The notes below the pieces were generated by a model. That model had not been told where the DNA came from and did not search any database. It saw only the letters and a list, made by a program, of their open reading frames with translations. A stretch of DNA of 64,000 nucleotides from contig NC_064767.1 of assembly GCF_011397635.1 (NCBI RefSeq), positions 6,581,501 to 6,645,500 of the forward strand. The letters are read 5' to 3'. Source of the DNA: Epinephelus fuscoguttatus. Taxonomy: Eukaryota; Chordata; Actinopteri; Perciformes; Serranidae. This document shows, piece after piece, positions 1 through 64,000 of this stretch (positions are counted from its first letter, which is position 1; every line of letters begins with the position of its first letter). Made by a program: the position numbers and the translations under genes.

Positions 1-290
1 AAAATGGGCCCCCAATGGGACTGTTCACGGGTTCCACATAACCCCATGCCAAATGTCCACATGGGTGAGTCATGCTCGTGCTGCGTGGGCACCAACAGGA
101 TATGGATCCAAAATAGGCATCTTATCTAGGGCGCACTTGGATAACCCACCCATGTGGGCAATTGGCATGGGGCCAATATGGAACCCATGGACAATCCCAC
201 TGGGGGCCCACATGGGACACACATACAAATGTTGGCTGGGAGGCAGGGAGAAGTGAGAGATGTGAAGCCTGTGGGCCACATGGCTTAAAA
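1..290. repeat. CCCATG/CATGGG-rich degenerate repeat
   Basis: This left-edge segment is dense in CCCATG, CATGGG and near-palindromes such as CCCATGTGGG and CCCACATGGG, spaced roughly 15-40 bases apart. Both strands stay open in short frames only because of this composition; the implied peptides are Trp/Gly/Pro/His-rich with no recognisable domain. I read it as the edge of a degenerate tandem or dispersed repeat rather than a gene. The family was not identified. Confidence 0.45.
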
Positions 291-1880
291 AGGAGACTCA
301 CAAAGTTTGCATTAAGCTACAGCAGCTTGGGTTTGCACTGTGAACTGAGAAAGTGCCACGCAATAAGTATTAGGCCTGTAACATAGCCTACTCCTGTTCC
401 AAACCTCTCAGTTCAGTTTGGGAACAGTCCTTCCTATCAGCATGGACTCAAATGTGAGGAAGTGTAACTGCTCTGGCTCTGTGGTGCTGGCACATGCAGT
501 GAAAGGGGGGGCGTTGTCTTTATTGTAGCAAATGTGCATCAAGTCAGACAGTTTTAGGCATTAAAAAAACCGGAATGAGGCCAATGTGTCCTTCAAAATA
601 AAAGCGGCTTCACTGGCGTCACTATATTGACAACGTACTGATCTACAGTTGTGGAGAGTTAGTAAGTGCTTTTGCTCCAGTATTAAACTTTAGTACCATT
701 TTGAGGTACTTCTACTTTATTTGAGTATTTCCATTCTATGTTGCAGTTAGATGTTCAAAGTGTCTTTATTAGTTGGCCCACCCAGTGGGTAATTTGTTGT
801 GCACGGAAAATTCAGCATTCCAAAACAGGACGTTGCAACATTTCAGATTTAAAGGGCACTAAAACAAAATACATTAAAACAAGTATCATCTACTATCAAA
901 ATAGTATCAAAGTATAAGAACTCCTACAAGTAGCTATCATAGAAGGTCTTAGCTCAGTATTTCAGAAAGAAATACTTTTCACTTCAATACATTTATTTTA
1001 GTAAGTAAAATATTTACTTAACTAAACTACCAAATCTATATAAAGTACTTAAAATTGGCTCTTAAAATAGTCTACTAATATTAATACCTATCCATTAAAC
1101 AGAATTTCCCATTTCAGAATAATGTGTATCATACAACCCTAATTGAAATTATAAGATTATCATTGATGCATTAATGTTTACATCACTTTAATGTTGTATC
1201 TTGTAAAAGTAGGGTTAATTTCAATGTATTTATATAGGCTACTGGTGCTAGGTTTATACATTTCTCCACTGAGGATAATAAGGGCATATCTTAAGTAAGC
1301 CTGTAATAATAAAATGAGTTTAATTGTTGATTAAATTTTGTAAAATTAATATAAATCGCAAAGTAACTGTCTGAAGTAATCAATTCAAATGGAGGATAAA
1401 AGTACAATAACCTACTTCCTCTCGTAGCAAAGTAGGCTATTTATCATGTTCAAGAAATGCGATGGAGTAGTAATGGAAAAGAATTAAGAAAATACAGTTT
1501 TACAGTTTATAGTCATCACAAGCTTCTTGTTTTCACATTACTAGCCCACTTTAAATTATTCAATAGATGTTACCAATCACTGATATTTATATGATTTATG
1601 CTATAGACAAAAAAAAATTTTTTCTTTTTGGTACAGTCACAATTTAGTCTTGAATAATTCCTGTAAAGTCCTGTGCGAATGATAATCACAATATTTTCTG
1701 TCAATCTAAAGGGAAATTACACATCAGTTAAACAGAGAAATATAACAAGATGACCATAATGGAGAGATTGAAATATCAATATAACATAAAATGAATATAT
1801 GAATTAAGAGAATTGGGCCAATAAAATAAAAATTAATTGAGGAAATGAGCAAGGGGCAAAAACATGTTGTCGTTGAGGCT
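291..1880. other. Intergenic AT-rich DNA with one dispersed-repeat copy
   Basis: No gene is seen here. Bases about 655-745 carry a copy of a teleost dispersed repeat recognised by TTTTGAGGTACTT followed by GAGTATTTCCATT; further copies lie near 43490-43640 and 54980-55200. The rest is AT-rich with short A and T runs and no supported exon. Confidence 0.5.
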
Positions 1881-1898
1881 TTTATTTTGATAATCGGG

Positions 1899-1908
1899 AC
1901 CGGAAATG
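1899..1908 (+). promoter_or_regulatory. Candidate GABP/NRF-2 (ETS) site in F6-like gene promoter
   Basis: ACCGGAAATG matches the ETS-family consensus used by GABP (NRF-2), a classic activator of nuclear genes for mitochondrial proteins. It lies about 450 bases upstream of the start codon of the F6-like gene. A TATAAAA string follows at 1984-1990. Neither was tested; the match to the mitochondrial role of the gene is the main reason to list it. Confidence 0.4.
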
Positions 1909-2031
1909 TGGTCGTCTTCTTCTGTGGTTGTTGACACCAGTCTGTGGAGGCTTTACATCGAGAGCTTTATGTAACCGCGCTGCTATAAAAACACAGGACG
2001 GCTTTGCTAAACAAAAATATGCCAACTAGAT

Positions 2032-2055
2032 AGCAAACAAACAAACAAACAAACG
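2032..2055. repeat. (AAAC)n microsatellite in 5' leader
   Basis: Six or so uninterrupted AAAC units lie in the presumed 5' leader of the F6-like gene, about 300 bases before its start codon. Confidence 0.8.
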
Positions 2056-2358
2056 GTCAGACGTCATTCGGCTAATCGGTTCAGGTCGACGGAAGAAGAT
2101 CTTTACCAGCGCGTGCAGATTAGCTAGCTAAATGAGTGCAGTGCGACTCAATATTTGACGTTTTGTGCATTTTTATCAGCTGTTAAAGTATAAATTAGTG
2201 TGTTTAAAGCGATAAAAACAGAGTAACATTGTCATGGTGCAGGACGGAGAGCTTCAGGACATTTAGTACTCTCACACAGAGCGACCTGACATTCCTCCTC
2301 AACGTGTACCAGAGACATACAAACTTATTTTACACAGATATTTTTTAATAAAACAATC

Positions 2359-5300
2359 ATGGCTGCTGCATTGTTCAGAAGAGGAACAGGATTATGTGTT
2401 AGAGTAAGTATATCTCTTGTTTTTAATGTTTGCAGATAACAGGACTTTCATTCAACTGTGACATTGACTTACTCATGACTTTTCAATACATTTATATACA
2501 AACATGAATAACTTACGTCATATGGTGGGTTTTATAAATGCATTTAAGGTTACTTATTGCATGCTACTCAAACTCTGTTTCCTCAGCTGCAAAATGCACA
2601 GTGTAAATCTGCATTTCTCTCAAAGTAAACACTGAAGAGAACAACGTGACAGCATGTAGAAAAGTTCATTTTAGAATGTCATATACATGGTAAAAGTATG
2701 CAGCTGGGAATATTTATATATAAAACCATCATTGACTGAACCATCAAGGGATTTTAGTGGACAAACTTAATATAATGACTATGTAGGAGTCGGTAGTAAA
2801 AGCTTTCAGTGTATTGAATTCCTTAGAATCTAAGTAGCTATTCAAACAAGAAAAAAGTTTGCCATCTGGTGTGAGCATTATCTTGTGCACTTGTGCATCT
2901 CCTAACTTGTGTGTGTGTGCGTGTGTGTCCAGTGCATTCACAGGGAGTTGTGCAGAGTGGTATGGAGGCCGCAAACTGCACTGTTCAGCTCCAAACCATC
3001 AGACAAAAAACAACCACGCAGGACACATATCAGTAAGAGAAACACATCTGTCTGATTTTCTGTCAGATTTTTATTTGTAATTCCTTGATCATCTCCTTAT
3101 TCTATTCATATATTATTCTCTCTGCACCAGTGGAAGAGTAAAAACTGTAAATAGTGGTGAGTAGAAGACTTGCTGCCATGTTGGATTTGCTCTGTACAAT
3201 AAAGTGATCCATTGTCCCACTCATGGCTTTCTCCTTTTAAATTTTATCATCCCTCACACTGGCTGCCAATCAGGGCTTTTAATGTGTCACACACTTAGAA
3301 TTCCTACGGGAGAACGGCGACAAATAGGTTTCCTGAGAAGGTTTTTTAAGTTAAATTACATTTTTTACCTAGAGTTTGCCTCTTTATCAGGAAATGGGTG
3401 CACACAATAAACTGATACAGTCAGTCAAAAATGTATTCATATCATTTTGTACAGGCCCAGTTGGATATTGCAATAATAATGTGTGGTTATCACAAGATCC
3501 CACGGCACGTTTGGATTGGCATCACGGCACACCAGTGTACCACAGCTCACCTTTTGAGAACCACTAGCCTAGACAAGAATGTCAGCAAATTAAAAACTAG
3601 AAAACTTGATCCACTAGATATGAATATTTCCATAAAGCAAATCCAAATATTGCTTTATTGCTAAATCAGACTATCCAAGTATTTTGGACAGGCCTGATAT
3701 TTTTCTCAGTCTGTATTTTGTCTTACTGACAGAGAAAGCCAAGCCCCAGCCAGCGGTGGATGTTGCTGCACTCCTGGAGCAACTCTTCTCCCAGAGCAGG
3801 CCAGGCACAATGCCTCCTGCTGGTAAAGGTCAGCACATTCAGGATGTTGCGTAAAGCTGGGTGTTAAAATTAAGTCTCAGGCACTGAATGCAACCAACTT
3901 AGATTTCCACATTTTTTCTCTGCCGTCACACAGCAGGTGGCAATAATTTGCAGCTGCAAAAAGAGCTGGGTTTGGATTTTGACAGGATCTCTTTAACTCC
4001 CCTGCAACAGTCTTGAAATGAAGATTAATTCTGGGAATTTGTGAGCCCCTTCTTTATCCTATCATATTCAGTGGCACTTTTTCATGTCATGTAAATTTCA
4101 TGGAACGATTTGGACAGCAACATATGAGAAAGCACGACGGACAGCTGAGTTAGCAGACTGTTAATTAATTGAATACCTGAAATGCTGATTAGTTCTGCTT
4201 GTGTCTGTGCTGAGTGGTTTTACTTACCCCTCTTCCCTCATATCCATGTCCTTTTATATCCTCTTCTTTCCTTTTCCTCTCCCCTTCCTCCCACAGCTCG
4301 TCCTGCCAAAGCTTCCTCCATGCCCACCAAACCTCCTGTCGCCTCCTCAGTGAAAGCCTCCACCTCAAAAGTTCCTCCTTTGTCAAAGACAGAACCAGCA
4401 GTCTCTGTCTCTCCTGCTTCTTCTAGCCTTAAACAAGTTGATGCTGATAGTCTTTCCAGTGTGACTCTTCCTACAACCTCAGGTTCCTCCCCAACCAGCA
4501 CAACGCCTGCACCATCAGAAGCAGCTGCAATAGAAAGCAACACCTCTGCTGAAACAATACAAACCAACATAGAAACTGCTGCAGTACAGAAGAACACAGA
4601 GCCAACTGCCACAGTAGAGCCCCTAATAGAAACTACAATAGAACCACCAATAGAGCCTGCCCTATCTGCTGTGGCAACACTAGAAGTTGCTGCTGTTGCC
4701 GAACTTCCTGTGGAGCCAACAGTAGATATTCCAGCTGAAGACTTACAAACCAAAGGCACAGACTCAGGAGTGGTCGATGTCTCCCACATTTCCAAAGAAG
4801 AACCCTTAATAGAAACTACAGTAGAGTCACCAGTAGAAGCCAGCCATGTTCCCGTGGAAACACTTGAAACTAGTGATGCTGTTGTTGAGAGTCCAGTAGA
4901 GCCTACGATAGATGTTGCAGTAGAATTAGCAGCTCAAAAAGTAGAAACCGAAAGCACAGACTCAGGCGTGGTTGACATTCCACTCACTGCAACAGGAGAA
5001 ACCTTAGTAGAAACTACAGTTGAACCATCAGTAGAGGCCAGCACCTCTCCTTTCGAAACACCAGAGAGTAGTGCTGCTGTTGCTGAAGGTTCAGTAGAAA
5101 CTACAATTGAGGCGGAAGCAGTTACAGCAGCTCAAGCTGTACAAACCAACAGCACAGACTCAGGAGCAGTTAACATTTCATATAGTACCAAAGAAGAAGC
5201 ATCAGTAGAAACAACAATAGAACCAGCAGCTGTTTCTGAAGCTACAGTAGAGCCTACAATAGAAACTGAAGCAGCTGACAGCCCTTCATATAGTGCCTCA

Positions 5301-8300
5301 ATCCAAAATGCACAAGAATCTGCACCTTTGCCTTTGAAAAATGAACCTACAATAGAACCCACAGTAGAATCAGTAAATGACACTGTGGAGGAGGGAGTGG
5401 ACGGGTCTGAAGAAATGAATTTAGAGTCTGTGACACTCCATGTAGACAAGGTTCTGGTAGCATCTTTACAAACCGAAGAGCTCCTCCAAACAAAATCTCT
5501 CCTTGATGAAAAAGCAGAGAAAGAGCTGCAAGAGTTGTCTGTCCAGACGGAGATCGAGCACAAAGCTGCAGCTGAAACTGAGAGTTCAAGCGAAGATGAG
5601 AGTGAGAGTGTAACTGATGTTCTTTCAAAATGGGACTCTCTGTCGGAAGACCTTCAAGAGTTAGAAGGACAAAGTGGTACATTAGAGAAAGAGCTGCTCT
5701 GTCATGTTCCTGCAGTGCTTTCCAAAACTCCTGGCCCAAGTTCAGCCTCTGATCCACCTGTAGGAGCAGCATCTTTGCAGATGGAGGAGACGGCAGCTGA
5801 AGCAGAAGAAATGACGCTGGAATCGCTAACTTTAGAACAAGTCACGGCTGAAGTCGGAGGTCTTGAAACCGAAGTCCTGCTGGAAATGAGGGATGCGCTT
5901 GAGAAAGATGCTGATGCACGAGCTAAAGAGGAGAAGATGGAAGATACAGCCACAGTAGAAGATGTTGCTCTTCTTGAGGATGCAACAGAGGCTGAAATTT
6001 TAACTAGATTGGAGTCTATCTCTGAAGCCACAGATGCTTTAGAAGCTGAGACATCTGTTATGCTGGAGGCCATGTTCGGGTCTGAGCAAGGACCAAGCCA
6101 GCCACCTGTCACTTTACTTGCTGACCAGAAACTGGAGCAACAGGATGAAGTGACTGGTCTGAAAGCAGAAAAGCAGTTGGACAAGCAGGAAGGAAGCGTC
6201 TTGGAAGCAATGAGTCTGGAGTCTGTGACTTTGGCTGAAGTTGAGGCGTCCTTGGGAACTCTGGAGAATGAGTCTCTGAGTGAAACTGCAGATTATCTGG
6301 AGAAAGAAGCTGAAATTGTTGCTGGAGAGAAGAGGGTGGAGGAAGAGGACATGGTGGCGTCTGAAGAGACAACTGAGACTGCGAAGACTGAGTCTCCATC
6401 TCTGCCTGAAGGTGATGTTCTGTCTGAAGATCTGCAGATAGACACGCTGATGGAGGACCTGCTCTTTTCCGTCCCTGGGCCTGTGACAGGGGTGACAGAG
6501 GGCCAGATCGGTCAGGAGGTTGTAAGAGAAAATATGTTGGATGGTAAGTTTGACTCGTGAAGATGAAGAGACATTAGGAGAGGCAAAGGTAAGGGGGAGG
6601 TGGTAATAAATACAGCCCTAACTTCAAAGTAGGGCTGCAACGATATGAGATTTTATCACAGTATCAGAGTGAACGTTAATACAAAATTATTATTATCATT
6701 ATCAGTGAATGAAAGAGGGGGGTCTTGTTGAGTCTTGTTGAGTGAATGCTTCATTATAATTGAAATAAGTTGAATATTAGGCCAATCATCTCCAAGCTCT
6801 CCGCAAGAAAGCTGACCAGCATATTTCACAAAATGTTGAAATATTCCTTTAGACTCTGTGAGGAAGACTTTAGAAACAAATGTGTCATGTATTTTAAAAA
6901 CCTGTCAAGGAGAGCTTAACTTAGACAGAAGTTGGTTAAGTGTTCGATGCTTTAGAAAGTGGAATCAGCTCCATGTGTCCTGTTTCTGGGGTTGTTGTTA
7001 CCACAGCAATGGTTGCCGATGGGTCCGTCGACGTTCATACATCGGCTGCAGTGCCCGATGATTTTTCAGCTTCTCCTGCTCTGGAGGAGGTGCTGGAGGG
7101 GCAGGAGGAGGTGATGGTGGAGGAGGAGGAGGGAGCACAGACTGAAACCTTGGGGAATGAAGGTGGTACAGGAACATATGCAGGTAAAAACACTTGCAGA
7201 CACGTGCAGATACACACACAGTCATAGGTCTTATCGGACAATTGAACAAATGGAAAAGAAAAAGTGACTGCTGGTTTGTCTGTTTCATTAACTTACAGAT
7301 TTTTTTAGGTGCAGTCCCACAGTTCTGATGTTGGAAAAGGTTTCAGATGATGTTAGGCAATTTGACGAGCATGTGCTTAAAGCATACTGCATACATCGCT
7401 ATGTGGTGATAGCCTTTTGTTTTAACTGAATTGATTTGATGTGTTTTTCAGAGTTAGATCCAGTACAGAGACTCTTCCTGGAGAAGATTAAAGAATACAC
7501 CAACATGCGCAGGTAGAGAGACCAAAGAGGTTTCCTATTATATTCACAGGAAATAACCGGAGAAGTTTGAAGGTACCATGAAGCTGAACTTCTCTAGTAG
7601 GTAAAGCTGCAGCTGGAGCAGCTATATGATCCACCCACCACAACCTACACGTCAGGCAACGATCAGCCGTCTTAGCTCCTCGGTGCAGAGGCTGAAACCC
7701 TAGAGAAAATGCTAAGTTAGCGTTTAGCTAACTATAAAATATTAGGTTGAAAGAGAGGTGGTTAAGATTAGAGTAAGGGTAATGAGAAGAGTTAATCTCA
7801 TTGCGTATAAGGGGAATAACATCTTCATGTATACTGAATAAAAGTGGATTATTGCTACGTTTGGCCCTATTTGTTCATTACAACATCGCGTTGTAGCAGG
7901 GTTCAGATAGCTGTCGCGTTGGTGGGCTTGTCTTGTACTAGTCGTGGGCTTGGTTTGTAGGGGTGTGTCATGTATATTTTTATTTTTTTTCAAGGAACAG
8001 TTCAACATTTTGGGACTTAGATATGAGAGTGGTATCGATCTTCTCATCTAACTCTCTTAAAAAAAAAGAAAACTTCCCAAAATGTTGAATGCTGAAGGTT
8101 TTGGAGGCTGTTAGTAATGAAGAAAGATATTTAAAATTGAGCTGCTTTCCACAGTGTACCCCACCTCTTGCCCAATGTCAGTTGGGATAGGCTCCAGCTC
8201 CCCCACAACCCTGAATAGAAGAAGCAGTTACAGATAATGACTGAAGAATGAACTTTTATTGTAAGAGGATATTGTTTTTGTCATGTCTTCTAGATTCTGT

Positions 8301-9635
8301 TTTATTGTGCTTAATTCAAAGGTATTTTTTTCTGTCACTGACTATTCTCATGTAATTATTTTATGCTACAATTCTAGCCAGGTCTGTCTTGTAAAAAAGA
8401 GAATGGATGTCAGGGGACTTGTTTAATAACGATTCAATAACACCGGATACCACAAACTAATCAATATCATTAGATATGAGGTTATTGAACTTTAAATTGT
8501 TTCAGTGAAGTTGAAAACCACAGAAGCTTATTGATTGTCAGGTTTAAACTAACAGTCACTTAAAAAAAATCAATACAGTCAATAACTGATTGGTATTGAT
8601 CCTGCTGGACAGCAGCACAGAGTCCTCAGTATTTGGGCCTCAATGTCTCTCATCTTCTATCTACTCTCCTCTTCCTCTCTAAGGTTGAATGGAGGACTGC
8701 TGGAGGCGGAGCCAGATTACAAAAAATACCTGTCAGAGGAGACCGCAAAGCTCCAGAGACTTTATGGCGGAGGAGACCTGAGCAGCTTCCCTCAGTTCAC
8801 CTTCAACGGTGAGAGAGAGATGCAGTGAAGAGAGAGGTTCGGTGTATAGAGCCCCTTTTATTTGCTTTAGAAACAATCCAGATAATCCCTCTGAAATGTA
8901 GTTAAAGCTTTGAACTGAACCAATCAGCAAGCGTTTATGAGGTGATGATTCATTTAATAGACAAGTATAAAACAGTTGTAATGCAGATTTGTTTTTTTGT
9001 TTTTTTAAGATACAGTATCTATGCTGACAAGATGAACTTCTTAGCAGCCATAACAAGTAGTGCCCAAGGGATAATAAGATAGCACAGATTTATTATTATT
9101 GAACAATAAATAACAAGAAATTGTTGTACAGAAATGCTATAGATATGCTTTAGAAAATCATAAATGGTGTTGACAGAGAGCACTGCCAGCTCTTTGATAG
9201 CCAAATGTAGGGGATCCTCACCAAAAGTGTTCAATAAAAATTATCAGAAGATATATTCTTACCAATCAACATAACCAATCTGCTTGATCAACTTGCTTTT
9301 AGATTAGTGCAGAATATAGGCTAGTTTTTCAGTAGAGATGCACGACAAAAAAACATAAAGAAATCACAATCACATGTAGCTTCATGCATTTTGTATGGAT
9401 AATACGTTTTGTTTGATAATCCAGTTCCTTATGGGGATTATGAATTGTATTTTTACCTCTGGAACATGATGTTTCAGCTCTGTAGCACTACAGCTAATTA
9501 ATAGACATTTTCACTGCACAGACTCATTAAAATATGTACAGCGACAAAAGGAAAATAAATATGTTCCCAAATATGCATTAAATTACTTTTGCTGTTTTCC
9601 CTTTAGACCCCGATATGGACCAGGACTCTAAATGA
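2359..9635 (+). CDS. atp5pf-like: Mitochondrial ATP synthase coupling factor 6-like protein with giant acidic insert
   Basis: Eight coding exons: 2359-2403, 2933-3032, 3733-3822, 4297-6543, 6956-7183 (or 6941-7183), 7452-7512, 8684-8808, 9607-9635. Phases close to give 974 aa (979 with the alternative acceptor). Residues 1-48 are Arg-rich and nearly free of acidic residues (starts MAAALFRRGTGLCVR), as in a mitochondrial presequence. Residues ~904-974 match F6 (ATP5PF) almost end to end: ELDPVQRLFLEKIKEY, then a Tyr/Leu-rich helix, then SFPQFTFNDPD. F6 is a peripheral-stalk subunit of F1Fo ATP synthase on the matrix side. The family is normally ~108 aa; here ~825 Glu/Ser/Thr/Val-rich residues separate presequence and domain. 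Exons 3-5 are phase 1-1, so skipping keeps frame. The F6 assignment is firm; the role of the insert, and whether all exons join in one mRNA, are inference. Confidence 0.85.
4297..6543 (+). other. atp5pf-like: 2,247-nt acidic repeat exon of the F6-like gene
   Basis: A single open exon of 749 codons lies between a good acceptor (pyrimidine tract then CCACAG) and a donor GTAAGT. It enters and leaves in phase 1. The first half repeats blocks such as ETTVEP, VEPTI and TDSGVVD; TDSG copies start at 4758, 4956 and 5154, exactly 198 nt apart. The second half has Glu/Leu-rich blocks of the form M-x-LES-x-TL at 5415, 5811 and 6210, spaced 396 and 399 nt, with weaker half-period copies near 5616, 6009 and 6414. 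Composition predicts a disordered first half and possible short amphipathic helices in the second half. No known domain was recognised. Confidence 0.8.
7985..8095. repeat. Short inverted-repeat dispersed element in F6-like gene intron
   Basis: CAACATTTTGGGA near the left end is mirrored by TCCCAAAATGTTGAA at the right end, enclosing GGTATCGATCTTCTCATC. This layout matches a small non-autonomous element common in teleost introns. No clear target duplication was seen. Confidence 0.55.
8155..8260 (+). repeat. Dispersed repeat tail (GGATAGGCTCCAGC family)
   Basis: The string GGGATAGGCTCCAGCTCCCC, followed by an AAGCAGTTACAGATAATGA-type tail, is characteristic of a very common vertebrate and fish retroelement 3' end. 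Only the tail is visible and it carries no coding potential. Confidence 0.6.
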
Positions 9636-9870
9636 TCCATGACGCCTACCTCCTACTCTTTGTGCTCTTTCTCTGACTCCTCACTGTCTTCCTCCTCCAT
9701 TACCTCCTCATTTCAATTTTACTACATGGGAGAACAGAAAGAGGGAGAGAAGAAGAAGCATAGAAAGTCTGTTTGGGTGATCTGCCATTGAGATAAGGGA
9801 AAAATATATTCCTTACCGTTTGTACTGTGCAATAATGATAGCAATGAATTATATATTAATATTCTATTTT

Positions 9871-9876
9871 ATTAAA
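9871..9876 (+). terminator. Poly(A) signal ATTAAA of the F6-like gene
   Basis: ATTAAA lies 236 bases after the stop codon, in an AT-rich stretch just before a T/G-rich sequence, the usual layout of a cleavage site. The 3'UTR would be about 250-270 bases. Confidence 0.6.
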
Positions 9877-9899
9877 GCAGCATTTTCAAAACAGTAAGT

Positions 9900-12800
9900 C
9901 TTTGGTTCTCTGGTGTTCAGGATGTAAGTGTGTGTGTGTGTTTGTGTGAAATGCAATTAAAGCGTCACGTAGGGCAGTGAAGGCGTGGATGAACAGAAGG
10001 TGGAGCTGTCAGTTCAACACCTCCCTACTTGGCTCCATTTATCTCTGTCTGCCTCTCTCTGTTTCTGTGCCTCACTCTCCCTCGTTCTAGCTCCTACCTG
10101 CATTTGGCTATATTTGTCCGTACATGCGCTCTGTGTCTCTCAGCATCACTGCTGACTGTGTAGTGTGGTGACAGAGGCAGTCTTTGCCAAGTCAAATCCC
10201 CCCTCAGTCACGACTCTGTGATAGAGATAGTGTGAGTCACAACCACAGCCGCACATACACACCAAAAAAAAAATGTGAGCGCAGCACCAAACTACATGCT
10301 AAAAGATGCCCTTTTTATATTTTCTTCTGTCCTTTATTTAGCAGGGTAAAGACACAACTGACCAGTGGTAGAATGTAAAATGTTTTCTAAAATAATTAGG
10401 CTATGTAAAATTGATTGATAGAATAGAATAGAACAAAAGAAAGACAGCTGTCATTCAAATTCATTCTTCTTTATTTATTTTTTTCAATTGAACATTTAAT
10501 TGAATTTACCATGCTACATGTCATGCAGGGTGTGAAATCTTTACAAATACAGAGCAAAATGATAGTCAACCTTGATGAAGACAAAGAAAAATAAATAAAA
10601 TAGATTAGGGGGATATTTATATATAAATAAATAGGAATTATAAAGAATAGGTTAATGAATTAAAATACCAGGCATACAAAATTTGACAAACTGGAGCAAA
10701 GAAATTGAGATCCAAAGCAAGGACCATAATTCAAAACAAGTTTTGTGCGATAGTGTGAAAATCAACACAGTAGATGTCTTGAAATCCTGCTATAGTGACG
10801 AGAAAAACTGCTTGAAGTCATTTATAAATGAGCTACAGGAGGGCTTGGGACAATAAATAGGGTCAGATGGGGTAAGATGCCCCCACTCCCTTAATTACTC
10901 TCCTAACCAATATATGGCACTAAGTCAACTCTGAAGACTTGTGGTTAATGGCTATGCTACAGTGAACAGTGACATTTCATCTGAACTGCTGCATTCTTTA
11001 GATTTATTCCACCACAACTGTTTTAGGGTAAACTGATCTTTTATTCACTGACAAATACTGATATATTAAGTTGTACATAAAATGCTGTGATACATATCTC
11101 TAGTCCATTTATGTTTTGTTCCACTAGTACAAGTAACAAAGTACCCTCTTAAAGATTGCTAGATGGTGTGAATGCAATACTACATACTGTCCCCACTAGG
11201 ACCATAACTGAGACAAACCAGCTGATATACACCACAGCAACAGTGATCCTAGAGATGCTGGGCTACAAGATGAACACGATGAGCCACAAAGAGCGTTAAT
11301 ATATATGTTGAGAGTAAAAATGTAAAGGAAGACCAGGGCTAGGCGACCTGTGGCTCCGGAGCCACATGCGGCTCTTTAGCCCCTTTCCATTTTTTTTTTA
11401 GCATTTTAATTTTTATTTATTATTTTGTTGGCCTAAAGAAATTCTTACATTCCTTAATTGTAAAAATGTGAAGCCTATGCAGAGACATTTTGTCAACTAT
11501 GTCTGGCACCTTTTCCTCTAAATGTTGCTGAGGTCATGTCTAAATGAACCTTAGTAGTGGTGGTTAGTCTTGAATCTCCCTAGTGAGGTTAGCTATGTGC
11601 TCCAAATCCAAAATCTGTGTTACCTTCATAATAAGACTCAAACGTGTTTTGCAGCTCCGGACAGATTTTTTTTTTTTTTTTTTAATTTTTGGTCAAAAAT
11701 ATAGTGAAGGTTGCTGACCCCTGTGTTATACCCTTTGAGACAAGACACACCTCAGAAAGGGGGTTATAAAAACTCCAGGGACATCCTGCCGCTAAATATT
11801 ATTTAGTCAGATTATCTACAGTCATGTGATTTTATATAGTTCATATCTACATATAGTAGTAGTATAGTATTGTAGTTATAACAGCTTGCTAGCAATTATT
11901 AGCATTGCTAGCAGGAAGACACCCTAAAATCAAAACAAGTAGCCTAAAGGAAAGGCTAAAAGGCCTCTAGATAATCCATCAATGGGTCAGGGTTAGGAGT
12001 TTAGTTTGTTTTATTTAGTTAGATAGCTTGTTTTGTAGCACGGGGTCATCTTGCCTCAGTAGTGGGACAAGATGCCCCAAGGTTTTCATTTTTGTGCATT
12101 TACATAGAAGAATGTGCATACATTTGGCACATGTACCAATTTATTTCTCCCAACAGTGGGTTGGTTGATGCATCGTGGTCTTCATGTACATACTAAAATC
12201 CTAGGAAATAAACATAAACAAAGACCTAGACTGTTAATTTAGTTATATTATTGGGGAAAATATCCATTTAAAGGTCCACTAGTTTAACTTGGAAGGATAC
12301 TATACATAAAACCAAGATTACTTAGATAGATGGGAAAAGTTTGTTGAAGCTGAGGGGTGGTGAGAACAGATATGAGGCCTAATTTAAAACAGTGACTGGT
12401 CTCTATTCTAACCTCTACAGGAATGCCTTTTTTTTCTTTTCTGTTTTTTGTTTTGACAACTCGTTGCGGTTGAGCTAGTTTGGAATATTGTTATATGAAG
12501 TTTTTATTGCATGACTATTTGTCCTTGTGTTGTATGAGGTACGTTGTTTAGTTTTTGTCTGGTTTTTTTTTCTGTTTTTGTGATGATATAGTAATGCTAT
12601 TTGTTTGTGTATTGGTTGTGTATTATGTAATCACCACCTCCTTACACCAAACTTCATTTCTAAATGCAAAAAGGAAAGAAAGAAAGAATAAATAACATTG
12701 CAAATGAGAAAGAAAAGAGAGAGGAAAAGGGAAAAGATCTCCACTAAGGGTGGTGGTTGGATTTTAAAAATAAAAGTCATATCATTTTTTTTTTTAATTG

Positions 12801-13000
12801 TATTTTTTAATTTATTTAAAGTAAAAGACTGTTCTCCAGGGATCATCTTCCTCCACCTTACCCTGTGGTATTTACCCATAAGTAAGATTATATTTATTAT
12901 GTCAGAGACAGATGAATCCAAATTATCCATATGATGTGAGAGATATCAAATGCTGGAGTGCCATTAATCTTCAGCGATAACCATTTCTCATATCAGTCCA
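9900..13000. other. Intergenic region with transposon relics
   Basis: No supported exon. Contents: a CT-rich stretch near 10030-10120; AT-rich sequence; paired GGGTAAGATGCCCC-like motifs near 10870 and 12050 (reported as a finding); and a hAT-like element at 11334-11723. Open frames here are short and show no known protein. Confidence 0.5.
11334..11723. mobile_element. Non-autonomous hAT-like element
   Basis: The left end reads CAGGGCTAGGCGACCTGTGG and the right end reads AGGTTGCTGACCCCTG. These are imperfect inverted copies of the CAGGGGT..GCAACCT terminus found on vertebrate hAT elements. The motif CTCCGGAGCCACATGCGGCT after the left end is also typical. The element is about 390 bases, has internal A and T runs and no transposase. 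No clean 8-bp duplication remains. Confidence 0.6.
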
Positions 13001-13313
13001 GATTCATTCAATTCCAGCTGTGTTGATCAGGATGCGCTTGGTGGCCCTGTGGTGACGTCACCCACTTTAGGCGGTCACTCAGATTGCCTGCACAGAATAC
13101 CGGCGTGCATGCGCGCGCGTTTGTGTGTATGTGTGTGTTTTGTCCTTCAGTGTAAAGCACAGCCGCACGCGACCCCCTCTGTTGCCTGGTCAGCTCGTCA
13201 CACACTTTTTTTGGGATGCTCATTCAGCTTCACAGTAACGACAGCACCAACAGTCGCTGCTAAACTGCTATTTTTATTGTTTGTCCGCGCGTGTCTGTGT
13301 GGGGCTGCACGCG

Positions 13314-13384
13314 CCCCCCCCCCCCCCCCACACACACACACACACACACACACACTCTCTCCCTCTCCCTCTCCCTCCCCCCCC

Positions 13385-13415
<31 letters not shown>

Positions 13416-13420
13416 CCCCT
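13314..13420. repeat. C-tract, (CA)n and (CT/CCCT)n compound microsatellite in pdxk promoter
   Basis: A run of about 16 C (13314-13329) is followed by about 12 CA units and then 65 bases of almost pure C/T. The tract ends about 235 bases before the pdxk start codon. (CA)n can adopt Z-form, and the homopyrimidine block has mirror symmetry suited to triplex DNA. Confidence 0.85.
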
Positions 13421-13508
13421 TCATCACACACTCACTGCACATCACCCGCTACAACCAACCACCACACGCGCTCACACACACCGCCATCCTGCGTGTGCCA
13501 CACAGCTG

Positions 13509-13526
13509 GTTAGCTAGCTAGCTAAC
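13509..13526. promoter_or_regulatory. 18-bp perfect palindrome upstream of pdxk
   Basis: GTTAGCTAGCTAGCTAAC reads identically on both strands and lies 130 bases before the pdxk start codon. It may be a protein-binding site or a chance product of the GCTA run; no factor is assigned. Confidence 0.4.
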
Positions 13527-13655
13527 ATTGCTTCTTTCAAACGGGCGGCGTTGTGTTTTACAGTTTAGTTTGTTTCCCGTACTGTTATGTGTAGACGTGA
13601 CTGTCGTTGAGGTAACGGATTATCTGCATCCCTCCTCGGCTGACCGGGAGCCGCC

Positions 13656-16600
13656 ATGGAGTGCCGTGTTCTGTCCATACAGAGCCATGTAGTCCGGGGA
13701 TATGTGGGCAACAAGAGCGCCTCTTTCCCATTACAGGTAAATACAATTCACATGCATCCATTATCGGACAGCGGGCGACGGTACACCCGTTATCGGACAC
13801 GACCCTGTCTGTCAACGCTTGCCCACAAAATTGCACTGCGACTTTCAATCAGCAGTAAACCGACTGTAGATACCGTTTTTGTAATGATACACGCTAATTA
13901 CATCATTCAAAGTTCGTACAGAAATCGGTCAACCGCCTAATCCGTCGCTGGTTGATAATGTGTGCTTAGTTGTATTTCCCTCTTCATTTTATAGTGTAAA
14001 AGGCCATAAACGATGGTAGTGCTAAATGTGCTGTGAAAAGCCCAAAATAACAGTATTGCCATTGAGATGTCAAGCAATAAACGTGACGACAAGTGTCGTG
14101 CAAATTACCCGAGACAATTTGTTCCCCTCATTTATCCAGCCCTTAAATCGTTTCACTGAAGGATGTGAAAAATGGAAAATATAATGGCAGCTTATGTTTT
14201 CTTGGTTATTTGGTAAATGAATAAAGGACGCTTTATCTGACGGGGAAATGTGGCACGACCTGTCATTGGGAGGGTGTCCGATAATGGAGCAAGGTGTTTT
14301 TATGTTGGGTTTGATCGCCCATTAAGAGAAAACGTACGTGTTGCATGTATTAATGATACATGTCTGACTGTAGAGCACCCTCGATGCTGTTAAACCCAGA
14401 GGTGGCAGAGTTGGGTCTGATAATGGACCTCCTGGTGTTAATCAAATGACCCCTACTTGCATGAGTGGTGATAACTGTTATATGAGCAAGCAAGCTTTTG
14501 AGTCTCAATTTTCACTCAGCCTGTGGCAGTACACACCAACAAGCCAGCAGCGTTGCAAAATAGCTAGCTAATGATAATCTTAACAGATAGATGGAAATGT
14601 GTCCCCAGAACTCGGGTCTGTTAACCAGTCACCACAGTGTTGGTGCCTGAGGTCGCTATCATTTGCTCACAGACAGGCAGTCAGACCATGATGTGGCCAT
14701 GATGTGCATGGGAACACCTAGATGGACACAAATCCAGCTTCCTGCGGTGATAACCTGCAAGTTCCATACTACAGGATGGACAAATAATCAATACAGCCAT
14801 TTGCTGCTTTAAGTTTTCTGATAGCACAGGGTTCTTCTTTTACCACAGGCGTTAAAAGATATTCTGGTTTCTTAAAGTGGAGCATTTTGCCACATTTGAC
14901 TGTGTTTCATTACGATAATTGCAATTCACACGTGCATTTTGCTGTTTGTGTGTGTGTTACAAAGGCCTTAAGACCACACACTTAAGAGATAACCTCTCAG
15001 TTGTAAAGTTCAGTGACACTGAAACTAGTGTATTGATTAGGGGAGTGCTTGTGAAAATAAGGTTGCCTCCTCAGGGGGATGTTTTTCTCTCTGTTTACAC
15101 AGATAAATTGTGGCCAGTGGCTGTGTTTCAATTTGAATTTGCAGAATCACTAAATCACCTGTATTTGTGAGCAGTAGAACCAGACGATAAACAGAATTTA
15201 TACATTTACCTAACTGATAAATCTTGTTCAGATCGAAATTTACTCCTATTGCAGTTCTAAATAAATGTCTGCAAATAGTTACAACGACCAGTGACATCAT
15301 ACCGAAAGGAAATACAGGCCTTGAGGAATATAAAATAATAATTATTACAGATATCATGAATCTGAATATTTAATATAGATTTCATACCATCCCGTTTTAG
15401 AGTGTATTGTGTATTGGGACACCTCAAACGTAGCTCTAAATCACTGCTTATCTTATACATTCTTAAGCAGCAAGTGACAATAGCAAGCACTGATTCTTTA
15501 CATCTTGTTAATGGTTAATCTCAATAATCGTTAAACTTGCTGACCGATGAAGTCGTCCACCACAGTAGCCAACAGAAGTTAAGTAAACTGGTTATCATTT
15601 TCAGCTTTCATGTTTGTTTTCTTTGGTAATTTATGGTATTATATCGACTACTTTTTATCACATCAGGGTGCCTCTTTAACCATTATCATTTATGTGACTC
15701 TCACCCTTAATCAGAGGGTCATCTGAAGAAAAGGGTGGGTAACAGGCATCAGTGAATTAACCTGAATAATACGGTGGATTGTAAAGCACTCGCATCGAGA
15801 ACCATGGAGTACAGATTTTGAGTGGCTCAACATGTGTCTCATTCTTTAGCTTAATAATAGGTGCTAGTGACAACATTAACAGTAGTGATAAAGCTGTCAC
15901 CTAAAGGCAGCGTTTACTGAGTGCTTTACAAGAAGGCATAAGTACTGGAATAAGGAGCCAAAACAGAGCCAATGCATTCAAAGCAAGTCATTTATTTGGT
16001 ATATGTGAAAGGACACAAAGGTTATTAACACCTCCCGGCTGTGAAAGTGATAGTCATTTCCCTTTATGATCCCTAATGTTGACAGTAGGATGATAACAGT
16101 GATTGCTTTGGGTCTATAATTGCTATGATGATGATGAGGCCGATGCTGGTGGTTGTTATAGTTTCATATATTCCACCAGCAGCGGCGTGGCAGTCAGTAG
16201 TGATGGTGAGGCTAGCAAGGCCTAATGTAGTTCATGTCCCACCATCCTGAAAGACAGTCACTTGTTGTGAGAAGTGCCGAGTCTATTTTTAGCCTGCTGC
16301 GCCCCGGGATGTATTTTGTGGTTATCCTAATGGCTGCTGGGCTTTCATGCATGTCACCGGGTTCAGTGCAGCCACTAATGTTTTGCTACTACGGCTGATT
16401 AAGGCCTATTTGCACCAGGCTAATGTTAAAATAGAGTTTACCAGTGCATCTTACTAAAGCCTTAACTACACACTGATGTCAGCCAGTACATTGTACTAAG
16501 TGTACTGCTTATTCAAAGTAGGTCATAGTTAAGTTCACTGTCAACATTACTGAGTAGGACTAATTGATGCATTTGGCTTTTTAAAGACACTAGCACCCAG

Positions 16601-17436
16601 TGTTTCTCCCCCAATATGTGTTGATAACCAATTTGCATTTTTGTGAGTATAAGATAACACTTAATTGATGTACAGGGGGAAATTAGTAGTTCAATTTTGC
16701 AGCTGCGTCAAGTATCAACTACCAATCACCAAATATTGACACTAAAACCAGTATGTGCTGGTACAAATATTTTTTCAGAACATCTTTAAATATTTGCAAT
16801 ATTTATAGGGTTACATTTACCCTGTTTGATCATGCAGACAGTGTCAATACAGTCTTAAAGAGGAAATTCACCTGCAAGTCATGCATCTATGTTACCTACA
16901 TTTAAGACCATAAATAGTCTTGAAAAAACATTGTACTACTTAGCTTAACTATCGTGAGTCTTGTGATTGCTTTATGTGCTGTTCCTCGGGTGAGAAATAA
17001 AACCAGTCATGCATAATGTCTTTAAGCTGCTTTGAAATTGTTACAAAGATAAAATTGGCCTCTTTTTAAACTTATTTTGCATTAAATGGTCTTATGAATT
17101 CTCAAATCTGGGAGGAAAAACCCATCAGGCACCATGTTTTAGCTTAAATTAGATGTTAAAGGGAGTAATAATGATGATGTAAATGTGCAGGTGGAGTTAG
17201 GTCAGGTCAGAGAGGCACACTTTTGGTTGATAAGTATAACCTTGCAGTGTTTTAACTGTATTTGGCTGGTGATTATTGCATTCAGTTTATGAATGAACCA
17301 GCACTAATGCTTGTGGACATAAGACAGTATTTCTAAATGTAAACTAACAAACAGAAAGTCCACAGGTCAGTGACGGAGCTGCTCTCACTACTCAGAGTCA
17401 CAACCATGAGTCAGTTGGTGTTGAGATTAGGCATAA

Positions 17437-17467
<31 letters not shown>

Positions 17468-20400
17468 TCGTCAGCAAGTGTGTAGGGCATCCCTCTCTCT
17501 GTGCTGACAGGACAGAGAATCTTAGGCTTGTCAGCATGCAGGAGACGGCGGTGTGAGGAAGCAGGGCCTTGATTGGCTGCCACAGGATTCCTCCTAGTGA
17601 CGTCACTGAAGATGGAGACAGGCTGCCTTAGAGTTTGACTGGATAGAGTCAGCTCTAACGTAGAAATAAAATTCAGGACAAGTGCTGTCTTCTGGCACCA
17701 AATTGGGCATTTTTAGATATATGTATTGAGTTAAATTGAATTAATATTATTTTGAAATAGTTTAATAGTCAGTGTGATTTCCTCCTAAATGTAATTACAA
17801 CTGGAACCTGGTAAAGAAACGAAGACATTTTATAAAGGTGCGGAAGAGAACAACTGAGCAGGCTGTTGATGTAGAAGTCTTCTTGGTGAGAGACTATAAA
17901 AGCTTATTAGCATCATGATAGGTTGTTTATTCTCAAAGGGACAGCTTCAGTGTCCGTGAAAGCAGCATGGATGCAGTGTTTTGCTCAAGGACACTTCAGC
18001 CGGTTAGATACCTGCTGACATGGGGCTTTGCTGTTGTTCATGTCAGTACCTTGCTCTCCTTAGAGTTAATCTTTATGTGTAAATGTAAAGAATAGCTGTT
18101 ATGATCCACACATGGCGGAAAAAATAGCACGTGTCTTGCAACCTATTTACTGTAACTGGCAGCTCATTCAGTTTTAGATAATGATGTTTATACCCGAAAC
18201 GTCCTTTAGAGGAGACTGAGGCCCTGTGAGGAAATTCTTCATTGTTGGTAGCGAGACCATCCTGTACTCAATGCTATTCCCACTTAATGTAATTAAAGTT
18301 GTTCTTGTGGCTAGAACTGGAATAATTAATTCACTTAATAAACAGATAACTGCCTTAATAATTAATTAATCATTCAAGTTATTTAGCAAAAATGCTGTCT
18401 TTGCTGGTCACATCTTGTTAGATGAAGAATTCAACAAGCTTTTTTTTTTGCTAGTTTGCATGTGTTGCTGCAAAATAGGATCAGATGTAGTAGAACATCT
18501 TGGTATTTTAGGCTCACTGCATTCAACATACTATGTATTTGGAGACACTAAATGTTTTCCGGTATAGCCTACTTTATAGTAGTGTGGGTATAAGAACGCA
18601 CAGGTGATGAATTGTATAAACTTTGGTGACCCCCTGACTTTTCCTCTTGTGCCATTGTTTTGTCAGTTTGTCTAATATTTCGATTTATGATCACCAAGAA
18701 GACAAATGACGTTCCCATCAGCCTCAGCTGCACTTTGGTGTGTAGTGCTGTTTAGCAAATGTTAGCATGCTAACACGCTATGCTGGAATTTCTGACATTA
18801 GCATTTAGCTTGAAGCTTCACTGTTCATAAGAAAAGCCACAGCTGCTAGCATGGCTGTCGTCTCATTTTTGTTTGTTAGTACAACAAAATGAGTAATTCT
18901 GATTTATCATTTTGAGCTGCCGTAGCATGTGACAGGCATTTCATCTAATTTTATATTGTCACTTTACATTCTAAACTTATTGTAGGTTGCAGTACAAATA
19001 CACCTGAACTTACTGTGAAACATGTAATGTCCTGTATATGGGCTTACATTTGTTTTCCAATGTGCAAATTAACAGTGAAGGTACAGGAGCTAACCCAAAG
19101 CTGAGGGATCCTGCCTGCTAAGTCACGATGCAGTAAATATAGTGTTTGTGTTGACTCAGATGTGATCAGCCTGCACTGTGACACATGTTAATTAAAGAAA
19201 CTCTTCGTCAGTTGCGAGAGGGCTTCTCCCCTGGGGTTTTATCGAAAGTGTTTTCTCAAAAAGGGCAAAATGTTTATAATTTGGATAATATCCTCTCCTC
19301 ACCCTCTGACGATGCTTTCCAGTCAGCAGCGTTGTAAACAGTCTTTCTGTGTCACTGACTTGAGGCTTATGAATAGAGCGAGAAAGGATGTGACCTAAAT
19401 AACATATTCTTAGCCCCTTTTACATCAGTACGCCATTAATACACAGTTTTACATCAACAGTCATGTTGCATCCTGTTCAAGCAAAGGAACATGTTGTAAT
19501 TGACAGGTTGCTCCTATGTTAAAGGGTCCTGTATCTAACAGTCAAACATTTTTATTCAAGGCTCTGGAACAGCGAATAAAAACAAATTCTTAAGGCTATA
19601 GGCTAGCATCAACACCTCAAAATTAATTTTAAATTCAACTGCAAGTTATTGTTGAGGTAGTTGAAGACTTTGTGGATAATGAGACTATTTTTTTAAGTGG
19701 TATTTAAATTCATTTAAAGTTGTGCTGTTCTGAGCTGCAAGTTCATTAGGTAGACAAGTAAGTACAGTCAGATACAACAATACCGCAATAATTTCTACCT
19801 TCACAAGGATATAATGTTCATTTGAATCTGATTCAGAGATGGTAATTTAATTTTATGGTTATTTTGTGCTGTTGAGTTGTATCTTGCTGAACATATTTCT
19901 AATGTTTCCTCATGAATGTCAATTTTTAATAGGGCTGTGCGATAGAAAAATATGCCATAGCCGATAACACTCAGTGTTGCAGTAACGATATTACTTGCGA
20001 TAACTAAACATATATAATAGTGTACTTGCCTGCTAAAATACAATAATCTGGTTGACAAATTAAAAAAAAGAAAGGAAATTATTTCTAACATTCTTTTATT
20101 GGCATGGCACCAATAAAAAAAATAAGATAGTTACATTTTATTTTTATTTTTTTATTTATTTAACCTTTATTTAACCAGGAAGATCCCATTGAGAAAGGTC
20201 TAGTGTGTAAGATTTAGAGGGATTTAGTGGCATCTAGCGGTGAGGTTTGCAGATTGCAATCAGCTGAAACTTCTCCTGGTTAGAATTCCTTCAGTATTCA
20301 TTGTTCAGAAGTTTTTTACCGGGAGCCGAATTAGTCTCAGAGGTCTCTTCCACTCCAAAACAGTCGGACCCGGTGATTAATTACCAGCCTAGCACCTGTT

Positions 20401-23400
20401 AATGTGTGCTCATCTTCTTTGTCTGATAACTTGAACTTGACACTCAAAAGGTTTTTACTGGGAGCTGAATTATCTGCAGAGGTATCTTCCTCGTCATTAA
20501 ACAAATAGACCTGGTGATTGAAAACAGTAAAAAACACTGAATAGAGCAAATTTACATGAGAAAAACCTGTATTGTTCCTGTGCCCTCATGTGGGGGGAAC
20601 TATGGTGGTGACACAAAAACGCGAATGTCCCCGTCTGGAGCTAGTGTCAATGAGGACCTGTTTCCTTTATAGACATAGATGGCTCAATGTGAGGTAATGA
20701 AAACACTACGATTCTTATTTTCAGGTGATTTCAAACTAAAGAAAACATACTGATTATACTATATTCCATTTCTGCCAATATATCCTCCTAAATACTACAC
20801 TGAACCTGTAAAGTGCAATTTTCTACTGATACTGTCTTTCATCACTAACTCAAGAATCCCTTAGTGAAATATTACAGTCTTTCATGATGTTTTTATCGCA
20901 CAATCTGACATTGCAATGACAATAAGAGAACAACAAAAAACCCAAAAGATATATTGTACAGCCTATAACATGTCATAATAAAATACAGCCATTAAATTTA
21001 CCTTAATGGGGCCCTGAACTGCATCGTCCCATATTCGACCTTCAACTCTGACCTTCAGAATCAACACCTTGATAAAAATGAAAACAAAAATGTAACTTAT
21101 ATGAAGGTAGGATTTACTGCAGGCTAGTAGTTGTAGCTCAGTGTAGCCAATAAAATCAAGTGGGGAACTTGTACATAGCACATGAAACAAATACTTTTCC
21201 TTTCCCATCTTCTCAACTGAAGTTTTCTTGAGCATAGAGCCACAGGGTTGCTGGGCTTATTGCAAATATGTGATTTTCCCTTTGGATGTCAATGGAAAAT
21301 CACAAAGGTTAGAATAAGAAATGTTTCACCATTCACACCTCTGTATGTCCACCAGGAGTCTATCCTCACAGTTCTGTCTTTTTAAATATGGTATTTTCAT
21401 CAGTAATGCAGTCATATTCTGCATTCCTGACACCACTGAGAGCTTTGCACGTTTCCTAAATGTCTCTCACTGACGACACAAATACACTTTTCAGAAAACA
21501 TATGCCGCACTTGAGAAAGTTTTCATCAGGCAGACAGCAGTAGCTGGAGCGTTGACAAGCTCAAGGTCAAAGGGGGTGATTCACTGCCTCTCCCCTCTGA
21601 AAGCAGATTCTTGTATCTCAAAGTTGCAGTCAATTGAAAAGAACAAAGAACTCATTCACTCGGCCGCTTCCTGCTTCAGCCCAATTAAATAAAGTCATTC
21701 AGATAACAATTGATGGCGCATGTGGATGGGTCATGTGTCTTTCTCGCGCTCTGGTAATTAAAAAAAAAAATCTGTTAAGAAAGACAGAGAGAGGAACGAC
21801 ACCAAGAGTCGGTTGATGTAGCTGTTCCAGGTCTGTGCAGGTTTTATCTGAAGTTGAATTGAGAGGATGTTGTTCTTATCTCCACTTACAGGTCGCAGCT
21901 GGGGTTAAATGAAGCCAAGTAGCGTTTTGGTTTTTGTCCCTTTCATCAGTTACAGTTTCAGATACCTGGTTACATGGTGCAGTTATGACCGTGATGACCT
22001 GGAAAAGATGTTTGAATATACTAAGTTTTATTCCAACACATGTTCATGTATTGTGAAGATATTTTAGGAATGGCTATTGTTGCTTTGAGAGGAGAAAACT
22101 CAACTCTACAGGGCTTTATAGTGTTTGTCAGCTCATTGTTCTGCAGCTTCACTGTTTTGGTTCACTCTCACCACTCTCAAAGTGTTGCTGTGACTAGCTG
22201 GTGAACATAGTGGAGCTTGTAGCAGCTAAAGGGACAGATATTTCCCTCAGGAGTTGGTGGAGCCCAAAAACAGAGCTGAAAGAGAGTTAATATCAAACTG
22301 AGATTCATCGGGCATGCAGAAACATGACTCCACATTAATGCAGGTGATGCATGTGTTCAAAGGCAAGCGTGTGCTATTTAATTTAAAAGGGGGTGTGTCA
22401 GTGTTGTGTTTGTGCTGCTCATAAGTAGCCAAAACATCAGTTATCGTAGGTTTAATGACCAAACATATGAGACATTGATGTAAACTTTGCTCAGCAAGAA
22501 TTACAGTATCAGATACCCTTTGCATACTGGTATACTGCCTAAAAGACAGTTGAGCTATAAAATTTATAGCAAGTGTAGCTGTTACTCCTAATCTCTCCTG
22601 ACACCTAATCTGTTTCCTCTCTCTGTCGTATGTTTCCAGGTTTTAGGATTTGAGGTGGACTCCATCAACTCTGTCCAGTTCTCCAACCATACAGGTAAAA
22701 CTCATGAAATAGCATATTTTTGTGGAGTTGTGGAGTGTGTGCTGTGTTTTGGTTAGTGTGTGGGTGTGTATGACTCAGTCAGAGCCCCTGGTGTCGTGAT
22801 GGGGTTTTAGCGAGTGTTAGAGAGACAGTTGTCGCTGTGTTGAGAGCAGAGGAGCTGACAACTGAGTGAGTCAAGTTTTTGGGGGAGGTCAGTGACTTCA
22901 CTGGCTGACACCAGAGCAGCTCTCAAACAGCTGCAGGGGGCAAATTCCATTCATATTTTAAACTGGCTTTCTCTCTTGGTCTTGGGACGTCTGGTGAGTT
23001 CATTTTGATGAAGCAAAGATGTCGAAGATCAGTAAACTCATCATCAAACTCATCGTCTGTGAAAACAGTTGCATAAAGTCTTCTGGAGGCTCTGGAGGCA
23101 CTTACTAAAGTCTTGGGCTTGGGTTGGAGACAACAAATTTATAACACAGAGGAAAGGATGTGGGCACTTCCATTACCAGACAGGGAGAATCTAATAATAG
23201 ATGAAAAGCTGAGTTGCTTGTTTCTGCTTCACTAATTTAGATCTTTTGTCTGTTTCTCACAAGTTGTTTAACTTTATTAAAGTCCAATTTTAAATCCCTT
23301 AAGTACCCCTTTAACTCAGAAATGAGTAGAACAAATGTGCATCATCCTCTGTTGTTCTGCTTTCTATCACTGCTTGACAGCATGTTCCTTTAACACCACT

Positions 23401-26400
23401 TTCTGCCACAGTAAATGTGTGTTTACTTCACAGCTATGTCTCACAGAAGGATCTTCTGCTTGTGTTTATTGTTGATTATTGTGAAAATGTGGTGTCAACA
23501 AGACCTACGCCATTAAAATGTGTTGCTTTTTACGGAGATGCGTTAATTGCCCACTAAGTTTGCTGGAGTTTGAGTAATTTTTTAAGGGAAAAAAAAAAGT
23601 TAAAAAAAATTGCAGATTCCAGCCTCTTAAATATTAATATTTTTCTTTACTCCTCTATGACAGTATACTGAATACATTTGGGTTGTAGACAAAACAACAT
23701 CAGGATGTCATCTTGGGCTTTGGGAAACACTGATCAACATTTTTCACCATTTTCTGACATTTTATAGACCAAACAACTAATTGATTAATGAAGAAAATAA
23801 TTGACAAATTAATTGACAACCAATAAAATCATGAGTTGCAATTCTAGTTATCATATTGCCACAGAAAAGCCTGGGCAAATGTAGATATTAAGAATATTTA
23901 AATGATTTATTTACTGTACACAGCACTTAACAAAATCCATGATTACAAAATGCTTTGGGGGAAAAAAGGCAAGGATACAAGTTTTAAACCTTTAAAAAGG
24001 CATACTTGTAACAGTAATAGCCAGATTTAGAAGACTTGGACTGATGATGCATCCTGTTACTGATTGGCTCAGACGATGTGTCCGCATCATCCCTTGGTGT
24101 CACATTTACTCGCAATATTTTGATCTAATTTCCAGACTCATGAATGAGTAATCTGTGCTGTGACTTTCCCCTGTCTTGCACTGATGGATGCTCTCGGCTC
24201 ATGTTATTCATTCAAACTGAACTTGAAGAATGAATCAGCTGTGAAAACAAACGCATCTGCCCAGCTGTTGCTTGTTGCTTCACAGTGGATAGTAATATAC
24301 ACAGAATCAGTACATCATGACAAAATTATCTGTTTATTTGATGCCATCACAACTGCACTACACTGTTTTATTTTTTATTTTTGGCTGGATTTAGAGATAC
24401 CATACCCAGTTGCCTGCTACCGGCATTAAGACAAATACTGACAAAAGTGAAATGCACCTTTTCCTTTGCTTAAATATTTTATTAAACCTCAAAGACAGTT
24501 CGTTGTTTATGTTTGTGGATACCAATTTTGACAGTTTACTATGTAGAAAAACAGTAGATTAATTGTAACTGGGTCTGGCACATAAGTTTAACCCATGTGA
24601 GGCATCCCAACCTCTTGTAAACACAGTATTTAATTAGTAATGCCACTGGCTGCTCTGTTTTTGTATATTTTTTCCACAGTATTGTGTATTACAGAGTGGA
24701 TGACCTTCAACCCCCCTCATGTCACGGTTGTCTAGTTTTTCATCATATAGTTTGAGAATACAAGCAATCATAACTATATAATTACTCCTTACTCGGTTGC
24801 GTTCAGTTTCAAGCTGGAAAAGGTCAGCAAGCTGTTTAACATCTTATTGATAATAGAGTTTAGTTTCTACACTCGTGAGCAGGCTTTGGAACCAGCCAGG
24901 TAAGACAATGGTTTTGTTATTTTATTGTAGCTGAGATGGATCATGTTGAGTTTAAAGTAATCTGTTGTGACGTCGCAGACAAAGGGTTAGCTATAATTGT
25001 AGGTGTACTGTAGGATAAGTGTTGTTGTGTGGGCAAGCGTGGGACTCGTCTGAAGAGGCATCAGACGCAGAGATGGATGAAATGCTGTGATTTACATTCG
25101 AGCTGTTTGGAAGTGTTGAAATGTGGAATCAAACAAAAATTTATGACGACCAGGTTTCTCTACAGACATCACTGATCAGTCGAAAAGCTCATCAGTAACA
25201 GAGAGTAGTTTATTCAGGATCATCCCAGGACTTCTTTGGAAACTAAAAAATAGAACATATAAATAGTAAAACAGGTTAGGCTATAAGTGAGGTCTTTAAG
25301 GTCCTTGGTAAATGGGACATGTTTCGACAAACTGTGTCTCAATTGTATGATTTATGCTTTGAGCACCACAAGTGAAGTACTACTTATCTCATTTGGAAGG
25401 CAGCAGAGCCTCTCAGAAATCTGTGTGGGCTTTCTATTTTGTTACTTACTGGGGTTTTTTGTTTGGTGATTAAGTTGCCGTTTGCTGAAGGTTGCAACAG
25501 AATTTTCTGTGAGGACAAGATCTGCTTTATTTGTAGGTGATTTATGTAAAACGATGATTTGTCCAAAAATCTGACTTAAATTTGGTGAGAAAGTCTTTAG
25601 TGTTTAATCACCTGATAATATGAATCATTGTGTTTTTGTTACCTTAGAATGAGCTGTTTATATAGGGAGCAGGTCCCATGTTGCACCACCAAGTTTCTAC
25701 AATAGCCTGGAACAGGCAAACCAAACACTGGCACTAGATTTCTAGGGACATTGTGTTTTTTCGTTTTCACATCGGCCACCATAACTACAAGCCCCTCTGC
25801 AATGGGAAAAAAATTATTTCTTTAAATGAAACTGCTTTACAGTTTATAAAATCACCTGGTCCATTTGTTTTGGAGAGGAGGAGACCTCTGCGGATAATTC
25901 AGCTCCCAGTCAAAAAAACTCCTGAACAATGGAAACTCAAGGATTACTAATTGGGGGAAGTTTCATCTGGTTGCAATCTACTAATCTCTCAATCACTTTA
26001 TCTTTCTGTCATCATGATCTCTAAGTTAACCGTAAAACCACAGCTGTCACAAACTAAACCACCAGGAATGTGTGGCCAGATGGCATTGGATTGTGTTGCA
26101 GCAAAAGATGAGCACTGACATGAATTAGGGGGCTTTGTACTCTCTCACAGCTCACTTGTCTGGCTAAACACAGCCTAGACGGGACTTCTGTAAGCTCTAC
26201 GCTCAATCTAAGACCAATTAGATTAAGAATGACGTTTGTCATCATAGGTTTCATGGTTACTTTTGTTATGGCCCCATGTAGAGCAGATGGTGATACAGCT
26301 GAGGACAATGTCAAGATTCCTCAGTTAGAAACAATCCTGTCCTCTGCAGTGTAAATCGTGTTTCTTTCAGTGACCTTAACATAAAAATGCCTGAGACTGT

Positions 26401-27171
26401 GGTGCTTGTTTAATCAGATCTTGTGTATTGGAATCCGGCATTTGCAATTTCTTTGAGGAGAGTATGTAATTTGGTGTGACATATTGAAGACGACATGTTC
26501 ATCTCAGAGGAAGAGAGAGGAGGCTGGCGAGAGGGACACAGAAGGTTAATAGAGAGAAAGAGAGACAGGACATTTCTGAATGAGAGATGCAGACAGCGGG
26601 TGATGGAGAGAAAGATGGAGGGAGTAGGAGAGAGCGACAGGACGCAGCAGTAAACAGCAGCAGGCGTTGTGAATTGCGACAGCAGCGAATGATGACGACA
26701 GAAGCAGCTCTTATCTGTAGGCCTGCCTTCATTCTCTCTCTCTCATACACACACACACACACACACACACAGCACTTTGACTGCTCATCTCTCTTTCTTA
26801 GCCCCTTTGGCTTTCTCCCGGCTTGTTGCTTAGCAACCAGAACCCCCCACCACCACCACGTGACCTGGCTGTGACTCACCTGGAGCTGCGACATCATCAG
26901 CCCGCAGCAAACATGTCATACGCAGGCAGACGTGCACTAACGCAAGCTCACATTAGCATTCTCGTCACATTCGCGTGCAACTATAACGGTACATGCAGCA
27001 CTTAGCACACATGCAGATATGCAAATACACACACACACACACACACACTTAATACACCCCTCAACACACAATGTAGGTACGTTGGTTAGTTGAGGGGTCT
27101 GCGGCCTCGTCCTCCGCCAGCCTCCCTGGCTGATCAGATAGTGTGGCTGCAGGCTGCACTAATACCTGCTG

Positions 27172-27237
<66 letters not shown>

Positions 27238-30200
27238 TGAGAATCACATGCCTTATTTCCTTTTGTCTGTGCCATAGTGCATGGCAAAAGTCACATGGAC
27301 TAATAAGATGCTTCTGAGTCATGCTGGTAGAAAAGAGTCATAACTCCAGTTTCTGTAACTTTATCCAAAACAAAGGACCATTTTGGTGTTTGGATTGAAT
27401 GTTTTTGCACTAATTTACTTTTGTACCGCTGAGAAACATCTGTGGAAAAGCCAAATATACAAATCAATCTAGATCCTTTAATTAAGTAAAAAAAAAAAAA
27501 AAGTAGCAATACAACAGAATAAAAATACTATTTTTCACGGAGTTGTGTTTAAGTTATGTTTAAATTGAGTGTTACTCATCAAAACACATTATGCTTGAGC
27601 TTTATCAAATATGTTAAATGCATTTTCCTCCCCATAAAGAAGTTTTTAAATAGTAATTTAAATCCTGCATTGTTTACATCCACGTTTATAAGCTTGTAGT
27701 CTTGTCTTTCTTGGCGTATCGCGGCATGTTACCACCACCTGTAGATCACTGGATTAGTGTGAAACTATTGGCAGGAATGTGTATCGCATCGCAAGACAAA
27801 CAAAACAGGGACCCGTTCATAGAAAAACAGCTCCATAGTGCTACTAGAGGTCAAAAACTATCACCTCATATATAAGCTGTTGTCTTGTAGGTAAATATTA
27901 ATCTTCCCTCAGAGGACAACCAACATGTTCAGACATTTCTGTTATTTAATGCACCAACTGAAATGACAGTGTCCTACTCTGCCAAGACAAACAGAATATA
28001 ACCGAATAGTATAAGATTGAATGTTTTATCATGATGCTGGAGCACAAGGGTTATGATGTGTGCGTCAGCATCCATAGGGGTTGTTAATGTGCACATACAC
28101 AGTACGTGTGTCTGTCTGTGTTCATGTGCCACTAGAAAGGTGTAGAGTCAGCAGTTTGGCAAACACAGTAACTCCTCTCCTCTCTGCAGGTTATTCTCAT
28201 TGGAAAGGCCAGGTGTTGACAGCAGACGAGCTCCACGTTCTTTACGAGGGAATCAAACTGAACAACGTACATCAGTATGACTATGTTTTAACAGGTGAAT
28301 GCCCTACTTTTATTTTTCACTTATATACTGCTGTAATTGGAGTACTAAACTTAGTTTTGCTGTTTTGAATTGTGAAGAAAACTTTTTCTTGCATGCCTTC
28401 ACGTTAAATGGAGAATCCAAAAAACATTCTTCATGATTTGAAGTAAACAGGGTTCACACGTAACAGCAGCAAAACTGTATAAAAACATCTGTTTACAGAC
28501 TCTCACTACATATGCAGTATAATCCAAGTCTCATTCATCCAGTCTTACGCTCAGCGCTTCCCAAACACATGCATTTTCGCCAAAACTTTACAGTATGAAA
28601 CACTTCGGCCCTATGAGTAGCAAAGATCTAATTTCATTAAATAACGTGCATTAATGTTCCCTCAAGACTCCTTAGACATCTCTACATCTTGCTTAACTGA
28701 CAATTTAATGTTATGTAATCCTCATAAAGTACAAAAGTTTTAAAATAATGACCACTGTAATGTCGTATTCAGGGTATACCAGAGACACATCCTTCTTGGA
28801 GATGGTAGTGGACATTGTTCAGGAGCTAAAGAGGGCCAACCCCAACCTGGTGTATGGTAAGTAACCACATGGTTTCATTTATTTTATTCTAGAAATCTGT
28901 TTTCCAATAAAGGCACAGCCAAAATAGCACTTACAAGTCACACATAATATAAGTAGGACATGAATTATTATTTGTCTGAAGACAGAGTTTAGTTTGAGAG
29001 CTGTAAGTTACGGCCTTTAATGTGCTGTACTGTTGCACAAGAAATAAATGCATCATCTGTTGTTTATTCCTCCCACCTTGAGCTAACTTTAGGGTAATGC
29101 TACCTAAAGGTTAATTGATGCAGTTTGGCTAATGTGCAGCTTTTGTTGCATCAGTGGAGCTATGACACAGCTGCTTGTACAGTGGGGATCTACTTGCAGA
29201 GTCTAAAAGCTTTCTGACAATATTGTACAGTAGTGTCGAGCATTAACAGCAATTTGTTGAGCGTAATGTTCAGCAAATGTTTTTTTCCTCAGGTCACTAC
29301 TATAAATGCTGTGTACTTATGCTTCTTAGTACTTTTAAGGGTTGCATGACTTGCCAGTAACAAAGGTTTCAATATTTAAAGTGATGTTTTTGACCAACAA
29401 CCCAGATTCAGTTTTTAAGCTCCATTTAATCATCTGGCTCATTCGCTGCTAGATGCTCCATCATGTTCACCAATTACTAACTGTGCCTGTCTGCTGTTTG
29501 GTGTTTGGCAGGTAGCATGTGGTGGCTGTTTTGTTGTTGTTGTTGTTTTTTTTTTTGTTTTTTTTTTAGAGTTTTTGGATGAAAAGATCTGCCTGCTGTA
29601 GCTGGGTTGATGAAAGTAGATTTTGCTATGAGCTAAAAGAGGCTGAAAAGCTATAGATCTGCCAGGCTGGGTAATAAATCTCTGTGGGTTTGTTCCTTAG
29701 AGTGACCTCTTTCACAAAACTTAAAATCATTCGATCCATTGTTGTCATAAAAATAAGAATTAGTGGAGCTTTAATATAAAACGACTCTCATTCAGCAACT
29801 TAGGCCCATGATGAAACACAAGATTATGTGGGACAATGAAACAAAATCCCCTAACAGGATCAAATTAACAGTTAATATTATAAACTTTAAAGTGATAATC
29901 TAGCAAATTTACTCATTACTTTTACACATTAGAAGTCTTTATGTAGCTTAGCATTAATCTCAGAGAAGATCCACTTCACACTGTGGACAACTCTCAGGAT
30001 GCCTCTCTCTTTCTCTATCTAGCCAGGAGGATTTTCATATCATGTTGCACAAATCAGTTTCACTCAAATCAAGCAGCTTGGCCTGCAGACACTGTTTTAG
30101 TGGATATGGTGAAGACCTACTGCCACTGGTCAAAATAATAAGCAACCAGAGGGTGACATGCATCATGTCTTTGTATTGACGTAGTAGCAGTACTTTTTGT

Positions 30201-33200
30201 TGTGGAGAGAAAATGCTGTGTTAAATTACACTTTTTCATGTTCTTACATTGTTATACGCTGTTATTTGTGATGTTACATACATTGCAAGACACAATTACC
30301 TTTTTGTTGGTCCTGCTTGCCCTGATCTGGTTTTACATTCATAATGGAGAGAGCGACAGGATAGCACTGATGGAAGAAGGGAGCAGGAGTTTTCTAGTCA
30401 AGGAAGAGTAAGAAGCTCACACTCTGAACATGTCTGTGGCTGTGTTGCACTCAGCCTGGGCACAACAGAGTGGAAATTACAGAGGAATCCGTTGTCAGTG
30501 AAATGAGATCAGACATTAACTGTTTGCAAAACAAGTATCATACAGTACCTGTCAAGTACTATGGCACCGGATGCATAACCCTTAGAGGGAATACTTTGTT
30601 TGAGTCTATACATAGTTTTTTAGGAAAATCCTGCGTAATATAACTTTAGTTTTTGATCAAGTGTTTCCTGACTTAAGCCATATTTTTTGCATTTAAAAGA
30701 AAGGATGCCACACAGTTGTGATAAGACACTAATGAACACATACATATGAGAAGACTGTGGAAAGGTTGTTGTAGAAAAGTATAGGAAAACTATAATTCCT
30801 GAATCTAAGGTGTCGTGTTGGCACTGATGCTGGAATATTTTTAGATATATCTGGCTGCAGCTAGGGAGACAGCTTTTGCTGTAAAAAGTAGCATCTCTTC
30901 CATTTTTTCTGTATGCTGCTGGAGTTTGTCTGGATAGAGACGTTTTTTGCCTTTGATTCTGAAGGACTGGACCTTGTGTTTCTGCTATCTTTATTTAAAG
31001 CTGCTCTAATCAATAGTTGTATATTAAGAAGAGAGCAATTGACTGTAGGGTGCAGGAGGTGTCACTCGTAGTAAACCCACAGAGAATTATCACTGACTCA
31101 CCTGCAACTTGTATGATTTGGTTCACTCTCAACACTCTGTCTTGTTTCTGCATAAAAAGCTCTGCTAAACTCACTACCTACTTACCCATCAACACAAAGA
31201 AGGCAAAGTTAACAACTAGCTAGTGCACAAGCAAAAAAACATGGAGGGTGAACTTTAAACTTTGATTTTGTTAAGGATATGACTCAAAATATGTGCTTAT
31301 GTTGCTCCAAGTCTTTTCAATTGTAAATTAGCAAGTGTTTGCCAATCAGTGCCTAAACATCTTTGTTGCCACCCTCAAGATAGATTCTCCATTTTTATCT
31401 CCACCACAGCTCAGGGTGTAATAACACATAACTCATCAGTGTGTTGGTCATTTAGTATACAGGACCTTTGAAACGTCTTTTTTAAAGAGAATGTAGACTT
31501 TAAAAATGAATTATGTTTTTTCTGTCAGCCTCTCTGCATGCTGGCTTGGATGTGTTTACATCTCCAAATCCAGTTTCATGCCTCCTATCACTGCAGTATT
31601 TATGTAATGTGGTGATGGAGCCTTGTAGATCTGTGTTGGTTGTCTGACTCTGAATGTGTTTTTGCCATTTTTCCAGTATGTGACCCCGTCCTTGGTGATC
31701 ATGGATCTATGGTGAGATTAGTGGCAATTTTATGCTCTCTGTCTTGTATGTGCATGTGTTTGTTTGTGTGTGTTAAAGTCTGTTGTTGTTAGATAGATGT
31801 TTAACAAGGGTTCTTGTGCCTTTAATGTGCGTGGGAGGGTTTTAGTGCTCATATTTGCGTTTGTTTTTATCTCTATATATATGGTGTGTGCGTGTGTGTG
31901 TGTTTCATTGTGTTAGTGTTTTGGGGGAGGGTGTTACAAGGCTCATTTCTCAGTGACAGATGGATTATTGTGATCTGACAGAACTACATATACACAGTGA
32001 CTCACTCTGCGTCTGTATGTGTGTGTTGTGTGTGTCCTATATTGTGTAGATGTGCATTTTCTGGGATTAAGATCATACTCTGTCAGTTCATGCTCATAAA
32101 TTAAAACCTTAGTCTTTTTTCGTAAATGTGTGTTCCTTTAGAGCACTATTTGTGTATTTTCATCGTGTTATGTGACTCTAACCTGTGTGTCTCGCTCCAC
32201 AGTACGTTCCTCAGAATCTTTACCCAGTCTATAAGAACAAGGTGGTTCCTGTTGCTGACATTATTACACCCAACCAGTTTGAGGCTGAGTGAGTGTCTTT
32301 TTTTTTTAGTGTTTGCAGATTTGTGTGGATATAAATCCAGTGACTCTAGCTTGATATGTCTGTAATGGTCTTCCATTTCAAAATAAACTTACTTACTTAG
32401 TTTAAATCACCTACACCTCTGTGAGTAACTGTGAGTAGCAGAGCATTAGCAACACCATCTTTATGTAATGCCACTCATGCATGTTATCTAATACCTTCAT
32501 TTTGTGGTTCCAGACATTTGGGAAAGAATTAACCAAAAATACACCTAACTATAGCTCCCTTCTTTTCTTGTTTTCCCCTTTTAAACCATGTAGCTTGAGA
32601 GGTAGATTGTTTTCACTACTGTGGGAATATATCTCACATAGCCATGTTTAAGATAATTGTTCAAAGTTAAGATACTATCTTATCTATGGCTTCAAATTTA
32701 CACGGTTCCCAAGGTTATGGGAAGTCTGGATTAAGCATAGAATTTCTAAATCTTGTTTTCCAGGCCTGGAAAAGTCATGGTATTAGTACAATCCTTGAAG
32801 GTTTTGGAAAAATCATTGAATTGTGGAAGTAATTCAGTAATCTACAGTAATCTCCAATGGATTACCATCCATTTAACATAGTGTGACAACACAATTGTTG
32901 GCACAGGCTCACCAATATTGGATGATAGAAGATTGGAAAAACGTTACCTGGTCTGCTGAGTCTCGATTTCTGCTGCGACATTCAGATGGTAGGGTCAGAA
33001 TTTGGCGTCATGGATCCATCCTGCCTTGTATCAACAGTTCAGGCTGCTGCTGGTGGTGTAATGGTGTGGGGGAGATTTTCTTACTCCCAACTGAGTATAG
33101 GTTAAACACCACAGCCTGAGTATTGTAGCTGACCGTGTCCATCCCTTTATGACCACAGTGTACCCATCTTCTGATGGCTGCTTCCAGCAGGGTTACACAC

Positions 33201-36200
33201 TATTTCACAAAGTACAAATCATCTCAGACTGGTGACTGGCCAATAGAGCACCTTTGGGATGTGGTGGAACGGGAGATTAATATCATGGATGTGCAGCTGA
33301 GAAATCTGCAGCAACTGTATGATGCTATCATGTCGATATGGACCAGAAATTCAGAGCAATGTTTCCAGCACCTTGTTGAATCTATGCCACGATGAATTAA
33401 AGCAGTTCTACGACAAAATGGGATCCAACCCACAACAAGCACGGCGTGCCTAATAAAGTGGCCAGGTATCTTTAGGATCTTAACGAAAATTTTAAATAAA
33501 GGTGGATTTCAGTGTCTGTAGTATGAATTATTTAGATACCAGTATCCATTGTTAAGTTTTAGATCACATTGTAGTGATGGAGAAACAGTGAGATATAAGA
33601 AGCTTTCCATATTTTTCTTTGCTTGCACTGACTAAATGGCTGCATTTAATGAAGAACAGTAACATTATGTCAGAGTATAAGAGATAACTGTGCCTTGTCT
33701 CAGTTATCTCTTCAGCTTCACAGTCAAGGTACTCCATCTAGTGGTGTTTTTATATGCCTGCAGAATAAGATTGAAGGTTTTTCGGTATACTAGAGGCTCA
33801 CCTGACTGTGGATTTTGCCCTTTGTGGCACTTGTGTGTTCTGATAACCAGTATGAGTGGAATTAGGTGTCTTGTTTCAAGGCTTTAATAAAGAGACATCT
33901 TTTGGCCTTTGAGTGTCTATGTTTTTTGTTAATAACTTCATTTTCAGTGTTTCTGTTAGAGTGCTGCAACATTGTGTTTGCTTGTGTTTCAGATTATTGA
34001 CAGGGAAAAACATCAGCACAGAGAAAGATGCCGTAGAGGTAACAGATCCTTCATTATATAATCCTTCTTTTCTTTCTATACATTATTTTGTTAAATAACC
34101 CATTATCATGTTAACATTGTTTGACTTTTCTTATCTCACGGTTTGTATCTCACTCACTGACTGTCTGTAGGTTATGGACCTTCTCCATGCTATGGGCCCA
34201 GACACAGTGGTCATCACCTCCTCTGATTTACCCCCCAGACTGGGAGACCGCTTCCTCGTGTCGTTGGGCAGCCAGCGCCATGGTATGTGACATTTGTGAA
34301 TTACAGTGCATATGAGTTGTTTGAATATATATATTTTTGAGACTTGCCAACTAAAAATAACCCTCCAACATTTTGTGTTGTTTGCTGTGTCATTCAGTTC
34401 GTCCCGATGGCAGCAGGACGACACAGAGAGTTCGAATAGAAGTTCCCAAAGTGGACGCTGTCTTTGTAGGAACTGGGGATTTGTTTGCTGCTATGCTGCT
34501 AGCGTGGACACACCACTATCCTAATGACCTAAAGGTACAAAAATGCCAGGGTTTGAAATTATACTGTGGCAATGCAACAACAGATAAAATTGCAGATGAA
34601 TTTGATGCAGGGCATATGATTTTGATTTAATTTGATGTATATGTTTGTCTTGATCCATATATGTATGTTTTTTTCATTCTCTGGAGCATTAAAAATGCTC
34701 ATGGTTGCTGACCTAAAGAGAAGGACATGCATACTTTGCAAGTAAAAAAAACATAATTATTTTCAATCTCTCTCTTTCTCAGACGGCCTGTGAGAAGACT
34801 TTTTCAGTGATGCACCATGTCATCCAGAGGACCATTTCGTATGCTCACGGTAAGAGAGGCAGGGCTTTTTATCAACCCCTAAGTCTTTGACTTGGCTCAA
34901 ATCTATCAAATCTATGCTGTTTTTTTTTTTCCCATCAACCAAGATTAACAAGGAGAGCTAAAATCAAATTTCTGTTGCATTTTTATTATGCATTTGATGC
35001 CAAATGTTTACATCAGCAAAATAGATTTGTAGGAGGTTAATGAAAAATAAAGAATGGACAGATAAAATCACTAATATACAGGAACATTGTGGATTTTTGC
35101 GATGGCTTTGATAATAAGGATATTGGTTAAATGCTTAAAACCAATATGCTCCCATATGATCAAATGTTACAATCCACACAGACTCTGTGACACACGCATG
35201 TAATGTGTTTTATTTAACACTTTTTGTAAACGTTTTAAGTATATCTACCACAAATAATCAAGGATTTCTGTTTGTCTGAGTGCTTCCAGTCTAACCGTCA
35301 CACTTTTATTTCCTCTGCCTGCCATGATGGCAGAGACATCAATAAATCAGTAAATTAAGAAGGACTTTTCATCCTGTACACTCCTCCATGGAGCCTCCTT
35401 GAAATCTATTTTTGTCCAGTACATTTCTGATATCATTCAGCCTAATTGCATTTACGTTTGTATAACACTGACGTTTCCCCTGTCACACACTATCTCTGAG
35501 TCTCTGCCGTAATCAATGTGATATTTAAAAATAGCAGGTTTGTGCAACGAGTCCTTGTCTGGACCAATCAAGGGACTGCAGTGTTTCTTGCTCTGCCTTT
35601 TAGTATCAAATCAGTTTGTACCTCAACAGAGGGGTGATGAAAAACAGGATGGAACAGAGCGGTTTTATTGGTATCATCCACAACTTTTGACAACGTAAAT
35701 GCAAAAGTAAACGTTCTAATGTGTAATGAACTAAACTGCATGGTGAAAACTAGGTTTATCAGAACAGTTTTTTACATGTCAACCTGCACCACCTATAAGG
35801 AAGGAAAGCAAAGGACTTATTGGAAAAAAGAAAAACTACGGCTGTAGCTATCATTCCAGGTGGCACAAATGTCAAAATCAAAGCAGCCTGTAGAAGGTTA
35901 TCTGCAGGTTTTAACTGCTGCTACAGGTTCTTTTTATAAACTGAGTTGTATTGGTTTGGCCTGCAGCTCTCAGGATGATAACTGGCTCAGCCTGGTTTGG
36001 GGTGCTTTGCATCAGTTGCACAGTGTGTCCAAACTGTTTTTTACATTAAAACATTTCATAACGTAGCCTTACAATTAATGTTAATCCATATTTGTGTTTC
36101 CATATGCCCACCCCCTACCTACCTACCCCTTTCTCTCTCAGAGTTAGCAGGTCCTGGTCGGAGGCCCAGTCCGCCCCAGCTGGAGCTGAGGATGGTTCAA

Positions 36201-36257
36201 AGTAAAGCTGACATAGAAGACCCTGCTATAGTTACGGAGGCCACAGTCATATCCTAA
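13656..36257 (+). CDS. pdxk: Pyridoxal kinase
   Basis: ATP-dependent phosphorylation of pyridoxal, pyridoxine and pyridoxamine in the cytosol (B6 salvage). Exons: 13656-13736, 22640-22694, 28190-28294, 28773-28856, 31677-31711, 32203-32288, 33993-34038, 34171-34282, 34398-34534, 34783-34849, 36142-36257. They sum to 924 nt, 307 aa plus stop; human is 312. Start [19 protein letters not shown] and end [11 protein letters not shown] are family signatures. The ribokinase-type anion-hole motif [13 protein letters not shown] is intact, with catalytic Asp at residue 229 (human Asp235). VCDPVLGD keeps Asp111 and Asp116. The nucleotide flap after Asp116 is four residues shorter than in mammals. The start has a good context (GCCGCCATGG). 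Intron 1 is 8.9 kb. Teleosts can carry two pdxk copies; which one this is cannot be decided here. Confidence 0.95.
17436..17467. repeat. (ATG)n microsatellite
   Basis: About ten uninterrupted ATG units inside pdxk intron 1. The open frame across it on the other strand is only an isoleucine run. Confidence 0.9.
18715..18870. repeat. GTTAGCATGCTAAC-type dispersed repeat
   Basis: The string AGCAAATGTTAGCATGCTAA, followed by GACATTAGCATTTAGCTTGA and CTGCTAGCATGGCTGTCGTC, matches a repeat very common in teleost introns. It centres on the palindrome GTTAGCATGCTAAC. Copy boundaries are approximate. Confidence 0.6.
19930..20965. mobile_element. TAGGGCTGTGCGATA-type MITE, interrupted by a second element
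   Basis: The left end TAGGGCTGTGCGATA and the right end TATTGTACAGCCTA are imperfect inverted copies, and the A/T-rich flanks inside both ends contain GCGATAAC/TTATCGCAC motifs. This is the pattern of a common hAT-type fish MITE. Its middle is split by an AACCTTTATTTAACCAGGAA repeat (about 20140-20196) and by a further inverted-repeat element (20197-20806). No clear flanking duplication was seen. Confidence 0.55.
20197..20806. mobile_element. Inverted-repeat element (GGTCTAGTGTGTAAGATTTA family)
   Basis: The left terminus GGTCTAGTGTGTAAGATTTA is matched by the right terminus CTAAATACTACACTGAACC read in reverse complement. The body begins GTGGCATCTAGCGGTGAGG. It is about 610 bases with no transposase. 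A second, truncated copy lies near 43100-43195. It sits inside another MITE, so it inserted later. Confidence 0.65.
22695..28189 (+). other. pdxk: pdxk intron 2
   Basis: A 5.5-kb intron with no coding exon seen. It includes a dispersed-repeat copy near 23740-23850 (TTTTATAGACCAAACAACTA and ATTGATTAATGAAGAAAATA, the fish GCAACTAATGATTATT family in reverse), (CA)n blocks at 26749-26771 and 27026-27048, and a long (GT)n at 27174-27232. Short open frames are shadows of these tracts. Confidence 0.65.
27174..27232. repeat. (GT)n microsatellite
   Basis: Nearly 30 uninterrupted GT units, the longest pure dinucleotide tract in the window, in pdxk intron 2. Confidence 0.95.
32880..33475 (+). pseudogene. 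Tc1/mariner-type transposase relic
   Basis: Broken frames on the plus strand spell fragments of a Tc1-type transposase: [20 protein letters not shown], then after a gap [13 protein letters not shown], the signature around the last acidic catalytic residue. This is followed by [22 protein letters not shown] and a terminus CCTAATAAAGTGGCCAG. Frameshifts and stops break it, and the N-terminal DNA-binding part and left terminus are not recognisable. It is a dead element in pdxk intron 6 (32289-33992), in the same orientation as the gene. Confidence 0.8.
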
Positions 36258-38270
36258 CATTACCGACCCATAAGACTCATACTAACCTTGTCCTCCTCAC
36301 CCATGAATCTCTCAAATCCAGTATCTCGCTAAATCTCTCATCACTGTAAACCTTGACTGTCATTTCCAAACTTCAACACCTCATTATCCAGACTCCTTAA
36401 AACCCTTAGTATTGTAACCCCTGTAGTCCTTTGACCCTAAACCCTTTACCCCTTTAAGTCCCCAGTGTCCTAAACCCTTAACCTGTAACTCCCACACCCT
36501 TTTACCCAAACCCTGTTTTGGAACTAGAGCCATAGATAGACAGAAAGTTTGGTCAGGTTGGACTGTGGCAGCCTGTGGCTGTTTCTGCTCTAACGGGGTA
36601 TGTGAGTGGACTGCACGGCTGCTTTTTAGAAAGCTGTAGGATTAAAGTGTTTATAAGCACAACTCATAACATGCCATATAAAGGACATACTCGTAATACT
36701 AACAGCCAAAATATGAGGGTAATAAGGTTTATTGGAAAACCATGCAAAACTCAATCAAGGTTCAGTCTACAGCGCGATAGAGTTTTGCTGTTAAAGTCAG
36801 ATTTGGATAAAGGTGATGTCATATTTTTTATAGCAAAGGTAGGTTTTTTGTCATTTGAGTAATACCAATTAGTCAAGCTCTTGTCAGTTCTTTGTGGTGT
36901 TCTCTAACTCTTTAGTGGGGAGTGTTGAAAAGCAGTTTTTTGCTTCCCTCTGGTTGGAAGTTTCTCTGGTTTTAAGTCTGCTTCACTTCTGTGTGGTGTG
37001 GTCAGAAATGCTCTCTTGCACTGTTGTAACCACGCTCAGCAGTGATGTCACTGCGTACTGACGCACCCTTGAGTACACGACACATCAGAGAAACTAAAAC
37101 ACTTATGTCTGATTCAGACTACACAATATCAGTTCAGTTAAAGCCTGATCTGGCTGTTGTAGGATGTCTGCTCGGATCGGGAACAACAATGAGCGTCAGC
37201 CGAATTGATCCCAGCTGCTGAACGTTCTCCAAAACACTACCTCTAAATTATTAAATACAACCTTGCCTACTTTATTGCTCTATTACTGCCACACCACTTA
37301 ACTTTTATGTTGACAGAGTTGCACTCTAGCTGTGGTCCTCCACACCAGTTGCCAAGTAGCAGGATTGCAGCACTAACATTGGTGTTACTGTAAGACTATA
37401 ATGATCAAACTCCATTTATCTATGGCTCTGCCCACCACTAGTTTGACCCCTACCCCGTCTTACAGCAGTGATGTAATGGTGACCAAGTCTAACCCCATGA
37501 GACCCCTTGAAAATATAACAAAGAAAAAAAAAACGCACAATGTATAGTTGATGTATAGATGTTGTACTATAACTGTATTGGACCATCTGTATGATATCTT
37601 CTATCTGATCTGTCTATTGGACCATTGTGTTGATGCTACTGTACTATAGACCACACGCACTACAATATCACCCAAACCAGAGACATTTGGGCTGGTTCTG
37701 GCACTCCTGGGGGCTCCAGCGGCTCCAGTCGTTGTCACTTGTTAGTAATAGGTAACTGTCTAATAGTCATAGTATATAGTTGAACCTCCTTCATCTCAAC
37801 ATAAAGAAAAATTGACAACTGGAGCTGTCTGAGCCGTCCCTGGCCGGTTTTACTTGTGCTAGACCAATCAAAAAATTTGGCTACCTCAGTGCCAGAACCA
37901 ACCCACATCATTGCCGGGTGGTTCCCGGCCCAGCTCTGGCCCAGAACCCTATATCTGAGAGTTGTGCCACTGAATTTACTGGAGGCCTCGATAAGTTGTA
38001 AAAGGAGACCCTCCTCATTGAAGCAGGAGACTCTGCCCTCCTCCACGTCCAATAGCAGCTCTGTTAGTTTTAGAAAACATCTTTTTGGTTCATTTCACTC
38101 TCCACTGTGGTTCAACAGAAGATTTTAATATGATGCCAAGAGTTTAATGTTTATATTTTAAATATAAGATTGGAGATGTGCAGCAGTCTGGGTAAACTAA
38201 TGTTTGAGATGACTGTTGCCCTGTTAGCAAAGCTATAACTAACAATTGTTTTTATTATTGCCTTATCTGA

Positions 38271-38492
38271 GGAGAGAATCCCTGTACACTCACTGTCCTA
38301 TTACTTGCAAATACCTTTATTTAAATACGCAACACTTAAGCGCTCAGACTTTCATCATGTAAAATGAAGAAACAAAGTACATTCCCAAACACGTATGCTC
38401 TGTGTTCCTTTACTTTACCTGATACAGAAGCATTGTGTTTTTAAATAGAGTTTATTGCAAGTAATAGGACAGTGTGTGGGAATTCTCTTCTC
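38271..38492. repeat. Foldback inverted repeat
   Basis: ACTGTCCTATTACTTGCAA near 38296 is mirrored by TTGCAAGTAATAGGACAGT near 38455. The match extends outward imperfectly through GGAGAGAATCCC and GGGAATTCTCTTCTC and inward through TTTATTTAAA and TTTAAATAGAG. The arms are about 50 bases each with a loop of about 120. It is either a MITE or a transcribed hairpin if the pdxk 3'UTR extends across it. Confidence 0.75.
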
Positions 38493-39149
38493 TTACCTAT
38501 GGACATTTTACTCCTACACATCTGTCTACAAGTTATTGAAGGTGTGAATGAGCCTCCATGTTCTACTTTTTGTCCATAAAATTACATAAATTTGTCACTA
38601 TTTAGCAGAGGGCAAGGTGACTTCTCCAGCCAGTTATCCAAAACCAAAAATCTTTTGGTTTTGGACAAAAGCAAATATCATTTGGCAAAAGATACTCAGT
38701 TTACATTGCTGTAAAACAGCAAATCTTCACATTTGAGAAGCTGAAACCAACACATATTTGACATTTTTGCATGACAATGTTTCAATCGATTATCAAAAGT
38801 GTTTACGAGCGAAGCTGTTGCATGTTTGATATGACTGTTACCACACTGTTAAAGCACTGGATATATGAGCTCTAACTTATTAAGTTTGCGATCTAGCCTG
38901 TCTTACCCCAGAAAATCTTTTTACTATAACTAAAATTTTGATTTCAGAAAATCACATTTTACACACAACACACTCTGTTTGCTGGCTCACTCAGTAGCTA
39001 ACTTTGCTACCTTGAAGCAATAATTTTGACTCCTCCAAGCTTGTTGGCAGATTTGATTTTACAGTCAGTCTAAAGTCATGTGAGGAAATGAAGCTACTTG
39101 TAGTTCAATTAATGCTAAATTCTAAATGGCTACCATGGCACTGCATTTT

Positions 39150-39312
39150 TTATCAGGCATCAAAATGTTCTGTTGTCCACAGTGGAGTGAATAGATAGTA
39201 ATGAGGTGAGAAGAACATGACATGCGACAGTGGTCATGAGCTGGTTTCAAACCAGTGATGTCGCAAGAACTCGGCATGTGCCTTAGCCCGATGAGCTACC
39301 AGGGCGCCACAG
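39150..39312 (-). mobile_element. tRNA-derived SINE
   Basis: Read on the minus strand from 39312, the sequence begins GGCGCCCTGGTAGCTCATCG, with an A-box-like TGGTAGCTCATCGGG. A B-box-like GGTTTGAAACC follows about 50 bases on, then GCATGTCATGTTCTTCTCAC, resembling the tRNA-unrelated part of a common fish SINE. It does not fold as a functional tRNA (no clean acceptor pairing). The 3' limit is approximate. Confidence 0.65.
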
Positions 39313-42300
39313 GAGATGAGATTTTAATGAGATTTTAACTTTTTTTAAGCTTTTTTCCCCCTCTTTGTTTCCTGCTTTGAATGTTCAGTAATATTTAAAA
39401 ATCAGGAAACAGCTAAAATTTTAACTTTTCTTGGTAACAACATACACTTTTGGAAAGTATAAATCAAATAACCAGAGGCTGAAAAAATAAATAAATAAAT
39501 CCAGATGTCATCAGTGTCCCACCTGAGCTGGATGTAAGGTTCTGGGCAGGCCAGTGTAATTCTGTACTGCTGTTGTTTCTCTATGGACTGTACTGTGATA
39601 CTGCCTTAGGAACCTAACATCATAACACCACAATACTGCTCACTGAGGGAGAGGTGGAGAGGGGGAGGAGGAAGGAAACATGAGATGTCTTAAATGTAGG
39701 TACTTTTGACTGCAAATTTCTGTTCTACAGTGCACCTGAAATCAGGAAGAATTGAGATTGCATATGCTAAAATTTTCTGTTTAAAGCTATATATAAAAAC
39801 ATTTTTAAGGCTGCAAGTAATATTTTCAATTAACCAATGAATCATTTGGTTTATAAAATGACTTAAAACTTACTTCAAATTGCTTTTTTTTTTCAACTAA
39901 CAATTCAAAATCAAAAGATATTGAATTTGCAATAATATAAAACAGAGAAAGAAACTTATTCAAACAGTAATTTTAATTTTATGTGGAACAGCTTATTCTT
40001 CATTTGAGCACCCAAATTTTCCGCATCTTGACTTTATAGACTCAAAGGTGATCTGAAAACACTTCTCGAACTAATTGTTGGGGGGGTGGGGGGGTGCAGT
40101 CTCATTTTTAAAAAATTGCAATAGTTCGTATTGATTTTTGTACTCGTGCAGTTATATTGTGCCAACGTAGCGCTGATTGTCATATCAATAACAGACTGCT
40201 GCGTCTGTGCGCTTGGCCAACCAGCTTTAAGCTCTGCTATAATCCACATGTGCACTATCCAATCCTCTGCTTCCTGCAAACAAACCAGTCAGCTGTACTA
40301 TTGGGTCAAAATGTGTCTACTTGTTGTGTCTGTGTGTGTTGTGTGTGAGAGAGTGTCTGCACATGTGTGTGTATATAAATGTCCTTTATGGTCACAGGGT
40401 TTTGTGTGTATGTGTGTGAACTGAAAGAGGAAAATCCCTGAAAAGTAAAGATAGGGGATGAGGGAGGAGGAGGGTTAAAAAACAAACAAAAAAAAAAAAG
40501 ATAGGATCAGTGTACATGAGAAGGGGAGGTGAGGTATATTCAAGAGGACAATCATTCTGTGATGTTACGCAGTGTTGCACAACTCCCTTTTCTCCTATCT
40601 GCAAAAAAACAGGTTTTTGTTCGGGACCTGTTTAAAGGGGGATTGAATCTTTAACGTTTCCTTGATGCCTCACGTCCCCTCTTTCTCTTCCTCCACCTCC
40701 ACCCATCCACATGCACATACATCAGTCCTCCGCCCCACCCGCCTCCATACAGTGCCAGTTGTCGTGTCTGTATCGCTAGTTTTTAAACCTTGCTGTTTGT
40801 GTGTTAGATGGTTATACTGTACCCTGACTTCCCCCTATCTCTCTGCTCGATTGTCCCTACTGTCCCAGCTTTCAATGCTGGTCTCAACCCGCCTCTATCT
40901 CCACCTGCTTGCCGTGTCCTCTGTAATACAACTGAACTTCCCTGCACTCTTGTTAAAGAAAATAAGCTGCTGTTACCTACCCTGCTTTCAGTAACTCTTC
41001 CTCCATTCTAACTGCTGCTGTTTAACTACGCTGCATCCGAATTCCTCCGCTTAACATTTGGATTGAGTTGCACCAGCTCTTCATATATCTTTCACTATCT
41101 TTAGTGCTGAAAGTCCCTCCAAAGTTCTTAGTAACTACTAGAAAGCTTCAAACGTGTTTTTTACTAAATCAAGTTGCACCATTAGAGCTTCAGAAATGTT
41201 TCAATTCAAACCTTACTAATGTGTAAATTGGGTGTTGAGAAATATCCTAATCAAAAGCAATCAACTATGAAAACAGGGAATCACTGTGCAGCACAAGCTG
41301 TGACAAAATGACATTTGCAAGAGGCCAAATTACATATTAAACTTAATCAATCCTTTGTAAATAAGAGTAGAAGTTTGCTTATTCATGTATGAATACATGG
41401 AGAACTTTTTTGTCTAATGAAATCACACCTACAAGTCCTGACAAAGCAGATTCAGGTTGTTTTTTTTTTTTTTATGTTAAACACACAAATGATACTTTTT
41501 TTCTAATGTTATTGGCGTAACATTTTGTGGCATGAGGAATACTGTGTTTCTGGTGAAATTAAATTTAATGTTTCATCAGTTAACATAAGAAATGAACATC
41601 ATTTTGAAGTGTCAGGTCACTCAATCTTGTATGTCACTCCAAATTGACAGGCTAATGTTAGTGCTGTCATTTAGCTAGTTCAGTTAGCTAACAGTACACA
41701 GTGTGACAGCTACGCCTGGCAGTTACCTGTTACAAAAAAGTTAAATTCCTCTTACAAATCTTTATGCCACTTAATCTAATAACTAAATTCCTTCCTAAAA
41801 TCTACTTCTGCACAGAACTACATACTTCTTACCTGCGATGCTTGAATAAGGAAATCATAATATGTCTTAAAATCAGCCTAAAGTTGGTTAAAAATTATCC
41901 TGAAAAGGTTGTAAAAAGCATAAGATTGAAGTGTCTGATACCTGTCGACACCTTGTAGTGAAGCCTTTATGATATGTTTGAACAGCTGGTGCAACCGGCT
42001 GCTGGTTACTAATGAACTAGAGAACATGGTTGCCTTTGGGCCCGATCACACAGGTTGGCACACTGCACTCTCTCTTAATGCTACTCATAATATTGATTGT
42101 TTGAAGTTTGTTTCAGTAACTGTTGTGAAGTGATGAAACATTTACTTGACCACCACAATTGTCAGAATACAGCCTTTTGTTACCTGGAACTTATATGTTC
42201 TTCAGCCCAGCATGTTAAAAAAAAGGAGCTTAAAGCTGGGATGTTGATGCTTCATGGGATTGGCAGTACAAGCAACCTTTTCACGTTACCTTGATTACGC

Positions 42301-42905
42301 TTTAAGACTTGTGTGATTTGACGAAAATGGGTGATTTCTTCTACAAAAAAACCCTTCCCAAACCACAAAGGAAACTGAAAACAGCAGTCAAATTTTATAA
42401 AATGTCTCACTTTTTTAAGGTTACCGGGAGATTGGATGGTCAAACAACAACCAAGCAGGACTTCAAATGTTTCACTCACACTGTAGACTGACTTGTAAAG
42501 ACAACAGTGAGAGCTGTCCTGTGTGATCGGGCCCTTTACATCTGTTTGTCTGTAATTTAGATGGATACAAGTGACCCCACCCTCCCATGTGCTTGATGCT
42601 CACTATGCTTTCCCCCCACTCATATCTCCCCACCTCTGTGCACCTGTTGTGATAGACCCCTCCCTCCTCTCATCCCCGTCTGTCTGGTTACAAAATGTCT
42701 GCCACTAAAAAACAGCAACGGCCCAACTGTCTGTCTTCGACCGTGGTCCTCTCCTCTCCTCCTGACTGACAGTTTCGTCTCCGCCATCTTGTTTTTTCTG
42801 TTCTTGGTGGCCAAAACAAAAACGAGGAAATGTAATAATCATTGTTTGGTAACTGTTTTTAGTGCTATGTTTTTGGAGCGTTACGAGTATTTTCTAACAT
42901 GTTAC

Positions 42906-43001
42906 AATAAAAGATTGTAGTGTACAAATTCACATTTATAAAATATATATATATAAATATATATAGATATATATGAGAAATGTATGTTCTAATGCAATAA
43001 A
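42906..43001 (+). terminator. pdxk: Two poly(A) signals, candidate end of pdxk transcript
   Basis: AATAAA occurs at 42906-42911 and again at 42996-43001. They are separated by an (AT)-rich run and follow about 250 bases of non-repetitive sequence. They lie about 690 bases from the convergent klhl10-like stop codon. Confidence 0.5.
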
Positions 43002-43099
43002 GAGAGATTAAGAATTATGAAAAATGGATTGATCTGATTATTATTTTTATTTTACATTATGTTACTTATGTGTGTCAAGTCTTCACTCCTTGCTGTTAA

Positions 43100-43195
43100 A
43101 GGGTCTGGTGTGAAGGAGTTAGTGGCATCTAGCTGTGAGGTTGCAGATTGCAGCCAACTGAAACTTCTCCCATGTGACAAGCATGTAGGAGAATT
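43100..43195. repeat. Truncated copy of the GTGGCATCTAGCGGTGAGG-type element
   Basis: GGGTCTGGTGTGAAGGAGTT followed by AGTGGCATCTAGCTGTGAGG and GATTGCAGCCAACTGAAACT aligns with 20197-20275. Only the left end of the element is present. Confidence 0.65.
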
Positions 43196-43489
43196 AATGA
43201 AGAACTGCTAAATCATATTAATGAATGCTCATAAAGACCTATTTATAGGTGGTGAGCTAATTTAGACCTAATAGGCTGTTACCTTTATTCAAATCCACAT
43301 CTTTTAGTTAGTAAATTACAGGTATTGTCACTTTATTAAACTATTGATCCAGGTCCCAATCTGTGGAGTTATTTTCCTTTTACCAGAAAAAAATCTGTTA
43401 CCTCTGTCCCCTAGGCCACAAAAAATCTGTCACAAATCAGTTGCATACTTGATAATACTGAACTACCTGAATTATAAGGCTATAACTTG

Positions 43490-43640
43490 GTGAAGTTTAC
43501 TCAATTACTGTACCTAAGTACTAATTCAAGGTTCTTGAGTATTTCCATTTTATGCAACTTTATGCTTCTACTCCACTACATCTTGGGCAAATATTGCACT
43601 TTTTACTCCACTAATATTTATTTGACAGCTTCAGTTTAAA
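43490..43640. repeat. GAGTATTTCCATTTTATG-type dispersed repeat
   Basis: CTTGAGTATTTCCATTTTAT, then TTCTACTCCACTACATCTTG, then TTTTTACTCCACTAATATTT, matches copies near 655-745 and 54980-55200. It supplies the minus-strand AATAAA at 43622-43617, the nearest poly(A) signal after the klhl10-like stop codon. Confidence 0.7.
43617..43622 (-). terminator. Poly(A) signal of klhl10-like gene
   Basis: AATAAA on the minus strand, 71 bases after the stop codon, inside a dispersed repeat. It is the first canonical signal downstream. Confidence 0.5.
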
Positions 43641-43692
43641 GATTCAGATTTATACAAAATATAAATACACATCTAGATGAGGGTTGACATGG

Positions 43693-46600
43693 TTATGACA
43701 GGTATGCAGCAGTGAAGGGGCATCGCTCCACCACACAGCAGCTGAGGTCGCTGCAGGGCACCTCCATGTCCTGGACGACGGACCACGCGTTAGTCTTTTC
43801 ATCATAGCGCTCCACCTTAGAGATGATGCCATAATCGTTCAGCCCTCCAACCACATACAGCTGGTCCTCCAACACAGCGATGCCAAAGCTGCTGCGAGGG
43901 TTAATCATGTGATTCACCATACTCCACTGGTTTGATTGTGGATCATAAGCGATGACTCTGCTCGTATGTGAAGTTTCTCTTAGGCCACCAACCTGGGAGA
44001 GGAATGGTGAAACATTTAAATCTTTTATACCACAATGGAAAAATACTCCAGTACAGGTAAAAGCTCAACCCCAACACCAAGAATTTTTTTGTCTAGCCAC
44101 CAAAAAAGTCTGTTTATGTCAATTTATGGTATAAATTCAGTTTTACAGCCTTCTATGAAATGCCAGAATATAATTCTATTTTTGTTTTGGCCTACAAAGG
44201 TCCAGTTAACATCTCCCCACTACTCCTTTTCCACCAACATGAAACTGGTTCTGTCTCTGTTCCTGCACCTAAGCTGAATCATTCAGAGCATTTTGACCAA
44301 AAAACAAAAATGCTCAGAACCTGAAAGTTAGTTCTCAGCTGGAACCAAAAAAAACAGTTTTTTCTTGACATGAAGCACAAACTGATGATAACAGTGGGTG
44401 TGTGAAGCCATGAAAATGAAGCCATGAATGAGATCAGAAAAGGTCTAAATTGATGACTTAAAGGAGGAAGAAAAGTAGATAAATAGAGATTTATAATGAA
44501 ATGATACACCAACGACCAAACTGAAGATACAGTGAATGGTGCATGAGGTCCAAAGACCATGGGTGTCTTCATATTGAACATAATAAAAGGTCAGCAAGAG
44601 CCAAAATGAAAATAAAAGGTCAAAAGACCAAACAGAAATTAAGATCATTGAAGACCAACTTACATAGAATGTTGAAAAGAAAATAAGGCCCAGCAACCAA
44701 GCAGAAATTTAAATCAGCAATGACAAACAGAAATTGATGGTCTGGTGACAGAACAGAAAATATCATGAATGGAGAGGTCTTAGCAAAGCAGTGGGAGTGG
44801 GATAGAGAGAGAATTGTGAATGAATATAGCATCAAGAACCACGATTTTTCTACCATTGTTTACCACCACTGTGCATTTCCAATGACCTCTGTTGACGACA
44901 CTTCCGAAATTACAATGGTTCTGCTCAAAAGTGCTGGAAACGCAGGCAGGTTCACTATAGAGCACCAACGTTCCAGGAATCATGAACAGAACTAGTTCAG
45001 GAACCATCGCTCATTTGGTGGAAAAGCAGTACATGTGTAACTTGTGTGTAGATGTAGAATGTAAATAGGCACTCAGGTCATTACAACCCCCAAAATCCCA
45101 GAACGCCCCCATGTTGAATCCATGTTTTGATTTCAGTCCATTCCTATCTCGTTTGTTTCGGGGTATCTAAGTGTGCTGACATCAATGTGTTGTGCTCTGC
45201 TTACTACATAGATTTGGTCTTTGTAGGCGATGGCCAGAGTCGCGTCATACCCATTTCCCATGGGGGTGATCAGTGTCCACTGGTTGGCGTGAGGGTCGTA
45301 GCACTCAGCAGTTGACAGAGGTTCAGCCCAGTTGAAGCCACCGCAAATGTACACCTAGAAAAAATTCGATATGACGATGTCAGTTATTGATAGTCATGCT
45401 GCCACATGTACACATCTGCATCACTGCAACAAGGCAGGGAGTTAAACCACTGGAGGTCTGCACAAAAACATTCCCAGCTGCTGTTGGATTGCTCTTTAAG
45501 GTCCTCAGTTCCACCTACCTTGCCGTGCAATGTCGTGGCGCTGGCATTGCTCCTGTATTCATGCATTGGTGCAATCAGAGTCCACTGGCTGGTGTCAGGC
45601 TGGTATCGTTCTGCAGTTTTGAGTCTTCCACTTTTATTACAGCCTCCCATGGCATATATGCAGCCATCCAGTGCAACCACGCTGACATAGCAGCGGACTA
45701 AGCGCATTGACCCCACGTTTTGCCAGGTTTGGGTGACAAGGTCAAGCTTTCGTACACTTCTTAAATATTTAAACCCATCATAGCCTCCGACACAGTAGAC
45801 AAATCCATTGAGGAAGACGCATCCGTGGAACATTCGAGGAGCCTCTCTGCTGTTGTTCACTGTCACCCAGCTGTCAGCTCGAACATTATATAAATGAATC
45901 CTGTTGGTTGGAGCATCATTCATCCAACCACCAATAGCCAACAGCACAGCAGACGGCAGGCGTGTGCGGGTCAGAGGTCTCCTTGTTTTGGACTTAAGCA
46001 GGGTGTTTAGGGTGTGGATCACCATGGTCCTGCATAATGGACTCTTCATCACCAGAGCATTCACCATCACAGTATTGACCAAGTACTTACTGGACATTAA
46101 CAGCAGGCGCACCTGGACAGAGACAAGGAGACTGTTAGAGATATCAGCCCCTGAAAGGATAATTTAGTGTAGACACTCCACTGGCTATTAATGTTTTTAA
46201 AAGTAGTTAATACCTTGTTCTCTTATACAAATATAGGCAACCAGTTGGAGGCAAAAAACACAACCTTGTATACCATGGCCATCACCAAAGGAAAAAGATA
46301 TGTTTAAATCATCATCTGTTTTCCAAAGCTTACTTGATGTCTGTTTTTGCTTGAGACAACTGAAACAAGGGTTTATAGGCCCTGAAAATTACAAGGCCTA
46401 TAAAAATAATTAATTCCCCTTTGGAAGTTTTCCTGTTTTATCGTTTTACAGTGTTGAAGCAAAAAGAATTTAATGTTGCTTGTTTTTTGAAACTAAATAA
46501 AATTTTCTCCCCAGTTTGTAAAACAGTTGACCAATCAGAGCTTTGAATGGGGGACACAATCTTCCTGTGCTATGGTTGCAAAAATAGCAACATCTGTGCA

Positions 46601-48363
46601 AGACAGTGATAGAACTAGAATTACCACCTCAAATGCCATCGCGGACTCATATGTAGCAATGACAGCTGACAATGTTTTAAATATGGATGTTGCTGCTAGG
46701 AAGCTACATAATAAAACATGGACACATCTTCAACCCAGCAGCGCAGAAGATCGATACAATCAGCATAGTTTAGGATTAGTGTCACCAATTTAGTATCTGA
46801 CCAAATGTTTTCTCTTCTGTTCCCGAGTTACGATGTTGAATAATGACTAGAAAAGTGTTTTGTTGAGCATTATGATGTCACAGTGAAGATGACCTTTGAC
46901 CTTTTGGATATACAATTTTGTCCTAATTAGCATATGAGGTCTTGAGTTATGGCCAAAAACCTGTTTTTGAGGTCACTGTGACCTTTGAACTCCAAAATCC
47001 AATAAGTTTGTGCCAAATCTGAAGAAATTTCCATGAGGCATTCTTCAGAAATTGTTTTCATGGGATGGATGGATGGATGGATGGATGGATGGATGGACTG
47101 ACAACCAGAAAACATAATGACTCAGACATGAAAATGGACACAAGACTTGTGACTTTGATTGTCACGAACAACAGTCGGTTAATTGTTCCTAGCAACTGTT
47201 ACAGCAGTTTCTATGTCAACTGGCAATAATGTCTACAGTGTGGATAGGTTACCAGTTAGTGACTGGTTAGGGCGAAACAAGACAACATAACCCAACTCCC
47301 AAACTCTCTGTCTAAACAATGAAGCCAGTCAAAATGGCAGCTCAGTCAGATCATGAGGCAAGAAATATCAGATGAGCCTAATAATTCTGTTCCAGCCTTT
47401 TGTCACCTTGCTCAGCAGCGTGGCCATGTGACCCCTGCGTTCCTCAGGTGCATAGTTGATCCAGCGTAGGATGGTCTCAAACACGGCGCTCTCCTGCCTC
47501 ACGTTGAGCTCGTCCTTCTCGATTAAATCTGCCATCTGCCCCACAGAGAGCTGCAGTAACTTCTCAGAGTGCTCTGTGACCTCCTCAAAGTGATGCAGGA
47601 TGTAGAGATAGGCCTTTTGCCTCAGCTCAGTACATTTGTGGGAGCCCGCCAACATCCAGATGTGGACGCAGCTCTTGTAATTAAGTTGCTGCTCCAGGAG
47701 GTTGCAGCAGGCCTGTACAATGCCCTTGATGGCAAAGTGGTCTGCTCCCGCCAGCAGCTCCAGTACGTTCTCCTCCGTCACCACAACAAGGCCGGTGTAG
47801 GCATAGTCTAGAATGAGGCTCATTGTAGTGGGTGACACCTGGGAAAAAGTGTAGACTTGCTGCTCGGATGTTGACGTCTTACCGCGGAAGAGATCTCTGT
47901 GGGATCAAGATTCAGAAGAGTCCATTTAAGTCATAGGAACTGGCTTTTTAAGAGGATATTTCTGTCTTAGCTCTACAATTTCTAAAAGTATTTCACCCTT
48001 TTAGCATTTCAAAACTGATGCTGCAGAACCAGAGATATCATCTTATTTCTACCTTTTCAAAATCTTGCACCTGTTTCCCATAATGCAATGTGACCCCTGA
48101 AAGTTTGGCCAGTCCAAACTGGAGTCCAACTCCAGCAAAGACCTTCAAAACCTCCTAAATCTTTCTGCATTATATTACATTTAATCACATGATAAATATC
48201 ATGAAATGAAATAAATTCAGAATCCACCAGCTCACCTGAAGTACGAGCTGCAGCTGCAGAGGATGACCATGTGGACGTTAAAGTCGACGCCATCGACTCT
48301 GATCACAGCGTCACACAGTTTGTCCTCCAGACGGAGCTCATTAATTGTATTATAGAAGGTCAT
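43693..48363 (-). CDS. klhl10-like: BTB-BACK-Kelch protein, KLHL10-like
   Basis: Five exons on the minus strand: 48363-48236, 47896-47407, 46112-45519, 45354-45205, 43992-43693, totalling 1,662 nt and 553 aa. The BTB domain starts almost at once (INELRLEDKLCDAVI, ILCSCSSYFRDLF). BACK follows, with ELRQKAYLYILHHFEEV and IEKDELNVRQESAVFETILR, then six Kelch repeats from about residue 263, each with a GG doublet and W (AIGGW, CVGGYDG, AMGGCNK, ICGGFNW, VVGGLRE, VVGGLND). The order and motifs such as AERYQPDTSQWTLIAPMHE are closest to KLHL10, a CUL3 substrate adaptor essential in mammalian spermatids. It lacks the N-terminal ~35 and C-terminal ~40 residues of KLHL10. An upstream exon is possible but none is evident. 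Fish have several klhl10 paralogues; which this is cannot be told. Confidence 0.88.
44222..45030. mobile_element. Inverted-repeat element in klhl10-like intron 4
   Basis: The left end reads ACTCCTTTTCCACCAACATG and the right end ATTTGGTGGAAAAGCAGT. These are imperfect inverted copies, with GGTTCTG/CAGAAC-type sequence just inside. The body is about 800 bases with no transposase. This resembles a hAT-type non-autonomous fish element. It fills most of the intron 43993-45204. Confidence 0.55.
46970..46984. promoter_or_regulatory. Consensus estrogen-response element sequence
   Basis: AGGTCACTGTGACCT is an exact match to AGGTCA-NNN-TGACCT, the full palindromic consensus for estrogen receptors. 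It lies inside a dispersed repeat in an intron of the klhl10-like gene. Binding is not shown. Confidence 0.5.
47063..47097. repeat. (GGAT)n microsatellite
   Basis: About eight GGAT units at the end of a dispersed repeat in klhl10-like intron 2. Confidence 0.9.
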
Positions 48364-50651
48364 GCTGATTGTTAAAATCTTACTTGATCTTACTTCATTG
48401 GAGCTGCTGAAAATGTCTTTTTTTAAATGATCCTTTCCCTTAAAATAACTATGTACAGTAAATTAACTAGTAAGCTGCAGTCTCTAATAACTTTGACCTG
48501 TTTTGATTTGAAAATCATGAAGCTCTCAGTCACATGTTTTTGCTTACATCTCTGTTGCCTTGTTACCTTTTTAAAAAAAAAAAAAAAAAAAAAAGCTTTT
48601 GTGTTTTCTGCATTTTCACTTGATGTTAAGATATTTAAAAAATGTCAGCACACATTACAACTTGTTGCATGGAGAAAAATCAGGAATCTCCACTTATTAG
48701 ATTAAAATCAACTTAATTGTCATTACACAGAGTACAACAGGTACTAAGATGATGAAATGCAGTTTAGCATCTAACCAGAAGTGCAAAAGCAGTTAAGTAC
48801 AGAGTGATATACAAACAGTATGTATAGAGACACATAAGCTAAATGCAACCTCACTTGAATGCACCACGACTAGCCTGGTGTGGCTACACATTTTGATGAA
48901 TCAACACCTGCCTTAAATGCCTGGTTTGTTTGCCAAGGAGTTTAATTTTTAATAGTTAATAGTTTAATAGTTCTTCAGATGTATAAAATCAGGTTGTTGG
49001 CTACCTCAAATTATGTGTCCATTCCTCAGTTACCCTTTAAGGTATTCATGCTAGCACATTACCTGTTTTTAAATCATTGCCTAAAAGATATTTTTAAAGG
49101 AAAGCTTTTTCTTTTAATGCCTGATTTGTACTTTTGTGATTTGTAATTTTTGTGTTTTATTTCCTTCTGTTTTGTTTTTGCCTCTGTACATACTATTCTT
49201 CTTAGCTCTTACCATTTTTAAAAATATTGTATTGTTGTTGTTGTCTTAATTTCATGCTTTGCAGATGAAGATTTAAAAAAAAATACACTGCATTGTCAAA
49301 CAGTATAAATGAATAACATTAGCTCTATTGCAGCTAGTCTCGTGTGACCAGCCTCCTTTATTTTGTAATGGGAGTCTGGGGACATTCGTCTTTCGATTTG
49401 TAATAGAAATGGCCGGGGATATCCAGACCACGTGATGGTGTTGCCATAGGTAAATCCTTAATTTCTCCAATCTTGTGGACGTTGCAGCTCTGCAATATAG
49501 CTGAATCAAATGAAATCATATCCATTTTAATCTCTTTTTGCGATGCACTGAACACTTCCTTTTCTGCTGTACTACGGACAGCAATTCGGGGAACAGCAAT
49601 TCCGGTGTAGGCGGGTGTAAGGCAAAGCTAATCAGCTGTTGGTCGAAGAAGTACGGAAGTACACAGATTTGGATCCAATCCCATCACTGCCACTGAGAGC
49701 CAGCACTAGTTCTATTACAACTTTCCTTTGGGAATGTCCACAGGCGACAGAGTCAGCCAGCGTACCGACGTCATTGGCGTCTGTGTAAGAGACTATATTG
49801 CAGCTTGCTACAACATAAAAAAAATTGTGCGTGTGATTGCATCAATAAAAATAATCTACATAATATATAGTATGTATGAATCTAACAACGAATGAGCCCA
49901 TTTGGCTTGATAATGAATACATTTACTTTTAGTTTAGTTAGTTATAGTTTATTTGGAATAAGCATATGATTTGTTATAGATGCTACTGACCACTCTCTTT
50001 ATGGGCCCCTCCACCTCATGGGCCCCAGTGCAACCCACTTCTTGCACTGTCTATGTTTACGCCCCTGATCTTAATACATGTTCTACTGCTGTAAAACACT
50101 GGCAGGGAACATTTTACTGCACAATGTCTTCTTTTGGGTACTTTTCATACTCTAAGGTACATTTTGCTGTTACCATTCAGGCTGCATACTTTAACTTCAG
50201 CAAGGTTTTAAATATTTACAAGTATTTACAATGTGTTACTCGTACTTTTACTTAACTAACGGACACGAATACTTCCTCAACACGTCATGTTAAACATTTC
50301 CATTCTCCTCATTCATCTTGTGGAATGTCCCTTGCAGCCTTCCGTAGAGAAACCTGCTCTTTTGTTGACATTTTTTCTCCATCAGCTGACTGCTCATAAG
50401 TTAGCTGGTCAGTTTATGAACATCTTAGCACAAACTAACCGTCAGCATGATATTATTCTGCCGACACTGCCAGTCAGCTCTCAGTAGTTACCAGCAGTTC
50501 ACTAATTTTTAGACACGTAGCAGCTCACGATGGTGATTATTTTCTAACCCGCTGTCAGTCGAGGGAGGGAGAGCGAACGTTAGCTTAACTAGCTTGAGCT
50601 ACATCGAGAAGCTAACAGTCTAAGCTAGCCGATGTGAGGTGCAGCCCAGCC
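48364..50651. other. Head-to-head intergenic region klhl10-like / plekha3
   Basis: No coding sequence is supported. An A run of about 22 lies at 48573-48594. Bases 49330-49790 look like part of an unclassified dispersed element. Bases 49990-50075 (GGGCCCCTCCACCTCATGGG, then GTTTACGCCCCTG) match a common fish transposon remnant. The last 130 bases before the plekha3 start hold several AGCTAG/TTAGCTAAC strings and are the likely promoter and leader. Confidence 0.5.
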
Positions 50652-53549
50652 ATGGAGGGGATTCTGTACAAATGGACGAATTACATGACAGGTGAGTCGT
50701 CTGTCTTTATGTCTCGCAGCTGTTTAAGCTAACTGTCCTTCTGACCAGACGCAGACACAGTGGCTGAGTCATGAATGGCGATGTTTGTATTAGCTGTCAA
50801 TGCTAATAGCCATTTTAACATCTTTTCCAACCACATTTAACCGTTACCATCGCAGCTAACAAGCTAATGTGACTGTGTAAGGATATATGACATATGCTAG
50901 CTGCACCACTGCTGTCACTTAATGATAACTAATTACTCAAGCTATTGATATTCAACATGCAGTGGTGAGAAGTTACTGAACAACATTTACTAAAGCACTG
51001 CACTTAAATATTTTTATGAGGTATTTGCAGACTTACCATAATTGACATTTTCTGCCACTTAATACTTTTACCCCATTACATTTTAAAAGGAAAAGTGTTA
51101 TTAAGAAAAAAGATTTTATTTTTATATTTTTATGTGATAACATTGTAAAATGTATATTCAGTATTATCAGCTTTATATTCTCACCAACACCCCCTGAATG
51201 CACATAATAATGCACATAACATTATGTTCATTCTTATTGTTGTTTTTGTTCTACTGACGCATATATTGTAGTGAACTTATGTTTCTGAATGTAACATACT
51301 AGTTTGTACAGTGTAATGTAGCACAATGAACACACATGTATATTTTACACACTTACAGACTCAGCACAGTGAATATATTTTATTCTTAATATTTTAAGTA
51401 AGCACTAGTGTATATTAAGTAAGTACTAGTGTCTTTACGCATTTCTGTTTCTATTTTATTTTATTTTTTTTACATTATATTTATGTACATCTGTTTCATA
51501 CAATTATTCTTACTTATTTTAATTCTCTATTCTTTACATTGGAGTGACTGAAATGCATCACAGCCTCAGGAATCAATGAAGAATTTCGGATTCAGATAGA
51601 TAGATAAAGTTAGCACTTTTACTTTTAATACTTTAAATATATTTTGCTGTTACTACTTACATACTAAATGAATGATTTGACTACTGAGATTTTTGACAGT
51701 AATACCACCAGTTTTCAGATTTTTGGATTTAGGAAACTGTGATGAGCATCTTCACAACTTTCTGTCATTTTATAGACTATTTAACTAATTAGTTAATTAA
51801 GAAAATAATGTGTAGATTAATCATCAATGAAAATAATCTTCCGTTGCAACTATAGCATTTACAGAGTCGGCATTTCTGTAATATCTGCAATAGCTTCTGG
51901 TGTATCAATTTTAATCTGTCCCTTGTCAGTCTCCCAATTTTATAGAAGTGCTGCACTGTACTAATAGGGATGCACAATGTTGGATTTTTTGCAGATATCT
52001 GATATACCAATATATAACAACTTATTTGACAGATAACCGATACTCACATTGATATATCCACTTTTTCCCCACCTAATTTTACTGATCATCAAGCATAGCA
52101 TTAACATCATATTATGCATGCATACTCTTATCATGATGCCCACCAGCAGATGAGACATGAAATACAATATTTTCCATGGTATGTAATATTAATTGATTGT
52201 GCAAATTAAGCATGTTGGTCGATTCTGATTCTATTCATTTTAAAGCCAATATTGGCAGAGACAGATGACGTGCCCATAAGATTGTGCATCCCTGTGTACT
52301 ACATCAGTGGAATACCTCTTAAAGGAATACTTCACCCCTCAAATGACTATTTGTGTATCAATTCATGCTGAAAATGTACTCTTTTATTGTTCTTTTGTCC
52401 AATAAAACGTTTGTTAACTGAGTCTGTTTTCTGTCCTCAGGCTGGCAGCCACGCTGGTTTGTCCTAGAGAATGGAGTCATCTCTTATTATGACAGCGAGG
52501 ACGATGTTGGTAAAGGAAGCAAAGGATCTATCAAGATGTCTGTGTGTGACATTAAAGGTCAGACTGCTGTTTGAGATGTTTTCCTGGCAGATGATTTTAT
52601 TTGCTGACCCTGTATGCTTCAGCTGTCCTCACTCATGGTATGAAACAAATCTAAATACATCCTTAAAACACTGTTAATGTTTTATATTTCAGTTCATCCG
52701 ACAGATCCAACGCGTCTGGAGCTGATAATTCCTGGTGAGCAGCATTTTTACGTTCGAGCTGTGAACGCTGCAGAGAGACAGAGGTGGCTGGTGGCTTTAG
52801 GCTCGTCCAAAGCTGGAACACTAGACAGTCACAAACACAAAGGTACACAGAGTTTTATGTGAATCTGTTTGTCTGCCTCATCTGTATTTGTTCCCTTTCT
52901 TTGGGAAAATGACATCTAAACAAATGATTTAAAAAACACCTGTTTGTAAGACAGTTTAGCTTGTGACTTCCCTTTGAATTTGTCTTTGTGATAGTGGTTA
53001 TACTGTGTGAAGGGAAATTAGTGTTTTAAATAACAAGTGCCATCATCTGAAGTACCGCATACATTCACAAATACAGTGTGTGTCATGTTGTAAAGCTAAA
53101 CTTGTATGAAGAAGGAGCAATTTTAGCATGAGCGGTTAATTATAACAATTGGTAAATAGTAAAATTGATCAAATATGGCATACTCTGCATTGTGTGTTTA
53201 AGTGGTACTTACTACAAATTCTTACATAAAAGCTGATGTGGAGACCTGTAGTTAATAAAGGCCCGGTAAAAAGCAAACAAACAAACAAACAAAAAACACT
53301 GAGGTGCGTGGAAATTACCTGCAGCCTGGTAATTTTAGCATAATGTACCAATAAAGGGAACTGTAGGACTTTTATTATGAAAAATACTGGGTGATTCACA
53401 CACATTGTTTAAGCTACAATTCATCAATCTCACCTGTATTCAAAAATATTGTTTAGGAGCTTGTGCTAGTTATTACATTTTATTAATGGAGAGGTAAAAA
53501 TGACACTCTATCTTACGAAATGGCACACAGTGTGAAGTCTAGTAAAAGA

Positions 53550-53580
<31 letters not shown>

Positions 53581-56500
53581 CTCATTTGCCAGGTCCAGAT
53601 TGTCTGAAGACAAAGATGTCTGAACTTCGTCTGTACTGCGATCTCCTCGTCCAGCAGGTCCAAACGATCCAATCACAGCACACTGCTGACACAGAGGAAA
53701 CGCCCACCTCTGAGGTAACACGTCGTCTGTTGACCCCAAACTAATTTTGTTTCTTTTGACAGTCACATTTTTCTTTATTTTCACTAAGTTAGACTCACAA
53801 CTTCTAAGTGATCTTATTTTGATTTCTTTTTTAAATTATTATAACTTAAATGGATGCAGACAGGTTTTTTGTCGCTATAACTTATCATTATGAGGCAAAG
53901 GTTGATTGCGTAGTGTAATGTCTGTTCCCACTTTAGGAATCATATCTTAATAAGTTTTATAGCACCGGTAAATGTTCATCAGTGAGAAGTTTGCACCATC
54001 AAATACACCAAAAACAAACCTTAGTGCAGACAGAAGCATTACTATTGTAAGATGACACACTTGTTTTTATTTGTCTCCAAGAGTAACATCAGTACTTTAA
54101 GTTCATCTCGTCTTTTAAGAGGACTTAAACACTTGTAGTGTGATGCAGTAACGACTACAGATAATTGTGATTCCCTCACTCTCTCTCCAGGCCTCTCTCC
54201 TCAGTGCAACCTGTGCAACTTTCATCAGGACTTTGGAAGAGTGTATGACCCTCGCCAACCAGAGTTTGACCCCTGACCTCCGACCTCCTGAAAGGGTAAT
54301 TACACTTTCTATAGCTATTTCAAGTACAGTAAGTCTACACTAGTGTGTTTTGGGGATGTATAAAAAAACTGACATCTTCCCAGTGTGGTAAATTTTGACC
54401 ATAGAAGAGCCAGCAGTCAAAATGTTTATTGTGGAAAATGCACTGAATATTTGTTTTTAATTATTAACATTTGAAACACATTTTTACTCAATGATTATAA
54501 ATGAATTTAAATAATTAAAGAAAAGCAGCAAATCCTCACTTTTAAAAAGCTGGAATGATGAAATGTTTTTACAAGAAGAAAAGACAAGCAATCACAATAG
54601 TTTACAATTAATTTTCTCTCAATCAACTAATTAATTAATCGACTAGATGCTTTTCAAAAAATGTATAAGCCTCTGTGTGTTTTGTATTCAAAATTCTTAA
54701 TATGTAAAGTAACTAAAATTATCAAATAAATGCAGTGGAGTTAAAAGATCAATGTTTTCCTGTGAAATGTAGTGGAGTAAAGGGGCATAAAGATTCAAGT
54801 GGCGAGTACCTCAAACTTGTACTTACGTAAGCACTGCACTTAACATGTACTTGGTTACATTCTATCACTGCACAGTATATTTTATTAATATTTTCAAGTC
54901 TGTTTAACCTCTTCTTTTCTACATCTAAATTTTAGACGTAGGACTTCTCATTTAGGAGTGTTGTCGCATGTAGCGAAGTACATTTGCTCAAGTGCTGTAC
55001 TTAAGTATAGTTTTGAGGTACTTGTACTCGAGTATTTCCATTTTACGCTGCTCTATATTTGTACTCCGCTACAGTTTGGAAGGTAGTAATATACTTTTTA
55101 CATCACTTAATTTATTGTACAGTATTAGTTACTTGTTGCTGTACAGATTCAGATTATCAATACAAAATACAAACTAATAAATTATGAAATATAGTTACAG
55201 ATTAAGCTATCCAGCAGTATATAAAGCTGTTGAAATTTGACCCACTTTTATCAGCTGCAACATTGAAGTGCATCAAGTAGGGTTGGGTACCGAAACTCGG
55301 TACTTTTTGTACTTGGTACCGATTCACGTCGGTACTACCGAGTACCGATTCACTTAAAATGAATCGGTGCTAAATTTCGGTACCTGAGGTGGAGGCGGAG
55401 CGAGAGCGCATGACTCGCACCTCAGACTCAGCAACAATGGCGTCAAAAAAAAAATGTGCGGACAAAAGTTAACATGCAGCACTGTTCCTAAATGTTCTCA
55501 ATAAAATGTTGAAACTGAGAAGTTTAGACTTTAAAAAGTACCGAAATAAGGTACCGTTTGGTACCGGTACCGAATTCCAGATACCGGTACCGGTACCGCA
55601 TCAGTTCAATTATGAACAGTACCCAACCCTAGCATCAAGTGTTGTTACTTTCACAAAAAAAGAGTCTTACCAATAGTGGATGTACAAGGCCAAATAAGAT
55701 AATAATATTTGTTTTTATCTTTTTTTTTTTATTATTTTTTAAGATATTTGCTTATGTAACATAAAGAAACATCATTGATAAGAATACCTTTAATCTTGTT
55801 ATTAGAGAATTTTAACCAAGATACTAAATCCTTTAGATGCTTTCAATTGAATAAAAAAGCGAAAAACATATTTGTACTGTTTGCCCAAGAGTGTGAAAAA
55901 TATTTTGCACAGACCTGAAAACTATTCAAACTATTCAGTCACAGCAAACACACAGCTTTAATTTGGTTCTAGCTGTGTTTCTGTTGTATTGTTTTTTCTT
56001 TCTGCATTTGTTTTTCATCATCATTATGATCAATCACCTGACACCTGCAGGCTGAAATGGAGGTTGGACGATTGGAGGAGACAAACTAGTTAATTGTCTG
56101 TAAAATTAGATTACACTGTATTTTCCTTTGTTAGTTGCACCCAGTTATTTGTAGTTTGATTAGTTTGTAGCTGAAGCCCACATTATCAGTTTTTTCTCTT
56201 TTTTAAAATTACATGCAGAAAGTGTCTCTTGAAATGTACGCATTCAGTAAGCTGCAGGACTGTGCACATCCTACACTGATAAATACTGTTGTACTAACAG
56301 AAATGTCTTCTTTCTGTCCGTCTGCTCAGATGAAGAGGTCGATCAGTCACCCAGGTACATACAGCTTTGACAGGTGAGTTTAAACACATATCCATATTTT
56401 ATTAACTTATAATAATAGCAATAATAATAAGAACTACTTTATATGTATTTTTTTGAAATTTTCTTTTTATTTAGTTATTTCAGAGTCCAGTCAGAGAGCT

Positions 56501-58122
56501 TCATCATACTCAAAGGGCTTATTGCCCTATCTTTCCAGGCCTTCTGTAGGACACCGTTACAGCAGAAAGTAAAATAAAAATGTGTATCAGTGTGTAATAC
56601 AAAAGCTAGAATGGGCCAATAAAGTAAATGTTAATATAGATATGAATATAGTGAAAACTAAAACAAAAAAAGAAATTGAACTCTTCATATGAACCAGAAT
56701 GTAGGGGTGTGTCTTCATGATACTCTCATCACTTTACAGACAAGGATAAAAGTTCCAGCCTAAAAAGTCTTGCAAAGCAGTACAGGATTGACAACAATGT
56801 CATGGAGCAAAGAAAACTTATACAAAAAAAACAGCAACGATATTAATACCATGAACAGTAAAAGACAATAAAACCCAGACTGAAAAGAAATGCATTTAAA
56901 TTTTAGTGAACTTTACTTCCTGTTAAACCCAGTTTATTTGAACTTTAATACAGTACTTGTAGTATAATAAGTGAAGTATAATACAAATATAGTATATTTT
57001 TAAACAGAATATATTAACATATATAGCAGGGTATACATAATGGATAGTTATGGTATACAGCAGTCCAACTCCCAAGTCAGTAAAAATGTAGGGTCACATT
57101 TTGTTTGAGATAATTAATGCAGCTTTAAAGTACAGTTTTGGTATTGTGTTGTCTCACTGATGACCTTTCCACTCTGATAGAAGACATGTATACAAACACT
57201 GGTGTATTATACTTCTTGTTTCTTGACCTTTTGCATTTTGAGCCATCATATAATAGTGTAGAGAGGAAAATTAATAATGAACAAGTCTGGATAGAAACAT
57301 TTTTATTGATATTTACAATTTACAAACAAAATTGTGGTAGCTGATGTTGCCTGGGCTGATTCTTCATCAGCTGTACAAGAAGGCAAGCTCGTTGAGGTCA
57401 GGTGAATGAAGAAAAAATGTTGTGTGAAGGCAGTGATGACCCAAATCTCTTCTTTTTTTAACCCGTGAGAAGATTGAACAAAATTTTTTTTTAGAGGATC
57501 GTTTAGCGGGCACAGTCTGGATAGAGTCATTACAGCTCCTTCCATTCATCACTGATAACTTTAATCTCTTGGAGAAAGGATAAATTGTAGCTTATCTCTT
57601 CAGAGGGACCAAACATCTTCTCCTTCACCTGACCTTGCAAAATAAAATGTTTTTCTCGAACTCTGGACAGAAAGACAAAACCTGTGTACATTTATGTGGA
57701 TATTGATGTATTACTAATTAATAATCCTCAAATAAAGACCAAGCAGGATGTCTGATTTCTCCAAAACAGATGTTTATAGATAATATTTGCAAATGTGTCC
57801 AATGTCCTTTAAGAAAGAGGAAGATGTCAGGGAAAATAAGGTCTATTATTGATGACATGTTTCTCTCTGTCTTTCATCACACAGAGAGAAGCCAAAGCCA
57901 AAGTAAACCACCTATGGCAGACATTTTATATTAAGCAGCCAAAACACTGATTATTAAGAATATTGACCAAGATGATTAAGTTTCTTTTTTGAGTTTTAAT
58001 CATTCTTTTCTGTTTTTTTCCCCTCAGGTCAGGGGTACTTAAGGAGTACTTGAGTGGAGGTCAACGGTCAACTCAGCGCAGAAACCGGACATGCTCAGAC
58101 AGCTCTGTTTATGATACTGAAC
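50652..58122 (+). CDS. plekha3: PLEKHA3/FAPP1, PI4P-binding PH protein (3' end beyond window)
   Basis: Seven exons: 50652-50691, 52441-52557, 52693-52842, 53593-53714, 54191-54295, 56330-56373, 58028-58122, with consistent phases, giving 224 codons plus one base. The open phase and a GTAAGA donor show that a last exon follows beyond 64000 (family about 300 aa). The PH domain is residues 1-95: [20 protein letters not shown] keeps Lys7 and Arg18, the PI4P contacts of FAPP PH domains, and [20 protein letters not shown] ends it. Then come [43 protein letters not shown] and a Ser/Arg-rich segment [10 protein letters not shown]. The last two separate FAPP1 from FAPP2 (PLEKHA8). It acts at the trans-Golgi with PI4P and ARF1. 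The linker before KRSISHPG is shorter than in human. Confidence 0.93.
51965..52294. mobile_element. hAT-like MITE with 8-bp target duplication
   Basis: The left terminus TAGGGATGCACAATGTTGG and the right terminus ATTGTGCATCCCTG are inverted copies. Flanks TGTACTAA (51957-51964) and TGTACTAC (52295-52302) match at 7 of 8 bases. The interior has CAGATATCTGATATACCAAT and ACAGATAACCGATAC, common in this fish family. It is 330 bases, non-coding, in plekha3 intron 1. Confidence 0.75.
53552..53580. repeat. (GT)n microsatellite at plekha3 exon 4 acceptor
   Basis: About 14 GT units end 12 bases before the acceptor of exon 53593-53714, so the tract replaces most of the normal pyrimidine tract. Confidence 0.85.
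54480..55200. repeat. Cluster of dispersed repeats in plekha3 intron 5
   Basis: Bases about 54530-54650 are a copy of the AATCGACTAG/ATTAATTAATCG family. Bases about 54760-55200 hold one or two copies of the GAGTATTTCCATTTTA family (TTTTGAGGTACTTGTACT, then TTTGTACTCCGCTAC). These are non-coding and boundaries are approximate. Confidence 0.55.
55278..55631. mobile_element. hAT-like MITE with perfect 8-bp target duplication
   Basis: The element runs from TAGGGTTGGGTAC to GTACCCAACCCTA, perfect inverted termini. It is flanked by identical GCATCAAG octamers at 55270-55277 and 55632-55639. The interior is rich in GGTACCG palindromes. The 354 bases carry no transposase. An 8-bp duplication with a TAGGG terminus is the hallmark of hAT-superfamily insertion. 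It lies in plekha3 intron 5. Confidence 0.9.
56374..58027 (+). other. plekha3: plekha3 intron 6
   Basis: A 1.65-kb AT-rich intron. No exon, RNA gene or clear mobile element was recognised. Confidence 0.6.
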
Positions 58123-58329
58123 GTAAGACACGCACTGCCTTTTTAGTATTGTCAGTAGTGGAAAAGAACTCACAGTAGAAGCAGCGATACCCCAGTGTTT
58201 AGGCTAAATACTCAGAATATATGAAGGAGTCCTAAAGCTAAATTTAATACCTTTGAAGACCTTTTTCATACATCGCTCTTTTTGAGTTCTAACTGGTTAC
58301 ATCAGTGAGGTTGTGGCCAAAAAGTCAAA

Positions 58330-61300
58330 GTGTAGTAGGGAAAAGTCATAGTATATTATGTCTTAAAAATTTAATCAAAAAAGTTCTAGTTCTAGTCATG
58401 AAGAAAAATCACAATATAGTATGTCATGAAAAGTCATAGTATACTATGCCATAAAAAAATCAAGGAAAATTCCTAGTACAGTATGTCATTTTAAAAAATG
58501 AAAGTCATACAGTAGTATAGTATGTAATGTAGTATGTCATTATGACAGGCCATAGTCTAGTTTACCAAGAAAAAATCCGAAAAAAAATTCATTGTAGAGT
58601 ATTTCTTAAAATTAAAAAAAAAGATCATAGTTTTGCTAAAATTATGTCATGAAAATTTTGTTAATTTTCTTCATCCCCCAAATCATAAAACATCATAGTA
58701 TAATATGCCACAAAATTTATTAAAAACTTTACAGTATTGTATATATAGTAAACTTTTTAAGACACTAAGTAATAGTATATTTTGCCTAAAAAAAAGTCAG
58801 TATAGTTTGCCATAAAAAAAGCCATTAAATAATTCATAGAAGACTATGTCAACAAAGGTCGAAGTATGTCATCAAAACAATTAAAAAAATCATAGTATAG
58901 TATATCATTAAAAAAAGGCCATAGTAAAGTATAATACAAAAAACGTCTATACGTATAGTATGGCACTAGTATTTCATTAAAAATTCATAGCATGTCATAA
59001 AATGACATATGTCATAGTATGCCTGAAAAAAGTTATAGTATGGTGTGTCATAAAAAGTCATTAAAAGGTCATGGTATGGCATGCCATCAAAAAGTAACAA
59101 AATGTCATAATATAGTATGTCATCAAAAATCTAACAAAGTCATAATATAGTATGCCATGAAAAATGTAATAAAAATGTCAAAATGTATATTATGACATTA
59201 GAGATGTCACAAAAACAATGTGCTATAGTATGTCATCAAAAATGTCAAAATGTATATTATGACATTAGAGATGTCACAGAAACATTGTGCTATAGTATGT
59301 CGTCAAAAATGTCACCAACACATTATAAAAGTATGCCATTAAAAATGTCACAAAAACATCATAGTGTAGTATGTTGTCCACAATCACCCAAAAACATCAT
59401 TGTATAGCATTCACCACAATCACGAAAAAACGTCATAGTATAGTATGTCGTCAAAAATCAGGAAAATATATCATAGTATAGCATGTCATCAAAAATCATG
59501 AAAAAACATCATAATATAGCATGTCGTCAAAAATCACCAAAAAGTGTCATAGTATAGCATGTCATCAAAAATCATGAAAAAAAACACCATACTATAGTAT
59601 GTTGTCAGAAACCATGAAAATATATCATAGTTAGTATGTCATCAAAAATCATGAAAAAAAAACGTCATAGTATAGTATGCCGTCTAAAATCACCAGAAAA
59701 GTCATGGTATAGCATGTCATCAAAAATCATGAAAAAAACACCATCATATAGTATGTTGTCAAAAACCATGAAAAAAGGTCATAGCACAGTATGTCATGGA
59801 AAATCATAAAAAAACGCCATACTACAATATGTCGTCAAAAATCATAGTATAGTATGTTGTCAGAAATCAGGAAAATATATCATCGTATAGTATGTCATCA
59901 AAAATCATGAAAATATATCATGGCATAGTATGCAGTCAAAAATCATGAAAATATATATCATGGCATAGTATGCAGTCAAAAATCATGAAAAAACGTCATA
60001 GTATAGTATCTCCTCAAAAATCACCAAAAACATTATAGTATAGTATGCAGTCTAAAATCAACAAAAAAGTCATAGTTTATTATGTTTTCGAAAATCACGA
60101 GAAAATGTCATAGTGTAGTATGCCATCAAAAATCATGAAAAAAACGTTATACTATAGTATGCCGTCTAAAATCAACAAAAAATTCATAGTATAGTATGTT
60201 GTCAAAAATCATGACTAAACATCATAGTATAGTATGGCATCAAAAATCATGAAAAAATGTCATAGTATAGCATGTCATCAGAAATCATGGAAAAAAGTCA
60301 TAGTATAGCATGTCATCAAAAATCATTTAAAAAAAACGTCATAGTATAGTATGCCGTCTAAAATCACCAGAAAAGTCATGGTATAGAATGCCATCAAAAA
60401 GCATGAAAAAACGTCATAGTATAGAATGTTGTAAAAAATCATGAATAAACGCTATAGTTTGTTGCCAAATATCAATCAGGAAAATATATCATAGTATAGC
60501 ATGTCATCAAAAATCATGAAAAAACGTCACAGTATAGCATGTCATCAAAAATCATGAAAAAACATCATAATATAGCATGTCGTCAAAAATCACCAAAAAA
60601 TGTCATAGTATAGCATGTCATCAAAAATCATGAAAAAAACACCATACTATAGTATGTTGTCAGAAACCATGAAAATATATCATAGTTAGTATGTCATCAA
60701 AAATCATGAAAAAAAACGTCATAGTATAGTATGCCGTCTAAAATCACCAGAAAAGTCATGGTATAGCATGTCATCAAAAATTATGAAAAAAACACCATCA
60801 TATAGTATGTTGTCAAAAACCATGAAAAAAGGTCATAGCACAGTATGTCATGGAAAATCATAAAAAAAACGCCATACTACAGTATGTCGTCAAAAATCAT
60901 AGTATAGTATGTTGTCAGAAATCAGGAAAATATATCATCGTATAGTATGTCATCAAAAATCATGAAAATATATCATGGCATAGTATGCAGTCAGAAATCA
61001 TGAAAATATATATCATGGCATAGTATGCAGTCAAAAATCATGAAAAAACGTCATAGTATAGTATCTCCTCAAAAATCACCAAAAACCTTATAGTATAGTA
61101 TGCCGTCTAAAATCACCAAAAAAGTCATAGTTTAGTATGTTTTCGAAAATCACGAGAAAATGTCATAGTGTAGTATGCCATCAAAAATCATGAAAAAAAC
61201 GTTATACTATAGTATGCCGTCTAAAATCAACAAAAAATTCATAGTATAGTATGTTGTCAAAAATCATGAATAAACATCATAGTATAGTATGGCATCAAAA

Positions 61301-63830
61301 ATCATGAAAAAATGTCATAGTATAGCATGTCATCAGAAATCATGGAAAAAAGTCATAGTATAGCATGTCATCAAAAATCATTTAAAAAAAAAAGTCATAG
61401 TATAGTGTGTCGTCAAAAATCATGAATAAACGCTATAGTACAGTATGTCGGCAAAAATCACAAAAATACGTCTTAGTATAGTATGTTGTCAGAAATCATG
61501 AGAAAACGTCATAGTATATTCAGTTATCAAAAATCATGCGAAAAAACGTCATAGTATAGTATGCCATCAAAAATCACCAAAAAACGTCATAGTATAGTGT
61601 GTCGTCAAAAATCATGAATAAACGCTATAGTATAGTATGTCGGCAAAAATCACGAAAAAAACGTCATAGTATAGTATGCCATCTAAAATCACCAAAAAAG
61701 TCATGGTATCGAATGTTGTCAAAAATCACAAAAAACATCATAGTATAGCATGTCATCAAAAACCATGAAAAAATACCATACTATAGTATGTTGTGAAAAA
61801 TAATGAAAAAACGTTATAGTATAGTGTGTTGTGAAAAAATCATGAAAAAACGTCATAGTATAGCATGTCATCAGAAACCATAAAAAAGGTCATAGTATAG
61901 AATGCCATCAAAAAGCATGAAAAAACGTCATAGTATAGAATGTTGTAAAAAATCATGAATAAACGCTATAGTTTGTTGCCAAATATCACGAAAAAACGTC
62001 ACAGTATAGTATGCTGTCAAAAATCACCAAAAAAAGGCCATACTATAGTATGTTGTGAAAAATCATGAAAAAACGTCATAATATAGTGTGTCGTGAAAAA
62101 TCATGAAAAAACGTCATAGTATAGTATGTTGTCAAAAATCAGGAAAATATGTAGTATGTCATCAAAAATCAGGAAAAAATGTCATAGTATAGTGTGTCGT
62201 CAAAAGTCATGAATAAATGCTATAGTATAGTATGTCGGCAAAAATCACGAAAATACGTCATAGTATAGCATGTCATCAAAAGTCATAAAAAAACGTTATA
62301 GTATAGTATGCCGTCTAAAATCAACAAAAAATTCATAGTATAGTATGTTGTCAAAAATCATGAATAAACATCATAGTATAGTATGTCATCAAAAATCAGG
62401 AAAAAATGTCATAGTATAGTGTGTCGTCAAAAGTCATGAATAAATGCTATAGTATAGTATGTCGGCAAAAATCACGAAAATACGTCATAGTGTAGTATGC
62501 CATCAAAAATCATCAAAAGTCATAAAAAAACATCATAGTATAGCATGTCATCAAAAATCATGAATTAACTCCATAGTATATAGTATGTCATCAGAAACCA
62601 TGAAAAAACGTCATAGTATAGAATGTCCTAAAAAACCATGAAAAAACGTCATAGTATAGAATGTCGTCAAAAATCATGAAAAAACGTCAAAGTATAGAAT
62701 TCCTAAAAAAATCATGAAAAAACGTCATAGTATAGAATGTCGTCAAAAATCATGAAAAAACTTCATAGTATAGTATGCCGTCGAAAATCACCTAAAATAG
62801 TCAGAGTATAGTGTGTCGTCAAAAATCACAAAAAACTTCGTAGTTAAGTATGCCGTCAAAAATCACCGAAAAAGTCATAATATAGTGTGTCGTCAAAAAT
62901 CATGAATAAACACCATAGTATAGCATGTCATCAAAAATCCTGAAAAAATGTAATAGTATAGAATGTCATCAAAAATCATAAAAAACATCATAGTATAGCA
63001 TGTCATCAAAAATCCTGAAAAAATGTAATAGTATAGAATGTCGTCAAAAATCATGAATAAATGCTGTAATATAATATGTCGTCAAAAATCATAAAAAAAA
63101 TCAGTATGGCATGTCATCAAAAATCCTGAAAAAATGGCATAGTATAGTATGTCATCAAAAATCATGAAAAAAAGGTCATAGTATAGTGTGCCATCAGAAA
63201 CCATGAAAAAAGGTCATAGTATAGAATGTTGTAAAAAATCATGAATAAACGCTATAGTATAGTATGACGGCAACAATCATGAAAAAACGTCATAGTATAG
63301 AATGTCGTCAAAAATCATGAATAAACGCTGTAGTATTGTATGCCGTCAAAAATCACCAAAAAAAGTCATAGTATAGTGTGTTGTCAAAAATCAAGAAAAA
63401 ACTTTATAGTATAAGTATGCAGTAAAAAAATCACCAAAAAAAGTCATAGTATAGTGTCGTCAAAAATCATGAATAAATGCTATAGTATAGTATGTCAGCA
63501 AAAATCATGACAAAACGTCATAGAATGTCGGCAAAAATCATGAATAAATGCTGTATGTCGTCAAAAATCACAAAAAAAACTTCATAGTACAGTATGCCCT
63601 CAAAAATCACCAAAAAACGTCGTAGTATAGTGTGTCGTCAAAAATCATGAATAAACGCTGTAGTATAGTATGTCTGCAAAAATCACGAAAATACGTCATA
63701 ATGTAGCATGTCATCAAAAATCATAAAAAAACATCATAGTATAGCATGTTATCAAAAATCCTGAAAAAAAAGTCAAGTATAGTATGTCGCCAAAATCACA
63801 CAAGTCAGTGTAGTATGTCGTCAAAAATGT
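58330..63830. repeat. ~38-bp minisatellite array, about 5.5 kb
   Basis: Tandem units of about 38 bases fill this stretch. Each has a core like CATAGTATAGTATGTC(A/G)TC followed by AAAAATCATGAAAAAAC, so about 140-145 copies. Units are highly variable from 58330 to about 59000 and more uniform from about 59400 onward. Some copies carry the perfect palindrome CATACTATAGTATG (for example 59588-59601). Blocks of about 20-25 units are duplicated (about 59490-60345 and 60545-61400). It lies in the last visible intron of plekha3. Open frames inside are repeat artefacts. Confidence 0.95.
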
Positions 63831-63834
63831 GATG

Positions 63835-64000
63835 AAAACATCACTGAATAGTATGCTAAAAAATAATTCATAAAAAAGTCCATAAATGACCATATTTACA
63901 TAGCACTAGCATGATTTTGGAGTTCTTGACATGGCAGAGGATGAGCTTTGATTGAATCTTGTGCAATATTAAACAGACAGCAGGTGCAATTCCAAAAGTA
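63835..64000. other. Non-repetitive flank of the minisatellite
   Basis: Single-copy-looking intronic sequence after the array. The final plekha3 exon is not found before the window ends. Confidence 0.5.

Follow-up and report, generated by a model that had tools for sequence, protein, structure and literature searches.

The stalk of vertebrate ATP synthase is commonly regarded as built from an unchanging set of small subunits. The locus described here, in a 64,000-nucleotide stretch of Epinephelus fuscoguttatus contig NC_064767.1 (the window), raises the question of what protein is specified by a gene in which a coupling factor 6 (F6) domain is preceded, in the same frame, by a very long insert. 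Eight exons on the + strand, spanning 2359-9635, join without a stop in one frame to give a predicted protein of 957 residues with a pI of 4.08. The exons and their possible flanking signals are as follows.

1801-2358, + strand: possible promoter and 5' untranslated region with a raised CpG ratio, predicted from sequence
2359-2403, + strand: exon 1, start codon and beginning of the presequence-like N-terminus (open reading frame, donor AGA/gtaagt)
2933-3032, + strand: exon 2, remaining Arg-rich N-terminus, phase 1 at its end
3733-3822, + strand: exon 3, 90 nt (30 codons), phase 1-1 cassette
4297-6543, + strand: exon 4, 2247 nt (749 codons), acidic phase 1-1 cassette, pI 4.05
7007-7183, + strand: exon 5, 177 nt (59 codons), phase 1-1 cassette, Lys/Arg at 0/59 residues
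7452-7512, + strand: exon 6, start of the F6 domain (ELDPVQRLFLEKIKEY...), matched by PF05511 and PDB F6 chains
8684-8808, + strand: exon 7, bulk of the F6 domain, matched by PF05511 and PDB F6 chains
9607-9635, + strand: exon 8, F6 C-terminus and stop codon TGA
9871-9876, + strand: possible polyadenylation signal ATTAAA, a pattern match only and one of 17 AATAAA/ATTAAA matches at 3001-11000

The sequence-only reading that drew attention to this locus had joined an Arg-rich presequence, a 749-codon acidic exon, a further acidic exon and a full F6 domain in consistent splice phases, and this framework holds: phases agree at every junction and the frame is unbroken across exons 1-8. Splice sites were scored with approximate splice frequencies and ranked among 4225 GT and 4185 AG sites. 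The large exon has the limits originally proposed, with AG/GT flanks, and since its donor (top 0.12% of GT) and acceptor (top 0.43% of AG) are the best-scoring of the gene, it should be well recognised. The GT-rich acceptor of exon 2 scores weakly (top 21%). For exon 5 the acceptor first chosen, at 6956 (score -2.9, top 30%), gives way to 7007 in the same frame (score 0.1, top 13%), which is better without being strong and is, on sequence grounds, more likely the true start; the exon is then 177 nt, and the protein 957 rather than 974 residues. The insert between the presequence-like start and the F6 domain is indeed long, but its size of about 825 residues needed revision, as exons 3-5, with the 90-nt exon 3 included, amount to 30+749+59 = 838 codons. 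Splice scores were fair to good for a 26-nt exon at 3131-3156 as well, but it introduces a stop and was excluded.

The frame of exon 4 is open for 795 codons. The longest open run reached 198 codons when the window was simulated 50 times with a first-order Markov model, and 181 (+) and 259 (-) codons elsewhere in the real window. Retention of the intron after exon 2, 3, 4 or 5 would bring a stop after 7, 10, 5 or 14 codons, respectively. The start codon lies in the context AATCATGG, and in a CpG profile covering 1401-3400 the observed/expected ratio was 1.14 at 1801-2200, where GC is just 0.40, and 0.19-0.40 in the 400-base windows from 2201 onward. With the gene masked, no second copy of exon 4 or of F6 was found in the window at a blastn E of 0.01 or a tblastn E of 1.

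The C-terminal F6 domain is, by alignment, complete, as had been claimed. Residues 887-949 match Pfam PF05511 (ATP-synt_F6) with an E of 2.4e-20 and 73.1 bits, against a curated cut-off of 27.9, and the best match among PDB F6 chains has an E of 2.1e-18. Aligned to bovine F6, 32 of 64 residues are identical with no gaps, and both bovine helices, 4-25 and 33-51 (PMC4505582), fall inside the ungapped alignment. In the brine shrimp enzyme, F6 residues Q8, F11, L12 and I15 lie at the contact with OSCP and the alpha subunit (PMC12325954); matched by pattern and in bovine numbering, all four, which face OSCP and the N-terminal helix of alpha, are present here. The protein shares with ATP synthase coupling factor 6 (ATP5PF/ATP5J) the whole domain with both helix ranges, the four contact residues and a basic presequence-like N-terminus. 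It differs in that 838 codons in three cassette exons separate the presequence-like start from F6, and in that the predicted long form has 957 residues whereas PDB F6 chains containing the whole domain have 76-108. Coupling factor 6 is a small mature protein beginning at the first helix; the long form lacks this trait, and only a predicted 119-residue form from the same gene fits it.

The Arg-rich N-terminus is presequence-like, resembling a mitochondrial presequence in composition: the first 30 residues hold 6 basic and 1 acidic residue, with a hydrophobic moment of 0.65 (a judgement by composition only). The nearest Lys or Arg upstream of F6 lies 65 residues before the domain, so trimming directly before F6 is unlikely, and a polyprotein cleaved there by the matrix peptidase was considered unlikely on the same ground. 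Because the OSCP-facing residues are retained and no basic residues stand just before F6, we favour a tail that remains joined to an F6 of the stalk type. Trypsin is predicted to yield 18 peptides of 7-30 residues from the protein, 12 of them within exon 4; the one spanning exons 4, 5 and F6 has 71 residues and would probably escape detection if trypsin were the sole protease.

What the tail consists of is best seen in exon 4, which is predicted to have two parts, a disordered repeat half and a helical half.

4299-5405, + strand: first half of exon 4, predicted disordered, with abundant Glu, Ser, Thr, Ala and Pro
about 4605-5277, + strand: tandem 66-residue (198-nt) repeats within the first half, from protein self-match and DNA repeats
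5406-6542, + strand: exon 4 second half, three units of about 133 residues starting at 5406, 5802 and 6201, predicted long helices

In the first half the self-match at offset 66 scores 253, whereas 100 shuffles reached at most 78, and the single-sequence AlphaFold2 model has a mean pLDDT of 40.2. These repeats carry no clear sign of constraint, with dN/dS of 0.66-0.77 and an in-frame pN/pS that overlaps the frame-shifted controls. The second half is modelled in the same way as helices, with pLDDT of at least 70 at 179 of 379 residues; the pTM values of the two models are 0.19 and 0.26. Each helical unit begins with M-x-L-E-S-[VL]-T-L, and unit-to-unit scores of 117, 123 and 111 exceed the 500-shuffle maxima of 74, 84 and 70, while an ungapped match of unit 1 to unit 3 (71) stays within its shuffle maximum of 78. 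Between units, pN/pS is 0.65, 0.57 and 0.52 in frame and 0.95-1.64 in the two other frames, for all three pairs; since synonymous-site differences are higher only in the reading frame, this is a sign that the helical units are translated and constrained. The second half drew a single match from PDB sequences (E 0.6, not meaningful). The Pfam family Uds1, at residues 484-554, was set aside at 17.6 bits, below its cut-off of 28.8. Exons 1-3, 4 and 5 gave no match in NCBIfam, a library built for prokaryote annotation, and in viral and prokaryote collections 0 of 18 and 0 of 279 pattern stretches were confirmed as related loci, as expected for an animal gene.

Another way to view the gene is by its likeness to complex I subunit NDUFV3, which had been offered as a parallel. 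In the NDUFV3 long form a large exon sets a long, predicted-disordered stretch between the mitochondrial presequence and the complex-binding C-terminus (PMC5293009; PMC8762328). The two genes share the placement of one large in-frame exon between these parts (here exon 4, 2247 nt, phase 1-1). They differ in respiratory complex and in C-terminal domain; the NDUFV3 exon has a conserved string of ten serines, whereas serine runs in exon 4 reach three at most, and half of the large exon here is predicted helical, with three repeated units. Pfam includes an NDUFV3 model and the PDB includes NDUFV3 chains. No sign was seen that the N-terminal exons are homologous to NDUFV3: the Pfam matches at E up to 1 included no NDUFV3 family (only ATP-synt_F6 and the sub-threshold Uds1), and a PDB search with exons 1-3 returned no NDUFV3 chain but five weak matches, all to EAF3, with E of 1.3-1.6. 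Judged by sequence, then, the parallel holds as one of architecture, not of homology. Among the literature matches listed, from a search whose scope stopped short of supplementary tables and most subscription journals, none described a long F6. The gene had also been taken for a paralogue because a GABPA neighbour was absent, an argument that is weak here, as the upstream side extends beyond the window (only 2.36 kb 5' of the ATG lies inside). Passages of an OXPHOS survey of two tilapia genomes leave ATP5J unnamed among the duplicated genes (PMC11900210), a point we counted against the explanation favoured below; the gene may be a paralogue or the sole F6.

The explanation we favour, at about an even chance of being right, is that this is one gene, encoding a mitochondrial F6 of the peripheral stalk whose N-terminal tail, over 800 residues long, stays permanently attached. 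The presequence would be removed after import, and the F6 domain would take its normal place in the stalk, held there by the residues turned towards OSCP and the N-terminal helix of alpha. The tail would then exit the stalk beside OSCP, at the F1 crown. Its disordered, repeat-rich stretch, the first half of exon 4, would provide a flexible spacer, and the three constrained helical units would be binding modules keeping a partner near the enzyme; candidate partners are another ATP synthase, a regulator or some other matrix protein. With phase 1-1 shared by exons 3-5, any of them could be skipped without loss of frame, and exons 1-2-6-7-8 joined directly leave an open frame for a predicted F6 of 119 residues. 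A tail-less F6 from the same gene is thus possible, and the ratio of tailed to tail-less F6 may be a point of control. If the long form is made, its tail could make an anchor or a regulator of F6 itself.

The same skippable exons are the basis of one alternative, which we regard as improbable: that exons 3-5 are usually skipped, which makes the ordinary 119-residue F6 the main product, and that the long form is rare or confined to some tissues, much as NDUFV3-L can be when compared with NDUFV3-S. NDUFV3-L is reported to be substoichiometric (PMC5293009), which fits this idea; the leading scores of the exon 4 donor and acceptor speak against it. Unlikely too, if with a slightly stronger case, is a long protein that is made but works outside ATP synthase, as a divergent F6 copy whose domain is a leftover or binds OSCP or subunit b elsewhere, with the acidic helical tail as the functional part, for example as a matrix scaffold. 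An identity to bovine F6 of just 50% over 64 residues and a tail far larger than the F6 domain, and partly constrained-looking, would suit such a protein, but a gap-free domain that keeps all four contact residues would not.

We give little credence to two genes lying head to tail, one for an acidic protein (exons 1-4 or 1-5), the other for F6 and driven by a promoter of its own. In favour of this reading, retention of the intron that follows exon 4 brings a stop within five codons, and an AATAAA is present at 6605. However, the phases agree at each junction, the raised CpG ratio in the stretch profiled lies upstream of exon 1, and a limited scan from exon 2 to the F6 exons, which left very short or non-coding first exons outside its reach, tried 10 and 13 candidate start exons without finding a basic presequence for the F6 exons on their own; the original view of one gene, not two, is supported. 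Hardly credible is a decaying duplicate or a prediction artefact without product: the weak acceptors of exons 2 and 5 are what it would lead one to expect, but 957 codons without a stop, the 795-codon open run and the lowered in-frame pN/pS between helical units are not.

More doubtfully than for the attached tail itself, we propose that the ATP synthase of this animal, and perhaps of many fish, carries an acidic F6 arm of about 800 residues that exits beside OSCP, links a partner through three constrained helical modules and is switched by in-frame exon skipping: a regulatory or organising arm previously undescribed, with the NDUFV3 long form as its counterpart. Both cyclophilin D binding and the leak channel have been discussed for the OSCP end of the stalk (PMC12325954). 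A long-tailed F6, if real, would show that the stalk can bear a large added arm at this end, and would add to NDUFV3 a second respiratory-chain subunit whose long form comes from one giant exon; the role of such tails would then become approachable in a laboratory fish.

The sequence-only reading had proposed an F6 gene with a long acidic insert, and we used a splice model to examine how its parts could be joined. Splice sites were scored with approximate textbook frequencies and ranked against all those in the window (4225 GT, 4185 AG).

Predicted exons of the F6 gene
2359-2403, + strand: exon 1, splice model
2933-3032, + strand: exon 2, splice model; acceptor weak, in the top 21% of AG sites
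3733-3822, + strand: exon 3, 90 nt, phase 1 at both ends
4297-6543, + strand: exon 4, 2247 nt, phase 1 at both ends
7007-7183, + strand: exon 5, 177 nt, phase 1 at both ends; acceptor weak, top 13%
7452-7512, + strand: exon 6, splice model
8684-8808, + strand: exon 7, acceptor in the top 0.53% of AG sites
9607-9635, + strand: exon 8, acceptor in the top 0.84% of AG sites

Joined in one frame (2359-9635, + strand), the eight exons encode a predicted protein of 957 residues, 101.6 kDa and pI 4.08. The best splice sites of the gene are those of exon 4 (donor in the top 0.12% of GT, acceptor in the top 0.43% of AG). The exon order and frame first proposed stand, but the acceptor at 6956 for exon 5 probably does not, ranking at 30% compared with 13% for 7007, and the predicted start of this exon is corrected to 7007. 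Joining exon 2 directly to exon 6 also keeps the frame open, with a predicted product of 119 residues, as do the combinations 1-2-3-6-7-8 (149 residues) and 1-2-3-5-6-7-8 (208 residues). Between exons 2 and 3, a 26-nt stretch (3131-3156, + strand) combines a fair acceptor (top 2.2% of AG) with a strong donor (top 0.24% of GT). If included, it would change the reading frame and the protein would stop after ...THIMEE; it is a possible poison exon.

That an F6 gene carries a long insert is borne out at the level of sequence by the single frame, by a Pfam match of residues 887-949 to ATP-synt_F6 (73.1 bits, the cut-off being 27.9; E 2.4e-20) and by an open run of 795 codons in the frame containing exon 4. 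For comparison, open runs reached at most 198 codons in 50 first-order Markov simulations of the window and 260 in 1000 simulated sequences of 2247 bases matching exon 4 in composition; in the rest of the real window, exon 4 excluded, the longest were 181 (+) and 259 (-). The only other Pfam listing for the protein, Uds1, scored under its own cut-off and was rejected.

The 71-residue F6 domain matches 10 distinct PDB sequences, all named coupling factor 6 or subunit F6 (best E 2.1e-18), from which the present protein differs by its insert. Identity to bovine F6, taken as the stretch shown in the PDB search for 2cly and two other entries, is 32/64 positions with zero gaps; 2CLY is named as bovine, with F6 helices at residues 4-25 and 33-51, in the available text of PMC4505582. 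For the brine shrimp enzyme, PMC12325954 (in part) places residues Q8, F11, L12 and I15 where F6 touches OSCP, the subunit at the crown end of the peripheral stalk, and the alpha N-terminal helix. The present domain has the same four letters in bovine numbering, a cross-species pattern match, and therefore the F6 N-terminus, to which the insert is attached as a tail, should be found at the end of the stalk where OSCP sits.

The alternative is that two genes are present, with F6 having a presequence of its own. We scanned 3033-7439 for ATGs opening a short exon with a phase-1 donor, a search directed at first exons that are coding and not very short. With a strict donor threshold, all 10 candidate start exons in this interval had a negative net charge, and a lax threshold with other length limits gave 13 candidates, none with a basic presequence-like start. 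The scan thus favours one gene, as originally claimed. The CpG ratio, profiled over 1401-3400, peaks at 1801-2200, directly upstream of exon 1. Judged by the cleavage specificity of the matrix peptidase, a cut just before F6 is unlikely, because exon 5 has no Lys or Arg among its 59 residues and the closest basic residue upstream of F6 is 65 residues away. The predicted tryptic peptide spanning the exon 4-5-F6 junction is 71 residues long, and therefore routine proteomics could detect each of F6 and exon 4 but would hardly show that the two are joined.

Exon 4 consists of two unlike halves. Codons 1-369 (4299-5405) contain 66-residue tandem repeats, with an offset-66 self-match of 253 (the highest of 100 shuffles scored 78), and we read this half as probably disordered from a single-sequence AlphaFold2 model (mean pLDDT 40.2; 343/369 residues below 50). 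Codons 370-748 (5406-6542) form three units of 132, 133 and 114 residues, each starting M-x-L-E-S-[VL]-T-L, whose gapped pairwise scores (117, 123, 111) all exceed the maxima of 500 shuffles (74, 84, 70); ungapped, the second-third pair scores 105 and the first-third pair 71, not exceeding the shuffle maximum of 78. AlphaFold2 predicts long helices here (179/379 residues with pLDDT of at least 70) with a pTM of 0.19, so that only helices, and no fold, can be claimed. As a translation test needing no relatives, we compared pN/pS over the opening 43 codons of these helical units, which are short stretches. In frame, the first and second units gave a ratio of 0.65, the second and third 0.57, and the first and third 0.52 (the synonymous distance of this last pair was saturated in a separate analysis of two of the pairs), compared with 0.95-1.64 for the same DNA in the two wrong frames, stop codons removed. 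The 66-residue repeats gave dN/dS of 0.66, 0.74 and 0.77, not clearly distinct from frame-shifted controls.

The sequence-only reading also inferred a paralogue from the neighbourhood, which we surveyed by passing ten hand-picked ORFs through Pfam, a sample that further genes may have escaped; four matched (three BTB-Kelch pieces and one PH domain).

Neighbouring features
28078-28861, + strand: pyridoxal kinase exons, query joined from two ORFs, E 1.3e-26
43696-47904, - strand: BTB-BACK-Kelch gene pieces, Pfam and PDB searches
52422-52571, + strand: PH domain exon, Pfam; PLEKHA3 closest among PDB chains, E 1.8e-20

The pyridoxal kinase gene perhaps extends to 36254 (+); ORF 35982-36254, for which Pfam gave no match, looks by eye like its C-terminal exon. 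A simple-sequence stretch at 13198-13520 holds several overlapping low-complexity ORFs on both strands. In mammals, ATP5PF lies between JAM2 and GABPA. When the window was checked with crude patterns, neither an ETS core nor a strict Ig motif turned up; a single loose Ig match, at 42525 (+), falls within an open stretch of 22 residues. The absence of GABPA is uninformative because it is expected upstream, where the window reaches only 2.36 kb. For two tilapia genomes, the available text of PMC11900210 names SDHB, UQCRFS1, COX5A, ATP5A1, ATP5H and ATP5B as duplicated OXPHOS genes and NDUFA4, COX5B and COX7A2 as triplicated, ATP5J not being among those named. Either tilapia has one F6 gene, or an extra copy was missed or is absent there.

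The closest described parallel to a long-tailed F6 is NDUFV3, as first suggested, where one gene gives a 10 kDa short form and, by inclusion of one large exon, a 50 kDa long form that is substoichiometric in complex I and whose added N-terminal part is predicted to be disordered, its role being described as unknown (PMC5293009; PMC8762328; both in part). The likeness does not extend to family membership: lacking both the NDUFV3 domain and the ten-serine string, the present protein falls outside that family. We conclude that the long acidic insert before F6 is, as far as the DNA can tell, real and unusual. By analogy with NDUFV3, the F6 domain, being complete, would act as an anchor within ATP synthase; the disordered 66-residue repeats may provide a spacer and the helical units binding modules for a putative partner, steps suggested by the predicted disorder and helices and by the constraint test.
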